In this document: one piece after another, positions 1 through 64,000 of the stretch
How the letters are laid out: every line of letters starts with the position of its first letter
How positions within the stretch are numbered: position 1 is the first letter of the stretch
NCBI RefSeq assembly: GCF_937871615.1
Contig: NZ_CALMPA010000021.1
Span: 62,001 to 126,000 of the forward strand
Length of the DNA stretch: 64,000 bases
Direction: 5' to 3'
DNA from: an uncultured Sphingomonas sp.
Lineage (GTDB): Bacteria; Pseudomonadota; Alphaproteobacteria; Sphingomonadales; Sphingomonadaceae
Position numbers and translations under genes: made by a program
The notes under the pieces: generated by a model
Database searches by the model: none
What the model was told of the DNA's origin: nothing
Seen by the model: the letters and a program-made list of their open reading frames with translations, nothing else

Positions 1-427
1 CGAGGATCAGCACCGGCGCTTCGGCGGGATTGGCCTTGCGATAGCTCGGGTTGGTCCTGAGCGTCGCGGGCAGGTCCGCGCGGCTGGCGTTGATCGCCGC
101 CTGCACGTCGCGCGCCGCGCCGTCGATATCGCGCGACAGATCGAATTGCAGCACGATCGACGATGAGCCGACGCCCGAACGCGAGGTCATTTCCGATACG
201 CCCGCGATCGTGCCGAGATGCCGCTCAAGCGGCGCGGCGACGCTCGACGCCATCGTCGAGGGGCTGGCGCCGGGCAGCCTCGCCTGAACCATGATCGTCG
301 GGAAATCGACCGCCGGCAGCGGCGCCACCGGCAGCATGAAGAACGCGGCCACCCCCGCCAGCATCAGGCCGATCGTCAGCAGGATCGTTCCCACCGGCCG
401 CCGGATGAAGGGCGCGGAAAAGTTCAC
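1..427 (-). CDS. mdtC: RND multidrug efflux permease MdtC, N-terminal part (runs off the left edge)
   Basis: The first 142 residues of an inner-membrane RND permease are visible; the rest lies beyond the window start. The start is GTG at 427, which overlaps the stop of mdtB as GTGA, so the two permeases are translationally coupled. Visible motifs are [14 protein letters not shown] after the first membrane helix, [11 protein letters not shown] and [14 protein letters not shown], all close to the MdtC pattern of enterobacteria. In the MdtABC family two different permeases, MdtB and MdtC, form a heterotrimer that exports drugs and bile salts by proton antiport with the MdtA adaptor and a TolC-type outer channel. 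The order mdtA-mdtB-mdtC is kept here. Truncated only by the window edge. Confidence 0.9.
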
Positions 428-3400
428 GCAGGCTTCGCCTCGCCCGGATCGCGGCGGGTGAACCAGCCGCGCTCGCGCCATTCCTCCAGCCCCAGGAAGA
501 TGACCGGCGTGGTGAACAGCGTCAGCACCTGGCTGAAGATCAGGCCGCCGGCGATCGCGATGCCAAGCGGCTGGCGCAGTTCATGCCCCATCCCGCCGCC
601 GAAGATCAGCGGCAAGGCGGCGAACAATGCCGCAAAAGTGGTCATCATGATCGGGCGGAAACGCAGCAGCGCCGCCTGCCTGATCGCGTGCGGCGCATCC
701 GCCCCCTCCTCGCGCATCGCATCGAGCGCGAAGTCGATCATCATGATCGCGTTCTTCTTCACGATCCCGATCAAGAGGACGATGCCGATGATGCCGATCA
801 CGCCCAGCCCCGATCCGGTGAACCACAGCCCGAGCAGCGCGCCGATCCCCGCCGAGGGCAGTGTGGACAGGATCGTGACCGGATGGACGAAGCTTTCGTA
901 GAGCACGCCCAGCACGATATAGACCACGACGATCGCCGCGAGGATCAGCCACAATTCGTTCGCCAGCGACGATTTGAACGCACTGGCCGCGCCGGTGAAA
1001 TTGGTGGTGAGCGCGGACGACATCGCGATCTGCTGCTCGGCGCGCTCGATCGCGTTGACCGCGCTGCCCAGCGACACGCCCGGCGCGAGATCGAAGCCGA
1101 TCGTCGCCGAGGGGAATTGCGCTTCCCGCGCGACGACCAGTGGCGCCGCCTCGGTGCGGATCGTCGCCACGGCGGAAAGCGGCACGCTCGCGCCGCCCGC
1201 CAGCGGGATTCGCAGATCGCCCAGCGCCTGCGGATCGCTGACGCTGCCGGGCAGCGCCTCCAGGATCACGCGATTCTGGCTCGACTGGGTATAGATGGTC
1301 GAAACGATGCGCTGGCCGAACGCGTCATAGAGCGCATTGTCGATCGCCAGCGCGCTCAGCCCGAGCCGGCCGGCGGTGTCGCGGTTGATATCCACCACCA
1401 CCGATCGCCCGTCCGCCAGCACGTTCGTGGTGACGTTGCGCAGATGCGGATCCGTCTTGAGCACCTCGGTGAGCCTGGCGCCCCATTGTTCCACCTGCCC
1501 CTGATCGGCGCCCTGCAATGAAAAGCGATAAGCGTTGACCCCGGTGGAGGTGTCGATCGTCAGATCCTGCACCGGGCGGAAATAAACGCGCATCCCGGCA
1601 ACATTGCCTGCCGCCTTCTCCAGCCCGGCGAGCACCTCGGCAAGGTTCCCGCGTTCGCCTTCGGGCTTCAGGTTCACGATCATCCGCCCCTGCGACAGGG
1701 TAGCGTTCTGCCCATCGACGCCGATCGCCGAACTGAGGCTGGCGACCGCCGGATCGGCGAGCAGCGCCTGCGCCACCTTCTGTTGCAGGCCGGCCATCCG
1801 CGCATAGCCGATATCCTGCGCCGCGCTGGTCGTCACCGCGATCTGGCCGGTATCCTGCTCGGGAAACAGGTTTTTCGGGATCACGTAAAACAGCACGCCG
1901 GTGACGATAAGGGTGGCCGCGAACACCAGCATCGTCAGCGTGCGCCGCAGCATCACCCAATCGAGCGCGCGGGCATAAAGATGCGAAAGCCGATCGAACC
2001 AGTCACGCGTGATCTGCGAAATGCGGTGCTGCCGCTCCTCATGCTCGCCGCGCAGCCAGCGCGCCGACAGCATCGGCACCAATGTCAACGCCACCACCGC
2101 CGACAGCAGGATCGTCACCGCGAGCGTCACCGCGAATTCGCGGAACAGCCGCCCGACGACATCGCCCATGAACAGCAATGGGATCAGCACCGCGATCAGG
2201 CTGACCGTCAACGAAATGATCGTGAAGCCGATCTCGCTCGCGCCCTTCAGCGCGGCTTCGAACGGGCGCATCCCGGCCTCGATGTGGCGGGAGATATTCT
2301 CCAGCACGACGATCGCGTCGTCCACCACGAACCCGCTCGCGATCGTCAGCGACATCAAGGTGAGGTTGTTGATCGAAAAGCCGAGGAAATACATCGCGGC
2401 GAACGCGCCGACGAGCGACAGCGGCACCGAGATGCTGGCGATCACCGTCGCGCGGAGCGAGCCGAGAAACAGGAAGATCACCAGCGTCACCAGCAGCACC
2501 GCGAGCAGCAGTTCGATCTTCACATCCGTCACCGACGCGCGGATGCCCGTCGTGCGATCGGTGAGCAGGGTGACATGAACGTCGGCGGGAAGCTGCGCCT
2601 CCAGATCGGGCAGCGCGGCCTTGATCGCATCGACCGTGCCGATCACATTCGCGCCCGGCTGGCGCTGCACGTCGATCACCACCGCGGGCGCGCCGTTCAT
2701 CCATGAGCCGAGCCGCACATTCTCCGTCGCCTCGACGACATTGGCGACATCGGACATGCGCACCGGCGCGCCATTGGCGAAGGCGATGACGAGATTGCGA
2801 TAGCTGGCGACATCGGCAAGCTGATCGTTGGCGTCGATCGTCCAGCTTTTGGTCGGGCCGTCGAAACTGCCTTTGGCGGCATTGGCATTGGCGTTGCCGA
2901 TCGCGGTGCGGATCGTTTCCAGTGAGAGGCCGCGCGCGGCGAGCGCCTGCACGTTCGCCTGAATGCGCACCGCGGGGCGCTGGCCGCCCGACATGGAGAC
3001 GAGGCCGACGCCTGAAACCTGTGAAATCTTGTTCGAGAATTGCCGCTCGACGATCCCCTGCACCTCGCCCAGCGGGCGCGTTTCCGATGTGACGCCGAGC
3101 GTCAGGATCGGCGCGTCGGCGGGGTTGACCTTGGCATAGATCGGCGGCGCGGGGAGGTCGGTCGGCAGCAGGGTGTTCGCCGCGTTGATCGCCGCCTGCA
3201 CTTCCTGTTCCGCCACGTCGAGCGAGAGATCGAGCCGGAATTGCAGCGTGATGACCGATGCGCCGGAGGATGAGGCCGAGGTCATCCGCGTCAGCCCCGG
3301 CATCTGCCCGAACTGCCGCTCCAGCGGCGAGGTGACGGTGAGCGCCATCACATCAGGGCTGGCGCCGGGATAGAGCGTCGACACCTGGATCGTCGGATAA

Positions 3401-3570
3401 TCGACCTCGGGCAGCGCGGACAATGGCAGCGCGCGATAGGCGACCAGCCCCGCGAGCAGGATCGCCACCATCAGCAGCGTGGTCGCCACCGGGCGCAGGA
3501 TGAACGCGCGCGACGGGCCGCCGGATGCTGGCGGCGGCGATGGCGCGTCGGGCACGGTGGTGTCGGTCAT
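424..3570 (-). CDS. mdtB: RND multidrug efflux permease MdtB
   Basis: A 1048-residue RND (HAE1) proton/drug antiporter of the inner membrane. The N-terminus ([16 protein letters not shown], then [12 protein letters not shown]) matches E. coli MdtB almost residue for residue. The TM4 motif [14 protein letters not shown] near residue 405 carries the paired aspartates of the proton relay, and the C-terminal half repeats the fold ([18 protein letters not shown] near 950). Length is normal for the family. The start ATG at 3570 overlaps the mdtA stop by four bases, and the stop overlaps the mdtC start, so all three are one tight operon. Substrates cannot be read from sequence. The BaeSR regulators that follow mdtD in E. 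coli are not in view. Confidence 0.95.
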
Positions 3571-4826
3571 CCCGCCTGATTGCCCGGCGCGCGGTGATGC
3601 CGGCCCTGGCCCTTCTGGCTCTGACCGCCACCCCCGCCGGGGCCGCCCTTGTCGCCGGGCAGGCGCACGCTCGATCCGTCCTCAAGCCCGTCGGCTCCCT
3701 CGACCACCACGGTCGCGCCGGCCGACAAGCCAGAGAGGATGGCGACCTGCCCGTTGGTGCTCGGGCCGATCTTCACCGGCGCCAGCTTCACCGTGCGATC
3801 TTTTTGCAGGATGAACACGAAATCGCCCGGCGCGCCGTGCCGGACCGCGCTTACCGGCACGGTGACGACGTTGTGGAGCGTTTTCACCAGCATGGAGATA
3901 TTGACGAACTGGCTGGGAAACAGCGCGTTATGGCTGTTATCGAACCGCGCCTTCGCCTTCACCGTGCCCGTAGTGGTATCGACCTGATTGTCGAACGTCA
4001 GGAAGCGCCCGGTGGCGATCCGCGCATTATCGTCCTGATCGCTCGCCTGCACCGGCAACCCCGCGCCGCTGCCCACGGCATGGCCGATCGCGGAAAGCTG
4101 CGCCTGCGGCAGCGAGAAGGCGACGTCGATCGGGTCGAGCTGCGTCACCACGACGATGCCGTTGGTATCCGACGGCGTCAGATAATTGCCGATATCGACC
4201 TGGCGGATGCCGACGCGCCCGGTGGTGGGGGCCTTGATCGAGGTATAATTGAGGTTGAGCCGCGCGGTGCCGATCGCCGCGCGGTCCGCCGCGACGGTGC
4301 CGGTGAGCTGGTGAACGGTGGCGCGCTGCGTATCGACCTGCTGGCTGGCGATCGAATCCTGCTTGAGCAACGTCTGATAGCGAGCGAGATCGACCTGCGC
4401 GGCGGCAAGCTGCGCCTCGTCGCGCGCCAGATTGGCTTGCGCCTGCGCCAGCGCCAGCCGGTACGGGCGCGGGTCGATCTGCGCCAGCACCTGCCCTTCG
4501 CGCACCATCTGCCCCTCGTTGAAGAACAGCTTGAACAAGGTGCCCGCCAGTTGCGTGCGCACCGTGGCGGTGACGATCGGCTGGACGGTGCCGAGCGCGG
4601 CGACGCTTACCGGCATGTCGGCAAGCGTCGCCTTGCCGACGGCGACCGCGGCGGGCGGGCGTCTGTTGCCACGATCGCCCCCACTCCTCGATATGCGATA
4701 CGCGCCGAACGCGATCAGCGCGAGAACCGCGACGATGATGACAACGATCCTCCACGATCGCCGGCGTGACGGTGCTTCGGCTGGTGTTTCGGAATGAACG
4801 GAGGGTTGATCGCGATCGTCCGTCAT
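3567..4826 (-). CDS. mdtA: RND periplasmic adaptor MdtA
   Basis: Membrane-fusion adaptor of about 419 residues linking the MdtBC permease to an outer-membrane channel. An N-terminal signal-anchor ([19 protein letters not shown], about 30-48) precedes a lipoyl half-motif, a helical hairpin rich in Ala/Gln (about 130-200), the second lipoyl half and a beta-barrel domain. The C-terminus is Gly/Gln-rich and charged. I chose ATG 4826 because AAGGA lies five bases upstream; an in-frame ATG at 4832 would add two residues but has no spaced ribosome site. It is first in the mdtABC operon. No outer-membrane factor lies next to it, so it may share the NodT proteins further right. Confidence 0.9.
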
Positions 4827-4914
4827 GCGCATCCTTCATCCTGGCTTCGATCACGATCTTCGGTGCCGCACAAACACCTGTCGTCGTTTTTTGTGCCTTT
4901 GCCTTTCGTGATCC

Positions 4915-5823
4915 TTACGGCACCCCCCTTCCGTCAAGTCGCAATTCGTCGATCACATCGCGAAACGCCTGGGCCGTTGGGGAAAGCACCGCCCCGTGGA
5001 TCAGCCACAACCGGCTCGCGAGCGGACAGACGAAACTGCGATATATGACATTTTCGAGATGCAGCCGCTCCAGCGAGCGCGCCAGGATCGTCGCGCCGAA
5101 CCCGGCGGCGACAAGGCCGAGCAACGTTGCGAAGCTGCTCGCTTCATGCGCGATATCCGGCTCGAATCCGGCGTCGCGGCACAGGCTGAAGAAATGCTCG
5201 TTGAACCCCGCGCCGAGCGGTGCCGCATAAAGCACGAGCGGCACGCCGGCGAGATCGGCGATCGTCGGGTCCGCCGCGCAATCCGCAAGCCGGTGCCCGG
5301 CGCGCATCGCCACCACCATATCCTCCTCGATGATGCAGCGCGCGACGATATCGGGGGGCAGCGGCGGCGGTTCGGCACCACGCACCAGCACGATATCCAG
5401 CGCGCCGCGGCGCAGTTCCTCCATCTGCTCCTCGCGCCCCAGTTCACGCAATGTCAGCTCCACGTCGCGGTGGCTTTCGCGAAAACGATAGAGCGCGGAG
5501 GCGATGAGCGGCACGAACGGACCCGACGAGGTGAAACCGACCCGCAACCGGCCCAGCTCGCCGCGCCGGGCCAGCCGCGCGATTTCGATCGCGCGCTCGG
5601 CCTGGAGCAGCGTCTGCCGCGCCTCGGGCACGAACAATTCGCCCGCCTCGGTCAGCCGCACGCGCCGGCTGGTGCGATCGAACAGGCGGACGCCGAGTTC
5701 GTCCTCCAGCGCGCGGATCTGCTGGCTGAGCGGCGGCTGCGAGATGCCAAGCCGCTGCGCCGCGCGGCCGAAGTGCATTTCCTCCGCCACGCACAGAAAA
5801 TAGCGCAGGTGGCGAAGGTCCAT
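4915..5823 (-). CDS. LysR-family transcriptional regulator
   Basis: A 302-residue LysR-type regulator. The N-terminal winged helix-turn-helix is clear (LRHLRYFLCVAEEMHFGRAA, then LGISQPPLSQQIRALEDELG, residues about 3-60), followed by a periplasmic-binding-like effector domain. The start is ATG 5823 with GAGGA eight bases upstream; a TTG at 5826 is possible. It is transcribed away from the RND operon beginning at 6055, the usual LysR arrangement in which the regulator controls the divergent target and itself. The effector is unknown, probably a pump substrate. The gene also lies downstream of nothing on its own strand and upstream of mdtA by 88 bases, so control of mdtABC is also possible. 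Confidence 0.9.
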   Translation of the reverse strand: MDLRHLRYFLCVAEEMHFGRAAQRLGISQPPLSQQIRALEDELGVRLFDRTSRRVRLTEAGELFVPEARQTLLQAERAIEIARLARRGELGRLRVGFTSSGPFVPLIASALYRFRESHRDVELTLRELGREEQMEELRRGALDIVLVRGAEPPPLPPDIVARCIIEEDMVVAMRAGHRLADCAADPTIADLAGVPLVLYAAPLGAGFNEHFFSLCRDAGFEPDIAHEASSFATLLGLVAAGFGATILARSLERLHLENVIYRSFVCPLASRLWLIHGAVLSPTAQAFRDVIDELRLDGRGVP

Positions 5824-6054
5824 CAATCAAGTCCTCAAACCTATCAATCGAGCCGTATTATATATTAGACGCGACCGGACCAAGAGCGCATTCCCGCGCT
5901 CCGGCGTGGGCGCCAACTGGCGGCCCGTTGCCGGAACAAACAGAACGCGCCTCTTGACCGGGCGGGAAGGCGCGACGATTCCCCCGAATGATTTGGGAGA
6001 GCCGATTCATGGCTGGGCGGCTTCGGGTCGATGCGACGCAATTGAGGGTAATGG
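5824..6054. promoter_or_regulatory. Divergent lysR / RND operon control region
   Basis: This 231-base gap separates the divergent lysR and RND permease genes. It contains an AT-rich patch (TATTATATATTAGA, about 5854-5868) that stands out in GC-rich surroundings and is a reasonable place for a LysR T-N11-A type site and overlapping promoters. No perfect inverted repeat was seen. The half nearer 6055 has no obvious signal beyond GAGGG just before the permease start. Confidence 0.35.
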
Positions 6055-9000
6055 ATGATCGGAATCGTCAGGATCGCGCTTACCCGGCCGCTGACCTTCA
6101 TCGTTATGGCTATCCTGATCGCGATCATCGGCACGATGGCGGCGGTGCGCACCCCGGTAGATATTTTCCCCAATATCCGCATCCCGGTCATCGCGGTGGC
6201 CTGGACCTATGCCGGGCTGCCGCCGGAGGACATGTCGAACCGCGTCATCACTCCATATGAACGCGTTCTGACCACGACGGTCAACGATATCGAACATATC
6301 GAAAGCCAGTCGCTACAAGGCGTTGGCGTCGTGAAAATCTTTTTCCAGCCGGGCGCCGACATCCGCACCGCCACGGCGCAGGTGACCTCGGTTTCGCAAT
6401 CAATCCTGAAGCAGCTTCCCCCCGGCACCAATCCGCCGTTCATTCTGAATTACAGCGCGTCCACCGTGCCGATCATCCAGCTTGCGCTATCGGGCAAGGG
6501 GCTGTCCGAACAGCAATTGTTCGATATCGGCCAGAACCAGATACGCCCGCAACTCGTCACCGTGCCGGGCCTCGCCATGCCTTATCCGTCGGGCGGCAAG
6601 CAGCGCCAGGTGCAGATCGACCTCGATCCGCTCGCGCTCCAGTCCAAGGGGCTTTCGGCACAGGATGTCAGCAACGCGGTCGCCGCGCAGAACCAGATCA
6701 ACCCGGCGGGCTTCGTCAAGATCGGCCCGACGCAATATAGCGTCCGGCTCAACAACGCGCCCAGCTCGATCGCGGCGCTGAACGATTTGCCGGTGAAGGT
6801 GGTGAACGGCGCCACGATCTACATGCGCGACGTGGCGCATGTCCGCGACGGCAACGGCCCGCAGACCAATATCGTGCACGTCGAAGGCAATCGTTCGGTG
6901 CTGCTCACCATCCTGAAGAACGGCGCCACCTCCACGCTGGCGATCGTCGACGGCACCAAGAACGCGCTGCCGCGCATCGCGGCGACACTGCCGGACGCGC
7001 TGAAAATCCTGCCGGTCGGCGATCAGTCGCTGTTCGTGAAGGCCGCGGTGAAGGGCGTGATCCACGAAGGCGCGATCGCGGCGGCGCTGACCAGCGTGAT
7101 GATCCTGCTGTTCCTCGGCTCCTGGCGCTCAACGGTGATAATCGCCATTTCGATCCCGCTGGCGATCCTCGCCGCGATCGCCGCGCTGGCGGCATTCGGG
7201 CAGACGCTCAACGTGATGACGCTGGGCGGCCTCGCGCTAGCGGTGGGCATCCTGGTGGACGACGCCACCGTTACGATCGAGAACATCAATTGGCATCTCG
7301 AACAGGGCAAGAGCGTGGTGGACGCGATTCTCGACGGCGCGGCGCAGATCGTGACGCCCGCCTTCGTCTCGCTGCTGTGCATCTGCATCGTGTTCGTGCC
7401 GATGTTCTTCCTGCCGGGGATCGCGGGCTTCCTGTTCGTGCCGATGGCATTATCGGTGGTGTTCTCGATGATCGCATCGTTCGTCCTCTCGCGCACCCTC
7501 GTGCCGACGATGGCGATGTTCCTGCTGAAGCCGCACAAGCTGGGGGAGGACACGCATCTCGCGGGGAGCGCGGATTCACGTAACCCGCTCGTCCGCTTCC
7601 AACGCGCGTTCGAGCGCAGGTTCGAGCGCGCGCGCAGTGCCTATGGCGGGATGCTCGCGCGGGCGCTGGGCGCGCGCAAGCCGTTCCTGATCGGGTTCCT
7701 CGCGGTGGTGCTGCTGTCTTTCGGGCTGCTGCCATGGCTGGGCAGCAATTTCTTCCCAAGCGTCGATTCCGGGCAGATCCTGATGCATGTCCGCGCGCCG
7801 GTGGGAACGCGGATCGAGGAAACCGCCGCGCGCTTCGATCGCATCAGCCGCACGGTGCGCGAAATCGTTCCGGCGAGCGAACTTGCGTCGATCACCGATA
7901 ATATCGGCCTGCCGGTCAGCTCGATCAACACGATCTACAACAACAGCGGCACGATCGGTCCGCAGGACGGCGATATCATGGTGTCGCTGAAAAAGGGGCA
8001 TCGCCCCACCGACACGATCGTCGCGACGCTGCGCCGTGAACTGCCGCGCCGTTTCCCCGGCACGACCTTTTCGTTCCTGCCCGCGGATATCACCAGCCAG
8101 ATCCTGAACTTCGGCGCGCCGGCCCCGATCGACGTGCAGATTGCCGGCAAGAACCAGGCGGCCAATCGTATCTATGCCGCCAAACTGCTGGCGAAGATGG
8201 CGACGATCCCCGGCCTTGCCGATGCGCGTATCCAGCAGCCCGGCCGCGCGCCGCAGCTCGATGTGGATGTGAACCGTTCGCGCGTCGGCCAATATGGCCT
8301 CAACGAACGCGATGTGACGAACAGCCTTTCGGCCTCGCTCGCCGGCACCGCGCAATCGGCGCCAGTATTCTTCATCGATCCCGCCACCGGCGTTTCCTAT
8401 CCGGTGATCGCGCAGGCGCCCGAATATTCGGTCGGGTCGATCAGCGAACTCAGCAATGTGCCGATATCGGGCGCGGCGGGCGGCGCGATCCAGCCGCTCG
8501 GCGGGCTGGCGCAGATCAGCCGTTCCAATACCGTGCCGGTCGTCTCGCATTACAATATCCAGCCGGTCGTCGACGTTTACGCCGCGATCCAGGGCCGCGA
8601 TCTCGGCGCGGTTTCCGCGGACGTGCAGCGCGCGATCAAATCGCTGGAGAAGGAACTGCCCAAAGGCTCCACCGTCACGGTCCGCGGGCAATACGCCACC
8701 ATGAACACGGCGTTTTCGGGCCTGTCGCTCGGCCTCGCCGGCGCGATCGTGCTGATCTATCTGCTGATCGTCGTCAATTTCCAGAGCTGGCTCGATCCGT
8801 TCGTGATTATCACCGCGCTGCCCGCCGCGCTCGCAGGGATCGTGTGGATGCTGTTCATCACCGGCACCACATTATCCGTGCCGGCGCTGACGGGCGCGAT
8901 CATGTGCATGGGCGTGGCGACCGCAAACTCGATCCTCGTCGTCAGCTTCGCGCGTGAGCGACTCGCCGAGCTTGGCGATGCGGCGAAGGCGGCGCTGGAG

Positions 9001-9255
9001 GCGGGCATGGTCCGTTTCCGCCCGGTGCTGATGACCGCGCTCGCCATGATTATCGGCATGGCCCCGATGGCGTTGGGGTTGGGGGATGGTGGAGAACAGA
9101 ACGCCCCGCTTGGCCGTGCCGTGATCGGCGGCCTGTTCTGCGCGACGATCGCCACCCTGTTCTTCGTTCCCGCCGTTTTCGCGCTTGTCCATCGCAAGCG
9201 CGATTCCGCCGCCGTGCGGCAACCCACCGTCGAGATGCACCCCGCCCATGGCTGA
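6055..9255 (+). CDS. RND efflux permease (HAE/AcrB superfamily)
   Basis: A 1066-residue RND proton antiporter of the inner membrane. It begins with a first helix (RPLTFIVMAILIAIIG) and the family signature TPVDIFPNIRIPVIAV; the TM4 motif GILVDDATVTIENI near residue 400 has the two proton-relay aspartates. It differs from MdtB/MdtC and belongs to the branch often found with a LysR regulator, a short adaptor and a NodT outer-membrane protein, exactly the three genes around it. The start is ATG 6055, after GAGGG. The following adaptor overlaps its end by eight bases. Substrate unknown; solvents or biocides are typical for this branch. Confidence 0.92.
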   Translation: MIGIVRIALTRPLTFIVMAILIAIIGTMAAVRTPVDIFPNIRIPVIAVAWTYAGLPPEDMSNRVITPYERVLTTTVNDIEHIESQSLQGVGVVKIFFQPGADIRTATAQVTSVSQSILKQLPPGTNPPFILNYSASTVPIIQLALSGKGLSEQQLFDIGQNQIRPQLVTVPGLAMPYPSGGKQRQVQIDLDPLALQSKGLSAQDVSNAVAAQNQINPAGFVKIGPTQYSVRLNNAPSSIAALNDLPVKVVNGATIYMRDVAHVRDGNGPQTNIVHVEGNRSVLLTILKNGATSTLAIVDGTKNALPRIAATLPDALKILPVGDQSLFVKAAVKGVIHEGAIAAALTSVMILLFLGSWRSTVIIAISIPLAILAAIAALAAFGQTLNVMTLGGLALAVGILVDDATVTIENINWHLEQGKSVVDAILDGAAQIVTPAFVSLLCICIVFVPMFFLPGIAGFLFVPMALSVVFSMIASFVLSRTLVPTMAMFLLKPHKLGEDTHLAGSADSRNPLVRFQRAFERRFERARSAYGGMLARALGARKPFLIGFLAVVLLSFGLLPWLGSNFFPSVDSGQILMHVRAPVGTRIEETAARFDRISRTVREIVPASELASITDNIGLPVSSINTIYNNSGTIGPQDGDIMVSLKKGHRPTDTIVATLRRELPRRFPGTTFSFLPADITSQILNFGAPAPIDVQIAGKNQAANRIYAAKLLAKMATIPGLADARIQQPGRAPQLDVDVNRSRVGQYGLNERDVTNSLSASLAGTAQSAPVFFIDPATGVSYPVIAQAPEYSVGSISELSNVPISGAAGGAIQPLGGLAQISRSNTVPVVSHYNIQPVVDVYAAIQGRDLGAVSADVQRAIKSLEKELPKGSTVTVRGQYATMNTAFSGLSLGLAGAIVLIYLLIVVNFQSWLDPFVIITALPAALAGIVWMLFITGTTLSVPALTGAIMCMGVATANSILVVSFARERLAELGDAAKAALEAGMVRFRPVLMTALAMIIGMAPMALGLGDGGEQNAPLGRAVIGGLFCATIATLFFVPAVFALVHRKRDSAAVRQPTVEMHPAHG

Positions 9256-10495
9256 CGTATCCGTTATGAATCACCCGAACGCCGATCGTGCCGCGATCGA
9301 CGACATTCCGCCGGGCGCCCCGGCCATCTCCGCCGACACCGGCCCCAGCCCGCGTGCGCTGAAACGCGCCGGGATCATCGCCGGGATCGTGGCGCTGGCG
9401 ATGGCCGGCGCCGGCATCGCGACCCGCATCACCGCGACCGACGAGTTAAAGCGGGTCGCGACGGCCACCGCGACGCCGACCGTAGCGGTGGTGCGACCGA
9501 CCCGCGCGGCAGCAGGCGACGCTTTAGTGCTGCCGGGCAATGTGCAGGCACTGAACAGCGCGGCAATCTATGCGCGGACCAACGGCTATGTCCGCCGCTG
9601 GCTTGCCGATATCGGCGATCACGTCCGCACCGGCCAGCCGCTCGCGATCCTCGACGCGCCGGAGGTGGATCAGCAACTGGCCCAGGCCAGCGCCGATTAT
9701 CAGACCGCGCTCGCCAACCAGAAGCTCGCCGCCACCACCGCACAACGCTGGAGCACGATGCTGGCGAAGGACGCGGTGTCGCGGCAGGAGGCCGACGAGA
9801 AAGCGGGCGACCTCGCCGCCAAATCCGCGCTCGCCAATGCCGCGCTCGCCAATGTCCGGCGGCTGCGCGCGATGCAGGGCTTCACCCGCCTCTACGCCCC
9901 GTTCAATGGCGTGGTGACGAGCCGCTCGGCGCAGATCGGCCAGCTCGTCGTTGCCGGCAACGCCGCCGCGCAGCCATTGTTCACCATATCCGACGCCAGC
10001 CGTGTCCGCGTGTTCGTGCGGGTGCCGCAGGGCGCCTCGGCCGAAGTGCATCCGGGGATGACCGCCACATTGTCGCTCCCCGAATATCCGCAACGCACCT
10101 TCCCCGCGACGATGACGCGCAGCGCGCAGGCGGTGGATGCGCAATCCGGCGCGGTGCTGGTGGAGCTTCAAGCCGCCAATCCGGACGGCGCGCTGAAACC
10201 CGGCGCGTTCGCGCAGGTGAGTTTCAAGGTCGGCGCGGGCGCCGGCAACGCGCTCAGCCTTCCGGGCAGCACGATCATCTACGCCAGCGACGGCCCGAGC
10301 GTCGCGGTGATCGACGGCAATGGCCGCGTGACGCTGAAGCGTGTCACCATCGCGCGAGACGAGGGCCGGACGGTCTCGATCTCACAGGGCATCGGGGTGG
10401 ACGATCGCGTGGTGGATAACCCGCCCGACGCGATCCGCACCGGCGATCATGTGCGCGTGCAGGGCGCGCCGAAAAGTGTCGCCGATGCCGAATAA
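9248..10495 (+). CDS. RND periplasmic adaptor (membrane-fusion protein)
   Basis: An adaptor of 415 residues connecting the RND permease at 6055 to the outer-membrane factor at 10485. One membrane anchor (AGIIAGIVALAMAGAGIA, about 38-57) is followed by a lipoyl domain (VQALNSAAIYARTNGYVRR), an alpha-hairpin and the second lipoyl half (LYAPFNGVVTSR), then beta-barrel and membrane-proximal domains. I placed the start at ATG 9248, inside the last codons of the permease; longer in-frame starts would overlap by over 70 bases and add a proline-rich tail without support. Its stop lies 11 bases inside the next gene, so the three genes are translationally coupled. Confidence 0.9.
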   Translation: MADVSVMNHPNADRAAIDDIPPGAPAISADTGPSPRALKRAGIIAGIVALAMAGAGIATRITATDELKRVATATATPTVAVVRPTRAAAGDALVLPGNVQALNSAAIYARTNGYVRRWLADIGDHVRTGQPLAILDAPEVDQQLAQASADYQTALANQKLAATTAQRWSTMLAKDAVSRQEADEKAGDLAAKSALANAALANVRRLRAMQGFTRLYAPFNGVVTSRSAQIGQLVVAGNAAAQPLFTISDASRVRVFVRVPQGASAEVHPGMTATLSLPEYPQRTFPATMTRSAQAVDAQSGAVLVELQAANPDGALKPGAFAQVSFKVGAGAGNALSLPGSTIIYASDGPSVAVIDGNGRVTLKRVTIARDEGRTVSISQGIGVDDRVVDNPPDAIRTGDHVRVQGAPKSVADAE

Positions 10496-11894
10496 GGCAG
10501 CGCGCGCGCGGGCGATCGCGCTGTCGCTGCTGCCGCTTGCCGGCTGCTCGATGGCGCCCGCCTATCGCCCGCCCACAATCGCGCCACCGGCCACATATAA
10601 GGAAACTCCCGGCTGGACGGCGGCGACCCCGCTCGATGCCGCGCCGCGCGGCGAATGGTGGACGGCGTTCAACGATCCGGTGCTCGACGATCTGGAGCGG
10701 CGCGCCGAACAGGCGAGCCCCACGCTCGCCACCGCGCTGGCGCGTTACGACGCGGCGCGCGCGGCTGCACGCGCGAGCGGGGCCGATCTGTTCCCCGAAA
10801 TCGGCGCGGGGGCGCAGGCCGCGCGCCAGCGGCTTTCCGCCAACCGCCCGCTCGGCGGCGGAGCGGCGCAGACCTATGACAATTATGTCGTGGGCGCGTC
10901 GCTCGATTATGAGATCGACCTGTGGGGCCGCGTTCGCAACAGCGTGAAGGCGGCGCGCGCCGATGCGCAGGCGAGCGCGGGCGATCTCACCTCCGCGCGG
11001 CTCAGCCTGCAGGCGGCGGTGGCGGACGCTTATACCCGGCTGCGCGGGCTGGATAGCGAGGCCGATCTGCTGCGCCGCTCGGTCGATGCCTTCACCCGCG
11101 CCTATGATCTCACCACGACGCGGCACGACGGCGGCATCGCCTCCGGCGTCGATGTAAACCGCGCGCGCACCATATTGGCGAATGCGCGCGCGCAGATTTC
11201 CGCCATCGCCAATCAGCGCGCCGCGACCGAGCATGAGATAGCGGCGCTGATCGGCGCGGTCGCATCCGATTTCACGATCGCGCCGCAAATCCTTCAGCCG
11301 GGCACGCTGACCTTGCCGGGCACCGCGCCTTCCACCCTGCTCCAGCGCCGCCCCGACATCGCGGCGGCGGAGCGGCGGATATATGCCGCCAACGCCCGCA
11401 TCGGCGTGGCGCGCGCGGCGTTCTTCCCATCGCTCTCGCTCGGCCTCGCGGGCGGGTGGCAGACGACCGGCGGCGCATTGCTGAGCACGCCCAGCAGCTT
11501 CTGGGCGCTGGGGCCGCTATCGGCGGCACTGTCGCTGTTCGATGACGGGCGGCGCCGTGCGCAGATCGACATCTCCCGCGCGCAATATGACGAGGCGGCA
11601 GCCGATTATCGCGCAACCGTGCTCGGCGCGTTCCGGCAGGTCGAGGATGCGCTCGCCGCGACGCGCCTCCTCGCGACGCAGGCGGTGGAACAGCGTGACG
11701 CCGCCACCGCCGCCGCGCGCACCAGCGATCTGGCGCTTACCCGCTACCATGATGGCGCGGCGGATTATCTGGAGGTCGTCACCGCGCAGACCGAGGCGCT
11801 CGATTCCGAACGCGCGCTGATCGCGGTCGAGACCAGCCGGATGCGCGCCAGCATCGCGCTGGTGAAGGCATTGGGCGGCGCGCCGACCGCCTGA
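10485..11894 (+). CDS. NodT-family outer-membrane efflux lipoprotein
   Basis: An outer-membrane channel protein of 469 residues, TolC superfamily, NodT branch. The start at ATG 10485 gives a type II signal peptide ending in the lipobox LAGC at about residue 22, so the mature protein is a lipid-anchored outer-membrane factor. Family motifs include GEWWTAFNDPVLDDL, SLDYEIDLWGRVRNS, VDVNRARTILANA and LLQRRPDIAAAERRI. It completes a tripartite pump with the preceding adaptor and permease. Its end is only seven bases from the end of another NodT gene on the opposite strand. Confidence 0.92.
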   Translation: MPNKAARARAIALSLLPLAGCSMAPAYRPPTIAPPATYKETPGWTAATPLDAAPRGEWWTAFNDPVLDDLERRAEQASPTLATALARYDAARAAARASGADLFPEIGAGAQAARQRLSANRPLGGGAAQTYDNYVVGASLDYEIDLWGRVRNSVKAARADAQASAGDLTSARLSLQAAVADAYTRLRGLDSEADLLRRSVDAFTRAYDLTTTRHDGGIASGVDVNRARTILANARAQISAIANQRAATEHEIAALIGAVASDFTIAPQILQPGTLTLPGTAPSTLLQRRPDIAAAERRIYAANARIGVARAAFFPSLSLGLAGGWQTTGGALLSTPSSFWALGPLSAALSLFDDGRRRAQIDISRAQYDEAAADYRATVLGAFRQVEDALAATRLLATQAVEQRDAATAAARTSDLALTRYHDGAADYLEVVTAQTEALDSERALIAVETSRMRASIALVKALGGAPTA

Positions 11895-11901
11895 TCGCGC
11901 G

Positions 11902-13326
11902 CTACGGCTTGCCCGGTGGCGGCGCGGCCTCATTCGCGCCCCAGCCGCCGCCGAGCGCGAGGAACAATTGCGCCTGCTCATCCGCCACAGCGGCCTGCGC
12001 GGCGGCAAGCGACACCTCCGCATTGGCGAGCGTGGCCTGCGCGCTCAGCAGGTTCAGGAAATCGCCGCGTCCGAAGCGAAACAGCTTTTCCGCCTGCGCC
12101 GTCGCGGTGGCGGCGCTGTCGCGCGCGCGCGCGAGCGCGGCGACCTGATCGCGCCCGCGCGCATAAGCGGACAGCGCCGTCTCCACATCGCGCAGCGCCC
12201 CCAGCACCGTGCCGTCGAACGCGGCGAGCGCCGCATCGGCATTGGCCCCCGCCTGGGCGATCTGCGCGCGGACGATGCGGCGGTTCGGGAAGCTCCAGCT
12301 CATCAACGGGCCGAGGCTGAAGTTGAAATCGTTGCGCTCGCCCAATGCCGATAGCGGCCCGGTATAGCCGATCGACCCGCCGAAGCTCACCTGCGGATAG
12401 AGGCTCGCCGTCGCCACGCCGATCCGCGCGGTCGCGGCGGCAAGGCGGCGTTCGGCGGCGCGGATATCCGGGCGGCGGCGCAGCAGCGCCGCGCCATCGC
12501 CGACCGGCAGTGGCCCAGCGAGCGCCGGCAGCGCGGCGCAGTTCGCCACCGCGCGCGGATAATCCGCCGGTGGATGCCCGGCGAGCGTGGCAAGCTGATA
12601 GAGCGCCGTCTGCCGCTGCGCCGCAAGCGTGGGCACCAGCGCCTCGCTCTGCTCGACGGCGGCGCGCGCGCGCGTGGTATCGAATGCGGTTCCGCGCCCG
12701 CCACGCTCCAGCCGCCGCGTCGCCTCATAGGTCTGCCGTTCGACGCCGAGCACGCGATCCGCCGCCGCGATGCGCAGATTGGCCGCGCACGCGGCGAGAT
12801 AGGCCCGCGTCGTCGCCGCCGCGACCGTCACGCGCACCTCATCACGCACCGCGGCGACGACCGCGGCATCGGCCCGCGATGCCTCGATCGCGCGACGGAT
12901 GCGCCCCGACAGATCGAGCGGCAGCGATGCGTTCAGCGCCGCGCTGTACGAAAACTCGCCCGTCCACGGCAAAGAGGTGGCATAGGGCCGCACCGGGCCG
13001 GTGCTGGCGTCAACCGTGGTCTGCACCGTCCGCCCCGCCTCCGCCTGAAGCACCACCGCCGTCGCCGCGCGCAGATTGGCATCAGCGGCGCGCAGATCGG
13101 TGTTGGCCGCCAGCGCCTCCGTCACCAGCCCGTCAAGCACCGGATCGCGATACAGCCGCCACCAGCGATCGGGGAGCGGCGCGTCGGTGAAGGCGGCGTC
13201 GTGGCTCGCGTCGAACTTGCCCTGCGCCGACGGCGCGTTGATCGCGGCACGATCCGGGCGCACATAATCCGGCCCGGCGACGCACCCCGCCAGCAGCGCG
13301 GCGACCGCCAATACGGCTCGCTTCAC
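11902..13326 (-). CDS. NodT-family outer-membrane efflux lipoprotein (second copy, convergent)
   Basis: A 474-residue outer-membrane factor of the same family as the convergent gene ending at 11894 but clearly divergent in sequence. The lipobox LLAGC is at residues 11-15, and the N-terminal PDYVRP and DRWWRLYRDPVLDGL stretches are typical. It is the last gene of the minus-strand operon FUSC permease - DUF1656 - HlyD-like adaptor - NodT, with a four-base start/stop overlap with the adaptor at 13323-13326. It therefore probably gives that aromatic-acid exporter its own outer-membrane exit, which E. coli AaeAB lacks in its operon. Confidence 0.92.
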   Translation of the reverse strand: MKRAVLAVAALLAGCVAGPDYVRPDRAAINAPSAQGKFDASHDAAFTDAPLPDRWWRLYRDPVLDGLVTEALAANTDLRAADANLRAATAVVLQAEAGRTVQTTVDASTGPVRPYATSLPWTGEFSYSAALNASLPLDLSGRIRRAIEASRADAAVVAAVRDEVRVTVAAATTRAYLAACAANLRIAAADRVLGVERQTYEATRRLERGGRGTAFDTTRARAAVEQSEALVPTLAAQRQTALYQLATLAGHPPADYPRAVANCAALPALAGPLPVGDGAALLRRRPDIRAAERRLAAATARIGVATASLYPQVSFGGSIGYTGPLSALGERNDFNFSLGPLMSWSFPNRRIVRAQIAQAGANADAALAAFDGTVLGALRDVETALSAYARGRDQVAALARARDSAATATAQAEKLFRFGRGDFLNLLSAQATLANAEVSLAAAQAAVADEQAQLFLALGGGWGANEAAPPPGKP

Positions 13327-14204
13327 TTCTTCAGCTCCGTATCCGGCAGGATCGTCACCGTCGCGGTGCGCCCCGATACCAGCCGCAGATCGGCGGGCAC
13401 GCGATCGAGCTTGATCCGCACCGGAATGCGCTGCGCGAGGCGGACCCAGTTGAATGTCGCGTTCACATTGGGAAGCAGATTGCCGGTATTGGTCAATTCG
13501 CTGTCGCTGATCCCGGCGGAGATGCTTTCCACATGCCCCGCGATCACGCGATCGTCGCCCATCAGCTTGATATGCGCCTTCTCACCAATGTGAATCCTGC
13601 CGAGCTTGGTTTCCTCGAAATAGGCCTCGACGCGCAGGCTGTCGCGATCGACCAGCGCCATCGCCTGTTGCCCCGCCGCGACATAATCGCCGGGATGCAG
13701 ATCGAGGTTGGTCACGGTGCCCGCGACAGATGCCTTGATATTGGTGCGCGCCAGATTGAGCCGCGCGGCATCCGCCTGCGCCTCGGCCTGGGCGAGCGCC
13801 GCCTGGGCGGTGGCGACCCGCGCGAGGTTCTGCTCATGCGTTTCCGCCGCGACCAGGTTGCCGAGCGCCAGATCGCGCTTCGCCTCGCGCCGCGCCTGCC
13901 CCAGCGTGGCGCGGGCCGCCTCGATCGCGGCATTCGCCTGCTCCAGCGCAAGCGCGTAACGCGGGCGATCGACGACAAACAGCAGATCGCCGGGGTTGAC
14001 CTGTTGATTGTCGCGCACGCGAACCTCGGTGATGAGGCCGCCGACATCCGGCGTGACGCGCACCACGTCCGCCCGCACCCGCCCGTCACGCGTCCAGGGA
14101 TCGACCTCGTAGCGCCGCCACAACCATATCGCGATGAGCACCGCGACCACGACCAGCAGCAATGTCGCGGCGATACGGCCAAGCGGGGCGAGATAACGGT
14201 TCAT
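13323..14204 (-). CDS. HlyD/EmrA-family adaptor, AaeA-like
   Basis: A 293-residue periplasmic adaptor with one N-terminal membrane helix (IAATLLLVVVAVLIAIWLW), then DPWTRDGRVRADVVRVTPDVGG-like lipoyl sequence, a helical hairpin (about 95-150) and a second lipoyl half with LHPGDYVAAGQQAMALVD. This short form without a large C-terminal domain is the p-hydroxybenzoate efflux adaptor AaeA type. It overlaps the DUF1656 gene upstream and the NodT gene downstream by four bases each. Expected role: couple the FUSC-domain permease to the outer-membrane factor for export of aromatic carboxylic acids. The substrate is inferred from family only. Confidence 0.88.
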   Translation of the reverse strand: MNRYLAPLGRIAATLLLVVVAVLIAIWLWRRYEVDPWTRDGRVRADVVRVTPDVGGLITEVRVRDNQQVNPGDLLFVVDRPRYALALEQANAAIEAARATLGQARREAKRDLALGNLVAAETHEQNLARVATAQAALAQAEAQADAARLNLARTNIKASVAGTVTNLDLHPGDYVAAGQQAMALVDRDSLRVEAYFEETKLGRIHIGEKAHIKLMGDDRVIAGHVESISAGISDSELTNTGNLLPNVNATFNWVRLAQRIPVRIKLDRVPADLRLVSGRTATVTILPDTELKK

Positions 14205-14416
14205 GGCAGCCTAACGTCCGATACGAAAAGAAGAACCAGCAGGCCGAGCACGATGACGAACAGCGCGACATCGACGAGCGGGCGATAAGCGATCAGGCGA
14301 TAGGCGCCGACCATCCCCAGCAGCCGGGTCAATATGCCGGTGATGACCAGCGCCGCGAACGCCAGCACGAGCAGGCCGGGCATATAGACGCCCGCGATAT
14401 CGACCTCGCCGTTCAT
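14201..14416 (-). CDS. DUF1656 small membrane protein, AaeX-like
   Basis: A 71-residue protein with two predicted membrane helices (MPGLLVLAFAALVITGIL, about 12-30, and VDVALFVIVLGLLVLLFV, about 48-65) and a short polar N-terminus. This is the DUF1656/AaeX type found between the permease and the adaptor of AaeXAB-like operons; here too it sits between them, overlapping both by four bases. Its precise role is not known in the family; co-expression suggests an accessory part of the exporter. Confidence 0.85.
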   Translation of the reverse strand: MNGEVDIAGVYMPGLLVLAFAALVITGILTRLLGMVGAYRLIAYRPLVDVALFVIVLGLLVLLFVSDVRLP

Positions 14417-16461
14417 GCGGCCACCCCAGCGCCATAAGGCGGCGCACCCGGAAACAGATTCCGGCGCAACCCGGTCAGCGCGAGCACCGCGCGGCGGCGC
14501 ACATCGGCATCCTCGTCATACGAAAAGGCCCGCATCGCCTGATCTATTCCTTCCAGCAAAGCCGCGTCATCGGGCGGCGGCTGATCGAGTCGTCGCGCGG
14601 CATAATAGCGGCCTACCCCATGAAGAACCGGGGCGATCAACCCGGCCGCCGCCTCGCCCACGTCAACCCGCAGGTCGCGCAAATGGCCCACCGTCACCCC
14701 GACGCGCAAATCCCGAAGCGCATCGAGCATCGGGCGCCCCGGATCGTCGCCCATCGCCGCCAGCCGGGGGGCGAGCAGCCCGATCCGGTCGAGCATCTTG
14801 CTGACCCATGCGGTGACATTGGATCGCCCCGGCAAGGTGCTGCGCCGCGCGATATCGCGCCAGCCCGCGCGGATGATCCGCGCCGCGCTGCGGTCCGCGC
14901 CGATCACCTGAAACAACCCCACCGTGACAGCCGCGAACGCGGTGCCGACGATCTGCGCCAGTGCCCCATTGGCGAAAGCGACGAAATCGGCGGAATAATG
15001 ATCGTTCAGCCCGACGATATTGATGAACCCCATCATCGCACCCGTGGTAATCAGCGCGGCCCTGGGCACGGTCAGCAGACTGCCTATCACCAGCAGCACC
15101 GGCGCGAGCACGGCGGCGAGCGTAATGAAATCGGTGACGCGCGGCATGATCGCGAAGGCATAGATCGCCGCCAGCACGACGCCGATGATCGTGCCCCACA
15201 GGAACGACAGGATCATCGGGCGCGGATCATCGCTCGCGCCGAACAATGCGCAGGCGACACCGGAGATCAGGACCGCGCCCGCGCCGTCCGCCCAGCCGGT
15301 GCCGATCCAGAACGCGCAACCGAGCAGGATCGTCATGATAGTGCCCAGCGCGGCGCGCAACGCGGCGGGGCGATCCCGGTGAAACGCGCGGCGCGAGGTC
15401 TGCGCCAGCGCAGCCGCGACGACCGGGCTGACCGCGCGGCGGGTGGGCGAGCGCATCTGTTCACGCAGATCGCGCACGGCATGATGCGCCGACACAAGAT
15501 CCGCGAGCCGCGCGGCGAGGCTGAGCAACAACGCATCGCCCCAGACGAGCGGGGCCGCCGCCGCAGGCTCAAGCGCGCGCGCATCGGCGAGCAATTCCTC
15601 GATCAGCGCGGCGCGCGTCTCCACGTCGAGCGGCGGCATGGCGAGCCACTCACGAATCCGCGCGACCAGCGCCTCCGCCGCCGGGGGCAAGGCGCCGATC
15701 GCGCGAAGCTGAATGATGCGGTCCTCGGCCGCGCTCGCCAGCGGCAGGATCAGCGACAATTGATCCTGAAACGCGCGCACCGTGCGCACGCGCGGCAGGA
15801 AACGCGCGGTATCGAACGGCAAATGGATGGAAAGCTGATGCAATTCGTTGATATCAAGCGCCAGCCGCCGCCGATCGCGATCGAGCGCCTCATCACGCGC
15901 TTCGCCCAGCGCGTCGCGGGTCCATCGCTCCACATCGTCAAGGATCGCCTCGATCCGGTTCAGCAACTGGCTGGTCACGGTTTGCGGCAGGATCACCGCC
16001 TGCGCCAGGCTGCCGCACAGGATACCGAGCGATATCTCCTGCACACGCAGCAGCGCGGTGGTGAATACCGCGCCCGGCGCCTCGACGCTGGGAAAGCCGA
16101 TGATGCTCGCGGTATAGCCCGCGAGCAGGAAGACGTAGCTTCGCGGGGTGCGATCCTGCAACGAGATGTAGAGGCACAGGCCAAGCCATAAAGCGAGCCC
16201 CAGCGAGAGAAGCTCCGGCGCATTGACCAGATTGGGCACCAGCACCACCGCCGCCGTCGCGCCGAGCGCGGTGCCGATCAGGCGGAAGATCGCCTTGGAA
16301 ACGGCGGCCCCCGCCAGCGGCTGCGCGACGATATAGGCGGTGGCGACCGCCCAATAAGGCCGCGTCAGCCCGATCCGAAGCGCGATCCAATAGGCCAGCA
16401 TCGCGCCGATGAAGCATTTTGCCGAAAAGAGCGCGGCATTTGCCCCCCAGCGCGCAGTCAC
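14413..16461 (-). CDS. FUSC-domain aromatic-acid exporter permease, AaeB-like
   Basis: A 682-residue inner-membrane protein with the fusaric-acid-resistance / AaeB layout: an N-terminal bundle of about six helices (residues about 10-165), a soluble helical region (about 165-355, rich in Arg/Glu/Leu) and a second bundle (about 365-520), then a cytoplasmic tail. The start is GTG 16461 with GGAGGAG a few bases upstream. It leads a four-gene operon with DUF1656, adaptor and NodT factor. Known members export hydroxybenzoates and fusaric acid, serving as relief valves for aromatic acids, which suits a sphingomonad degrading aromatics. No regulator gene is adjacent. Confidence 0.9.
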   Translation of the reverse strand: MTARWGANAALFSAKCFIGAMLAYWIALRIGLTRPYWAVATAYIVAQPLAGAAVSKAIFRLIGTALGATAAVVLVPNLVNAPELLSLGLALWLGLCLYISLQDRTPRSYVFLLAGYTASIIGFPSVEAPGAVFTTALLRVQEISLGILCGSLAQAVILPQTVTSQLLNRIEAILDDVERWTRDALGEARDEALDRDRRRLALDINELHQLSIHLPFDTARFLPRVRTVRAFQDQLSLILPLASAAEDRIIQLRAIGALPPAAEALVARIREWLAMPPLDVETRAALIEELLADARALEPAAAAPLVWGDALLLSLAARLADLVSAHHAVRDLREQMRSPTRRAVSPVVAAALAQTSRRAFHRDRPAALRAALGTIMTILLGCAFWIGTGWADGAGAVLISGVACALFGASDDPRPMILSFLWGTIIGVVLAAIYAFAIMPRVTDFITLAAVLAPVLLVIGSLLTVPRAALITTGAMMGFINIVGLNDHYSADFVAFANGALAQIVGTAFAAVTVGLFQVIGADRSAARIIRAGWRDIARRSTLPGRSNVTAWVSKMLDRIGLLAPRLAAMGDDPGRPMLDALRDLRVGVTVGHLRDLRVDVGEAAAGLIAPVLHGVGRYYAARRLDQPPPDDAALLEGIDQAMRAFSYDEDADVRRRAVLALTGLRRNLFPGAPPYGAGVAA

Positions 16462-16707
16462 CCTTCTCCTCCGCGCACGCCGGGCGAGGCAATTGCAACT
16501 GGATCAGGCACGGCCAACAAACACAACCTCGGCAGGCGACTCCGCGTTGGCCACGCCTAGGAGCCTTGAAACACCGAAACAACAGAATCCGGGAAATCAT
16601 ATGCCCGACATTGCGGCTGGCACTGCGGCCCCTTGCGCCGCTTCGCGCAAAGTCTCACCCCTGCCGCCATGTCCCGCAAGGGCCGACTCCATCGGAGGAA
16701 TTGTTTG
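16462..16707. promoter_or_regulatory. Divergent control region between the AaeXAB-like operon and dcp
   Basis: A 246-base gap between genes transcribed apart. It must hold both promoters, but I could not pick a confident -35/-10 pair or operator. The only clear signals are the ribosome sites at each end: GGAGGAG before the FUSC gene and CGGAGGAA (16693-16700) before dcp. No open reading frame in it looks like a gene. Confidence 0.3.
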
Positions 16708-18837
16708 ATGGCACTTCGCTTTATCATTTCATCGGCGCTGCTCGCCGGCACCGCCAGCCTCGCTTTGCCCTCGTCCGCCCAATCCCCGCGCGCCAATCCC
16801 TTCACGACACCGAGCACATTGCCATTTCAGGCGCCGCGCTTCGATCAGATCAAAGACAGCGATTATCAGCCCGCGTTCGACACGGCGATGAAGCTCCATC
16901 TGGCCGAAATAACGAAAATCGCGCACAATCCCGCCGCGCCGACCTTCGACAACACGATCGCCGCGCTGGAGCGGTCGGGCCGGATGCTGGATCGCGTGAG
17001 CCTGACGTTCTTCGGCGTGGTGCAGGCCAATACCAACGACACGCTCGACAAGGTGCAGGCCGCGGTCTCGCCGAAGCTCTCGCAGCATCAGGACGCGATC
17101 AACCTCAACCCCAGGCTGTTCCGCCGGGTGAAGACGCTGTGGAACGAGCGCGCCGCGCTGAAGCTGACGCCGGAGCAGGCGCAGGTATTGAAGGTCTATT
17201 ATGACGGCTTCGTCCACGCCGGCGCCGAGCTATCCGCCGCCGATCAGACGAAGCTCAAGGATTACAACACCCGCCTCGCCGGGCTGGAAACGAGCTTCCA
17301 GCAGAAGCTGCTCGCCGCCGCCAAGGCCGGGGCGCTGGTGATCGACGACAAGGCGCGGCTCGCCGGGCTGGACAATGGCAAGATCGCCGCCGCCGCGAGC
17401 GCCGCGCACGATCGCAAGCTCGACGGCAAATGGGTGATCCCGCTCCAGAACACGACGCAGCAGCCCGATCTGGAAGACCTGACCGATCGCGCGACACGCG
17501 AGGCATTGTTCAACAGCGGCTGGACCCGCGCCGAAAAGGGCGACGCCAACGATACCCGCGCCACGATCCAGCAGATCGCGCAGTTGCGCGCGGAAAAGGC
17601 CAAGCTGCTCGGCTATCCGAACTGGGCCGCCTATACGCTTTACGACCAGATGGCGCGGACGCCCGAGGCCGCAACCGGCTTCATGCGCGAACTCGCCACC
17701 GCGACGGAGCCGGCGCAGAAACGGGAGGCCGCCGAGCTTCAGGCGCAGATCGACGCGACCGGCGGCAAATTCCAGCTCAAGCCATGGGACTGGGATCATT
17801 ATGCCGCCGAGGTGCGCAAGGCGAAATACGATCTCGATCAGAATGAGGTGAAGCCATATTTCGAGCTGCATCGCGTGCTGGAAGACGGCGTTTTTTATGC
17901 CGCCAACCAGCTTTACGGCATCACTTTCAAGAAGCGCACGGACATTCCCGTCTATCAGCCCGACGTGATGGTCTATACCGTTTACGACAAGGACGGATCA
18001 GAACTCGGCCTGATGTATTTCGATTATTTCAAGCGCGACAATAAAAATGGCGGCGCCTGGATGTCTAACTTCGTGAACCAATCGAAGCTGCTCGGCACCA
18101 AGCCGGTGGTCTATAACGTCGCCAACATCACCAAGCCCGCCCCCGGCCAGCCAGCGCTCGTCAGTTCGGACGATGTGACGACGATGTTCCACGAATTCGG
18201 CCATGCGCTGCACGGGCTGTTCGCGAACCAGACCTATCCGGCGGTATCCGGCACCAATGTCGCGCGCGATTTCGTGGAATTCCCGTCGCAGTTCAACGAA
18301 CATTGGGCGTGGGATCCCAAGGTGCTGGAGCATTACGCGAAGGATTATCGCACCGGCGCGCCGATGCCCGCCGCGCTGATCGACAAGATCAAGAAGGCCG
18401 CGAAGTTCAACCAGGGTTATGCGCTGGGCGAGGTGATCGCCGCCGCGATGCTTGACATGGACTGGCATTCGCTGCCCGCGAGCGCGCCGAAGCAGGATGT
18501 CGATGCGTTCGAGGCGAAATCGCTCGCCGCGACCGGGCTGGACGTGGCGGACGTGCCGCCGCGTTATCGCAGCAGCTATTTCCTGCACATCTGGTCGAAC
18601 GGCTATTCGGCGGGTTATTACGCCTATCTATGGACGCAGATGCTGGAGCATGACGCCTATCACTGGTTCATGGACCATGGCGGGATGACCCGCGAAAACG
18701 GCCAGCGTTTCCGCGACATGATCCTGAGCAAGGGGCATACCGAGGATTATGGCCCGATGTTCAGGGCGTTCTACGGCAAGGCCCCCGATATCGGCCCGAT
18801 GCTGGAGGAACACGGCCTGACGGCACCAGCGAAATAG
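16708..18837 (+). CDS. dcp: Peptidyl-dipeptidase Dcp (M3 family metallopeptidase)
   Basis: A 709-residue zinc peptidase that removes C-terminal dipeptides. The zinc motif HEFGH is at residues 495-499 (TMFHEFGHALHGLF), with the downstream glutamate region DFVEFPSQFNEHW as third ligand. The N-terminal NPFTTPSTLPFQAPRFDQI and TQQPDLEDLTDRATRE closely follow E. coli Dcp. The start ATG 16708 has GGAGGA nine bases upstream and gives a signal peptide cleaved after LPSSAQS, so the enzyme is probably periplasmic. It faces the M20 peptidase gene across a GC-rich hairpin. Expected job: breakdown of imported or cell-wall-derived oligopeptides. Confidence 0.95.
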   Translation: MALRFIISSALLAGTASLALPSSAQSPRANPFTTPSTLPFQAPRFDQIKDSDYQPAFDTAMKLHLAEITKIAHNPAAPTFDNTIAALERSGRMLDRVSLTFFGVVQANTNDTLDKVQAAVSPKLSQHQDAINLNPRLFRRVKTLWNERAALKLTPEQAQVLKVYYDGFVHAGAELSAADQTKLKDYNTRLAGLETSFQQKLLAAAKAGALVIDDKARLAGLDNGKIAAAASAAHDRKLDGKWVIPLQNTTQQPDLEDLTDRATREALFNSGWTRAEKGDANDTRATIQQIAQLRAEKAKLLGYPNWAAYTLYDQMARTPEAATGFMRELATATEPAQKREAAELQAQIDATGGKFQLKPWDWDHYAAEVRKAKYDLDQNEVKPYFELHRVLEDGVFYAANQLYGITFKKRTDIPVYQPDVMVYTVYDKDGSELGLMYFDYFKRDNKNGGAWMSNFVNQSKLLGTKPVVYNVANITKPAPGQPALVSSDDVTTMFHEFGHALHGLFANQTYPAVSGTNVARDFVEFPSQFNEHWAWDPKVLEHYAKDYRTGAPMPAALIDKIKKAAKFNQGYALGEVIAAAMLDMDWHSLPASAPKQDVDAFEAKSLAATGLDVADVPPRYRSSYFLHIWSNGYSAGYYAYLWTQMLEHDAYHWFMDHGGMTRENGQRFRDMILSKGHTEDYGPMFRAFYGKAPDIGPMLEEHGLTAPAK

Positions 18838-18850
18838 TCAGCCCAATCAA

Positions 18851-18875
18851 GCCCCTCCCCTTCAAGGGGGGAGGG
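18851..18875. terminator. GC-rich hairpin between convergent dcp and the M20 peptidase gene
   Basis: The sequence runs from CCCCTCCCC through TTCAA to GGGGGGAGGG, forming a strong stem with a small loop. It lies in the 52-base gap between the ends of two convergent genes and could end transcription from both sides, although no long T run follows. The same unit starts the larger mirror-image repeat at 37125-37223, so it is also a partial copy of a dispersed intergenic repeat. Confidence 0.6.
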
Positions 18876-18889
18876 ACTTAAGCGGCGTA

Positions 18890-20185
18890 TTACTTCGCGA
18901 TGCCCGCCGCGCCGATGACGGTGGCGAGGCTCATCGTCATGTAGCGCAGGGTATCCTCGCGATCGAGCTTCAGCCGCTCGCCAGGCGAATGCGAACGCTC
19001 GGAGGCGAAGCCCGAGCCGATCGTGATCGCGGGAATGCCCAGGCTCATCGGCATGTTGGCGTCGGTCGAGCTGCTTTCCAGTTCCGGCTTGCCGCCGCCA
19101 ACCGCGATCGCGGCATAAGCGGTGCGCACCAGCGCATTGTCGTCGGCGGTGTGGCCGACCGGACGATCGCCGATCAGCTTCGCCTCATAGCTGATCTTGC
19201 CGCGCGCGGTGGAGCGGGCGGCATTCTCGCGATCCACCGCGCCGGGCAGGATCGAATGGAGATAGGCGTCGGCCTTGGCCAGTTCGTCCTTGCTCTCCGA
19301 GCGCATGTCCACCGTCATCGCGGTTTCGAACGGGATAGAATTGACCGAGGTGCCGCCCTCGACCACACCGACGTTGAAGGTGGTGCGCGGGTGCGCCGGC
19401 ACCTTCATCTTGCCGAATTCAACGATCGCATCGCCCATCGCATAGGCCGGGCTGACCAGCCCGAACGCGCCATAGCTGTGCCCGCCCGGCCCGGTGAAGG
19501 TGACCTTGTAGCGCTTCGACCCGACGCCGCCGTTGGTCACGCGATCGCGGCCCGGCTCGATCGAGATGAACTGCGCGATGCGGCCCTTGTACTTGCCCTT
19601 GGTGAACAGGTGCCGCATCCCGCGCAGATCGCCCGGCCCCTCCTCGCCCACATCGCCCATGAACAGGATGTCGCTCCTGGTGCGGATGCCCGCCTTGTCG
19701 AGCGCGCGGATGAAGGCGAGCAGCACCGGCAGACTGCTGGTATCGTCGCCGATCCCCGGCGCATGGAGATAATCGCCCTCGCGGCGCACCTTGATCGGCG
19801 TGCCTTCGGGGAAAACCGTATCGAGATGCGCAGCGACGACCAGCAGCGGGCCGCCGCCGGTGCCCTTGCGCAGCCCCATCACATTGCCCTCGGCATCCAT
19901 TTCCACATCCTGGAGCCCGGCGGCGCGCAGCATTTCGAGATAAGCCGCGGCGCGCTTCGCCTCCTTGAACGGCGGCGCGGGAATCTCGGTCAGCGTGGTG
20001 ATTTCGCTGACCATGCGATCATAATCCGCCGCGAGCGACTTGCGCGCGACATCGAACGGGCGGCTCGCATAAAGCGCGCGCATCGACGCTTCGGCGCCCG
20101 CTGCCGGCTTGGCGGCGCCGGGCGTTGCGCCGAGCATCGCGAAAACCGGCAGGCAGGCGGAAAGGGCAAGCTGGAAACGATTCAT
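18890..20185 (-). CDS. Secreted M20-family peptidase (M20/M25/M40)
   Basis: A 431-residue dizinc hydrolase with a signal peptide (cleavage about after PGAAKPAAGA). Family signatures are VVAAHLDTVFPEG (first metal-binding His/Asp, about 125), PGIGDDTSSLPVLLAF, and GDVGEEGPGDLRGM (catalytic Glu pair, about 188). The small dimerisation domain is present (GPGGHSYGAFG). Relatives include peptidase T-like aminopeptidases and carboxypeptidases, so the expected substrate is a short peptide or acylated amino acid in the periplasm. It follows the CapA-like gene by 34 bases and is probably in its operon, under the Pho-box-like repeat at 21706. Confidence 0.88.
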   Translation of the reverse strand: MNRFQLALSACLPVFAMLGATPGAAKPAAGAEASMRALYASRPFDVARKSLAADYDRMVSEITTLTEIPAPPFKEAKRAAAYLEMLRAAGLQDVEMDAEGNVMGLRKGTGGGPLLVVAAHLDTVFPEGTPIKVRREGDYLHAPGIGDDTSSLPVLLAFIRALDKAGIRTRSDILFMGDVGEEGPGDLRGMRHLFTKGKYKGRIAQFISIEPGRDRVTNGGVGSKRYKVTFTGPGGHSYGAFGLVSPAYAMGDAIVEFGKMKVPAHPRTTFNVGVVEGGTSVNSIPFETAMTVDMRSESKDELAKADAYLHSILPGAVDRENAARSTARGKISYEAKLIGDRPVGHTADDNALVRTAYAAIAVGGGKPELESSSTDANMPMSLGIPAITIGSGFASERSHSPGERLKLDREDTLRYMTMSLATVIGAAGIAK

Positions 20186-20219
20186 CTAATCCCCCGTAAT
20201 ATCTGCGAACTGATCTAGC

Positions 20220-21632
20220 TTATTTTCCCGCGCTGGAAACACGGATCACGCCAACGCCCTTTTCGATCGCGATTTTCGTGCCGAACGGCTCCGAAAGCCG
20301 CGCGAGGCGATCGAGGATGCGCGCGCCGACGGTCGCGTCCGCCAGATGCGGCACGCCGCGCTCCGCGCCCTTCGCGCTCACGCCGAGATCGACCGGATAG
20401 AGGCGGATTTCCGCGATCCGCCCATCGACGTAGCGGCTTTCCGCGATCACCGATTCATAAAGGTTCGGATCGGCGAAAATCGCCGAGCCGCGCGCCTGGA
20501 GGAATTCCGGCGCGGTAACCTCCGCCGGATTGACGCCGAACTGCTCGTACATGTCCGCCGGCAGATGATCGAGCGAGTTGTTCATCATCGCGAAGTTGCC
20601 GAGCGAATAGAAGATCGGCTTGCCCTTGTAGATCTCGATCCCGCGCAACTGATGCGGGCCATGCGCGATGAACGAATCCGCGCCCTCGTCGATCGCGCGA
20701 CGCGCGAAATCGACCGTGAACGCGGGCGGCTGCTGGGTCGATTCATTCGGCTCGTGATTGTGGAACGAGAAGACGACGAAATTGCCGTTCTGCTTCGCCT
20801 GCCGGATCGAACGCAGATTGCCCGCCTCATCCTTCGTATTCGGCTCATATTCGATCGTCACCGGCGCCTTGGGCGAAGGCGTGGCGCGATAGGTGCGCTC
20901 GCCGAGCTTCACCGCCGCGCCGGGCTTCGCGCCCGCGATCCGCGCCAGCACCGCGAGGTCCGCATCGGAAACCAGCCCGATCTCCTTCGTGCGGATCACA
21001 TTGGCGCCGGGCCGCCCCGGCACCATGCCGAGCGGGTCTGCCGCGGGCGTCATCGGCGTGAAGGTGGAGGTGGCGGCGACCAGCCCGATCCGGCCCTGCG
21101 GCGCATCGAGGAACTTCGGCGCGCGCGCCTCCGTCATGGTGCGTCCGGTGCCGGCATGGACCAGCTTCGCCGCGTCGAGCCGCTTGATCGTTTCGATCAG
21201 CCCTTCCGCGCCCCAGTCGGTCGCGTGATTGTTGGCGGTGCTGACGATATCGAAGCCCATCGACACGAGATCGTCGACCACCTTCGGATCGCCGAGCATC
21301 CAGGTGCCGCCGGATTCAGCCTGCGGCGCGCCCTTGAAGGTGGGCAGATCGAAGACGACTTCCTCGAAATTGCCATAGGTCACGTCGGCACGGCGCAGGA
21401 TGCGCAGCATCTCGGGCGACTTTTTCTCGATCGTCGCCAGCATCGGGCGAAGATAGATCAGATCACCAACGGCGGTGAGCGTGAACTGGCCTGCGATCGC
21501 CGTGCTCGGCACCGGCGTGATCGTCAGCGCGTCGCGCTCCTTCGCCATCGCCGGCGTGACGAGCGTGGCCATCGCCACCGCCGCCAGCGCGACACGCGAA
21601 GCCGCCATCCATCCCAAACGCCCAGCCGCCAT
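20220..21632 (-). CDS. CapA-family metallophosphoesterase-like protein
   Basis: A 470-residue secreted protein of the CapA/PGA_cap family. After an N-terminal hydrophobic signal (ALAAVAMATLVTPAMA) come the family motifs FTLTAVGDLIYLRPM, VTYGNFEEVVFD, TANNHATDWGAEGL, FSFHNHEPNE and DSFIAHGPHQLRGIEIYKG, which carry the metal-binding Asp, Asn and His residues of a calcineurin-like fold. CapA proteins take part in poly-gamma-glutamate capsule formation in Bacillus, but CapB/CapC are absent here, so a capsule role is not supported. It is first in a two-gene unit with the M20 peptidase. The Pho-box-like repeat lies 73 bases upstream of its start. Confidence 0.85.
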   Translation of the reverse strand: MAAGRLGWMAASRVALAAVAMATLVTPAMAKERDALTITPVPSTAIAGQFTLTAVGDLIYLRPMLATIEKKSPEMLRILRRADVTYGNFEEVVFDLPTFKGAPQAESGGTWMLGDPKVVDDLVSMGFDIVSTANNHATDWGAEGLIETIKRLDAAKLVHAGTGRTMTEARAPKFLDAPQGRIGLVAATSTFTPMTPAADPLGMVPGRPGANVIRTKEIGLVSDADLAVLARIAGAKPGAAVKLGERTYRATPSPKAPVTIEYEPNTKDEAGNLRSIRQAKQNGNFVVFSFHNHEPNESTQQPPAFTVDFARRAIDEGADSFIAHGPHQLRGIEIYKGKPIFYSLGNFAMMNNSLDHLPADMYEQFGVNPAEVTAPEFLQARGSAIFADPNLYESVIAESRYVDGRIAEIRLYPVDLGVSAKGAERGVPHLADATVGARILDRLARLSEPFGTKIAIEKGVGVIRVSSAGK

Positions 21633-21658
21633 CTGCCATTCTCCCGTATTTCGATGCG

Positions 21659-21676
21659 GCGCAGGAATCCCTGCGC
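21659..21676. promoter_or_regulatory. Perfect inverted repeat in the capA leader
   Basis: GCGCAGG and CCTGCGC are separated by AATC, giving a perfect seven-base-pair stem 27 bases before the capA start. It has no T run, so it is more likely an operator or leader hairpin than a terminator for the kinase gene upstream. Confidence 0.4.
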
Positions 21677-21705
21677 GAACTACGAAGCCGGTCTAGGCGG
21701 TATCG

Positions 21706-21723
21706 CTGTCGTCAACCTGTCAT
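21706..21723 (+). promoter_or_regulatory. Pho-box-like direct repeat upstream of capA
   Basis: Reads CTGTCGTCAACCTGTCAT: two seven-base CTGTC(A/G)T units with an 11-base period, like the E. coli Pho box. Seen along the minus-strand capA gene it reads ATGACAGGTTGACGACAG. It lies in the 109-base gap between the end of the sensor kinase gene and the start of capA, 73 bases from the capA start codon. It matches the repeat at 28658-28675 in 17 of 18 bases. An 11-base repeat period is what OmpR/PhoB-family regulators bind. Confidence 0.65.
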
Positions 21724-21741
21724 ACGCCACGGGCGAGGCGA

Positions 21742-23241
21742 CTATTGCGCGGCGCGAAAATCCACCACGACCCGCAGCCCCACGCCGCTTTCGGGTGTTG
21801 CGAGCGCCACCGTCGCGCCCATCCGCTCCGCCAGCGCGCGAACGATCGGCAGACCCAGCCCGCTGCCGGGCGGCGCCCCCTCCCGCGCGACACGGTAGAA
21901 ACGCTCCCACACCTTCTCGCGCTCGCTCTCGGGGATGCCGGGGCCGTCATCCTCCACCACAAGGCGCGCGCTGCCCGGCTGATGCTCGATCGCGACGCGC
22001 ACCGTGCCGCCGGGCCGGTTATAACGGATCGCATTGTCGATCAGATTGCCGGCAAGCTCCCGTGCGAGGCCGGGATCGCCCAGCGCCTGCACCGGGCCGC
22101 CGGCGGAAAACAGGATGTCGATGCCGTCATCCTCGCCCTGTGCGGCGCGATCCGCCGTCACCCGCCCGGCCAGCGCGGTGAGATCGAAGCGCTGGAGCGG
22201 CGCGATCGGCTGCTCATCGGTACGCGCCAGCGCGATCAACTGGAGCAGCAGCCGTTCGAGCGATTCCACCGCATAAGTGATGTCGCCGATCGCCGCGCTG
22301 GCAAGCGGCGCATGTGGCCCCGCGCGGCGCAGCACATCGAGATGCACGCGCGCCACCGCCAGCGGCGTGCGCATCTGATGCGAGGCGCTGGAGGTGAACT
22401 GGCGCAGCGACTCGTTCACCTTTTCCAGCCGCGTCATCAGCCCATTGAAGGATTCGACGAACGGCACGGTTTCGCGCGGCATATCCGGCTGGAGCTGCAG
22501 GCGGAATTGCGGCGCGGGATCGCTCTGTGCGTCGCGCACCTGCCGCGTCAGCGCCGTGAACGGACGCAGCCCCCAGCCGATCGCCAGCCACACCAGCAAC
22601 CCGGCGACGAACAGCACCAGCACGCCTTCCGCCACGATCTGCGCGAAATAGCCGTAATTATAGACGCGCTGATCGTCGACATAATCGGCGATCTGGATCG
22701 CGACGAGTTCGCCATTATCCCGCAAGCGGCGGATTTCGGTCGCGATCCGCGCCGGGCGGCCATGCAGCACGCCATCGCGTAGATAGGCCGCCTGCACCAC
22801 ATTGTCTGCGTCCCCGGCATCAATATAGCCGCGCACCATCGGCGTATCGCGCGCCTGCTTCTTGAATTCGGCGGGGGGATGTCGGTCGATCACGCCGTGA
22901 TCCGCCACGCCATAATCCGCCGGCGGGCGCAGCGCGGGATCGCCCATCAGCACATGGCGCCCGTGATAGACGCTGAAATTCACCACCGGGCGCGCGCGCC
23001 GCTTGAGCAGATGGATGATGAGCGGGGCGATCTTCTGCCGCACCTCGGGCGGCTGGTCATAAGCGAGGCTGAGCGTGCGGACCGACCCCACGAGCACGCG
23101 ATCGAGCGTGTCCAGATCGGTATCGCGCACGACCCATCCGGTGATCCCGGCAAGCAGCATGACGAGCAGCGCCAGCGGCAGCATCACCGCGACGATCAGC
23201 CGCCTTTGCAATGATTTATAGCGGCGGTGCATCGCGCTCAC
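21742..23241 (-). CDS. Two-component sensor histidine kinase, TctE-like
   Basis: A 499-residue membrane sensor kinase. TM1 is at about 15-35 (VAVMLPLALLVMLLAGITG), followed by a periplasmic 2CSK_N-type sensor region (about 36-200), TM2 (YFAQIVAEGVLVLFVAGLLVWLAIG, about 200-225), a HAMP-like linker, the H-box SASHQMRTPLAVARVH (about 290) and an HATPase domain with N, G1 (VVEDDGPGIPESE) and G2 (GSGLGLPIV) boxes. The start taken is GTG 23241, overlapping the regulator stop as GTGA; ATG 23232 is an alternative. TctE-type kinases sense tricarboxylates, but many sphingomonad copies sit next to TonB receptors and sense other nutrients. Confidence 0.92.
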   Translation of the reverse strand: MSAMHRRYKSLQRRLIVAVMLPLALLVMLLAGITGWVVRDTDLDTLDRVLVGSVRTLSLAYDQPPEVRQKIAPLIIHLLKRRARPVVNFSVYHGRHVLMGDPALRPPADYGVADHGVIDRHPPAEFKKQARDTPMVRGYIDAGDADNVVQAAYLRDGVLHGRPARIATEIRRLRDNGELVAIQIADYVDDQRVYNYGYFAQIVAEGVLVLFVAGLLVWLAIGWGLRPFTALTRQVRDAQSDPAPQFRLQLQPDMPRETVPFVESFNGLMTRLEKVNESLRQFTSSASHQMRTPLAVARVHLDVLRRAGPHAPLASAAIGDITYAVESLERLLLQLIALARTDEQPIAPLQRFDLTALAGRVTADRAAQGEDDGIDILFSAGGPVQALGDPGLARELAGNLIDNAIRYNRPGGTVRVAIEHQPGSARLVVEDDGPGIPESEREKVWERFYRVAREGAPPGSGLGLPIVRALAERMGATVALATPESGVGLRVVVDFRAAQ

Positions 23242-23903
23242 GCCGCCTCGATCATATAGCCCAGCCCGCGCACGGTGCGGATCACCGGCCCCTTCTCGCC
23301 GAGCTTGCGGCGTAGCCGGCCGACATAGACCTCAAGCGCGTTGATCCCGACATTGTCGTCGAAGCTGAACACCTCGGCGGAAAGCTGCTCCTTGCCGACC
23401 AGCCTGCCAGGGCGGGTCATCAGCGTTTCAAGCACCGCCAGTTCGCGTGGACGCAGTGGCACCGCCACCCCTTCCAGCAGCACGCTGCGGCTGGAACGAT
23501 CGAATTCCAGCGCGCCCAGGCGCAGCACGGGCGCCGGCGTGCCATGCGCCCGCCGCATCAGCGCGCGCACCCGCGAATGCAGCTCGCGCGGATCGAACGG
23601 CTTGACCATATAATCATCGGCGCCGCGATCGAGGCCGGTGATGCGATCGTCGACGCGATCGCGCGCGGTGAGGATCAGGATCGGCGTCGCCACCCCGATC
23701 TGGCGCAGCCGGTGCAGCAGCTCGATCCCGTCCATTCCGGGCAGGCCGAGATCAAGCACGATCGCGGCATAAGGCTCGCTCGGCGCGATCATCAGCGCAT
23801 CCTCGCCGGTGCCGAAAATATCGACCGACAGCCCCTCGGATTCCAGCGACGATGCGATGCCCCGCGCCAGCGCGACGTCATCCTCGACCAGCATGATGCG
23901 CAT
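23238..23903 (-). CDS. OmpR-family response regulator, TctD-like
   Basis: A 221-residue response regulator with a receiver domain (MRIMLVEDDVALARG, phosphorylated Asp in VLDLGLPGMDG near residue 51, KPFDPRELHSRV) and an OmpR/PhoB winged helix (about 125-220, ending LRRKLGEKGPVIRTVRGLGYMI). I chose ATG 23903 over a GTG 12 bases earlier because GGAGG lies five bases upstream and the protein then begins as the family does. It is the first gene of the pair with the kinase. It lies between the terminator of the TonB receptor gene and two operons carrying 11-base-period repeats, which makes it the best local candidate to bind them. Confidence 0.93.
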   Translation of the reverse strand: MRIMLVEDDVALARGIASSLESEGLSVDIFGTGEDALMIAPSEPYAAIVLDLGLPGMDGIELLHRLRQIGVATPILILTARDRVDDRITGLDRGADDYMVKPFDPRELHSRVRALMRRAHGTPAPVLRLGALEFDRSSRSVLLEGVAVPLRPRELAVLETLMTRPGRLVGKEQLSAEVFSFDDNVGINALEVYVGRLRRKLGEKGPVIRTVRGLGYMIEAA

Positions 23904-24063
23904 TCCCGCCTCCACTCGGGCGCGATCGCCCGGCCAATTGCCCTGCCCCTTTTACAGATTTTGCCGATTCCGGCCCGCCTGTGCCCCGGCTGCCGCAGGT
24001 TTGCGTTCTCATCCCCGCCCCGCGCCGTCAACCCACCGGGCGGGCGCGAAGCCGCCATATGCG

Positions 24064-24094
24064 AAAAGGGGCGATCGCATCGCGACCGCCCCTT
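24064..24094 (-). terminator. Rho-independent terminator of the TonB receptor gene
   Basis: On the minus strand AAGGGGCG (24087-24094) pairs with CGCCCCTT (24066-24073); the inner bases can extend the stem with one wobble. The stem is followed by TTTTC. It begins 28 bases after the receptor stop codon, so it should end that transcript before the response-regulator gene. Confidence 0.8.
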
Positions 24095-24121
24095 CCCTCA
24101 CTCAGTCATCCGCGTGCGGGC

Positions 24122-26854
24122 TCAGAAATGAACCTTCGCGCCGACGTTCAGATAGCGACCGATCGAATCGTAGAAGATCGAGCCATAGGTGGTGAGCGGC
24201 GCCTTGCGATCGAACACGTTGTTGACGCTGGCGAACAGCGTGAAGCCGCCAACCGTCGTCTGCCCGCCGAGATCGAGATAGGTGCGGCTGGTGATCTTGT
24301 TGTTCGCGATATCGAGCGTGTGGTCATAGACCCCGCCGCCGACATAGCGCACCCGCGCGTCGATCGAGAAATCGCTGTTCGTATAGGTGATCGAGCCGGT
24401 GCCGCGCCACTTCGGCGTGCCGAAGTTCACATTGTCACCCACGTCGCCCGCGCGCTGGATCACCGCGACGCCATTGTTGATCTCCACCTTGGGCACATAG
24501 GTCGCCAGCGCGCGGAAACGCAGCGAGCCGGGCATGTTGCTGATGCGGCTCATCGGCAACACATAGGACGCCTCGATATCAAGCCCGCGCGTCTTGTATT
24601 GCGCGAGGTTGATATAGGTGGAGTGGATCACCGTCGGCGCGCCAAGCGTCGCCGGCGGGATAGCCGGAGCACGCTCGATCTGGGCGCAGGCATTGGCATT
24701 GCCCAGGCTGCAGCTCGTGACGATGTCCTGCGCGCCGAGCGAGACGATCGCGTCCCGGATCTCGATATTGTAGTAATCGACCGAGAGGTTGAGCCCCGGC
24801 ACCGCGGTCGGCGTGAACACCGCGCCCACCGTCAGCGTGCTGCCGATTTCCGGGCGCAGCTTCGGGTTGCCGCCGGCGTAGCGCGTCACCGGATAGGTCT
24901 GGCCGTTCTCCGCGACCGACGAGAAGCTCGTGGCGACCGTGGTGTACATCTCCGTCAGGCTGGCCGAGCGGATATCGCGCGAGCGCGAGAAGCGCAGCAG
25001 CAGGTTGTTGAAGATGCGATCGGTGGCGCCGACCTTCCACGACCAGATGCCGCCCGAGGAGCTGTAGTGGCTGTAACGCGCCGCGCCGTTGATATCGAGC
25101 TTGCTGAACGGCTGGTCGAGCAGCGGGATCGCGACTTCGCCGAAGCCTTCCTGCACGTTGAACCCGCCGTTGAGCGGCGAGAAGTTGAAGCGGCTGAAGC
25201 CCTTCGCCGCCGACACCGGATCGAGCGAGTTGGTGGTGATGCTTTCCCAGCGCGCTTCGCCGCCGACCGCGACCGAAACCGGCCCCGCCCAGGTGTTGAA
25301 CGCATCGCCGCGCAGGCTGAAGCCGGTGGTGTCGAGCTTGGTGGTGTAGGCCACGCTCGCCTGATTGCCGAACACATAGCGCACCGCCGCCGGATCGGCG
25401 CGGCCCGCGCCGAGGATGTTGAGCGGGCGGCACGCGGTGGTCGGGTTGGTCAGCGCATCACGGCATACGATGTTGCCGCCCGCGTCATACACCGCATCGA
25501 GCGCCAGGGTGAGGTTCGCGCCGGTGATCTGGTTGTCATAGCTCTGCGCGTTGCGCAGTTCGCCGTGCGCGTAATAAGCGCTGTACTTCCAGTTGCCGCC
25601 GCCGATCGTGCCATCGACGCCGATCGCGCCCTCGATGTTGCGGCGGCTGAACCCGAAGGTGCGCATACCGTAATCCTCGAACACGCGACCGACCTTGATC
25701 GTGCCGGTCGGGGCGACCTGTCCACCAAGCGCCTGCTGCACGAACGGGTTCACGCCGCTCAGCGTGTAGGTGCCGGTTTCGGCGTAGAACGGATATTTCG
25801 CCCAGATGCGGCTGAACGTGGCATCGGCCCAGAAGGTCGCCTGGCCGACATCGTAGCTGAGGCGGGCATAGCTGTTGTAGCGCTGATACGGATTGGTCAG
25901 CGTGTGCTCGCTGTTCGACGAAACGCCCTCGCCGCCCACCATCGTGGTGCCGCCGAGGCCGACCTGGCCGAACTGGAACGGACGCACCGTGCCATTGGCG
26001 TTGAACGTCTTGCCGATCAGCGACGCCGGGCCGGAGGTAATCAGGCCGTTCGTGCCGAAATTGGCGTAGAACACGTCGGGCGACAGCACCAGATTGTGCC
26101 CGTTCGCGCCGCCGACCGGCGAGAACAGATCGGTGCTGCCGAGATTGGGGCGCGAGAAGCGATCGAAGATGCCTTCGTCACGCTGATATTCGCCGCCGAT
26201 CATGAAGTGGCCGCGCCCACCCGCGAAGCTGGTGCCGAACGAGCCGTTGAAGCTGTAGCGATGGCCGTCGCCGCGCGACGAAATGCCGTTCTGCGCGCCG
26301 ACCGTGAGGCCCTGAAGCTTGTTGTCGAGGATCAGGTTGACCACGCCGCCGACCGCGCCGGAGCCCCATGCCGCGCTCGCGCCGCCGGTGACGACCTCGA
26401 CGCGCTTCACCATGTTCTGCGGGATCGTGTTGAGATCGGCCGAGCCGGTGAAGCGGCGACCGTTGAGCAGCGTCAGCGTGCGCGTCACGCCGAGGCCGCG
26501 CAGATCCATCGCGGACGACGAGGAATTGGTGTTCGCCACCGTGCTCGTCGGGCTCTGCGTCGCGCGGAACTGCGGCAGATCGTTGAGCGCCTGCGCGATG
26601 CTCGGGCGCGCGCCCATCTGCAGCTCCGCCTCGCCGACAACGGTGGTCGGCGTCGGCGCGTCAAAGCCGGCCTTGTCGATGCGCGAACCCGTCACAACGA
26701 TATCGGTGGCGGCATCGGCGTCCGCATCGACTGCCACGGGTGCAGGCGCGGTCTGCGCGAGTGCTGCCGCGCCGAAAAGCGGCGAGATGAACAAGGCGGT
26801 TCCGGCGGTGCCCCGCAGGAGCGCGCGGCGCAGGCTTTCACGATGGATCGACAT
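24122..26854 (-). CDS. TonB-dependent outer-membrane receptor
   Basis: A 910-residue outer-membrane receptor. A signal peptide (ending about GAAALAQ, residue 33) precedes a TonB box-like DIVVTGSRI, the plug (PSIAQALNDLPQFR, LRGLGVTRTLTLLNGRR, VKRVEVVTGGASAAWGSGAVGGVVNL) and a long beta-barrel ending in VGAKVHF with the terminal Phe. The plug type with GRRF, NTIPQ and SAAWGSGA is the large sphingomonad/Caulobacter family that imports carbohydrates, peptides or aromatics rather than siderophores. The start is ATG 26854, seven bases after AAGGGA; ATG 26860 is possible. It follows the serine hydrolase gene on the same strand by about 90 bases. Confidence 0.92.
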   Translation of the reverse strand: MSIHRESLRRALLRGTAGTALFISPLFGAAALAQTAPAPVAVDADADAATDIVVTGSRIDKAGFDAPTPTTVVGEAELQMGARPSIAQALNDLPQFRATQSPTSTVANTNSSSSAMDLRGLGVTRTLTLLNGRRFTGSADLNTIPQNMVKRVEVVTGGASAAWGSGAVGGVVNLILDNKLQGLTVGAQNGISSRGDGHRYSFNGSFGTSFAGGRGHFMIGGEYQRDEGIFDRFSRPNLGSTDLFSPVGGANGHNLVLSPDVFYANFGTNGLITSGPASLIGKTFNANGTVRPFQFGQVGLGGTTMVGGEGVSSNSEHTLTNPYQRYNSYARLSYDVGQATFWADATFSRIWAKYPFYAETGTYTLSGVNPFVQQALGGQVAPTGTIKVGRVFEDYGMRTFGFSRRNIEGAIGVDGTIGGGNWKYSAYYAHGELRNAQSYDNQITGANLTLALDAVYDAGGNIVCRDALTNPTTACRPLNILGAGRADPAAVRYVFGNQASVAYTTKLDTTGFSLRGDAFNTWAGPVSVAVGGEARWESITTNSLDPVSAAKGFSRFNFSPLNGGFNVQEGFGEVAIPLLDQPFSKLDINGAARYSHYSSSGGIWSWKVGATDRIFNNLLLRFSRSRDIRSASLTEMYTTVATSFSSVAENGQTYPVTRYAGGNPKLRPEIGSTLTVGAVFTPTAVPGLNLSVDYYNIEIRDAIVSLGAQDIVTSCSLGNANACAQIERAPAIPPATLGAPTVIHSTYINLAQYKTRGLDIEASYVLPMSRISNMPGSLRFRALATYVPKVEINNGVAVIQRAGDVGDNVNFGTPKWRGTGSITYTNSDFSIDARVRYVGGGVYDHTLDIANNKITSRTYLDLGGQTTVGGFTLFASVNNVFDRKAPLTTYGSIFYDSIGRYLNVGAKVHF

Positions 26855-26882
26855 AAGCATATCCCTTTGGTCAGTTTGATCG

Positions 26883-26914
26883 AGCCAGCTCGCCGGTTTT
26901 TTCCGGGGCTGGCT
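26883..26914. other. Imperfect hairpin between the serine hydrolase and TonB receptor genes
   Basis: AGCCAGC (26883-26889) pairs with GCTGGCT (26908-26914), with an inner CCGG...CCGG stem around six T/A bases. On the minus strand, where the genes lie, it has no T run after it. It could weaken read-through from the serine hydrolase gene or act in the receptor leader; I cannot tell which. Confidence 0.4.
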
Positions 26915-26943
26915 TTGTTGTTTGCTTCGAAGGGGCGCCCGGC

Positions 26944-28575
26944 TCAGCCGGTTCGCCGGAACAGAAGATTGAAAGCGCGTGTCTCGCCGACGCGCAGCGC
27001 CGCGACGCCGCCCGCTGCGTCGCGCTGGAACTTCAGGACGAAACTGGATTCGAGCGCCCCGGCATCGCCCGTGAACACGTCGCGATAGGCGGGTTCAAGC
27101 GGCTGGCCGCTCCAGCGCGGGCCGCTGAACACGAGGCGCGCGCCATCCACCTTGACGGTGATGCATGACGCGACCTCGTCCGAACAATAACGCCCGGCAT
27201 AAGGCGCGAGATCGGCCACCGGCGCGGCGACGTGATCGAACGGCTGGCGTTCGCCCTCGCGCGTTTCGCGCACCAGCGCCGACCCGGAGAACGCGAACAC
27301 GTCCTCGCGCAACTGCCACCGCCCCGGCCCGACCGGCACGAGCGCGCGCCCGTTGACCGTCATGCCGCCCTTGCCATCAGCCGCGAAACGATAGGGAAAG
27401 CCGGTCAGCCGATCCACCCACACGCCCGTCGGCAGCGCCCCGCGCGGCGCATAGGATTTGGCGCGAAACGCCGGCAGATAGAGATCCGCCACCTGCCGCC
27501 CGAGCGTCGGCGTATCCGCCTCGCCCGTATTGCACAGCAGCGACACCGCGAGCTTCTGCGCCGGATAGCGCGCCATCCATGCGCGATAGCCGCCGGTGGA
27601 GCCGGAATGGCTCACCTCGAACACGCCATTGTGATCGCCACCGACCAGCGCCAGCCCGTAAGCCATCCTGATCCCGCCAGCGAGCACGAACGGCCGCTCC
27701 ATTTCCGCGACGAAGCCCTTGCCGAAGAAGTCGCTGTCGAGCGCGGCCTGCCATTTGACGAGATCGCCAACCGTAGTCAGCAATCCGCCATTGCCATAGG
27801 CGTCCTCGATCACCTGCTCGTTGCGATAGCCAGCCGCCGACGCCTCATAGGCGCCGGTACGCCCGACGACGAGGCGGTGGTAATCGTCCCGCCAGCTCGT
27901 TTGCGTCATGCCGAGCGGCTTGAAGATGCGATCGCGCGTGAAGTCCGCCAGCGACTGCCCGCTCACCCGCGCGACGACGATCGCGGCGAGGTTATAATTG
28001 CTGTTGCTGTAAAGATAATGCGTGCCGGGCGCGAAGTTCAGCTCCTTTTGCTGCGCGACCAGCTTCAGCACGTCATCATTGTTGGCGGTGCGGCTGTTGC
28101 GCGGCCAGCCTTCGAGCGCGCCCAGCGAGCCCCAGTCGCGCAGCCCGCTGACGTGATGGAGCATCTGCCGCAATGTGATCGTCGCGCCGTAGTCGGGCAG
28201 TTCGGGAAGATATTTGCGCACATCGTCGTCGAGCGACAGCTTGCCGTCACGCGCCAGCATCAGCAGCGCGGCGGCGGTGAACTGTTTGGAATCCGATCCC
28301 GCCTCGTAGATCGAATCGACCGTCGCCGGGATCGCGTGCTCAAGATCGGCCATGCCATAGGCACGCATGGCGATCGCCTTCCCGTCGCGAGACACCGCCA
28401 CGGCACAGCCCGGCGCATCCTTGCCCGACCAGCGCGCGAAGATCGCGTCGACCTGGGCGAGCGCCGGATCGGCGGAAGCGGGCGCGGCAGCGGCGAGCGC
28501 AACCATGCCGACGGTGGCGGCGGTCAGGCGGCGCGCGATTGATGCCAATAATGTCCCTTGTGCAGCAGCGCGCAC
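26944..28575 (-). CDS. Secreted serine hydrolase, class C beta-lactamase / D-aminopeptidase superfamily
   Basis: A 543-residue penicillin-binding-like hydrolase with a signal peptide (cleaved about after APASA). The nucleophile motif SDSK (YEAGSDSKQFTAAALL, about residue 95) and the Tyr motif YSNSNYNLAAIV (YSN, about 190) are present, and HSGSTGGYRAW supplies the third HSG box. A C-terminal lipocalin-like domain of about 150 residues follows, as in D-amino-acid esterases and EstB/Pab87 peptidases. It is therefore more likely a peptidase or esterase than a resistance enzyme. GTG 28575 has GGAG six bases upstream; a TTG at 28548 after AAGGGA would also fit. A Pho-box-like repeat lies 82 bases upstream. 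Confidence 0.87.
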   Translation of the reverse strand: MRAAAQGTLLASIARRLTAATVGMVALAAAAPASADPALAQVDAIFARWSGKDAPGCAVAVSRDGKAIAMRAYGMADLEHAIPATVDSIYEAGSDSKQFTAAALLMLARDGKLSLDDDVRKYLPELPDYGATITLRQMLHHVSGLRDWGSLGALEGWPRNSRTANNDDVLKLVAQQKELNFAPGTHYLYSNSNYNLAAIVVARVSGQSLADFTRDRIFKPLGMTQTSWRDDYHRLVVGRTGAYEASAAGYRNEQVIEDAYGNGGLLTTVGDLVKWQAALDSDFFGKGFVAEMERPFVLAGGIRMAYGLALVGGDHNGVFEVSHSGSTGGYRAWMARYPAQKLAVSLLCNTGEADTPTLGRQVADLYLPAFRAKSYAPRGALPTGVWVDRLTGFPYRFAADGKGGMTVNGRALVPVGPGRWQLREDVFAFSGSALVRETREGERQPFDHVAAPVADLAPYAGRYCSDEVASCITVKVDGARLVFSGPRWSGQPLEPAYRDVFTGDAGALESSFVLKFQRDAAGGVAALRVGETRAFNLLFRRTG

Positions 28576-28657
28576 CCTGTTCTCCGATTCCTGAGCTTCT
28601 CTCCGTCGTCGCGGCGCGCGCGGAGATATTTTGACTGGCGCCCGATAACGCGCGTCG

Positions 28658-28675
28658 CTGTCATCAACCTGTCAT
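28658..28675 (+). promoter_or_regulatory. Pho-box-like direct repeat upstream of the serine hydrolase gene
   Basis: Reads CTGTCATCAACCTGTCAT: two perfect CTGTCAT units with a four-base spacer, the exact layout of the Pho-box consensus. Along the minus-strand gene it reads ATGACAGGTTGATGACAG. It lies 82 bases before the serine hydrolase start, in the gap after the phosphopantetheinyl transferase gene, and matches the repeat at 21706-21723 at all but one base. The regulator could be PhoB or the local TctD-like protein. Confidence 0.7.
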
Positions 28676-28716
28676 CAATCGAAAAAACGCGCCGCGCGCG
28701 ATCGGGCTGACGGCGA

Positions 28717-29334
28717 TCAGGCGGGTAGCGCCACCGTGATGATCGAACCGCCGGCGCGCCGCGAGACGCAGCGGGATGCGCCATCGCCGGACGATGCCCG
28801 AATCACCTCGCCCGACAGATCGGTTTCGATCGCGCGCGGATCGGCGGCGTCGGCGCGGGCGAAACGCTTGGCATGGGCTTCCTTCGCGGTCCAGCGCAGC
28901 AGGCGATCGCCGCCATCATGCAGTTCGCGCGGGGTGAACAAATCGTCGGGCAAAGCGGGCTGGTCGAGCGGCTCGATATCCACCCCGATCGGCATTCGCG
29001 CGAGCGCGATCGCGCAATGCGCCCCCTGCCCCGCGACGCTCAGCCACCAGCCAGCGGGCGCGACCACCGCGAGCGCGCCGAAGCGCGAGCGCGCCAGGAC
29101 GATCGTATCGGGATGCACCCCCGCCAGCGCGGCGAGCAAGGCGCGTGTCGCCCGCCGCCGCTCCGCGCGCCACGCCGCGCGCGGGCGCCTGGCGAGATCG
29201 GCGAGATCGCCCGCCGTCAGCGCCGCCCGCGTCAGGAGCGCGCGAGCATCATCGAGCGGGCCATGCCAGACGCAAACGCCATCCGGGGCGAGCGGCGGGA
29301 TCGCCGCATCCCCCGTCACCCATTCGATGCGCAT
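28717..29334 (-). CDS. Sfp-type 4'-phosphopantetheinyl transferase
   Basis: A 205-residue transferase that moves the phosphopantetheine arm from CoA to a carrier-protein serine. The two diagnostic motifs are present: GVDIEPLD (residues 117-124, metal-binding Asp/Glu) and LLRWTAKEAHAKRF (145-158, the WxxKEA motif). The start ATG 29334 overlaps the synthetase stop (TGATG), so the two are translationally coupled; longer in-frame reading into the synthetase gene is not supported. Its obvious partner is the carrier domain of that synthetase (Ser 590). It is distinct from the housekeeping AcpS at 63403. Confidence 0.93.
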   Translation of the reverse strand: MRIEWVTGDAAIPPLAPDGVCVWHGPLDDARALLTRAALTAGDLADLARRPRAAWRAERRRATRALLAALAGVHPDTIVLARSRFGALAVVAPAGWWLSVAGQGAHCAIALARMPIGVDIEPLDQPALPDDLFTPRELHDGGDRLLRWTAKEAHAKRFARADAADPRAIETDLSGEVIRASSGDGASRCVSRRAGGSIITVALPA

Positions 29335-32300
29335 CACCCGCCGCGCGAGAGGCGGGCGGGCGAACCTTCCCATGATGTGCCGTCCGGCAGCGATTCGCCC
29401 TTCATCACCACGGACAGGTCGCCAAGCTGCGCGTCCTCGCCGATCTCCGCATCGTAGAGCACGATGGCATAGGAGCCGATCGTCGCGCGATCCTTCACGG
29501 TGACGCCGCTCACCTTCATCACGCGATCCTCGAACAGATGCGTCTGCAAGCCGGCGAAATCGTTGAGCGCGACATCGTCGCCGATCGTCACCAGATCGTG
29601 TTCGGTGAGATCGGTGGTGTCGAGATAGCAGCGCTTGCCGATCCGGCAGCCGAGCAGCCGGAAATAGGCGGGCAGCCATGGCGTGCCGCGGAGTGGCTCC
29701 AGCAGATTGGGCACCGCGAGATTCTCATAGGTCGCGGTCACCAGTTCGGTGCGCCAGACGAAGGTGCTCCACAACGGCTGGGTGGTGGGCCTGTAGCGCC
29801 CCATTACCAGCCATTTCAGCGCCACCACCGCCAGCCCGCAGCCTAGCGCGAAGCCGATATAGAGGAAGGGAAAGGCGACCAGCACGAGATAGCCGCCGTT
29901 GCGCATGTCATCCAGTTCGCCCACCGCCGACAGCAGCAGCGTGAAGAAGACGATGAACGCGGTGAGCGACAGGGTGACGCGGATCGCCTCGATCGCCAGC
30001 CGCTTGGCAACCAGTTTCGGCCCCGGATTGAAGCGCGCGCCCTCGTCGAACAGCCCCACCTTCTGCCTGACGGGAAGCGAGATCGGCGGGGAGCCGAACC
30101 AGGTGCCGTCCGCGCGCGCCGCCTCGCCGTTTTCGGGGGGCTTGGAAAGCACGCCGATCAGCACGCCGTCGCCGATCGTCGCGCCGGTCGGCAGCAGCGC
30201 GGAATTGCCGATGAAGCTGCGCCGCCCGATCCTTGTATGGGCGAGCCGGATCGCGCCCGGCTCCACCCGCGCCGCGCCGAACAGCACGGCATCGGCGATG
30301 AAGCTCTCCGGCCCGATATCGACCAGATCGGGAACGATCGCCGCCGCGGTCGAAATCTCCGCGCGCCGCCCCACCTTCACGCCCAGCGCGCGATACCAGG
30401 GGATGACGTAAAGCGTCGCATAGATCGGGTGAAGCAGCCTGAGCGCGAGATCGTTGACCTGCTGGACGAACCAGAAGCGAACGTAGAACCAGCTATCCAT
30501 GCGATAGCGACCGGGGCGGACACGGCCGAGGAACAGCCGCTTGGCGATCACCGTCAACACGCACATCAGGATGACATAAGTGGTGGCGAGCAGCGGCGCG
30601 ATCAGCAGATAGGTGTAGCTCTCGCTGCGCCAGTCGATCTCGATCATCGCGATCAGCCCCGGCGCGATCGGCACGATGGCGACCAGCGGCAGGATCAGCG
30701 CGGCAAGCGTGAGCGCAAGGCCGACCGCGAAGCGCCGCGCGAAGCCGCCGCGCGGGCGCGGCTCCCACGCAAGGCCGTGTTCGACGCACGCGGCGGGCGA
30801 ACCGCTCCAGCGTTCGCGCGGGCCGATGCGCGCGCCGACCGGCAGGGCCGAGAGATCCTCCAGCGCCGCGCCCTCGCCGATCGCGCAATCGCGCCCGACC
30901 ACCGCCATCGAGCCGACGAAGGCTTTGCGCCCGATATCGGCGCGCCCGAGCCGAAGCAGCCCGCGCTCGACCGAACTGGTCGCGAGCATCGCATAATCGC
31001 TGACGATCGCGCCGTCCCCGATCGTCACCAGATCGGCGGCGTCGATATTGCCGCGCCCGATAAAGGCATCGCGGCCCACCTTCGCGCCGAGCAGCCGGTA
31101 ATAGGTGCGGATCAGCGGCGTGCCCGCGAGATAGGGCGTCGCGATCACCTCCGAAAAGCGACGAACGAACCACCAACGGAAATAATAGCTGCCCCACAAC
31201 GGGTAATCGCCCGCGCGAAACCGCCCGATCACCAGCCATTTGACGAGGATCGAGGCGAGCATCGCCAGCGGCGGGATGAAGACGAAGCTCAGCCCGCTAA
31301 TCAGCAGCGCCGGCACGCGATCGACCTGATCGGTGAGCCGCGTATAGGCGACATAAGGGAAGAACCATTGCAGCCCGGCGATGGTGAAGATCGGGATCAG
31401 CGCGATCGTCTGCGCGAGGCCACACAACCAGCGTTTCCACGCGGCGATACGATGGAACGGCAATGCGACGGCCACATGCTCCGGCGCGGCGCTCTCCAGC
31501 CGGGCGGCGAGCGCACGGATATTGGGCGCGGCATAGAGATCCTGGATCGAAACGCCCGCCAGCCCCGGCGCCTTGCGGATCGCGGAAACCAGCCGCGCGG
31601 CCTTGAGCGAATGGCCGCCCAGATCCTCGAACAGATCGTCGAGCACCGATACCTTCAGCGGCGCGAACGCCACCGCCCAGATTTCGTGGAGCGTCTCCTC
31701 CAGCGGCGTCGCCGGGGCGACCGTCTCGCGATCGGCGGCGGGGGCGAGCGCCGGGCGCTGCAAGGCCTTGCGATCAACCTTGCCCGATGCGGGCAGCGTC
31801 GGCAGCACATCCAGCAACTGATAGGCCGCCGGGCGCATATAATTGGGCAGGCGATCGCGCACCCGCGCGCGCACCGCTTCCAGATCGACCTTCGCGCCAC
31901 CGCGCGGCACGATGAAACCGGCGAGGAACTCCGCCCCGTCATCATCGCGAAACAGATGGACCACCGCCTGCGCCACCGCCGGATCGTCCGCGATCACCGC
32001 CTCGATCTCGCCCAGTTCGACGCGGAAACCGCGAATCTTCACCTGGGTGTCGATCCGCCCGACGAAATCAATATCGCCCACCGCGTCGAGCCGCACGAGA
32101 TCGCCCGAACGATAGATCAGCACGGTCTCGCCATCCGGCCCCTCGAACGGGGTCCGGACGAATTTCTCGGCGGTCAGATCGGGACGGTTGACATAGCCCG
32201 CGCCGACGCCGGGGCCGCCGATCACCAATTCCCCTTCCGCGCCCGCGGGCACGGGCCACAGACTTTCGTCGACGATCCACGCGGTATAGCCGGGCAAGGG

Positions 32301-33377
32301 CCGCCCGATCGTGATGCGCCGGCCGGGCTGCACCTCCGTCCAGGTTGCCGTCACCGTGGTTTCGGTCGGGCCATAGGTGTTGAGGATGCGCAGCCCCGGC
32401 CGCGCCCAGCGATCGACCAGATCGGGCGGGCAGGCCTCCCCGCCAAGATTGAGCAGCCGCAGCGCCGGCATGTCGGTTTCCACCAGCGTGAGCAGCGACG
32501 GGACGACGTGCCACACCGTCACCGCTTCCGCCGCGAGCACGATCGCCATGTCCGGTCCGGCACCGGCCAGCGCCTCGGACGCCACGAGCAGTGTGGCGCC
32601 GACGAAGAACGCGCTCCACATCGTCTCGACCGACATGTCGAAAGCGAGGCTGAAGCCGCCGAACACCCGATCCGTCGCATCGAGCGCGAGGATCGCGCTT
32701 TCGGAGCGGACGAGGTGGCACGCGTTGCGATGGGAGATCATCACGCCCTTGGGCCGCCCGGTCGTGCCCGAAGTGTAGATGATATAGGCCAGATCGTCGG
32801 GCGTCGCGCCGGTTTCGGCGCGGTCGAGCGGATCGGCGGGGCGCGCGGCGAGATCGCCCAGCGCCGCGTCCACCGCCAGCGCGCGGATCGGCATCGCCTC
32901 CGCCCGCTGGCTGGCGGTGACGACGAGCACCGCCGCGCTATCCTCCGCGATATAGTCGATCCGCTCCTGCGGGTAGCTCCAGTCGACCGGCACATAGCAG
33001 GCGCCGCACCACAGCGTGCCCAGGATCGCCATATATTGATCGAGCCCGCGCGGAAGGCAGATCACCACGCGATCGCCGCGTTTCACGCCAAGTTCGCGCA
33101 GCCGATGGGCGAAGCGCAGCGCGCGATCGCGCAACTCGGCATAGGTCAGTTCGGCCCGGCGGCTGCTTTCGGCGTCTATGTCGATCTGCCGCACCGCCTG
33201 ATGCGTGGCATATGCGTGGCAGGCGGCCTCGAAAATCTCATGGAGAAGCTCGTCACGCGCATAAGGCTCGTCATCCCTGAGCGCGGGGGACGGCGCGATC
33301 GGGGCGAAGATGGTGGGCGCGATATCCGTTGCGGTTGCCATCGGCTCAGCCTGCGCGATTACGGCGCGATTTACCAC
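29334..33377 (-). CDS. Pls/PosA-family single-module peptide synthetase (adenylation - carrier - membrane/beta-helix)
   Basis: A 1347-residue membrane-bound NRPS-like enzyme. Residues about 40-540 form an adenylation domain (A3 YTSGTTGRPKG at 201-211, A5 NTYGPTE at 333-339, A10 SGKVDRKAL at 531-539). A carrier domain follows with LGGHSL and modifiable Ser 590. Then come three units of paired membrane helices plus a left-handed beta-helix (hexapeptide) domain: helices about 651-717, 880-947 and 1127-1192; beta-helices about 760-862, 998-1100 and 1240-1345. There is no HHxxxDG condensation domain and no thioesterase. This is the layout of Streptomyces poly-epsilon-lysine synthetase, which adds residues iteratively. 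The start GTG 33377 is 16 bases after the FAH gene; ATG 33341 is an alternative. Product unknown. Confidence 0.9.
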   Translation of the reverse strand: MVNRAVIAQAEPMATATDIAPTIFAPIAPSPALRDDEPYARDELLHEIFEAACHAYATHQAVRQIDIDAESSRRAELTYAELRDRALRFAHRLRELGVKRGDRVVICLPRGLDQYMAILGTLWCGACYVPVDWSYPQERIDYIAEDSAAVLVVTASQRAEAMPIRALAVDAALGDLAARPADPLDRAETGATPDDLAYIIYTSGTTGRPKGVMISHRNACHLVRSESAILALDATDRVFGGFSLAFDMSVETMWSAFFVGATLLVASEALAGAGPDMAIVLAAEAVTVWHVVPSLLTLVETDMPALRLLNLGGEACPPDLVDRWARPGLRILNTYGPTETTVTATWTEVQPGRRITIGRPLPGYTAWIVDESLWPVPAGAEGELVIGGPGVGAGYVNRPDLTAEKFVRTPFEGPDGETVLIYRSGDLVRLDAVGDIDFVGRIDTQVKIRGFRVELGEIEAVIADDPAVAQAVVHLFRDDDGAEFLAGFIVPRGGAKVDLEAVRARVRDRLPNYMRPAAYQLLDVLPTLPASGKVDRKALQRPALAPAADRETVAPATPLEETLHEIWAVAFAPLKVSVLDDLFEDLGGHSLKAARLVSAIRKAPGLAGVSIQDLYAAPNIRALAARLESAAPEHVAVALPFHRIAAWKRWLCGLAQTIALIPIFTIAGLQWFFPYVAYTRLTDQVDRVPALLISGLSFVFIPPLAMLASILVKWLVIGRFRAGDYPLWGSYYFRWWFVRRFSEVIATPYLAGTPLIRTYYRLLGAKVGRDAFIGRGNIDAADLVTIGDGAIVSDYAMLATSSVERGLLRLGRADIGRKAFVGSMAVVGRDCAIGEGAALEDLSALPVGARIGPRERWSGSPAACVEHGLAWEPRPRGGFARRFAVGLALTLAALILPLVAIVPIAPGLIAMIEIDWRSESYTYLLIAPLLATTYVILMCVLTVIAKRLFLGRVRPGRYRMDSWFYVRFWFVQQVNDLALRLLHPIYATLYVIPWYRALGVKVGRRAEISTAAAIVPDLVDIGPESFIADAVLFGAARVEPGAIRLAHTRIGRRSFIGNSALLPTGATIGDGVLIGVLSKPPENGEAARADGTWFGSPPISLPVRQKVGLFDEGARFNPGPKLVAKRLAIEAIRVTLSLTAFIVFFTLLLSAVGELDDMRNGGYLVLVAFPFLYIGFALGCGLAVVALKWLVMGRYRPTTQPLWSTFVWRTELVTATYENLAVPNLLEPLRGTPWLPAYFRLLGCRIGKRCYLDTTDLTEHDLVTIGDDVALNDFAGLQTHLFEDRVMKVSGVTVKDRATIGSYAIVLYDAEIGEDAQLGDLSVVMKGESLPDGTSWEGSPARLSRGG

Positions 33378-33393
33378 CCGCCCCGATCGCGGC

Positions 33394-34101
33394 TCAGGCG
33401 AAATCCGCCTCGCGTTCGCCGATCGTCACGGCAAGCGGGCCAAGCCCCGCGATCGAAACGGTCAGCCGGTCACCGGGCGCCACCGCGCCGACGCCAGAGG
33501 GCGTGCCGGTGTAGATCAGATCGCCCGGCAGCAATCGCTCCAGCCGCGAAAGGTGGGCGATCACCTCGGCGACATTCCAGATCATATCGCCGATATCGCC
33601 GCGCTGACGGATAACGCCGTTGAGCGCGAGTGTGATCTCGCCCGACGCGAGATGGCCGGCGTCCGCCACACGGCGCAGCGAACCGATCGGCGCGGAAAAG
33701 GCGAAGTTCTTCGCGATATCCCACGGGCGCCCCTTGTCCTTCGCCTGCGCCTGAAGATCGCGCCGCGTCATATCCAGCCCGGCGGCATAGCCATAGACGA
33801 GATCGAGCGCGCGCTCCGCCGCCACCGCCGCGCCCTCGTGGCCGATCGCGACGACCAGTTCCGCCTCATAATGCAGATCGCCCGTCACCGGCGGATAGGG
33901 GATCGTGCCGCCCCCCGGCACCAGCGCCTGCGCGAACTTGCTGAAGAAGAACGGGGGTTCGCGATCGGGATTGCTTCCCATCTCGCGCGCGTGATCGGCA
34001 TAATTGCGCCCGACGCAGAATATCCGCCCGACCGGGAAGCGCCCGTCGTCTCCGTCGATCGCGACGGTCGGCAAGGCGGGCAGATCGAAGACATTGGGCA
34101 T
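33394..34101 (-). CDS. Fumarylacetoacetate hydrolase-family protein (acylpyruvase-like)
   Basis: A 235-residue FAH-fold enzyme. The motifs FCVGRNYADHAREM, the metal-binding YEAELVVAIG and YAAGLDMTRRDLQAQAKDKG, and IYTGTPSGVG at the C-terminus are those of the short FAHD1/YcgM type, which cleaves acylpyruvates or decarboxylates oxaloacetate with Mg2+. The start ATG 34101 has GGAG upstream; a longer frame reaching 34545 runs into iclR and is not real. It lies 70 bases after iclR and 16 bases before the synthetase gene, all on one strand, so it may be cotranscribed with either. A role in aromatic meta-cleavage or in the acyl-CoA route is plausible. Confidence 0.87.
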   Translation of the reverse strand: MPNVFDLPALPTVAIDGDDGRFPVGRIFCVGRNYADHAREMGSNPDREPPFFFSKFAQALVPGGGTIPYPPVTGDLHYEAELVVAIGHEGAAVAAERALDLVYGYAAGLDMTRRDLQAQAKDKGRPWDIAKNFAFSAPIGSLRRVADAGHLASGEITLALNGVIRQRGDIGDMIWNVAEVIAHLSRLERLLPGDLIYTGTPSGVGAVAPGDRLTVSIAGLGPLAVTIGEREADFA

Positions 34102-34171
34102 GAAGATTCGCTCCGGATGCGGCGTTGATTGCGCGCTCTGACCATCGGGTGGCCCCAAGGCAAGGGGCGGA

Positions 34172-34906
34172 TCAGGCCGGCAGCAGGGTCGTGCGCAGTT
34201 GCGCGAGTTCATCCGCCAGCGCGACGATTTCCGCTTCCCCGCGCGCACCGGCGAAAAGCGACGCCGACAGGCAGAAGCCCGGCGCGATTTCGGCGATCGG
34301 CACCGCGACGGTGCAGATGCCGCGATGCGCGAAGCCATCGTCCGCGGCGAAGCCGCGTTCACGCGCCAGCCGCACCTGCGCCGCGTAATCGGCGAACGGC
34401 AGAGCCGTCTGCCAGCGTACCGCGGCATAGCGCCGCGCGAGTTCATCATCGTCCACGCCCTCAGCCGCCGCGAGCGCGCGCCCAACCGCCCCGCCGCCAA
34501 GCGGCTGGCGCTGGCCGTCGGCCATGGCGACGCGCAACCCCGCATCGCTCTCCGCGCGGAGGATGAGGCGCACCCGTTCGCGCGAGATCACTTTCCACAG
34601 GCCGATCGCGGCGTCGTTCGTCTGCGCGAGCCTCGTCATCGCCGGGCGCGCGCGCTCCGCCAGCCCCTGCGCCGCATCATCGCGCAACGCCTCCGCCGCC
34701 GCCCAGACGCGCGTGAGGCGATATGATCTGGTGCGTGCATCCCGCTCGATCGCACCTTCGTCGAGCAGGGTTTTCAGCAGGTTGAAGCAGCTCGACGGGC
34801 TGATCCCCACGATGCGCGCGATATCGGAAAGCGTCATCGGGCTGCTCTCGCCAAGCAGGCGAAGGATCGCGAACGCTTGCGCGACGGAGCGGATCGGGCC
34901 GGTCAT
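34172..34906 (-). CDS. IclR-family transcriptional regulator
   Basis: A 244-residue IclR-type regulator. The N-terminal winged helix (FAILRLLGESSPMTLSDIAR, then GISPSSCFNLLKTLLDEGAI) is followed by an effector domain (about 80-240) with the usual ATVAVPI-like segment (TVAVPIAEIAPGFCLS). It is divergent from the acyl-CoA operon that starts at 35009, and a 16-base near-perfect palindrome lies between them. Expected role: sense an organic acid or aromatic intermediate and control the divergent operon, itself and possibly the FAH gene behind it. Confidence 0.92.
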   Translation of the reverse strand: MTGPIRSVAQAFAILRLLGESSPMTLSDIARIVGISPSSCFNLLKTLLDEGAIERDARTRSYRLTRVWAAAEALRDDAAQGLAERARPAMTRLAQTNDAAIGLWKVISRERVRLILRAESDAGLRVAMADGQRQPLGGGAVGRALAAAEGVDDDELARRYAAVRWQTALPFADYAAQVRLARERGFAADDGFAHRGICTVAVPIAEIAPGFCLSASLFAGARGEAEIVALADELAQLRTTLLPA

Positions 34907-34920
34907 CGCGCTACGATAAT

Positions 34921-34936
34921 TTTCATATATGTGAAA
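34921..34936. promoter_or_regulatory. Candidate IclR operator
   Basis: TTTCATATATGTGAAA is a palindrome matching at seven of eight half-site positions, AT-rich in GC-rich DNA, placed 15 bases upstream of the iclR start and 73 bases upstream of the divergent SDR gene. This is the usual location of an IclR-family operator serving both directions. Confidence 0.55.
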
Positions 34937-35008
34937 TTCAATTCGAAATGTTGAAGAAATCTGGCGTGCGGTCTATCGCCCGGCGGATCGACTCAAAGGA
35001 GAAATGCG

Positions 35009-35926
35009 ATGAGCCGCATTCTGGAGGGGAAGGTCGTCGCGATCACCGGCGCGGGGCGCGGCATCGGGCGCGAGATCGCCCTGCTCTGCGCGCGCGAGGG
35101 CGCGGCGGTGGTGGTGAACGACCCCGGCGTCGCGCAGGGCGGCGATGGCGGCGACGCGGGGCCGGCGGAAACCACCGTTGCCGATATCGTCGCGGCGGAC
35201 GGCCAGGCGATCGCCAATCTCGCCGATGTTGCCGATCCCAAGGCGGCGGCGTCGATCGTCGAGGATGCGGTGCGGCGCTTCGGCCGGATCGACGCGGTGG
35301 TGAACAACGCCGGCATCCTGCGCGACACGATCTGGCACAAGATGAGCCATGCGGACTGGACGAGCGTTATCGACGTGAACCTCACCGGCGCGTTCAACGT
35401 ATCGAAGGCCGCCACCCCCTATTTCCGTGAGCAGCAATCGGGCAGCTTCATCCACTTCACCTCCACCAGCGGGCTGATCGGCAATCTGGGGCAGGCGAAT
35501 TATTCCGCCGCCAAGCTGGGGCTGGTGGCGATGTCGCAGTCGATCGCGCTCGACATGGCGCGGGTGGGCGTGCGATCCAATTGCATCGCCCCTTTCGCCT
35601 GGAGCCGCATGACCGCCTCCATCCCCGCCGAGACGCCGGAGCAGAAGCAGCGCGTCGAACGGATGCAATCCATGAGCGCGGACAAGATCGCGCCGCTCGT
35701 CGCCTATCTGGCGTCGGATCGCGCGAAGGATGTGACCAACCAGATATTCTCGGTGCGCCGAAACGAGATCATGCTGTTCTCGAAACCGCGCCCGATCCGC
35801 TCGATGGTGAAGGCGGACGGCTGGACGGCACAAAGCATCGCGGACGAACTGATCCCCGCCTTCCGCCCCAGCTTCGCGCGCGCCGACGAGGTTTCGGCGC
35901 ATGTCTTCCCCTATGATCCGGTCTGA
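35009..35926 (+). CDS. SDR-family 3-hydroxyacyl-CoA dehydrogenase
   Basis: A 305-residue short-chain dehydrogenase. The NAD-binding motif ITGAGRGIGREIA (residues 12-24), NNAGILRD (about 97-104), the catalytic Ser region STSGLIGNLGQ and YSAAKLG (about 165-171) are all present. The insertion around VVVNDPGVAQGGDGG and the long C-terminus resemble the dehydrogenase part of peroxisomal multifunctional enzyme 2 (17-beta-HSD type 4), which oxidises (3R)-hydroxyacyl-CoA. AAAGGAG precedes ATG 35009. It is first in the five-gene plus-strand operon and supplies the third beta-oxidation step. Confidence 0.9.
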   Translation: MSRILEGKVVAITGAGRGIGREIALLCAREGAAVVVNDPGVAQGGDGGDAGPAETTVADIVAADGQAIANLADVADPKAAASIVEDAVRRFGRIDAVVNNAGILRDTIWHKMSHADWTSVIDVNLTGAFNVSKAATPYFREQQSGSFIHFTSTSGLIGNLGQANYSAAKLGLVAMSQSIALDMARVGVRSNCIAPFAWSRMTASIPAETPEQKQRVERMQSMSADKIAPLVAYLASDRAKDVTNQIFSVRRNEIMLFSKPRPIRSMVKADGWTAQSIADELIPAFRPSFARADEVSAHVFPYDPV

Positions 35927-35935
35927 GGAGCCCGC

Positions 35936-37111
35936 ATGAGCACCACCAATCCCGGCATGGATGCGGACGTGTTCGAACAGTTCATCGAACAACTCGCCCG
36001 TTTCGTTCGCGAGCGGCTGATCCCGGCGGAACGCGCGATCGTCGAGAGTGACCAGATTCCCGCCGACATCCTCGCCGAGATGCGCGACATGGGATTGTTC
36101 GGCCTGACGATGCCGGAGGAGTTCGGCGGCGCCGGGATGAACGTCAGCCAATATGTGCGCACGATCCACACGCTGAGCTATGCCATGCCCGCGTTCCGCT
36201 CGGTCATCTCGATCAACATCGGCATGTTCTGCTCCGCGCTGAAGAATGGCGGAACGGCGGCACAGAAAGCGGCATGGCTGCCGCGCGTCGCGAGCGGCGA
36301 GATCGCCTGTTTCGGGCTGACCGAGCCGGGATCGGGATCGGATTCCGCCGGGCTTCAGACCACGGCGATCAAAATCGACAGCGGCTGGGTGCTCAATGGC
36401 ACCAAACGCTATATCACCAATGCCCCGCACGCGCGGGTCGGCCTCATCATGGCGCGCACCTCGAAGGAGAATCTGCCGAAGAACGCGCATGTCTCCGCCT
36501 TCATCGTGCCGATGGACGCGCCCGGCGTGTCAGTAGGCAAATCCGACAGGAAGATGGGCCAGTCCGGCAGCCATATCGCCGATATCGTCATGGAGGATGT
36601 TCACCTAGCCGATGATGCGCTGCTCGGCGGCGAACTGGGCAAGGGCTTCGTCTATGCGATGATGAGCCTCGATAACGGGCGCATGTCGGTCGGCGCGGCG
36701 GCGGCGGCCTATGCGCGGCGCGCGCTCGACAGCGCGATCCGCTACGCCACCGAGCGCAAGGCGTTCGGGGAGCCGATCGCCAATTTCCAGCTCATCCAGC
36801 AGATGCTCGCCGACAGCGAGATCGAAATCTACGCCGCCGAATGCATGATGGCGGACGTGACGCGCCGCGCCGACGCGGGCGAGAACGTGTTGCGCAAGGC
36901 CGCCGCATTCAAGGTGTTCGCATCCGAGATGTGCGGGCGCGTGGTCGATCGCTGTGTGCAGGTCTATGGCGGGGCGGGCTATCTCGCCGAATATGATGCG
37001 GAACGCTTCTTCCGCGATGCGCGCATCTATCGCATCTACGAGGGCACGACGCAGATCCTCCAGCTCCAGATCGCCAAGCATATGCTGCGCGAATTCAACG
37101 CGGGTGTTTAG
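35936..37111 (+). CDS. Acyl-CoA dehydrogenase
   Basis: A 391-residue FAD-dependent acyl-CoA dehydrogenase for the first beta-oxidation step. Signatures are GLFGLTMPEEFGGAGM, CFGLTEPGSGSDSAG (flavin and substrate binding, about 124-138), GTKRYITNAPHA and the C-terminal IYRIYEGTTQILQLQIA, whose Glu (about residue 371) is the catalytic base position of the short/medium-chain type. It starts nine bases after the SDR gene with GAGGAG. The electron acceptor would be ETF, which is not encoded here. Chain specificity cannot be told. Confidence 0.92.
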   Translation: MSTTNPGMDADVFEQFIEQLARFVRERLIPAERAIVESDQIPADILAEMRDMGLFGLTMPEEFGGAGMNVSQYVRTIHTLSYAMPAFRSVISINIGMFCSALKNGGTAAQKAAWLPRVASGEIACFGLTEPGSGSDSAGLQTTAIKIDSGWVLNGTKRYITNAPHARVGLIMARTSKENLPKNAHVSAFIVPMDAPGVSVGKSDRKMGQSGSHIADIVMEDVHLADDALLGGELGKGFVYAMMSLDNGRMSVGAAAAAYARRALDSAIRYATERKAFGEPIANFQLIQQMLADSEIEIYAAECMMADVTRRADAGENVLRKAAAFKVFASEMCGRVVDRCVQVYGGAGYLAEYDAERFFRDARIYRIYEGTTQILQLQIAKHMLREFNAGV

Positions 37112-37124
37112 GGCAGCGCCTAAA

Positions 37125-37223
37125 GCCCCTCCCCTTCAAGGGAGGGGTTGGGGTGGGGCAGTCAAGAGCGTTGGTCTCGATGAAACCTCCCCCACCCCCC
37201 ACCCCTTCCCTGAAGGAGGGGGG
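37125..37223. repeat. GC-rich mirror-image intergenic repeat
   Basis: Two arms in inverted orientation: the left (37125-37158) begins GCCCCTCCCCTTCAAGGGA and continues as G/T-rich GGGGTTGGGGTGGGG; the right (37186-37223) is its imperfect reverse complement. Each arm also has an internal small hairpin around TTCAAG or TTCAGGG. It fills most of the 137-base gap between the acyl-CoA dehydrogenase and the CoA-transferase genes. A shorter copy is at 18851-18875. This kind of element is widespread between genes in sphingomonads and may attenuate transcription inside the operon. Confidence 0.8.
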
Positions 37224-37248
37224 CTTTGCCTTGGCGTAGGAGGCGCGC

Positions 37249-38448
37249 ATGTATGACATCCTCACCGGCCTGTCGGTGATCGAGGCGTCGTCGTTCGTCG
37301 CCTCCCCCACCGCGGGGCTTTATTGCGCGCAGATGGGGGCGGAGGTGATCCGCGTCGACCAGATCGGCGGCGGCCCCGATTTCCGGCGCTGGCCGGTGAC
37401 GACGGCGAATGACTCGCTCTATTGGGAGAACCTGAACCGCGCGAAGAAATCGGTCGCGCTCGATCTCGCGCGACCGGAAGGGCGGGAATTGTTGCAGGCG
37501 CTGGTGCGCGCGACGGGCCAGGTCATCACCAATTTCCCGGCGAAGGGCTTCATGGCGCATGACGTGCTGGCTGAAGGCCGCGCCGATCTCGTCACCGTGC
37601 GCGTGATGGGTTGGGCGGATGGCGCGCCGGCGCTCGATTATACGGTCAACAATGCGGTCGGCTATCCGATGCTGACGGGCGCGGGGCCGGAGCCGGTGAA
37701 CCATGTGCTGCCCGCATGGGATCTGCTGAGCGGGGCCTATGCCGCCTTCGCGCTGCTCGCGGCGCTGCGTCGCCGGACGGAGACCGGCGACGGTGGCGAG
37801 GTGCGCATCCCGCTTTCCGATGTCGCGATCGGCACGGTCGCGAATCTCGGCAGCATGGCCGAGGTGCTGTACACCGGCGCCGATCGGCCACGGCTCGGCA
37901 ATACCGTCTACGGGTTATTCGGGCGCGATTTCGTCACCGCCGATGGCGTGCGGACGATGATCGTCGTCGTCACGCCGCGCCAATGGGCCAATTTGCTCGC
38001 AGCACTCGATCTAGGTGCGGCGGTCGCGGCGGCGGAAGCGCGGCTGGGCGTGTCTTTCACGCGGGACGACGGGCTGCGTTTCAATCATCGCGACACGCTG
38101 TTTCCATTGTTCGAACAGGCATTCGCGCGGCGCACCCACGCCGATCTCGCCGCCGCGCTCGATGCAGGCGGCGTGGTCCATTCAGCCTATCGTGCCATGT
38201 CCGATGCAGTCCGCGATCCCGCGCTGGTGCGCGACAATCCGATCTTCGGGCCAGCGGAGAACCCGAGCGGCTTCGCCTATCCCGCCGCCGGTGCCTTCGC
38301 CACCGTGCCGCAACTCGAACGCCGCCCGCCGGCATCGGCGCCGCGCAACGGCGAACATTCCGAGCAGGTGCTTGCCGAGCGCCTGTCGCTATCCTCGGGC
38401 GAGATCGCCCGTCTCATCGACTCAAACATCGTAGGAATTGCCCAATGA
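37249..38448 (+). CDS. Family III CoA-transferase (CaiB/BaiF)
   Basis: A 399-residue CoA-transferase that moves CoA between acids. The N-terminal LSVIEASSFVASPTAGLYCAQMGAEVIRV-type fold, DLARPEGRELLQAL, and LPAWDLLSGAYAAFALLAAL with the Asp at the position of the catalytic aspartate of formyl-CoA transferase are present. TAGGAGG lies five bases before ATG 37249. It stands after the GC-rich repeat but its stop overlaps the thiolase start by four bases, so it belongs to the same operon. It probably activates the growth substrate with CoA from a downstream product such as succinyl- or acetyl-CoA. Confidence 0.9.
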   Translation: MYDILTGLSVIEASSFVASPTAGLYCAQMGAEVIRVDQIGGGPDFRRWPVTTANDSLYWENLNRAKKSVALDLARPEGRELLQALVRATGQVITNFPAKGFMAHDVLAEGRADLVTVRVMGWADGAPALDYTVNNAVGYPMLTGAGPEPVNHVLPAWDLLSGAYAAFALLAALRRRTETGDGGEVRIPLSDVAIGTVANLGSMAEVLYTGADRPRLGNTVYGLFGRDFVTADGVRTMIVVVTPRQWANLLAALDLGAAVAAAEARLGVSFTRDDGLRFNHRDTLFPLFEQAFARRTHADLAAALDAGGVVHSAYRAMSDAVRDPALVRDNPIFGPAENPSGFAYPAAGAFATVPQLERRPPASAPRNGEHSEQVLAERLSLSSGEIARLIDSNIVGIAQ

Positions 38449-39674
38449 CCCTGCGCCGCGCCGCCATCGTCGCCCCGATCCGCACCCCCGTCGGCAAGTT
38501 CGGCGGCGCGCTTGCCGGCATGAACGCCGGGCAGCTCGGCGCGGTGATCCTGAAGGCGCTGATCGAGCGGACGAAGATTGATCCCGCCCGCGTCGACGAC
38601 GTGGTGTTCAGCCAGGGTTACGGCAACGCTGAGGCGCCCGCGATCGGCCATTGGTCCTGGCTTGCCGCCGGGCTGCCAATCGAGGTGCCGGGCTATCAGC
38701 TCGATCGGCGCTGCGGCTCGGGGCTTCAGGCGGTCGTCAACGCGGCGATGATGATCCAGACGGGCATGTCCGACGTGGTGGTCGCGGGTGGCGTGGAGAG
38801 CATGTCGAACGTCGAATATTACACCATCGAAGGGCGGCGCGGCACGCGCGCGGGCGGGCTGATGCTTCACGATCGGCTGACGCGCGGGCGGCTGATGTCG
38901 CAGCCGATCGAGCGTTTCGGCGTGATCTCGGGAATGATCGAGACGGCGGAAAACCTCGCGCGCGACTACGGCATCTCCCGCGAGGCGGCGGATGCCTATG
39001 CCGTCCGCTCGCACCAGCACGCGGCGGCGGCGTGGGAAAAGGGGCTGTTCGACGACGAACTCGTCCCCGTCGCCATCCCGCAGCGCAAGGGCGATCCGGT
39101 GATCTTCGCGCACGACGAGGGCTATCGCGCCGATGCCAGCATGGCGACGCTTGGCGCGCTCAAGCCGCTGGAGGCGAAGGCGATTCCCGGCGCGATCGTC
39201 ACTGCGGGCAACGCCAGCCAGCAGAATGACGCGGCGGCGGCCTGCCTCGTCGTGGCGGAGGACAAGCTTGAGGAACTCGGGCTGGAGCCGATCGCCTGGT
39301 TCCACAGCGCCGCTTCCGCCGGCTGCGATCCCGCGCGGATGGGGATCGGGCCAGTGCCGGCGGTGGAGCGGCTGTTCGCGCGCAACGGCCTTGGCTGGGG
39401 CGATGTGGATCTGGTCGAGCTGAACGAGGCGTTCGCGCCACAGGTGCTCGCGGTGCTGAAAGGTTGGGGCTGGAGCGCAGACGACAGCCGCAACGACATG
39501 CTCAACGTCAACGGATCGGGCATCTCGCTCGGCCACCCGATCGGCGCGACCGGCGGGCGCATCCTTGCCAATCTCACCCGCGAACTGCAACGACGTGGCG
39601 GGCGCTATGGCCTCGAAACCATGTGCATCGGCGGCGGGCAGGGGATCGCGGCGATCTTCGAGCGCGCCGCATAG
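38445..39674 (+). CDS. Thiolase (acetyl-CoA C-acyltransferase)
   Basis: A 409-residue thiolase for the cleavage step. The acyl-accepting Cys lies in LDRRCGSGLQAV (about residue 90), the His in LNEAFAPQ and GHPIGATGGR (about 367-376), and the second Cys in METMCIGGGQGIA (about 399). Start ATG 38445 overlaps the CoA-transferase stop as ATGA; a frame reaching back to 37611 runs inside that gene and was rejected. Length is slightly above the usual 390-395. The substrate is unknown; the type also serves beta-ketoadipyl-CoA. Confidence 0.92.
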   Translation: MTLRRAAIVAPIRTPVGKFGGALAGMNAGQLGAVILKALIERTKIDPARVDDVVFSQGYGNAEAPAIGHWSWLAAGLPIEVPGYQLDRRCGSGLQAVVNAAMMIQTGMSDVVVAGGVESMSNVEYYTIEGRRGTRAGGLMLHDRLTRGRLMSQPIERFGVISGMIETAENLARDYGISREAADAYAVRSHQHAAAAWEKGLFDDELVPVAIPQRKGDPVIFAHDEGYRADASMATLGALKPLEAKAIPGAIVTAGNASQQNDAAAACLVVAEDKLEELGLEPIAWFHSAASAGCDPARMGIGPVPAVERLFARNGLGWGDVDLVELNEAFAPQVLAVLKGWGWSADDSRNDMLNVNGSGISLGHPIGATGGRILANLTRELQRRGGRYGLETMCIGGGQGIAAIFERAA

Positions 39675-39690
39675 GGATTTGGGGGACGCG

Positions 39691-40542
39691 ATGGACGATT
39701 GGAGCGAATGGGCCGGGCGGACCGAGACGCAGACCGACCGGGCTGATCCCGGCGTGCTGGCGCGCTGGTGCGCCACGCTCGACCGCGCCGCGCCGCTCGA
39801 CGGCACTGCCCCACTCGGCTTCCACTGGTGCCTGTGCCTGCCCGACGCGCCGACCGCGATGCTCAGCCCCGACGGGCACCCCCGCCGCGATCTCGGCCCG
39901 CGCAGCTTCCTGCCGCCAATCACGCTCCCACGCCGCATGTGGGCGTCGAGCCGGATGGAATTCCTCCAGCCGATCCGCACCGGCGACGCGATTGAGCGGC
40001 GATCGCGCATCATATCCGTCACGCACAAACATGGCGCGTCGGGCGAACTGATCTTCGTCGATCTGGCGCATGACGTGCTTGCCGCCGGGGAGCTTGCGCT
40101 GCGCGAGGTGCAGTCGATCGTCTATCGCGAGGCTGCGCCGAAGAACGCGCCGCCATCGCCGCCGCTGCCCGGCATCGGCAGTTTCGATCCCGCCGGCTGG
40201 GACGCGATACGGACGATCGCGCCCGCGGCACCCCTGCTGTTCCGCTATTCGGCGCTGACCTTCAACAGCCACCGGATTCATTACGATCTGGCCTATGCCA
40301 CCGCGAAGGAGGGGTATCGCGGGCTGGTGGTCCACGCCCCGCTCACCGCGACGCTGCTGCTCGAACTCGCGCGGCGCGAACTGGGCGAGCAGGCGCTCAA
40401 GACCTTCTCCTTCCGCGGCGTTTCGCCCGCGATCGCCGGTGAGACGCTGCACCTCGCGATGCGCAGCGACGGCGAGGCGATCGAGCTGGGCGCGTTCGCC
40501 GCGGACGGGCGCCGCGTGATGCAGGCACGCGCCGATCGCTGA
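39691..40542 (+). CDS. MaoC/HTD2-like hot-dog dehydratase
   Basis: A 283-residue double hot-dog protein. The N-terminal half is FAS1-like (RRMWASSRMEFLQPIRTGDAI) and the C-terminal half has RYSALTFNSHRIHYDLAYA, where N-S-H-R-I-H-Y-D is the hydratase motif of HTD2 and mesaconyl-C4-CoA hydratase. GHDVL-like tails are typical. It follows the thiolase by 16 bases and would provide the enoyl-CoA hydration step, giving the (3R)-hydroxyacyl-CoA expected by the SDR dehydrogenase. Together the five genes make a complete beta-oxidation-like cycle. Confidence 0.87.
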   Translation: MDDWSEWAGRTETQTDRADPGVLARWCATLDRAAPLDGTAPLGFHWCLCLPDAPTAMLSPDGHPRRDLGPRSFLPPITLPRRMWASSRMEFLQPIRTGDAIERRSRIISVTHKHGASGELIFVDLAHDVLAAGELALREVQSIVYREAAPKNAPPSPPLPGIGSFDPAGWDAIRTIAPAAPLLFRYSALTFNSHRIHYDLAYATAKEGYRGLVVHAPLTATLLLELARRELGEQALKTFSFRGVSPAIAGETLHLAMRSDGEAIELGAFAADGRRVMQARADR

Positions 40543-40545
40543 GGA

Positions 40546-41133
40546 TCACGCGCCCTTGCGGGTGGCCCGGCGATAGAGGCCGCGCAACAGCATCAGCACG
40601 ATAAGCGCCACCGCGAGCACCAGAAGCGCGACCATCGCCGCCACCCACGGGCTGGCGAAGGCGGCGAGCAGCAGGCTGACCGTCGCGATATCGCCGCCGG
40701 CCGACAGAACCGCGTTCGACACCGGCTCCGGGCTGGCGTTGACCAGCGCGCGCGTACCCGCCTTCGCGCCATGGGTAAGCATCGCCGCGCCGCCACCGAG
40801 CAGCAGGGCCACGACCTGCCATTTGGGGTCGCCGGGATCGACGATCGCCAGCGCGAGCAGCGCGCCCCCCACCGGGCGGATCAGCGTGTGAACCATATCC
40901 CACCCGCTATCGACCCACATCACCTTGTCCGCGAAAAATTCCGCCAGCGCGCCGATGCCCGCCACCGCGATCACCCACGGACTGGCGAGCACATCGAGCA
41001 TATGGAGATGCGCGGGCATCGCGATCCAGCCGAAATGCATCGCAAGGCCGGTGACGAACACGCAAAGGTACAGCCGCCATCCGCTCAACAGGCTGACGCT
41101 TGCCGCCAGCCCAAGGATGCCCGCCGCCGTCAT
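40546..41133 (-). CDS. DUF4126 membrane protein
   Basis: A 195-residue protein with about five to six hydrophobic helices (GILGLAASVSLLSGWRLYLCVFVTGLAM, ALLALAIV, AVLSAGGDIATVSLLLAAF, MVALLVLAVALIVLMLLRGLY). The sequence LHMLDVLASPWVIAVAGIGALAEFFADKV is the hallmark of DUF4126. Function unknown in the family. It ends three bases from the convergent hydratase gene and starts 48 bases after the receiver-kinase gene, so it may be the tail of the signalling operon. No catalytic motif seen. Confidence 0.82.
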   Translation of the reverse strand: MTAAGILGLAASVSLLSGWRLYLCVFVTGLAMHFGWIAMPAHLHMLDVLASPWVIAVAGIGALAEFFADKVMWVDSGWDMVHTLIRPVGGALLALAIVDPGDPKWQVVALLLGGGAAMLTHGAKAGTRALVNASPEPVSNAVLSAGGDIATVSLLLAAFASPWVAAMVALLVLAVALIVLMLLRGLYRRATRKGA

Positions 41134-41181
41134 CCCGCCATTTTAGCACGTTGCGAACTGGCGCGCATCCGGCGGCGATCC

Positions 41182-42366
41182 TTACCGGACCCGTTCGACC
41201 GCGACCGATGGGGAATGATCGGCGGGGCCATCGACCAGCGGCATCCGCACGGTGAAGACGCTGCCCTTGCCCGGCCCGCCGCTCGCCACCGTGATGGTGC
41301 CGCCATGCAGCGCGACGAGCTGTTTGACGAGCGCCAGCCCGATGCCCAACCCACCTTGCGCGCGCGCGCGATGATCCTCGACCTGCGCGAAAATCTGGAA
41401 GATGCGCGATTGCATTTCGAGCGGGATGCCGATGCCCGTATCGGCGATCACGATTTCCACGTCGCCGCCCACACGCCGCGCCGTCAGCGATATCTCGCCG
41501 CCCGCCGGCGTGTATTTGGCGGCGTTGTTGAGCAGGTTGCCGATGACCTGCGCCAGCCGCGTATGATCCGCATCGAGCCACACCGGCTCGTCCGGCAATT
41601 GTTGCGTGAACACATGGCCGCCGGCTTCGAGATTGGGGCGGCTTACCTCGATCGCCGAGCGCAGAACCTCGTTCAGCGCCACCCTCTCCCGCTTGAGCGA
41701 GATCTTTCCCTCGCTGATCCGCGAGATATCGAGCAGATCCTCCACCAGCCGCGAGAGATGGAACAATTGCCGCTCCATCTGTTCGCGGATCGCAGCACCC
41801 TGTTCGGAATCGCCGCGCCGCTTGAGCAGGTGGAGCCCCCCGCCCAGTGCCGCAACCGGATTGCGCAATTCGTGCGCGAGCACGGCGAGAAACTCGTCCT
41901 TGTGCCGATCGGCATCGCGCAAGGCGCGAGCGGCGGCTTCCAGTTCGTCACGTTGCGCGGCGATCTGCTGGCGCTGGCGGTGAAGATCGAAGAAGACGTT
42001 GGCCTTGCTGCGCAGGATATCCGGCTCGATCGGCTTCTGGATGAAATCCACCGCGCCCGCGCCATAGCCACGAAAGCGCCGCTGGCTGTCGGCGCTGCCC
42101 GCGGTCACGAAGATGATCGGGATATGGCGCGTCCGCTCGCTGCCGCGCATGAATTCGGCCAGTTCGAACCCGTCCATCCCCGGCATCTGCACGTCGAGCA
42201 GTGCAAGCGCGACATCATGGTGGAGCAACAGCTCCAGCGCCTCCTCGCCCGAACGCGCCTTGAGCACGACGAGATCGTCACGCCGCAGCAAGCCTTCGAG
42301 GGAAAGGAGATTGCCCTCCAGATCATCGACCAGCAGAACGTGGACCTGCTCCATCGCCTCCTTCAT
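41182..42366 (-). CDS. Receiver-histidine kinase (REC-HisKA-HATPase)
   Basis: A 394-residue soluble signalling protein with an N-terminal receiver (residues about 8-125; VHVLLVDDLEGN, phosphorylated Asp in LALLDVQMPGMDGFE, KPIEPDIL), a short coiled coil, a HisKA domain (FLAVLAHELRNPVAAL, about 160) and an HATPase domain (VIGNLLNNAAKYT, IADTGIGIP, GGLGIGLALVK). It has no membrane segment, so input comes by phosphotransfer to its receiver. Start ATG 42366 overlaps the cheB stop as ATGA; ATG 42354 is an alternative. Likely fed by the large hybrid kinase of the same operon. Confidence 0.9.
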   Translation of the reverse strand: MKEAMEQVHVLLVDDLEGNLLSLEGLLRRDDLVVLKARSGEEALELLLHHDVALALLDVQMPGMDGFELAEFMRGSERTRHIPIIFVTAGSADSQRRFRGYGAGAVDFIQKPIEPDILRSKANVFFDLHRQRQQIAAQRDELEAAARALRDADRHKDEFLAVLAHELRNPVAALGGGLHLLKRRGDSEQGAAIREQMERQLFHLSRLVEDLLDISRISEGKISLKRERVALNEVLRSAIEVSRPNLEAGGHVFTQQLPDEPVWLDADHTRLAQVIGNLLNNAAKYTPAGGEISLTARRVGGDVEIVIADTGIGIPLEMQSRIFQIFAQVEDHRARAQGGLGIGLALVKQLVALHGGTITVASGGPGKGSVFTVRMPLVDGPADHSPSVAVERVR

Positions 42367-42938
42367 ACACCTCCCAGATCAAGCAGACAGTGCGCGATCG
42401 CGTCGATCGACAGCGCGCGCGCCGCGCGACATTCGTTGAGCGCCGCAAGCGGCATCGCCGATGAACAGGCGCTTGCCGGGTCTTCCACCAGCGCGATCCC
42501 GCCCGCCGCCTCCACCGCGGCAAGCCCGCGCGCGCCATCCTGATTGGCGCCGGTCAGCACCACCCCGGCAAGCGCAGGGCCATAAGCCTCCGCCGCGCTT
42601 TCGAACAACACGTCGATCGACGGTCGCGAATAGAGCACGGGCTCGTCCGCAGACAGCGACAGCGTGCGATCGACTTCCACCAGCAGATGATAATCGGGCG
42701 GCGCGAAATAGACCGTGCCGCCGACGACCAGCTCCTTATCCTCCGCCTCGCGCACCGCGACACGGCATTTGGACTGGAACAGCGGCGCCATCACATTGCG
42801 CCGGTCTGCGGGCACATGGACGACGACGATCACGGGCAATTGATAATCCGCCGGCAGGCGCGGCAAGATCGCCGACAATGCCTCCACCGCGCCCGCCGAT
42901 GCGCCGATCACGATCGCCTCGATCCGCGCCGCGCTCAT
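42363..42938 (-). CDS. CheB-type methylesterase, stand-alone catalytic domain
   Basis: A 191-residue protein holding only the CheB esterase domain; the usual N-terminal receiver is missing. The catalytic triad is in place: Ser in VIGASAGAVEAL (residue 14), His in VVVHVPADR and Asp in LTGANQDGARGLAAVE. The start is ATG 42938; reading further upstream would enter cheR. CheB removes methyl groups or deamidates glutamines on receptors, yet no chemoreceptor, CheA or CheW is nearby. Stand-alone CheB with CheR beside a hybrid kinase is known in many alphaproteobacteria as an adaptation or stress module. It overlaps cheR by four bases. Confidence 0.9.
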   Translation of the reverse strand: MSAARIEAIVIGASAGAVEALSAILPRLPADYQLPVIVVVHVPADRRNVMAPLFQSKCRVAVREAEDKELVVGGTVYFAPPDYHLLVEVDRTLSLSADEPVLYSRPSIDVLFESAAEAYGPALAGVVLTGANQDGARGLAAVEAAGGIALVEDPASACSSAMPLAALNECRAARALSIDAIAHCLLDLGGV

Positions 42939-43759
42939 GCCTCGCGCCTCTGGTAGATTTTCTCGTCCCGGTCGAAATCGGCGAAAGCGCGCGCATGATC
43001 GGAAAAGCGAAGGCTTTCCTTGGCGCCGAGCCCCAGGAAACCGTTGCGCGTGAGCGAATCGCGAAACAGCCCGATCGCGCGATCCTGCAACGGGCGATCG
43101 AAATAGATCAGCACATTGCGGCACGATATCAGGTGCATCTCCGCGAACACCGCGTCGGTGACCAGGCTGTGATCGGAAAACACCACGCGGCTGCACAGGC
43201 TCTTGTCGAACGCAGCCCCGCCATAAGCCGTGCTGTAATAATCGGAGAGCGATGATTTGCCCCCGGCGCGCTGGTGATTTTCGGTGAAGGTCTTGATGCG
43301 ATCGAGCGAATAGATGCCGTTCGATGCCGCCGTCAGCGCATCGGGATTGATATCGGTGGCATAGAATATCGTGCGTTCCTCAAGCCCTTCCTCGCGAAAC
43401 AGGATGGCGAAGGAATATAGCTCCTCGCCGTTGCTGCATCCCGCGATCCAGATGCGCAGCGACGGATAGGTGCGCAGATGCGGCACGACCTTTTCGCGGA
43501 TCGTGCGGAAATACTGCGGATCGCGAAACATCTCGCTCACCTGCACCGTGAGATAGCCGAGCAGCGCGCTCAGCATCGCCGGATCATGCAGCAGCCTTTC
43601 CTGCATCGCCGAGAAATTGGGCAGGCCCATCTGCTCACGCGCCTGCCGCAGCCGGCGCTTGATCGAGGCACGCGCATAATTGCGGAAATCATAATGATAG
43701 CGCCGGTAAAGCGCATCGAGCAGCAGCTCGATCTCGATATCCTCGATCTCGTCGCGCAA
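42935..43759 (-). CDS. CheR-type methyltransferase
   Basis: A 274-residue SAM-dependent protein-glutamate methyltransferase. The N-terminal helical domain (LLDALYRRYHYDFRNYARAS) and the SAM site (IWIAGCSNGEELYSFAIL, about 130), ATDINPDAL and LISCRNVLIYF are typical. The start is an unusual TTG at 43759: the frame has no ATG between it and a stop at 43772, and AAGGCG stands about nine bases upstream. It begins 12 bases after the hybrid kinase and overlaps cheB. Target unknown; the GAF/coiled-coil part of the hybrid kinase is one candidate. Confidence 0.9.
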   Translation of the reverse strand: MRDEIEDIEIELLLDALYRRYHYDFRNYARASIKRRLRQAREQMGLPNFSAMQERLLHDPAMLSALLGYLTVQVSEMFRDPQYFRTIREKVVPHLRTYPSLRIWIAGCSNGEELYSFAILFREEGLEERTIFYATDINPDALTAASNGIYSLDRIKTFTENHQRAGGKSSLSDYYSTAYGGAAFDKSLCSRVVFSDHSLVTDAVFAEMHLISCRNVLIYFDRPLQDRAIGLFRDSLTRNGFLGLGAKESLRFSDHARAFADFDRDEKIYQRREA

Positions 43760-43771
43760 CGCCCGCGCGCC

Positions 43772-46700
43772 TTATCGCGGCATCCAGACGCGGACGAGCG
43801 AGAGCAGCTTGTCCACATCCAGCGGCTTGGCCATGTAATCGTTCGCGCCCGCCTCGATGCAGCGTTCGTGATCGTCGGGCATCGCCTTGGCGGTAAGCAT
43901 GATGATCGGCAGCCTGCGCCAGCGCCCGTCCTCGCGGATCGTGCGCGTCGCGGTCAGCCCGTCCATCACCGGCATCATCACGTCCATCAGCACGAGATCA
44001 ATCACCGGCGCAGCCCCCTCCGCCGCCTTGTCCAGCGCGTCGATCGCCTCGCGCCCGTTGCGCGCGATCTCCACGATCGCACCGCGCGGCTCAAGGATGT
44101 TGGTGAGCGAATAGACGTTGCGCACGTCATCCTCGACGATGAGGATGCGCCGCCCTTCGAGGATCGCATCGCGGCTGCGCGCCTTCTGGATCATCTTCTG
44201 CTGTTCGGGCGGCAGTTCGTTCACCACCTGATGGAGGAACAGCGAAACCTCGTCGAGCAGCCGTTCGGGCGAGCGGGCGCCCTTGATGATGATCGAATCC
44301 GAATAACGGCGCAGGCGCTGTTCCTGTTCGGGCGAAAGATCATGCCCGGTATAGACGATCACCGGCGGGAAGGCATGATCGCCATCCGCGCGCAATGTTT
44401 CGAGCAGCGAGAAGCCGGTCGCATCGGGCAGGTTGAGATCCAGCACCATGCAATCGAACGTCTGCTCCTTCAGCCGCTCCAGGCATTCGGCCGCCGTGCC
44501 CGCGCCGACCGTTTCGACCTCGCCGGAAGCGAGCAGCTTACCGACCGCCTCGCGCTGGCGCGGATCATCCTCAACGATCAGCACGCGGCGCATCGTGCGG
44601 GTAAGCGTGGAGGATAGCGAATCCAGCACGGTCGCCAGTTCCTCGTGCTTCACCGGCTTCATCAGATAGCCGATCGCGCCAAGCGACAGCGCAGTCTGCG
44701 TATGATCGGCGCCCGAGATGACATGGACCGGGATATGCCGCGTCGCGACATCGCGTTTCAGCCGATCGAGCACCGCGAGCCCCGATTGATCGGGCAGCCC
44801 GACATCGAGCACCACCGCGTTCGGGCGATACTTGCGGGCAAGGTCGAGCGCCTCCTCCGCGGTGCCCGCGACAAGGCATTGAAAGCCCATTTCACGCGCC
44901 AGATCGCGAACGATGCCGGCGAAGGCCGCGTCATCCTCTACGACGAGCAAGATGCGCCGCGCGTCGCTCAATCCATCGCGATCATCGTCCACGCGACGTG
45001 GCAACGTGGCGGGGCGCGGCGGGCGGGCCGGCGGCGATTGCCGGATCGCGGCGACCGGATCGGCGGGGCTCGCCGCCTGCGACGCATCGCGCGGGGCGAC
45101 CAGCGCGGGATCGTAACCGAGCGGCAGGGTGACGGTGAAGCTGCTGCCCTGCCCTTCGGTGCTCTCCAGCGCGATCGTCGCGCCGAGCAGCCGCGCCAGC
45201 TCACGCGAGATCGACAGCCCCAGCCCCGTGCCGCCATAGCGCCGGCTGATCGTGCCATCGGCCTGGTGGAAGGCTTCGAAGATGCCGCGCTGCTGCTCGG
45301 CGGGGATGCCGATCCCGGTATCGGTGACGGCAAAGGCAAGGCGATCGTCGCCCGCGCGCGCGATCGTCAGCCGAACGCTGCCCTCGGCGGTGAACTTGAA
45401 CGCGTTGGACAGCAGATTCTTGAGGATCTGTTCCAGCCGCTGCCGGTCGGTATCCATCGTCGGGGGGCAATCCGGGGCGATGCCGATCTCGAATTGCAGG
45501 TGCCGCTCATCCGCCACCGGCTGGAACAGCGGGCGCAGATCAGTCGCCAGCCGCTCCAGCGCCACCGTTTCGGGGCGGATCTGCACATGCCCGGCCTCGA
45601 TCTTCGACAGATCGAGGATATCGTTGATGAGCCCGAGCAGATCATTGCCCGACGAATGGATCGTCCGGGCATAATTCACCTGCTCCTCGGAAAGATTGTC
45701 CTCCGCATTGTCGCCGAGCAGCTTGGAGAGGATCAGCAGCGAATTGAGCGGCGTGCGCAGTTCGTGCGACATATTGGCGAGAAAATCGGATTTGTAGCGG
45801 CTGGCCTGTTCCAGTTCGCGCGCCTTCAGCTCCACCGCCGCATTGGAACGGGCGAGGTCGTCACGCTGCGCCTCAAGCTGCTGCGCCTGTTCCTCAAGCT
45901 GAACATTGGTCTGTTCCAGTTCCGCCTGCTGCTGCTCCAGCCGGCCTTGCGAATCCCGCAGCGCGCGGCTCTGCTCCTCCAGCTCCTCGTTCGAAACGCG
46001 CAGTTCCTCGCTCTGGACCTGCAATTCCTCCGACTGGCGCTGGGTTTCCTCCAGCAGATTCTGCAATTCGCCGCGATAGCGCGCGGAACGGAGCGCGATG
46101 CCGATCGCGCCCGCGGATTCGGTGAGCAGTTCGAGCGCGCGATCGTCGATCCTGTGCAGGAAGCCAAGCTCGACCACGCCCTGCACCACCCCGTCCGCGT
46201 GCGCCGGCGCGATCGCCAGATGGCGCGGGCGATCGCGCCCCAGCGCCGAGCCGATCGTGAGATAGCCCTCCGGCACATCGCTCAGCACCGTCGGCGCATC
46301 ATCGGTGACGACCTGCCCGAGCACCCCCTCGCCGCGCGCGAAATTCTGGACGATCCCGGCGTCGGACGGCACGCCATAGGTCGCGATGCGGCGATAATTG
46401 CTGCCGTCACCGATAAAGATCGCCCCCGCTTCCGCACCCAGGAACCGCGCGAGAAAGGCGAGGATATTGTCGCCAAGCTGCCCCACCCCCAGATCGCCGA
46501 GCACCGCGCCACCCAGTTCGATCCGACCGGACAGCAGCCAATCGCGCCGATCGCGCTCCAGCGCCACGCGGCGGACGAGCGCGCCGATCGCGATCGCCAG
46601 CGCGATGCCCACCAGCCCGGTCACCGCGATCGTCAGCCACACCACGCGATAGGCGCCGGCCATCGCCGCGATCCCCTCGCCGCGCAGCCGCGATTCCTCC

Positions 46701-47218
46701 TGCAGCATCAGGCCTAGTTGCTCGCGGATCGCATCCATCTCGATCTTGCCGCGATCGCTATTGAGCACCGTCAACGCCGGCGCCACGCCGCTGGTGCGGC
46801 GAAGCTCGATCGTTTCGGCCAGTTCGGCGAACTTGTCGCGGATATGGCGGCGCAACACGATCATCCGCGCCACCTCCGCCGGATTGCCCGCGATGAGCGA
46901 CGCCACCTCGTCAAGTTGCGCGGGCAGGCCGGCCACCGCCGCGCGATACGGCTCAAGATAGCGATCGTGGCCGGTCAGCAGATAGCCGCGCTGGCCGGTC
47001 TCGGCATCCTGCACCCTCGACAGCAGATCGTCGATCGAGCGGATGACCGTGTGCGAATGCTGGATGCGCGCCGAATCCTCCACCAGAACGCGCACGTTGA
47101 AATAGGTGATCGAGCCGCTGATGATGAAGAACAAAATCATCGCGGCCAGCCCCGCAACGGTGCGCGCGTCCAATCCGGTTTTTCGAGCCAGGGCCGAGCG
47201 CACGGGGGCTGTATTCAT
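43772..47218 (-). CDS. CHASE3-GAF hybrid histidine kinase with three receiver domains
   Basis: A 1148-residue membrane kinase. TM1 (about 22-42) and TM2 (about 192-214) enclose a periplasmic CHASE3 domain (QDAETGQRGYLLTG is the signature). A GAF domain (about 235-385) leads to a long Glu/Gln-rich coiled coil (about 390-480), HisKA (FLANMSHELRTPLNSL, about 488), HATPase (NLLSNAFKF, GTGLGLSISREL), then receivers at about 767-880 (VVLDVGLPDQSG), 890-1005 (MVLDLNLPDATG) and 1020-1145 (VLMDVMMPVMDGLTA). No HPt domain follows. It heads the operon with cheR, cheB and the receiver-kinase, and phosphate probably passes to the latter. Confidence 0.92.
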   Translation of the reverse strand: MNTAPVRSALARKTGLDARTVAGLAAMILFFIISGSITYFNVRVLVEDSARIQHSHTVIRSIDDLLSRVQDAETGQRGYLLTGHDRYLEPYRAAVAGLPAQLDEVASLIAGNPAEVARMIVLRRHIRDKFAELAETIELRRTSGVAPALTVLNSDRGKIEMDAIREQLGLMLQEESRLRGEGIAAMAGAYRVVWLTIAVTGLVGIALAIAIGALVRRVALERDRRDWLLSGRIELGGAVLGDLGVGQLGDNILAFLARFLGAEAGAIFIGDGSNYRRIATYGVPSDAGIVQNFARGEGVLGQVVTDDAPTVLSDVPEGYLTIGSALGRDRPRHLAIAPAHADGVVQGVVELGFLHRIDDRALELLTESAGAIGIALRSARYRGELQNLLEETQRQSEELQVQSEELRVSNEELEEQSRALRDSQGRLEQQQAELEQTNVQLEEQAQQLEAQRDDLARSNAAVELKARELEQASRYKSDFLANMSHELRTPLNSLLILSKLLGDNAEDNLSEEQVNYARTIHSSGNDLLGLINDILDLSKIEAGHVQIRPETVALERLATDLRPLFQPVADERHLQFEIGIAPDCPPTMDTDRQRLEQILKNLLSNAFKFTAEGSVRLTIARAGDDRLAFAVTDTGIGIPAEQQRGIFEAFHQADGTISRRYGGTGLGLSISRELARLLGATIALESTEGQGSSFTVTLPLGYDPALVAPRDASQAASPADPVAAIRQSPPARPPRPATLPRRVDDDRDGLSDARRILLVVEDDAAFAGIVRDLAREMGFQCLVAGTAEEALDLARKYRPNAVVLDVGLPDQSGLAVLDRLKRDVATRHIPVHVISGADHTQTALSLGAIGYLMKPVKHEELATVLDSLSSTLTRTMRRVLIVEDDPRQREAVGKLLASGEVETVGAGTAAECLERLKEQTFDCMVLDLNLPDATGFSLLETLRADGDHAFPPVIVYTGHDLSPEQEQRLRRYSDSIIIKGARSPERLLDEVSLFLHQVVNELPPEQQKMIQKARSRDAILEGRRILIVEDDVRNVYSLTNILEPRGAIVEIARNGREAIDALDKAAEGAAPVIDLVLMDVMMPVMDGLTATRTIREDGRWRRLPIIMLTAKAMPDDHERCIEAGANDYMAKPLDVDKLLSLVRVWMPR

Positions 47219-47285
47219 TCGCCTCTCGACATTTGCCGCCGAAAATCATCGGCACGGGCCTTGAGGAATAGAGAAACCGCGCCTG

Positions 47286-48797
47286 TTAGCAAGCACCTGG
47301 CGCATTTACCGGCGCCATGGCCACCGCGTCCGCCAACCGATCGCGCGCACGCCACCGATCGAGCAGCCGCACCGCGCAGATCAGCGCGCCGATCAGCAAC
47401 ACCGGCCCGATATCGAAGCGCGCGCGATTATTCTCCCACACGTCGAACGAACTGGAGATCACCACAACCCAGCCGCCGAACAGCAGAAGCGCCGCCTCGC
47501 TCGCAAGCGTCACGGGCATTGCCGACAACGCGCGCGCGCGCAGCAAAGCGATGAGCCGCGCGCCCACCGACAGCGCGAACCCGGTATAGAGCAGCAGCGC
47601 GACCAGCTCGGTCAGCGAAACCTGAAGCAACGGAGCGGTGTTTCGTGCGGGATCGTCGATCCGCCCGAGCCACGCCGCCGGCTGAAGGCCGACAATCGCA
47701 TTGCCCAGCCGCTCCCATGGCGCGATCACCGCGCGATTGCGCTCCAGCCCCTTGAACTCGCTCGGCGGCCTGTTGAAGTGATAGAGCGAGGTGGCGAGCA
47801 CGCCGGCGAACCCCGCCGGATCGGCCATCAGCCCGACGATCGCATCGCGCGCCCGCGCCCCGCCGATCTTCGTGTAGAGGATGTGGTTCCAATTATCCTG
47901 GCCGGTCGACTTGCGCAGATTGTCGAGGCTCGGCTCGCCGGTTGGCGCGATCGGCGGGAGCATCGCGAGATAGACCGGCGGCGGGGAGAAACCATCCACC
48001 ACCGCGAAGCGCGACAGCTTCCCCTCGCGGATCATCGCCACGCGCGTCGCCAGCGGCAGGCGATCGACCGTGGTGTGATCGACGTTGAGCGGCGCCCAGC
48101 TACTGAGCGCGGTCGAGCCGAAGATCACGAGGTTCTTGAGCATCACCGCCCCGATCATCGCGCCCGGCAGCGCGGCGGCAAGCAGCACCCGGCGGCGTTG
48201 CCCCGCGCCCGCGAGCAGCGCGATCACCAGCATCGCCACGAACAGCACCGGGTGGATCATCGAGCGCAGCAGGATCGTCGCCGCGAGCATCGCGAACCCG
48301 AACAGCAGCCAGCCGGGCGATCGCCGCGTCAGCCCGGCGTGGACGCCCCACAGCGCCATGCACAACAGCCACGGCACCAGCCCGTCATAATAGAGCTTTT
48401 GCGAAAACAGCAGCACCGCCGGCGACACGCACAGCCACGCCGCCACGACGAGCGCGAGCCGTGGCCGCCCGGTCAGCTCGCGCAGCAACGCATGGACCGC
48501 GAGGATGCCGCCAAGCGTGACGATGGCGTAGATCGCCCCCATCACCCAGGGAAAACCCGCCGGCCCGGCGCGCAGCGCCAGCCCCACGATCAGGTTGAAC
48601 AACGGCGGCTGGCTGTGGAGATACCAGAGCGTGCGCCACAGATGCTCGCGCAACAGCGCAAGATCGGCGATCTGCATCCAGCTTGCGAGATTGTCCGCGT
48701 CAAACCGCTGGCCGAGCGCCAACACGATCAGCCGCACCGCGACGAATAGCGCCGCCAACCCCAGCGCCGATCGCGCGTTTCTGCCCAGCGCCATCAT
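47286..48797 (-). CDS. Polytopic membrane protein, GT-C/GT39-like fold, function unknown
   Basis: A 503-residue integral membrane protein with about ten to eleven helices. After TM1 comes an acidic loop (RFDADNLASWMQIADL) and LWYLHSQPPLFNLIVGL, which resemble the first periplasmic loop of GT-C glycosyltransferases such as ArnT/Pmt, where an Asp near TM1 is catalytic. A large soluble loop lies at about 235-370. It could glycosylate lipid or protein using a polyprenyl-linked sugar, but the match is weak and the gene stands alone, between the hybrid kinase and a divergent TonB receptor. Treat as a hypothetical membrane glycosyltransferase. Confidence 0.6.
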   Translation of the reverse strand: MMALGRNARSALGLAALFVAVRLIVLALGQRFDADNLASWMQIADLALLREHLWRTLWYLHSQPPLFNLIVGLALRAGPAGFPWVMGAIYAIVTLGGILAVHALLRELTGRPRLALVVAAWLCVSPAVLLFSQKLYYDGLVPWLLCMALWGVHAGLTRRSPGWLLFGFAMLAATILLRSMIHPVLFVAMLVIALLAGAGQRRRVLLAAALPGAMIGAVMLKNLVIFGSTALSSWAPLNVDHTTVDRLPLATRVAMIREGKLSRFAVVDGFSPPPVYLAMLPPIAPTGEPSLDNLRKSTGQDNWNHILYTKIGGARARDAIVGLMADPAGFAGVLATSLYHFNRPPSEFKGLERNRAVIAPWERLGNAIVGLQPAAWLGRIDDPARNTAPLLQVSLTELVALLLYTGFALSVGARLIALLRARALSAMPVTLASEAALLLFGGWVVVISSSFDVWENNRARFDIGPVLLIGALICAVRLLDRWRARDRLADAVAMAPVNAPGAC

Positions 48798-49080
48798 ATT
48801 CGCCCCCCCCGGTTCCGCGAGGGCTGGTTAGCGACCCAACGGTAAAGGTCGCGATAACAATGGCGATTGCCCGCGATCTCGCGCGCCGCAGCCACGAACC
48901 CCGCGTGCCTCGAAACCGGGTGGTAGATATATCATTATAGACTTATGTATAAAACACCTGTAATCCTTGCCCATGGAACGCCGCGTTGGCGTTTCTGCGA
49001 CAAATTATGGGATCCGTATCAGCGGGGCCATCGCGCCAAAAAAATCGACCAGCGAATTGCTGGCGGGGGAGGAGCGTGAT
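48798..49080. promoter_or_regulatory. Divergent control region of the membrane protein and TonB receptor genes
   Basis: A 283-base non-coding stretch. An AT-rich block at about 48925-48955 (TATATCATTATAGACTTATG and TATAAAAC) is unlike the GC-rich surroundings and is the likely promoter of the TonB receptor, leaving a leader of about 120 bases. The leader ends in a strong ribosome site, GGGGAGGAG (49066-49074). No clear palindromic operator seen. Confidence 0.45.
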
Positions 49081-51633
49081 TTGCGACACATTTCTTGGAT
49101 GCTTGCGAGCGCCGTGTTCGTGGCGGTGCCGGTTGCGGCGCAGACGCAGGATGCCGCGCCAGCGGCAAATCAGGCGGACCCCGGCACGGGGCTGGCCGAT
49201 GTCATCGTCACTGCGGAGAAGCGCAGCGTAAACCTGCAGGATACGCCGCTCGCGATTTCGGCATATACGTCCGACGCGCGCCAACTCGCGGGCATCAACA
49301 CGCTCGGCGATTTCGCGAATTTCACGCCGGGGCTGAGCTATTCGGCGAGCAACGATCGCGTCTTCATCCGCGGCATCGGGCGCCAGACGAACACCAATGG
49401 CAGCGATCCCGGCGTTTCCACCTATACCGACGGCATCTATGATGCGGCGACCAACACGATTTCCGCATCTGATTTCTTCATCCAGCGGGTGGAGGTGCTG
49501 CGCGGGCCGCAGGGCACGCTTTACGGGCGCAATTCGATCGGCGGCGCGATCAACGCGATCTCCAAACGCCCGACCGAGGATCTGAACGCCGATCTTCGCG
49601 GCACGCTTGGCAATTACGACGTTTACAATCTCGAAGCGTCGATTTCCGGGCAGTTGGTGAAGGGGCTGCGCGCGCGCGCCGCCGCCGGGCTCTACAATCA
49701 GGATCAGGGCTATTACAAAAATCTCGCTGGCGGGATCAGCGAAGGCGGGCGCGGCAAGCGCCGCTATTACGAATTGCAACTCGAGGCCGATCTCGGCCCC
49801 GATGCGGGGGCATGGGTAAAGGTCTTTTCCGGCAACACCGATCTGCACCCGCGCTCCAACAATCGCGTCGGGCCATATGATTTCGCCCCCTATCCCACCG
49901 GCGCGATCACGCCGGGATCGGCGTTCGGCTACCTCATTCCGGGCGCGGTAACCGCCTATCCCGTGCCGCAGCCGCCGGGCGCGACCGATATCCGCAATTT
50001 CAGCACCACCACCACCCAGCGTGAGCGGATGCGCGACAATTTCGGCGTCGCGGGCGACATCAAATGGACATTGCCCGCCTTCGACGTTCACCTGCTGGGC
50101 GGCTATCAGCATTATCTCATCGAGAATTCCTACGCGCTCGATGATACCGGGGTGGTTTCCTATTCCTTCCCGCTGTCGCCGGGCGCGGTGTGCGGGTTCG
50201 TGCCGGGATGCACGCCGCTCACCGTCTATCCCGCGTCGCAACTCAATCTGCGCAACAAGAAATCGTTCGGCAGCGGCGAACTCAACCTCACGTCGAACAC
50301 CAAGGGGCCGTTCCAATGGGTCGCCGGCGTCTATTATTATCAGGAGACGCTGGCGCAGGAATCGCACTTCAACGCGCCCAATCAACCGCAATTGCGCGCG
50401 CCCATCGCGCTGACCGGCCTGCCCGCGCCGGCGAACCCGGTCGGAGACTTCGTATATGCGGCATCGACGCTGACCACCAAGTCGATCGCGGCGTTTGGCC
50501 AGGTGGATTATCAGGTCTCCGATACGCTACGCATCACCGGCGGCCTGCGTTACACGCACGATACGAAAAGCGGGGCGGAGGCGTTCAGGATCGTCTGCCT
50601 CGGCTGTGATCCCAGCGTTTCGCCCAATCTTCTGGGCTCGTTGACGCCCGCGCTGGATTTGACGCCGGTTCAGATTTCATACGCGCCCGCGCCGGGCATA
50701 TCCTCGCCCGTCGCGATCGACCCGGCGACGGGCATCGCGCGGCGCGGCCTGTCCAATAGCTGGGACGCCGTCACCGGCACCGCGGCGATCGAATGGCAGC
50801 CCACGCGGGACGAACTGGCGTTCGTGCGCTATAGCCGTGGCTACAAATCCGGCGGGTTCAATGCCGGCGGCGTCTCCGCGCTGCCGCAGACCGGGGCGGA
50901 GCATGTCGACGCGTTCGAGGCGGGCTACAAGCGGACGCTTGGCGCGCAACTGCGCATCAATCTGGCCGGCTTCTATTACGATTATCAGGGGCTTCAGGTG
51001 CCGCTCACCGTCACCCAGCCGGGCGGCGCGCAGCTTACCCAGTTCTTCAACCTCGCCAGTTCGCAAAGCTATGGCGCGGAGGCGGAAATGGTGTGGCAGC
51101 CGGTGCGCGCGCTGCAACTGTCGATCAATTATGGTTATGGCCATACGCGGATCAGCCGGGGATGCTGCTTCGTCGACGGGCAGGATCCGCTCGCGCTCCA
51201 GCCGGGCGCGCAGCCATCCGGGCCGATCGTCGCGGGCCAGCAGCCGCAAAGCGTCGCTGGCGCGCAATTGTCCGATACGCCGCGTCACAAGGTGGCGCTC
51301 AACGCGATGTACAGCTTGGATTTCGATCCCGGCACCTTCACGCTATCGGGCAATTACGTCTGGCGCGGGCCGGCCTATAGCAACATCTTCAACCGTTATT
51401 ACAATCGGATGCCGTCTTACGATCAGGTCGACCTTCGCGCGATCTGGACGGGGCGAAACGACAGCTATCGGATCATCGGCTTCGTGAAGAACCTGTTCGA
51501 TACCGTGGGTTATGACAGCGCGACCGGCAGCCTGCTCGCATCGTCGAACGCGGTTCCCAAGGCCGTCGCGCAGACCTATTCGTTCACGCCACCGCGAACC
51601 TATGGCGTGCAACTGGAATTCCGGTTCCGATAG
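49081..51633 (+). CDS. TonB-dependent outer-membrane receptor
   Basis: An 850-residue receptor. The start is taken as TTG 49081, six bases after GGGGAGGAG, giving a signal peptide ending VPVAAQ; ATG 49099 or a longer frame from 48967 are less likely. The plug has a TonB-box-like ADVIVTAEKR, NLQDTPLAISAY, RGIGRQTNTNGSDPGVSTY and VEVLRGPQGTLYGRNSIGGAINAI. The barrel ends YGVQLEFRFR. This plug type (AEKR, PQGTLYGRNS) is the abundant sphingomonad class for hydrophobic or plant-derived compounds rather than a named siderophore. It is nine bases from the downstream transporter, so outer- and inner-membrane uptake are probably coupled. Confidence 0.92.
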   Translation: MRHISWMLASAVFVAVPVAAQTQDAAPAANQADPGTGLADVIVTAEKRSVNLQDTPLAISAYTSDARQLAGINTLGDFANFTPGLSYSASNDRVFIRGIGRQTNTNGSDPGVSTYTDGIYDAATNTISASDFFIQRVEVLRGPQGTLYGRNSIGGAINAISKRPTEDLNADLRGTLGNYDVYNLEASISGQLVKGLRARAAAGLYNQDQGYYKNLAGGISEGGRGKRRYYELQLEADLGPDAGAWVKVFSGNTDLHPRSNNRVGPYDFAPYPTGAITPGSAFGYLIPGAVTAYPVPQPPGATDIRNFSTTTTQRERMRDNFGVAGDIKWTLPAFDVHLLGGYQHYLIENSYALDDTGVVSYSFPLSPGAVCGFVPGCTPLTVYPASQLNLRNKKSFGSGELNLTSNTKGPFQWVAGVYYYQETLAQESHFNAPNQPQLRAPIALTGLPAPANPVGDFVYAASTLTTKSIAAFGQVDYQVSDTLRITGGLRYTHDTKSGAEAFRIVCLGCDPSVSPNLLGSLTPALDLTPVQISYAPAPGISSPVAIDPATGIARRGLSNSWDAVTGTAAIEWQPTRDELAFVRYSRGYKSGGFNAGGVSALPQTGAEHVDAFEAGYKRTLGAQLRINLAGFYYDYQGLQVPLTVTQPGGAQLTQFFNLASSQSYGAEAEMVWQPVRALQLSINYGYGHTRISRGCCFVDGQDPLALQPGAQPSGPIVAGQQPQSVAGAQLSDTPRHKVALNAMYSLDFDPGTFTLSGNYVWRGPAYSNIFNRYYNRMPSYDQVDLRAIWTGRNDSYRIIGFVKNLFDTVGYDSATGSLLASSNAVPKAVAQTYSFTPPRTYGVQLEFRFR

Positions 51634-51641
51634 GGCGGGGC

Positions 51642-53078
51642 GTGTTGCGTACCACCTTGCGCGCGCCCGACGCGCTGCCGCTCAGGACACGGCTGCTCTA
51701 CGGCTCCGGCATGATCGCGTTCGGGGTCAAGGATCACGGCTTCAGCGCGTTGCTGATGCTGTTCTACAATCAGGTGATCGGGCTGCCGGCGGCATGGGTT
51801 GGCTCGGCGATCATGATCGCGATGATCGCCGATGCGCTGCTCGATCCGCTGCTTGGGCAGATGTCGGACAATTTCCGCTCGCGCTGGGGGCGGCGGCACC
51901 CGTTCATGTATGCCGCCGCCGTGCCGATCGCGATCGCCTATCTGCTGCTGTGGATGCCGCCCTCGGCCTCGCACGGCGTGCAGTTCATCTGGCTGGTAGC
52001 GAGCGCGATCGCGGTGCGTTTCTCGATCAGCGTGTATGAGATACCGTCCACCGCGCTGCTGGCGGAATTCACCAGCGATTATGATGAGCGCACCAAGCTG
52101 GTCGCCATGCGCTATTTCTTCGGCGTGTGCGGCGCGATCCTCATGGCGGTCATCACCTTCGGCTATTTCCTGCGCCCTACCGCCGCGCAGCCGGTCGGCC
52201 ATCTGAACGCCGCCGGCTATATCACTTATGCCTGGGCCTCGGCGGGAATCATGATGGTATCGGTGCTGGCATCGGCGCTCGGCACGCAGAAAGAGATATT
52301 GAAGCGCCCGCCCCCGCCGCCGCCGGAGCGGGCGTCGATCGGGCAAATGCTGCGCGAGATGATCGGCATCATGGCGCATCCGGCCTATGTGTCGATCCTG
52401 CTCGCCAGCCTGTTCTTCGCGGTGACATCGGGGCTCTACACCGCGCTCGCGGTCTATTTCTCCACCTATTTCTGGGAGTTGAGCGCAAGCCAGATCGCAA
52501 CCGTCGCCTCCGCCAGCACCGTCGGCATCTTCCTCGCCTTCGTCGTCGTCCTGCCGATCTCCGCGCGATACGGAAAGAAACAATCGGCGATGCTGATGTT
52601 CGCGCTGTCGCTGGTGGTGAGCGGGACGCCGCTGGTGCTGCGGCTGCTCGGCCTGTTTCCGGCCAATGGCGATCCGCTGCTGTTATGGCTGCTGATGGGG
52701 CAATTCGCGCTTTTCATCATGTCGACGATCGCGGGCGCGATCCTCGCTGTGTCGATGGTGGCCGACGTGACCGATCAGATTCAGCTCGAAACCGGGCGAC
52801 GCTCCGAAGGGCTGCTGTTCTCCGCCGCAACGATGGTCAACAAGGCGATATCGGGAATGGGCATCCTGCTGTCGGGGCTGGTGCTCGCCTTCGTGAAATT
52901 CCCCGAGCACGCCCAGCCCGGCCATGTCGGCGGCGATGTGCTCCAGTCGCTCGCGGTGATCTATATCGTGCTGACCGCGCTGGCGACCGCGATGGCGATC
53001 GTCTGCCTGGCCTTCTATCCGATCAGCCGCTCGCACCATGACGAGAATATCCGGCGATTGGGGGAAAACGCCGCCTGA
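51642..53078 (+). CDS. MFS transporter, GPH (glycoside-pentoside-hexuronide) type
   Basis: A 478-residue inner-membrane symporter with twelve predicted helices. The N-terminal LLYGSGMIAFGVKDHGFSALLMLFYNQVIGLPAAWVG and AMIADALLDPLLGQMSDN, with RSRWGRRHPFMY, are the GPH/MelB signature (cation-binding Asp in the second helix). The start is GTG 51642. It sits directly behind the TonB receptor and probably moves the same compound, a glycoside or related molecule, into the cytoplasm. A TetR gene faces its end. Confidence 0.9.
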   Translation: MLRTTLRAPDALPLRTRLLYGSGMIAFGVKDHGFSALLMLFYNQVIGLPAAWVGSAIMIAMIADALLDPLLGQMSDNFRSRWGRRHPFMYAAAVPIAIAYLLLWMPPSASHGVQFIWLVASAIAVRFSISVYEIPSTALLAEFTSDYDERTKLVAMRYFFGVCGAILMAVITFGYFLRPTAAQPVGHLNAAGYITYAWASAGIMMVSVLASALGTQKEILKRPPPPPPERASIGQMLREMIGIMAHPAYVSILLASLFFAVTSGLYTALAVYFSTYFWELSASQIATVASASTVGIFLAFVVVLPISARYGKKQSAMLMFALSLVVSGTPLVLRLLGLFPANGDPLLLWLLMGQFALFIMSTIAGAILAVSMVADVTDQIQLETGRRSEGLLFSAATMVNKAISGMGILLSGLVLAFVKFPEHAQPGHVGGDVLQSLAVIYIVLTALATAMAIVCLAFYPISRSHHDENIRRLGENAA

Positions 53079-53085
53079 GTGCCGA

Positions 53086-53718
53086 TCACCCGCGCGAAAG
53101 CGGCAACCCGTTCGCCAGCAGCGCCTCCGCCGCGTCGAGCAATCGCTCATTCTCGGCGACGAGATCATGCACCCGGCCGCTTTCGATCCAGCTATCGAAC
53201 GCCATCCGCCCGCCGGCGACCAGCATCGCCGCGGCCATTTGCGCGCGGTGATCGGTGGCGGGATCTATCCCCAGTTCGTCCGCGATATAATCGGTCATCA
53301 AGTCGATCTGGAGCCGCTGGTGCGCGAACCACACCGGCAGCAACTCGGGCTCACCCGCCAGCGCGCGCGCCAGATTGATCTGCCCATCGCCGTCACGCTC
53401 ATAAGCATGGGCGATCCGGGTGACCTGGTTTCGCCAGAAGATCAGCACCGGCACGCCCTGTTCGCGCTGGGTCGCCACCACATTCTCGAACCGCGTCCGC
53501 GCACGTTCCGCGATTGCCGCGATCAGATCGCGCTTGGACGCGAAATGGGTGAACAGCGTTGTGATGTGGATATCCGCCGCATCCGCGATCGCCGCCATCG
53601 TCGCATCGGCATAGCCGAGCGTCACGAACAGATGCCGCGCGGCATCCTCGATACGTTGCCGCGTGCGCGCTTTCGCCGCTGTCCGGCGCGGGAAGCTGAC
53701 TTTGCTCGTTTCGCCCAT
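53086..53718 (-). CDS. TetR-family transcriptional regulator
   Basis: A 210-residue TetR-type repressor. The N-terminal helix-turn-helix is clear (RQRIEDAARHLFVTLGYADA, then IADAADIHITTLFTHFASKRDLI, residues about 20-65); the C-terminal ligand domain is not conserved. Its end is seven bases from the MFS gene and it is divergent from the Coq4-like gene at 53816, with 97 bases between. It probably controls that gene and itself, perhaps also the receptor-transporter pair. Ligand unknown. Confidence 0.9.
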   Translation of the reverse strand: MGETSKVSFPRRTAAKARTRQRIEDAARHLFVTLGYADATMAAIADAADIHITTLFTHFASKRDLIAAIAERARTRFENVVATQREQGVPVLIFWRNQVTRIAHAYERDGDGQINLARALAGEPELLPVWFAHQRLQIDLMTDYIADELGIDPATDHRAQMAAAMLVAGGRMAFDSWIESGRVHDLVAENERLLDAAEALLANGLPLSRG

Positions 53719-53815
53719 GCGCCGCTTATAGCCGATGGCGCCGCCAGTACTAGCTATGAAACTTGATTATTCTATAAACATAGTGTAACCATCGAGCGAG
53801 AGATTTTGAAGGCGA
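53719..53815. promoter_or_regulatory. Divergent tetR / Coq4-like control region
   Basis: A 97-base AT-rich gap. Only a short inverted repeat, CTATG (53754-53758) and CATAG (53779-53783), with a 20-base AT-rich centre, was found; it may be part of a TetR site. GAAGG just before 53816 is the ribosome site of the Coq4-like gene. Confidence 0.35.
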
Positions 53816-54772
53816 ATGGCGATGACTGACCTGTCCATACGGCACGAATTCGAACGCTGGGTGGAGGAGCGCCGCCCCCCGCTTCGCGAGCAGCCCGCGC
53901 TCGGCATCGCCGCGCTGATGACGATCGCCGCCTTTGTCGATCCGATCGCGCAGGTGCCGATTTTCGACGCCATCGCCGCCGCGATGGCCGGCAGCAGCGA
54001 TGACGAGGAGCGCGCGGCGAGCATCGCCACCGCGCTGCCATGGGTGACGCAAGGCAAGGCGCGGGTGGCGCTCCCCCCGGCCTTGTGGGACGCGTTCTGG
54101 ACGATCGTGGCCAAGCCGCCATCGCGTGACGAAGGCGAGCTTGATCTGACCACCGCCGTCGTCGCGCTGGGGCATCATTATGACACGCGGCTCATCGACG
54201 CGTGCGAGGCGGCATTGCTCGAATTCGCCAGCGTCCACGATCTCATCGCCCAGAGCGAGGTGCGGCTGAAGACCACCGATCTGGAAGGCCATGCGCGTGA
54301 CAGCCTGGCCAGCGATCTGCTGTCGATGCTCACCGAAAACGGCTATGATCTTGAGGTGATAGACGCCGATACGGTGGTGCTGCCCGGCGATTATCCCGCG
54401 CAGAACCGCACCAACCGCCGCATTCTCCAGTTGCACGATGTCTGGCATCTCGTCGCCGGATATGGCTTCACCGGGGCGGGCGAGGTTGCGATTTCCGGCT
54501 TCCAGCTCGCGCAATTCGGCCAGAATTATTCCGCACGCTTCCTCGCCACAGTCGCCACCAAGGCGGTGGTGCACACGCCGACGCTGGCGGAACTGCTGCT
54601 CAACGTGGCCTTCGACGGCTGGCGCCACGGGCGCGCCACGCAGGAGTTGATCGCGGTGCCGTGGCACAAGCGCATCGCCGATCCGATCAGCCGGATCCGC
54701 CGCGATCTCGGGATTCAGCCGATCGACAGCGATGCGGTGCGGACGATGGAAGCGTTGATGCAGATGGCGTGA
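53816..54772 (+). CDS. Coq4-like protein
   Basis: A 318-residue protein whose C-terminal half has the Coq4 metal motif HDxxH-x11-E: H207, D208, H211 and E223 (LHDVWHLVAGYGFTGAGE), followed by a helical segment rich in Ala/Gln. Coq4 binds a metal and acts in ubiquinone synthesis, with recent work giving it an oxidative decarboxylase role. This protein is longer than typical Coq4 (about 230 residues) by an N-terminal helical region, and it is not beside other coq genes. It lies next to an Lcp/MpaB-type oxygenase and two TetR genes, so a role in oxidising a lipid or polyprenyl compound is conceivable. ATG 53822 is an alternative start. Confidence 0.75.
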   Translation: MAMTDLSIRHEFERWVEERRPPLREQPALGIAALMTIAAFVDPIAQVPIFDAIAAAMAGSSDDEERAASIATALPWVTQGKARVALPPALWDAFWTIVAKPPSRDEGELDLTTAVVALGHHYDTRLIDACEAALLEFASVHDLIAQSEVRLKTTDLEGHARDSLASDLLSMLTENGYDLEVIDADTVVLPGDYPAQNRTNRRILQLHDVWHLVAGYGFTGAGEVAISGFQLAQFGQNYSARFLATVATKAVVHTPTLAELLLNVAFDGWRHGRATQELIAVPWHKRIADPISRIRRDLGIQPIDSDAVRTMEALMQMA

Positions 54773-54784
54773 CGGCGGGGCGCC

Positions 54785-56137
54785 TTACTCCGCCGGCACC
54801 GGCGTGTTCGCGGGCCGGTAATGCGCCGAATTGGTCGTGAATTCGGCGTGGCCGTAGCTGGCGAGTTGCGCCTTCAGCTTCCCGACCAACCGGCGGTCCG
54901 CGATCTCGCGCACGCCGGGGATATGCGCCGCCAGCGCATAAAGCCGCATCCGCGCATAAATGAACACGCCCGCGATCGCCGCCAGCGCCACGTCGCCGGC
55001 GGTGAGGTCCACGCCGATCGACGCCGCTTTCGCCTTGTCGCCGCCCATGAAGCTTTTGACGAAGAACAATTTTGCGAAGGCGCGTTCGAACACTTCATGG
55101 GTCCGCGCGCGCAGCGAGTCATCCGGTCGCAGGTCCGCCGCCATCGTCGCGCGCAGCAATACGCCGCACGTGTTGTCGTCGTAGCCGCTGCGCAGCGTGC
55201 CGCTGCGCGCGTTCATCAGATCGACGATCCCCTGCGGCGTATCCGCCAGCAATTCTTCAGGCAGCCCGAGCAGGAAACAGCGATAACGCGCCAGTTCGAC
55301 CATCGCGCGCTCCTTGCGCGTGAACTGATCGCGCCCCTGCTCGATCATCTTGTACGATAGCAGGAATACCGAGATCAGCCCGGCGGGCATCTGATCCACC
55401 TGAGGGATGGGCACGCCGTAAACGCCGAGATCCCAATCCCCCGGTCGCCGCAGCACGTTCGCGCGCACCATCGAATGCATCAGCCGCACCATTGCCGCCG
55501 ATTTGAAGCCGGGGCCATAGCGTTCGAGCGCGCCCGGCAGCAGCGAGGTGGTGAAGAAGGTCGCGGTATCCTTGACGCGCCTTGCCGCCGTCTCGCTCGA
55601 CAGCGTATTGGTGATCGCCATCGGCAGTGCGGCATATTTGTTCATGAAGGTGGCGATGAAGGCGCCGCGGATGATGAACGGGCCGAAATTGGCGGCGGAA
55701 TTGCGATCGTTCCGCGCACCTTCCTCAACCAGCTCCATATCGAGCCAATCGGGTATCCGCTCCATATCGGCGATGAAGTCGATCAATTCGCGCGGCGCAT
55801 CCTCCACACTGTGCACGCCATGATCGCAGGCGCGCGTCAGCATGTCGATCAACTTGCGGAAGCCGTATTCGCGCATCAACCCGGCATAGGCATCCGCCAC
55901 CGCGTCGCCCATCATCGTATAGGCGCGGATGAACTCCACCCGTTCGGCATCGGCCAGCAGCGCCTCGCGTGCCGGCGCGTATTTGCCCGAGAGCGCGGTC
56001 ACGTCACCCGCCGTCGCAGCGAAACGCTCGGGTAGGGCATGGAAGTCGATCTTGCCATAGATGGCCGGCGCACGATCGCGCTGCGCCTCCACCTTGCGCC
56101 AAAGCTCGTCGAGCGCCGCACGCGTCATCGGGATCAT
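54785..56137 (-). CDS. Lcp/MpaB-type haem oxygenase (DUF2236)
   Basis: A 450-residue protein of the oxygenase MpaB / latex-clearing protein family. The three conserved residues of LcpK30 (Arg164, Thr168, His198) align with R187, T191 and H221 here with identical spacing; H221, in MVRLMHSMVR, would be the axial haem ligand. VYGVPIPQVDQM follows, also typical. No signal peptide is visible, unlike secreted rubber oxygenases, so the substrate is probably intracellular, such as an isoprenoid or a quinone. The convergent Coq4-like gene ends 12 bases away. ATG 56128 after GAGG is an alternative start. Divergent from a TetR gene. Confidence 0.82.
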   Translation of the reverse strand: MIPMTRAALDELWRKVEAQRDRAPAIYGKIDFHALPERFAATAGDVTALSGKYAPAREALLADAERVEFIRAYTMMGDAVADAYAGLMREYGFRKLIDMLTRACDHGVHSVEDAPRELIDFIADMERIPDWLDMELVEEGARNDRNSAANFGPFIIRGAFIATFMNKYAALPMAITNTLSSETAARRVKDTATFFTTSLLPGALERYGPGFKSAAMVRLMHSMVRANVLRRPGDWDLGVYGVPIPQVDQMPAGLISVFLLSYKMIEQGRDQFTRKERAMVELARYRCFLLGLPEELLADTPQGIVDLMNARSGTLRSGYDDNTCGVLLRATMAADLRPDDSLRARTHEVFERAFAKLFFVKSFMGGDKAKAASIGVDLTAGDVALAAIAGVFIYARMRLYALAAHIPGVREIADRRLVGKLKAQLASYGHAEFTTNSAHYRPANTPVPAE

Positions 56138-56165
56138 CCTCTCTCGACCTGTTGTCCGCGATCAT

Positions 56166-56191
56166 ATATATCGCTTGATATATTTTCAAGC
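56166..56191. promoter_or_regulatory. Overlapping inverted repeats, candidate TetR operator
   Basis: ATATATC-GCTT-GATATAT (56166-56183) is a perfect inverted repeat, and GCTTGA (56173-56178) with TCAAGC (56186-56191) forms a second one overlapping it. They lie in the 65-base gap between the divergent oxygenase and tetR genes, 12 bases before the tetR start. The position and symmetry suit the repressor binding its own and the oxygenase promoter. Confidence 0.65.
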
Positions 56192-56202
56192 TGGACGAAC
56201 GA

Positions 56203-56913
56203 ATGCCCCGCGCCTCACCCCCCGTCGCCCCGCTCCGCGGCGCCGTCAGCGGCTATCGCAAGGGCGAGGAGACGCGCACGCGCATCCTCGATGTGGCGCT
56301 CGGCGCGTTCGGCGGCAGCGGCTTCGCGACGGTGACGACGCGGCAGATCGCGCGCGAAGCCGGGGTGAACCTGCCCGCGCTCACTTATTATTTCGGGAAC
56401 AAGCGCGGACTTTATCTTGCCTGCGCCCACGAAATCGTCGCCCGTTATCGCGAGGGGATGGGCGCGGTGGCGGAAACGTCTTTCGTGGCGCTGCACGGGC
56501 CGCTGGCGCCCGGCGACGCCCGCGCGCTACTCAAGCGCGTGTTCGCCGCGCTGGCGGATTTCCTGCTTTCCGCGCGGAGCACCCGCAATCATTCGCTTTT
56601 CGTCCAGCGCGAAATCGCCAGCCCCGGCCCGGCCTTTGAAATCCTCTACGCCGAATTGTGGCGACCGGGCATCGAACTCGCCACCGATCTGATCGTGCGC
56701 ACCACCGGCGGGCGGCTCTGCGAAACCGAGGCCCAGGTGCGCGCGGTGCTGATGATATCGAGCCTGACGGGGTTTCTCTCCGGCCTGCCGGTTATCGCGC
56801 GCACGGCGGGCAAGGGCGATTACGCGGCGCTCGTCCTCGCCGCGTTGGACGAGCAGATCGATTCGCTCGCGATGCCGGGCGACAACGGGCTGAAGCAGGG
56901 CGCGACCGGATAG
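56203..56913 (+). CDS. TetR-family transcriptional regulator (CerR-like)
   Basis: A 236-residue TetR regulator. The helix-turn-helix covers RTRILDVALGAFGGSGFATV and AREAGVNLPALTYYFGNKRGLYL (residues about 24-72); the C-terminal domain (LKRVFAALADFLLSARSTRNHSLFVQREI, about 107-136) is of the CerR/DUF1956 type, as in regulators of lipid and stress genes. It is divergent from the oxygenase gene. Ligand unknown. Confidence 0.9.
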   Translation: MPRASPPVAPLRGAVSGYRKGEETRTRILDVALGAFGGSGFATVTTRQIAREAGVNLPALTYYFGNKRGLYLACAHEIVARYREGMGAVAETSFVALHGPLAPGDARALLKRVFAALADFLLSARSTRNHSLFVQREIASPGPAFEILYAELWRPGIELATDLIVRTTGGRLCETEAQVRAVLMISSLTGFLSGLPVIARTAGKGDYAALVLAALDEQIDSLAMPGDNGLKQGATG

Positions 56914-56931
56914 CGATCACGCGCAGGCGCC

Positions 56932-56949
56932 GCCGATCCGTCGATCGGC
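56932..56949. terminator. Hairpin between convergent tetR and purC
   Basis: GCCGATC-CGTC-GATCGGC is a perfect seven-pair stem with a four-base loop, in the 43-base gap between the ends of two convergent genes. No T run follows on either side, so its role as terminator is likely only by position. Confidence 0.45.
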
Positions 56950-56956
56950 CCCAGGC

Positions 56957-57937
56957 TCACCCCGCCTGAAACATCGGCGCCAATCGCGCGCGGATTCGTT
57001 CGAGCACGGTCGCGCCGTCGAGATCGGGCACGAACGTGCGCCCGGTGATCGTCTCGAATGCCTCCACATAGGTCGCCGTAGTGCCGAGGATCAGGTCTTG
57101 CGGGATCGCGGGAATCGCATCCTTATATGGATCGCAGCGCGCGGCCACCCAGGAACGGATGAAATCCTTGTCGAAACTGTCGGGGCGCTCGCCCGCCTCG
57201 AAGCGCGCCTCATAGCTGGCCTGCCGCCAGTAACGGCTGCTGTCCGGCGTATGGATTTCATCCGCGAGCACGATCCTGCCGTCGCGATCGACGCCGAATT
57301 CATATTTGGTATCGGCAAGGATCAGGCCGCGCTCCTCGGCGAGCTTCTGGCCGCGCGCGAACAGCGCGAGCGCGGTTGCGCTCAGTTCGTCCCATTGCGC
57401 CGCGGTGAGCAGGCCGCGTTCGAGAATCTCCGCCGGGGTGAGCGGCTCGTCATGCCCGCCGTCGAATTCCTTGCTCGTCGGCGTGAGGACCGGCGCGGCC
57501 AGCCGCTGATGGTCACGCATACCGTCCGGCAGCGTCATGCCATACATCGTGCGCTGCCCGGCCTTGTAGCGTTTCAGGATCGAGGTGTCCGTCGTCCCCG
57601 CCAGATAGGCGCGGACCACGATCTCGACCGGCAGGATATCCAGCCGCCGGCACACCAGAACATTGGGATCGGGATAATCCAGCACATGATTGGCGCAGAT
57701 ATCCGCCGTTTCCTCAAACCAGAAGCGCGCCGTCTGTGTCAGGAGTTGCCCCTTGAACGGCACGACGCACAGAATCCGATCGAACGCGCTCAGCCGGTCG
57801 GAGGCGATGATGATGCGCCGGCCATCGGGCAGATCGTAATTGTCGCGGACCTTGCCGCGATAATGGCTGGGCAGTTCCGGAATGGTCGCATCGTCCAGCG
57901 TCCGTGAGGCGAAGGCGGAATAGTCACGAACGGGCAT
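56957..57937 (-). CDS. purC: Phosphoribosylaminoimidazole-succinocarboxamide synthase
   Basis: A 326-residue SAICAR synthetase for step seven of purine synthesis, joining CAIR and aspartate with ATP. The sequence has [12 protein letters not shown] (ATP-binding), [42 protein letters not shown] and [11 protein letters not shown]. The length is that of the longer alphaproteobacterial/eukaryotic type, not the 237-residue E. coli form. The start is ATG 57937 with GAGGAA seven bases upstream. It is the last gene of the minus-strand run after the hydrolase, with 94 bases between, probably transcribed separately. Confidence 0.96.
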
Positions 57938-58031
57938 GTGCACTTCCTCAGATCGGGCGATTGAGCGCCTCGTAGCGCGCGCGCCGCCGCCTGTCAGGGG
58001 CGAATTCCGGCTTTGCCCGCCCAGCGCGCCA

Positions 58032-58994
58032 CTAAAGACGCGCCAGCCAGTCGAGCAGCAGGTGATTGACCTCCTCGGGTCGCTCCTGCTGGGTCCAGTG
58101 CCCGCAGCCCGCCAGCACATGCCCTTCGAGCCGGGGGACGAGCGGGCGCATCAGCGCGACCGGATCGGCCACCGCGCCGAACAGCGTCGTCGCTGGATCC
58201 TTGCCGCCGCCGATGAACAGCGCGGGCTGCTCGATCCGCCGGTCCCGGTAACGCTGCAGCCACGCGAAATCGCGCTCGTGATTGCGATAGCGGTTGATCG
58301 GCCCGCGAAACCCCGACGCCTCGAACGCGGCGACATAATAATCGAGATCATCGGGCGTCAGCCAGGCCGGGAAGCGATCGGGATCGACCATCCCCTCAAG
58401 CAGGGTCGCCCCGGCGGCCTTCTCCGGCCAGGTGCCGGGCGGCGCATCACCGGAGATGGCGTAATAGAATTTGCGCAGGAAATCGCGCACGTCGCGCTCC
58501 GCCTCGGCCTCCGGCGGCCCCTCCGCCTGAAACCATTCCTGATAGAAGAAGCGCCCTTTCGCGGTGAAGGCGGCGCGGAACACATCGGTGAACGGGCGGG
58601 TCGGCACGCCGGCATAGGGCACCGACAGCGCCGTGACCGCGCGGAAGCGATCGGGATGCGCGAGCGCGCTGTTCCACACCATCGGCGCGCCCCAGTCATG
58701 CCCGACGAGGATCGCCGGCGCGTCCGGCTGCAGCGCGCGCGCCACCGCGACGATATCCGCCACCATATGCTCCATCGCATAGGCCTCGACCGCATCCGGC
58801 CTGTCCGAGCCGCCATAGCCGCGCACGTCAATCGCCGCCGCCGTGAACCCCGCGCGCGCCACCGGCCCGATCTGATGCCGCCACGAATACCAGCTTTCCG
58901 GGAAGCCATGGACCATCAGCACCAATGGCCCCTGCCCCTCCACGGCCACGCGCAACCGCAACTCGCCCGTGTCGATCATGCGAAAATCGGTCAT
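58032..58994 (-). CDS. Alpha/beta hydrolase, epoxide-hydrolase-like
   Basis: A 320-residue soluble hydrolase. [13 protein letters not shown] (oxyanion HGxP, residue 29 on), the nucleophile elbow GHDWGA with Asp 100, a later acid near GGGKDPATT and His 299 in [10 protein letters not shown] form the catalytic set. An Asp nucleophile and the Tyr-rich cap ([19 protein letters not shown]) point to epoxide hydrolase or haloacid/haloalkane relatives; the HGFPESW and GHDWG pattern suits epoxide hydrolase best. It lies 130 bases after the ctaD stop, beyond its terminator, so is not part of the oxidase operon. Substrate unknown. Confidence 0.88.
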
Positions 58995-59071
58995 GGCGCG
59001 CTCCCTTCAGTCGGCAAGGCGCCGATCTTGCCACAACGCAGCGCGCTGCCAAGCCCCACGCCTCCAACAGC

Positions 59072-59100
59072 AAAACGCCCCGCGGTTTCCCGCGAGGCGC
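59072..59100 (-). terminator. Rho-independent terminator of ctaC-ctaD
   Basis: On the minus strand a ten-base stem with nine pairs (CGCCTCGCGG with CCGCGGGGCG) and a GAAA loop is followed by TTTTGCTGTTG. It begins about 25 bases after the ctaD stop codon. Confidence 0.88.
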
Positions 59101-59124
59101 TTTCCTTGCCCATCGGGCGCGCGA

Positions 59125-60804
59125 TCAATGATGCTGATCGTCGTCGATGATCGGCAGCGTCTCGAACTGGTGATACGGCGGCGGGGAAGACAGCGTCCAC
59201 TCCAGCGTCGTCGCGCCTTCGCCCCACGGATTGTCGCCCGCCTTCCGGCCCGCGATCAGCGAGATGATGACGTTGACGAAGAAGATCGCCATGCCCGCGG
59301 CCATAATCATATAGCCGACCGTGGCGATCGTGTTCCAGTGCGCGAAGCCATCCGGGTAATCGGGATAGCGGCGCGGCATACCCTGAAGCCCGAGGAAGTG
59401 CATCGGGAAGAACATGATGTTCACGCCCGCGAAGAACACCCAGAAATGCAGGTGGCCGAGGAACTCGTTGAGCATCTTCCCCGACATCTTCGGGAACCAG
59501 TAATAGAAGCCGGCGAACAGCGAGAACACCGCGCCAAGGCTCAGCACGTAGTGGAAGTGCGCCACCACGTAATAAGTGTCCTGCATGTAATCGTCGACGC
59601 CGCCGTTGGCGAGCACCACGCCGGTCACGCCGCCGACGGTGAACATGAAGATGAAGCCGATCGCCCACACCATCGGGGTGCGGAAAGTGAGGCTGCCGCC
59701 CCACATCGTGGCGATCCACGAGAAGATCTTGATGCCGGTCGGCACCGCGATCACCATCGTGGCGGCGGTGAAATACATCTTGGTGTTCACGGAAAGGCCG
59801 GTGGTGAACATGTGGTGCGCCCACACGACGAACCCGACCACGCCGATCGCGACCATGGCATAGGCCATGCCGAGATAGCCGAACACCGGCTTGCGGCTGA
59901 AGGTGGAGATGATCTGGCTGACGATGCCGAAGCCCGGCAGGATCATGATATACACTTCGGGGTGTCCGAAGAACCAGAACAGATGCTGGTACAGGATCGG
60001 ATCGCCGCCACCGGCCGGATCGAAGAAGGTGGTGCCGAAGTTACGATCGGTCAGCAGCATCGTGATCGCGGCGGCGAGCACCGGGAGCGCGAGCAGCAGC
60101 AGGAACGCGGTGACCAGCACCGACCATACGAACAGCGGCATCTTGTGCAGGGTCATGCCCGGCGCGCGCATGTTGAAGATGGTGGTGATGAAGTTGATCG
60201 CGCCCAGGATCGACGACGCGCCCGCGAGATGGAGCGAGAGGATCGCCATGTCGGTCGACGGCCCCGGTTCCCCATAAGTGGAAAGCGGCGCGTAGAGCGT
60301 CCAGCCATTGCCCGCGCCGCCGAAGAACGGGGAGGCGAGCAGCAGCGTGAACGCCGGGATCAGCAGCCAGAACGAGATGTTGTTCATGCGCGGGAACGCC
60401 ATGTCCGGCGCGCCGATCATCAGCGGCACGAACCAGTTGCCGAACGCGCCGACCATGGCCGGCATCACCATGAAGAACACCATGATAAGGCCGTGCGCGG
60501 TGACCATCACGTTCCACAGGTGGAGCGATTCGTCGAGGCTCGCCTCGCCGCCATGCAGCAAGCTCGCCCAGCCCTGAAGATACTGGATGCCCGGATGCAT
60601 CAGTTCCGCGCGCATCAGGCCGGAGATCGCGCCGCCGATGATGCCGGCGCAGATCGCGAAGATCAGATAGAGAGTGCCGATGTCCTTGTGGTTCGTCGAC
60701 ATGAACCAGCGGGCGAAAAAGCCCGGCTTGTGATCGGCATCATGATGGTGATCGTGCGCGTGATGCGCCTCGAACGCCGAAGGTTGAATCGCGGTATCGG
60801 TCAT
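59125..60804 (-). CDS. ctaD: Cytochrome c oxidase subunit I (aa3 type)
   Basis: A 559-residue haem-copper oxidase subunit I with twelve helices. The Cu-B/haem motif [17 protein letters not shown] has His and the cross-linked Tyr with the Glu of the D/K pathway region, and [14 protein letters not shown] carries the haem ligands; [13 protein letters not shown] is the N-terminal helix. It transfers electrons from cytochrome c to oxygen and pumps protons. The N-terminus before the first helix is His-rich ([12 protein letters not shown]). I set the start at ATG 60804; a longer frame to 60906 lies in ctaC. It follows ctaC by four bases. cyoE, ctaG and ctaE, usually next, are not here. Confidence 0.97.
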
Positions 60805-60808
60805 GTTT

Positions 60809-61909
60809 TCAGCGTCCCGTCGCGCCGGCGGCGGTCGCGTTCGCGGTCGCTGCCTCGGCGGTGGTGGTGGGGGCAGCGGCGTTCGCGGCTGGCGCGACGG
60901 CGGCATCGGCCGGCGCGGCGGCGGGTGCCGCTGCCTCGGCCGGCTTCGCGGCGCCCGGCATCGAGCCGCCCTTGGCCTTCACCCATGCGGCGAACTCGGC
61001 GGGCGACACCGCCTCGACCGCGATCGGCATGAAGGCGTGGCGCGCGCCGCACAATTCCGAACATTGCCCGAAATAGAGCCCCGGCTTGTCGATCGTGAAG
61101 CTCGTCTCGTTCAAACGACCCGGCACCGCATCGAGCTTGATCCAGAAAGCGGGCACCGCCCAGCTATGGATCACGTCGTTCGCGGTGGTGATGAGGCGGA
61201 TCGGCACGCCGACCGGCAGCACGATGCGATTATCGGTGGCGAGCAGGCGCGGGCCGTCCGCATCGGTGCGATAACGCTCGCCCGCGCCGACCTGATCCTT
61301 TTCCTTCAGCATGTTGGCGGTGATCTCGATCCCGCCATTGTCCGGATATTGATAGGTCCAATACCATTGGTTGCCGATCGCCTTCAGCGTGATCGCATTG
61401 GCGGGCGCCGGCTTGTACTGCGCGGAAAGCAGCCCGATCGACGGCACGGCGACCGCCACCAGGATCAGCACCGGCAGCAGCGTCCAGATGATTTCGATCG
61501 TGGTGTTGTGGCTGGTCTTCGACGGCACCGGGTTCTTCGCGCGGCGATAGCGGATGCCGACCCAGATCAGCAGCGCGAGCACCAGCAGGCAGATCGCGGA
61601 GATCAGCGGCATCAGGATGTAATTGTGAAAATCATGCGCGCGCTGGCCAACCTTCGTCACCTGCGGCTGAAGGTGCATCAGCCCGTCGGTCGGCTGGCCG
61701 ATCAACGGCTTGACCGTCATCGCCGGCGCGCCATCCATCGCCAGTTCCGGCGAGGCCGGCGTCGTCGCGACGGCTGGTGTTGCGGTGGTCGGCGCCGCCG
61801 CGGTGGCGGCTGGTGCCTCGTTTTGCGCGGGTGCCTGCGCGACGGCGGGCGCTAGCCCCGCCAGCGCGAGGCTGGCCGCGAGAGCCAATCCTTTGAACGC
61901 GATTCTCAT
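60809..61909 (-). CDS. ctaC: Cytochrome c oxidase subunit II (Cu-A)
   Basis: A 366-residue subunit II. A signal peptide ([20 protein letters not shown]) ends about AVAQ; a low-complexity Ala/Thr/Pro spacer follows (about 27-60). Two membrane helices (about 95-120, 140-160) lead to the cupredoxin domain with the Cu-A site [12 protein letters not shown] (Cys, Glu, Cys, His, Met ligands). The C-terminus carries a long Ala-rich tail ([16 protein letters not shown]). It accepts electrons from cytochrome c. Start ATG 61909. It is the first gene of the operon; its promoter lies in the gap shared with pyrE. Confidence 0.95.
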
Positions 61910-62096
61910 CGTCTTGTTGTCACCCCTGCCTGTCCCGGCCCCCCGCCTGCGCGGCGCAGATTCCGTCCATTCGGCCTGCGCTATACGCAAGCCCCCCCCA
62001 TGCCTCAAGCGCCTAAGGGCATTTTTGGGCAACGGCGTTGCGCGCGCCCTTCGCCGACCGTATCTGCAAGGCGCAGCGAAACGCGAAAGGATATCC
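61910..62096. promoter_or_regulatory. Divergent ctaC / pyrE control region
   Basis: A 187-base gap holding the promoters of the oxidase operon and the pyrE-pdxJ-acpS-lepB operon. No convincing -35/-10 pair, operator or leader hairpin could be picked by eye; a run of seven C and a TTTTT patch near 62023-62027 are the only irregular features. Confidence 0.3.
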
Positions 62097-62681
62097 ATGA
62101 ACGACGACGAAGTGCTGGCCGAGTTTCGCGCGGCGCACGCGCTGCTCGAAGGGCATTTCATCCTTTCATCGGGGCTGCGCAGTTCACGTTATCTGCAATG
62201 CGCGCGCGTGCTGATGGATCCGCGGCGCGGCGCGCGGCTGGCGGAGGCGCTCGCCGCGCGCATCCCCGCGGAGTTCCGCGCGCGGATCAGCGCGGTCGTC
62301 TCGCCGGCGATGGGCGGGGTGATCGCGGGCCATGAAATGGCGCGCGCGCTCGGCGTGGAGGCGATGTTCGTCGAGCGCCCGGAAGGCACGTTCGAGTTGC
62401 GGCGCGGCTTCCGCCTGTCACCGGGGCAAGAGGTGCTGATGATGGAGGATGTCGTCACCACCGGGCTTTCCAGCCGCGAGGCGATAAAGGCGATCGAGGC
62501 GGCGGGCGGCAGGGTGATCGCGGGCGCGGCGCTGGTCGATCGTTCGAACGGCGTGGCCGATCTCGGCGTCCCCTTCTTTCCGCTGATCCGGCTCGACGTG
62601 CCGACCTATGCGGCGGACGCCTTGCCGCCCGAACTGGCCGCGATTCCCGCGATCAAGCCGGGCAGCAGGGCGGCGGCGTGA
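62097..62681 (+). CDS. pyrE: Orotate phosphoribosyltransferase
   Basis: A 194-residue transferase that joins orotate and PRPP in pyrimidine synthesis. The PRPP-binding loop [14 protein letters not shown] (about 117-130) and [16 protein letters not shown] (orotate site) are typical. The start ATG 62097 has GAAAGGA upstream; a frame reaching back to 61710 lies inside ctaC. The stop overlaps the pdxJ start as GTGA. Confidence 0.95.
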
Positions 62682-63406
62682 GCGACGCGCTGCGCCTGGG
62701 CGTAAACATCGACCATGTCGCGACCGTGCGCAACGCGCGCGGCGGCGCGACGCCCGATCCGGTGCGCGCCGCGCTGATGGCGGCGGCGGCGGGCGCGAAC
62801 GGCATCACCGCGCATCTGCGCGAGGATCGCCGCCACATCACCGACGCGGATATCGCGCGGCTCTCCGCCGAACTGTCCATCCCGCTCAACCTCGAAATGG
62901 CGGCGACCGACGAGATGCTGGCGATCGCGCTCCGCCATCGCCCCCACGCCGCCTGCATCGTCCCCGAAAAGCGCGAAGAGCGGACGACCGAGGGCGGACT
63001 CGACGCAGCGAGGCACCATAATCACCTCGCGCCGATGGTCAGCGCGCTCGGCGCCGCGAACATCCGCGTCTCCCTGTTCATCGAGCCGGACCCGCGCCAG
63101 ATCGAGGCGGCGCTGCGGCTCGGCGCGCCGGTGGTGGAGCTGCACACCGGGCGCTACGCCGAGCTGACCGGCGAGGCGCGCGCGATCGAACTGCGCCGGC
63201 TCGCCGACGCGGCGGCGCTCGCGGCGAAGAACGGCATCGAGGTCCATGCCGGGCACGGCCTCACCTATGATAATGTCGTGCCCGTGGCCGCGATCCCGCA
63301 GGTCCGCGAACTCAACATCGGCCATTTCCTGATCGGCGAGGCGATCTTCGTCGGTCTGGAAGCGTCGGTGCAGCGAATGCGCGAGTTGATGGACGCGGCG
63401 CGATGA
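62678..63406 (+). CDS. pdxJ: Pyridoxine 5'-phosphate synthase
   Basis: A 242-residue TIM-barrel enzyme that condenses 1-deoxyxylulose-5-phosphate with 3-amino-1-hydroxyacetone phosphate to form pyridoxine phosphate. [17 protein letters not shown] (residues 6-22), [32 protein letters not shown] and [11 protein letters not shown] are all family hallmarks. Start GTG 62678 overlaps the pyrE stop; the stop overlaps the acpS start as ATGA. Confidence 0.96.
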
Positions 63407-63807
63407 TCGTCGGCCTCGGCTCCGATCTGTGCAATATCGAGCGCATCCAGGCATCGCTCGATCGCTTCGGCGAGCGATTCGAGCAACGCGTGTTCACCGA
63501 GATCGAGCGCGCCAAGGCCGCGAAGCGCCCGTTCACCCGCGCGGGCACCTACGCCAAGCGATTCGCCGCGAAGGAGGCTTTCTCCAAGGCGGTGGGAACC
63601 GGATTCAGGCGCGGCGTGTTCATGCGCGACATCGGGGTCGTCAATGCAGCCTCGGGCGCGCCGACGCTGGCCCTTGAAGGCGGGGCGAAGGCAAGGCTTG
63701 ACGCAATGATTCCCGAAGGCCACGTCGCGCGCATCCATCTGACGCTTACCGACGATCACCCCTGGGCACAGGCGTTCGTGATTATCGAAGCAATCGTGCA
63801 AGAGTAA
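63403..63807 (+). CDS. acpS: Holo-[acyl-carrier-protein] synthase
   Basis: A 134-residue AcpS-type phosphopantetheinyl transferase that activates the fatty-acid carrier protein. [14 protein letters not shown] (metal-binding Asp) and [17 protein letters not shown] are the two family motifs. It is distinct from the Sfp-type enzyme at 28717. It overlaps pdxJ by four bases and is four bases from lepB. Confidence 0.96.
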
Positions 63808-63811
63808 GAAT

Positions 63812-64000
63812 ATGGCCGAGGAGCTGGCATTGACGAGCGAACCGCCGGCCGCGCAGGAAGGCACCCCACGTCGCGGCGTCGACTGGCGGGGCGAGTTGCG
63901 CGGCATGTTCTGGCTGATTCTCGCGGTGCTGGGCTTTCACAGCTTCATCGCCAAGCCATTTTACATCCCCAGCGAATCGATGCTGCCGGGGCTGGAAGTG
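63812..64000 (+). CDS. lepB: Signal peptidase I, N-terminal part (runs off the right edge)
   Basis: The first 63 residues are visible. After a polar N-terminus comes a membrane helix (GMFWLILAVLGFHSFIA) and the signature PFYIPSESMLPGLEV, in which the Ser of SESM is the catalytic serine of the Ser/Lys dyad. It cleaves Sec signal peptides at the inner membrane. The start is ATG 63812, four bases after acpS. Sphingomonads usually continue with rnc and era. Confidence 0.93.
   Translation, partial: MAEELALTSEPPAAQEGTPRRGVDWRGELRGMFWLILAVLGFHSFIAKPFYIPSESMLPGLEV

Follow-up and report, generated by a model that had tools for sequence, protein, structure and literature searches.

The question raised by this locus is whether a Sphingomonas genome encodes a machine for an amino acid polymer and, if so, which amino acid the machine would use. 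The DNA analyzed is a stretch of 64,000 nucleotides from an uncultured Sphingomonas sp. (contig NZ_CALMPA010000021.1), which is referred to below as the window. The synthetase, its partner transferase, their domains and motifs, and the hairpin discussed below all lie on its reverse (-) strand.

The synthetase gene (29334..33377) encodes a protein of 1347 residues from a GTG start. An alternative in-frame ATG at 33341 would give 1335 residues. Because the gene finder picked this ATG, it is uncertain whether translation begins at the GTG. Pfam matches over cut-off were AMP-binding (residues 58-395), AMP-binding_C (457-527), PP-binding (563-627), and Hexapep; one weak beta-helix match fell below its cut-off. 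The carrier (thiolation) domain, residues 563-627 (31497..31691), scored 32.2 bits against a cut-off of 20.8, and its pantetheine site is Ser590 within GGHS. As the initial annotation had claimed, neither a condensation nor a thioesterase domain was detected with Pfam at E values up to 0.01. The family assignment comes from the NCBIfam model TIGR02353, 'Pls/PosA family non-ribosomal peptide synthetase', which matches residues 655-1341 over profile positions 2-695 of 695 with 862.8 bits, compared to a curated cut-off of 423.1 bits. The positive controls, a posA-type gene from A. baumannii (725.2 bits) and a gene from Streptomyces that carries the annotation pls (675.2 bits), both score lower than the window synthetase. 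At 862.8 bits, the C-terminal part scores as a Pls/PosA terminal domain and not as a simple acyltransferase, the outcome that would have undone the polymer idea. The short same-genus matches to TIGR02353, presumably hexapeptide acyltransferases, reach only ∼28 to 45 bits among the matches listed. Two divergent same-genus synthetases (L053 and L054) reach 363 to 368 bits, short of the cut-off, and were excluded from membership. Relative to two same-genus orthologues, substitutions at codon positions 1/2/3 number 51/32/274 and 100/73/387; they fall mostly at the third position and are mostly silent. The frame is open without stops and, with over-cut-off matches in 20 of 151 same-genus genomes, is more than a chance one. 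Judged from its sequence, the window synthetase is a real, intact member of the already known Pls/PosA family. The layout first read from the letters, an adenylation domain and a carrier (Ser590) followed by three membrane/beta-helix repeats within 1347 residues, was borne out in almost all respects by Pfam, NCBIfam, hydropathy, and AlphaFold2.

The adenylation domain spans approximately residues 78-540 (31758..33146) and is supported by TIGR01733 (residues 78-473, 438.6 bits) together with Pfam AMP-binding and AMP-binding_C. Alignment to the PosA chains 8g97/8g95 placed nine of the ten pocket residues, D247, M248, E251, H290, N310, G312, T334, V342, and T343 (32349..32639); the tenth is K533, which gives the full code DMEHNGTVTK. 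When the same script was applied to the full-length A. baumannii posA-type protein it returned DMEHNGTVSK, the code printed in the PosA paper, and the pls-type rows from Streptomyces and Kitasatospora gave DAESIGTVVK. The window pocket is thus identical to that of PosA at nine of ten positions, the sole change (S313 to Thr) keeps the hydroxyl, and 69 of 140 residues around the pocket are identical. Mutational work on PosA found activity to be undetectable in D217A and E221A and lowered 33- and 183-fold in T304A and S313A, respectively, and Met218 sets or limits chain length (PMC10522769). With its motifs kept and its diamino-acid pocket complete, the window adenylation domain does not appear inactive by sequence. 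The initial annotation had likened the protein to Streptomyces Pls; the order of adenylation, thiolation, and terminal domains and the TIGR02353 match bear this out, but the closest characterized pocket is that of A. baumannii PosA.

Because DMEHNGTVTK nearly equals the PosA code, our best prediction for the substrate is L-ornithine, with a delta-poly-L-ornithine-type product rather than polylysine. The length-setting position has been assigned Ala in lysine enzymes and Phe in DAP/DAB enzymes (PMC10522769). The window protein has Met at this position and not Ala, and polylysine was therefore rejected as the first-choice product. The pocket does not prove one substrate, since the isolated PosA adenylation domain accepts D-ornithine well, almost like L-ornithine, with modest activity for L-lysine and low activity for DAB; full-length PosA made polymers of Orn and none of Lys (PMC10522769). 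The same machine might accordingly polymerize a monomer other than ornithine (lysine, 2,4-diaminobutyrate, or a further diamino acid) or build a mixed chain. The side activities of the PosA domain are consistent with this, as are the further pockets that the PosA paper lists without an assigned substrate (PMC10522769) and the variation of the pocket within the alphaproteobacterial branch, where relatives carry DIECNGTVTK (L121) or DVEANGTGSK (L112 and L117). L053 and L054 carry DSECYGGVTK, the same code as a Bdellovibrionales protein with modest L-arginine activation. However, the Met shared with PosA, as opposed to Ala or Phe, and the occurrence of the identical DMEHNGTVTK code in every one of the 20 over-cut-off synthetases of the genus argue against a different monomer, and we regard that reading as unlikely.

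Directly downstream, a gene of 205 codons (28717..29334) encodes a putative Sfp-type 4'-phosphopantetheinyl transferase (PPTase). Its start overlaps the synthetase stop in the sequence GTGATG, which offers both GTG and ATG starts, so the initial claim of a transferase starting within the synthetase stop codon is confirmed at the level of the frame. The Pfam ACPS match is 27.3 bits, just over the cut-off of 25, and no NCBIfam model matched. Because of this marginal support, the Sfp-type identity rests on the D-x-E and W-x-x-K-E-A motifs, which we take to be those of Sfp-type PPTases and which all 11 aligned homologues retain, and on a family profile that finds B. subtilis Sfp with an E value of about 5e-6. 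The PPTase is less conserved than the synthetase, with an amino-acid change in 72 of 205 codons compared to L035.

The pairing of the two genes was followed across 151 same-genus genomes, a sample that was evenly drawn from a larger group and includes the window's own. A TIGR02353 synthetase over the cut-off is present in 20 of them, and each of the 20 loci has a PPTase start codon placed four bases within the synthetase frame. Exactly these 20 genomes match the PPTase profile strongly (E 8.9e-69 or better); the profile was built from 11 PPTases, all from among the 20, and the nine genomes that did not contribute to it match at E 3.7e-82 or better. The other 131 genomes gave weaker matches in 16 (best 1.6e-16) and none in 115 at E values up to 0.001. 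Within the window's genome there are two ACPS-family matches, the PPTase at 28717-29334 and a gene at window positions 63415-63693 that is presumably AcpS. Four PP-binding carriers were found in this genome; three are in short frames of 86 to 119 residues, and the only one in a long NRPS-type frame is that of the synthetase itself. From the co-occurrence in the genus sample, the overlap, and the single NRPS-type carrier, the dedication of the PPTase to the synthetase is well supported by sequence, and the frame overlap and the co-occurrence in 20 of 20 synthetase genomes uphold the earlier description of a dedicated, translationally coupled activator.

Homologues of PosA occur across Proteobacteria and in further groups (PMC10522769). 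We also compared 80 named public loci. They rank highest among at least 509, were picked by similarity to this branch, and overlap the 20 same-genus loci. A PPTase of this profile lies near the synthetase in 44 of the 80, a proportion that describes a selected set and is not an independent frequency. The PPTase-bearing loci include Novosphingobium, Agrobacterium, Caulobacter, and an Acetobacteraceae bin, and the 36 without a nearby profile PPTase include Aureimonas and nearly all of the non-proteobacterial loci. For the DMEHNGTVTK code the figure is 37 of 43 named loci, and among the remaining six, three (L118-L120) show a PPTase-like gene by eye.

A third gene, 172 to 188 codons long, comes after the PPTase at 17 of the 20 same-genus loci; in 16 cases it has a start codon four bases within the PPTase frame, and in one it begins directly after that frame. 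Pfam analysis of one representative identified a GNAT acetyltransferase, which may be a tailoring or protection gene. The loci lacking it are those of the window and the two relatives nearest to it; a search with one GNAT protein found nothing in these three genomes and gave a single match in each of three others. A broader proposal, possible though on balance doubtful, is that these loci form an alphaproteobacterial sub-type with a self-contained synthetase-PPTase operon. In most Sphingomonas carriers the coupled GNAT would cap or mask the amines of the polycation for tailoring or self-protection, where Streptomyces uses a degrading peptidase, and the clade of the window, lacking the GNAT, would make an unmasked polymer.

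Phylogenetic analysis used 104 of 111 rows, seven having been dropped as too short, and 37 of the 104, hand-picked for spread, were used in the slower trees. With the pocket columns removed, the adenylation tree of 37 rows unites PosA and two DLED-type rows with the clade of the window; support for this group is SH-aLRT 90, not starred, and the program warned of long branches meeting elsewhere. PosA itself is a long branch. In the free C-terminal and full-length trees the window's clade lies nearer to cyanobacterial, Opitutaceae, and polylysine-type rows than to PosA. When the clade was constrained to group with PosA, the C-terminal data did not reject the grouping (p-AU 0.681), and the log-likelihood was 4.35 higher than that of the free tree. 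A domain swap, in which the adenylation domain would share its history with PosA and the C-terminal part would come from elsewhere, was dropped since the C-terminal grouping with PosA is not rejected and the constrained tree is even better. The sequences are thus compatible with a grouping with PosA.

The C-terminal region, residues 655-1341 (29355..31415), is predicted from TIGR02353, hydropathy, and AlphaFold2 to be a membrane-embedded polymerase region of three repeats. Hydrophobic stretches in this part of the protein cover residues 650-677, 687-719, 878-916, 920-953, and a single long stretch at 1126-1194; a further stretch, 253-299, lies inside the adenylation domain. Modeled with AlphaFold2 (pLDDT 88.8, pTM 0.89), the last 693 residues fold into three copies of a unit of long helices, a strand, helices, and a short-strand beta-helix. 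Six predicted helices in three pairs alternate with three soluble repeats, the last pair corresponding to the one long hydropathy stretch. Fold matches to the model are single beta-helix proteins, most of which cover the first repeat only, so that the remaining parts are barely probed. The best 60 of 92 profile-search matches among solved structures contain beta-helix proteins and none with the whole terminal domain. The third repeat contains a QTHLFEDR motif (residues 1278-1285, 29523..29546), picked out by alignment conservation, in which Q1278, H1280, D1284, and R1285 do not vary among the 36 non-redundant members or across the 104 kept rows. This invariant polar cluster, with His1280, is likely the polymerase centre.

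Taken together, we consider it probable that the two genes form an operon for the synthesis of a cationic homopolymer with isopeptide links, of the delta-poly-L-ornithine type. The PPTase would load phosphopantetheine onto Ser590, and the adenylation domain would activate L-ornithine, the predicted substrate, and load it onto the carrier. The membrane-embedded C-terminal region would then join units singly via the side-chain amine to form a delta-poly-L-ornithine-type oligomer. The third beta-helix repeat is the most likely site of joining, where His1280 of QTHLFEDR would be the general base; the two preceding repeats may serve mainly as scaffold. In this scheme we infer the substrate, the linkage, the polymer length, the role of His1280, export, and the biological role, which might be antifungal or competitive. 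Several observations count against it: the low C-terminal identity to PosA (∼37%), the position of the clade in the free C-terminal and full-length trees, the marginal Pfam match of the PPTase, the side activities of the isolated PosA domain, and the lack of a conserved ornithine-supply or export gene beside the synthetase in the loci compared.

It is also conceivable that no free polymer is made and that one or a few activated ornithines are moved onto an acceptor, for example a lipid, a lipopolysaccharide, or a component of the wall. DltA/DltB-type systems carry out such a transfer with D-alanine. This idea was raised in the initial annotation, and the modeled C-terminal part, membrane-embedded by prediction and with an acyltransferase-type beta-helix fold, would suit it. 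In the loci compared, neither an ornithine-supply gene nor an export gene is conserved beside the synthetase, and the lack of a conserved exporter points in the same direction. However, PosA, which shares the architecture over its whole length, made free homopolymer in vitro, as Pls and others also do (PMC10522769), and the window protein outscores PosA on the family model. We therefore consider transfer to an acceptor quite improbable.

A consensus scan found a terminator-like hairpin with a T-run just after the PPTase stop (28688..28700), one of five terminator-like sites in a region where shuffles gave 3.2 (sd 1.7), which suggests that the transcript ends there. A single sigma-70-like site in the region is at about the shuffle level and on the other strand. 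Upstream on the same strand are an FAA-hydrolase gene and an IclR-type regulator, followed by divergent dehydrogenase, CoA-transferase, and thiolase genes. Of the 20 same-genus loci, just three, those of the window and the two relatives nearest to it, have the FAA hydrolase and IclR genes next to the synthetase. Both genes were rejected as pathway parts and are read as belonging to a neighboring CoA-type catabolic set. No degrading peptidase lies directly after the synthetase, where the PPTase occupies the place. A beta-lactamase-fold serine hydrolase (26944-28548) starts 168 bases beyond the PPTase (141 if GTG at 28575 is used). It was rejected as a pldII-like polymer-degrading partner: its D-aminopeptidase-like match is distant (157.6 bits, cut-off 443), it sits behind the terminator-like hairpin, and it is common to the nearest relative L034 and absent beside the synthetase in L035. 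That the gene is silent or decaying, its frame intact and yet without expression or product under normal conditions, is very improbable: the patchy occurrence (20 of 151 genomes), the lack, in the three-member clade of the window, of the GNAT kept in the other 17 loci, and the lone promoter-like site would fit, but the open frame with mostly silent substitutions and the retention of the pocket, the invariant C-terminal residues, and the PPTase overlap argue against it.

The analysis yields a testable prediction, ornithine and not lysine, for a branch found in Sphingomonas, Novosphingobium, Agrobacterium, and Caulobacter. For the production of poly-ornithine-type polymers it provides a candidate cassette of two genes, one of them the activator, and it names an invariant residue cluster for probing the polymerization step in a domain that lacks a solved structure among the 60 best profile matches noted above.

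With regard to known systems, a product from a sphingomonad member was said at the outset to be undescribed, and our search, which covered the open-access literature, found no report of one among the matches listed. A figure legend in a Sphingomonas genome paper names the NAPAA (non-alpha poly-amino acids) gene-cluster class (PMC9716278). Streptomyces Pls, the epsilon-poly-L-lysine synthetase (PDB 7WEW; Streptomyces sp. NBC_01454 pls), shares the adenylation-thiolation-terminal domain layout and a TIGR02353 match over the cut-off, but its pocket is the lysine-type DAESIGTVVK, unlike DMEHNGTVTK. In S. albulus, the gene that overlaps pls downstream is the degrading peptidase pldII, which is described as self-protective (PMC9223678), and in Streptomyces sp. 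NBC_01454 an M1 metallopeptidase gene overlaps pls where the window has the PPTase. PosA, the delta-poly-L-ornithine synthetase of A. baumannii (PMC10522769; PDB 8G95-8G98), has the same domain order and TIGR02353 domain, with ∼37% C-terminal identity to the window protein. It is described as a single-gene operon (PMC10522769), whereas the window synthetase has an overlapping PPTase. In Rhizobium sp. CCGE532, a Pls/PosA synthetase is followed 8 bases downstream by a 'PPTase superfamily protein', like the pair in the window. Its C-terminal identity is only ∼34%, and its pocket, DLEDIGTVVK, differs from that of the window and is among the codes without an assigned substrate in the PosA paper (PMC10522769). 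The arrangement is less novel than the initial annotation took it to be, since on a plasmid of S. parapaucimobilis YK209 (NZ_CP155753.1) public annotation already names the Pls/PosA NRPS, the PPTase superfamily protein, and the GNAT. There the synthetase has 69.7% C-terminal identity to that of the window, the same pocket code, and an overlapping PPTase directly downstream; the locus differs from that of the window in its third overlapping GNAT gene and in its MFS, SDR, glycosidase, and S8-peptidase neighbors.

The C-terminal parts of the synthetases from two Agrobacterium loci (L080 and L082) and one Aureimonas locus (L081) share 73-76% identity with that of the window's synthetase, and are closer to it than many Sphingomonas synthetases, for which the corresponding value is about 70%. 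This closer relationship hints that the synthetase may have been transferred between orders. At the Aureimonas locus, no PPTase matching the profile built from the PPTases of synthetase loci was found beside the synthetase. Downstream of the synthetase in five Caulobacterales loci (L109, L111, L112, L113, and L117) is a small gene, at about 8150-9280, whose 140-168 aa product contains a CxxCH motif and, judged by eye, appears to be cytochrome c-like.

Peptidase genes recur in the vicinity of relatives' synthetases, with an S8 autotransporter subtilase at one locus (L048:4507-7887) and a divergent M1 peptidase at a second (L045:13445-16117); peptidases are common genes generally. The window itself encodes a serine hydrolase of the beta-lactamase/D-aminopeptidase fold (26944-28548), which scores 157.6 bits against a cut-off of 443 and is distant from the named families. 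A TonB-dependent receptor (24122-26860) comes after it. Elsewhere in the window, a two-component pair (21742-23903) adjoins the gene for a PGA_cap (CapA-like) protein (20220-21608). On the plus strand, SDR, acyl-CoA dehydrogenase, family III CoA-transferase, thiolase, and FAS1-type dehydratase genes (35009-40542) are accompanied by a divergent IclR regulator and an FAA hydrolase, and together these look like a catabolic operon.

Two same-genus genomes, G131 and G082, encode divergent Pls/PosA-like synthetases (L053:8542-12405 and L054:9296-13309, respectively), both of which score about 365 bits, under the TIGR02353 cut-off. At L054, a MATE transporter gene adjoins the synthetase and an argininosuccinate synthase gene lies ∼5 kb upstream. 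Both synthetases carry the adenylation-pocket code DSECYGGVTK, the same code as that of a Bdellovibrionales protein with modest arginine activation.
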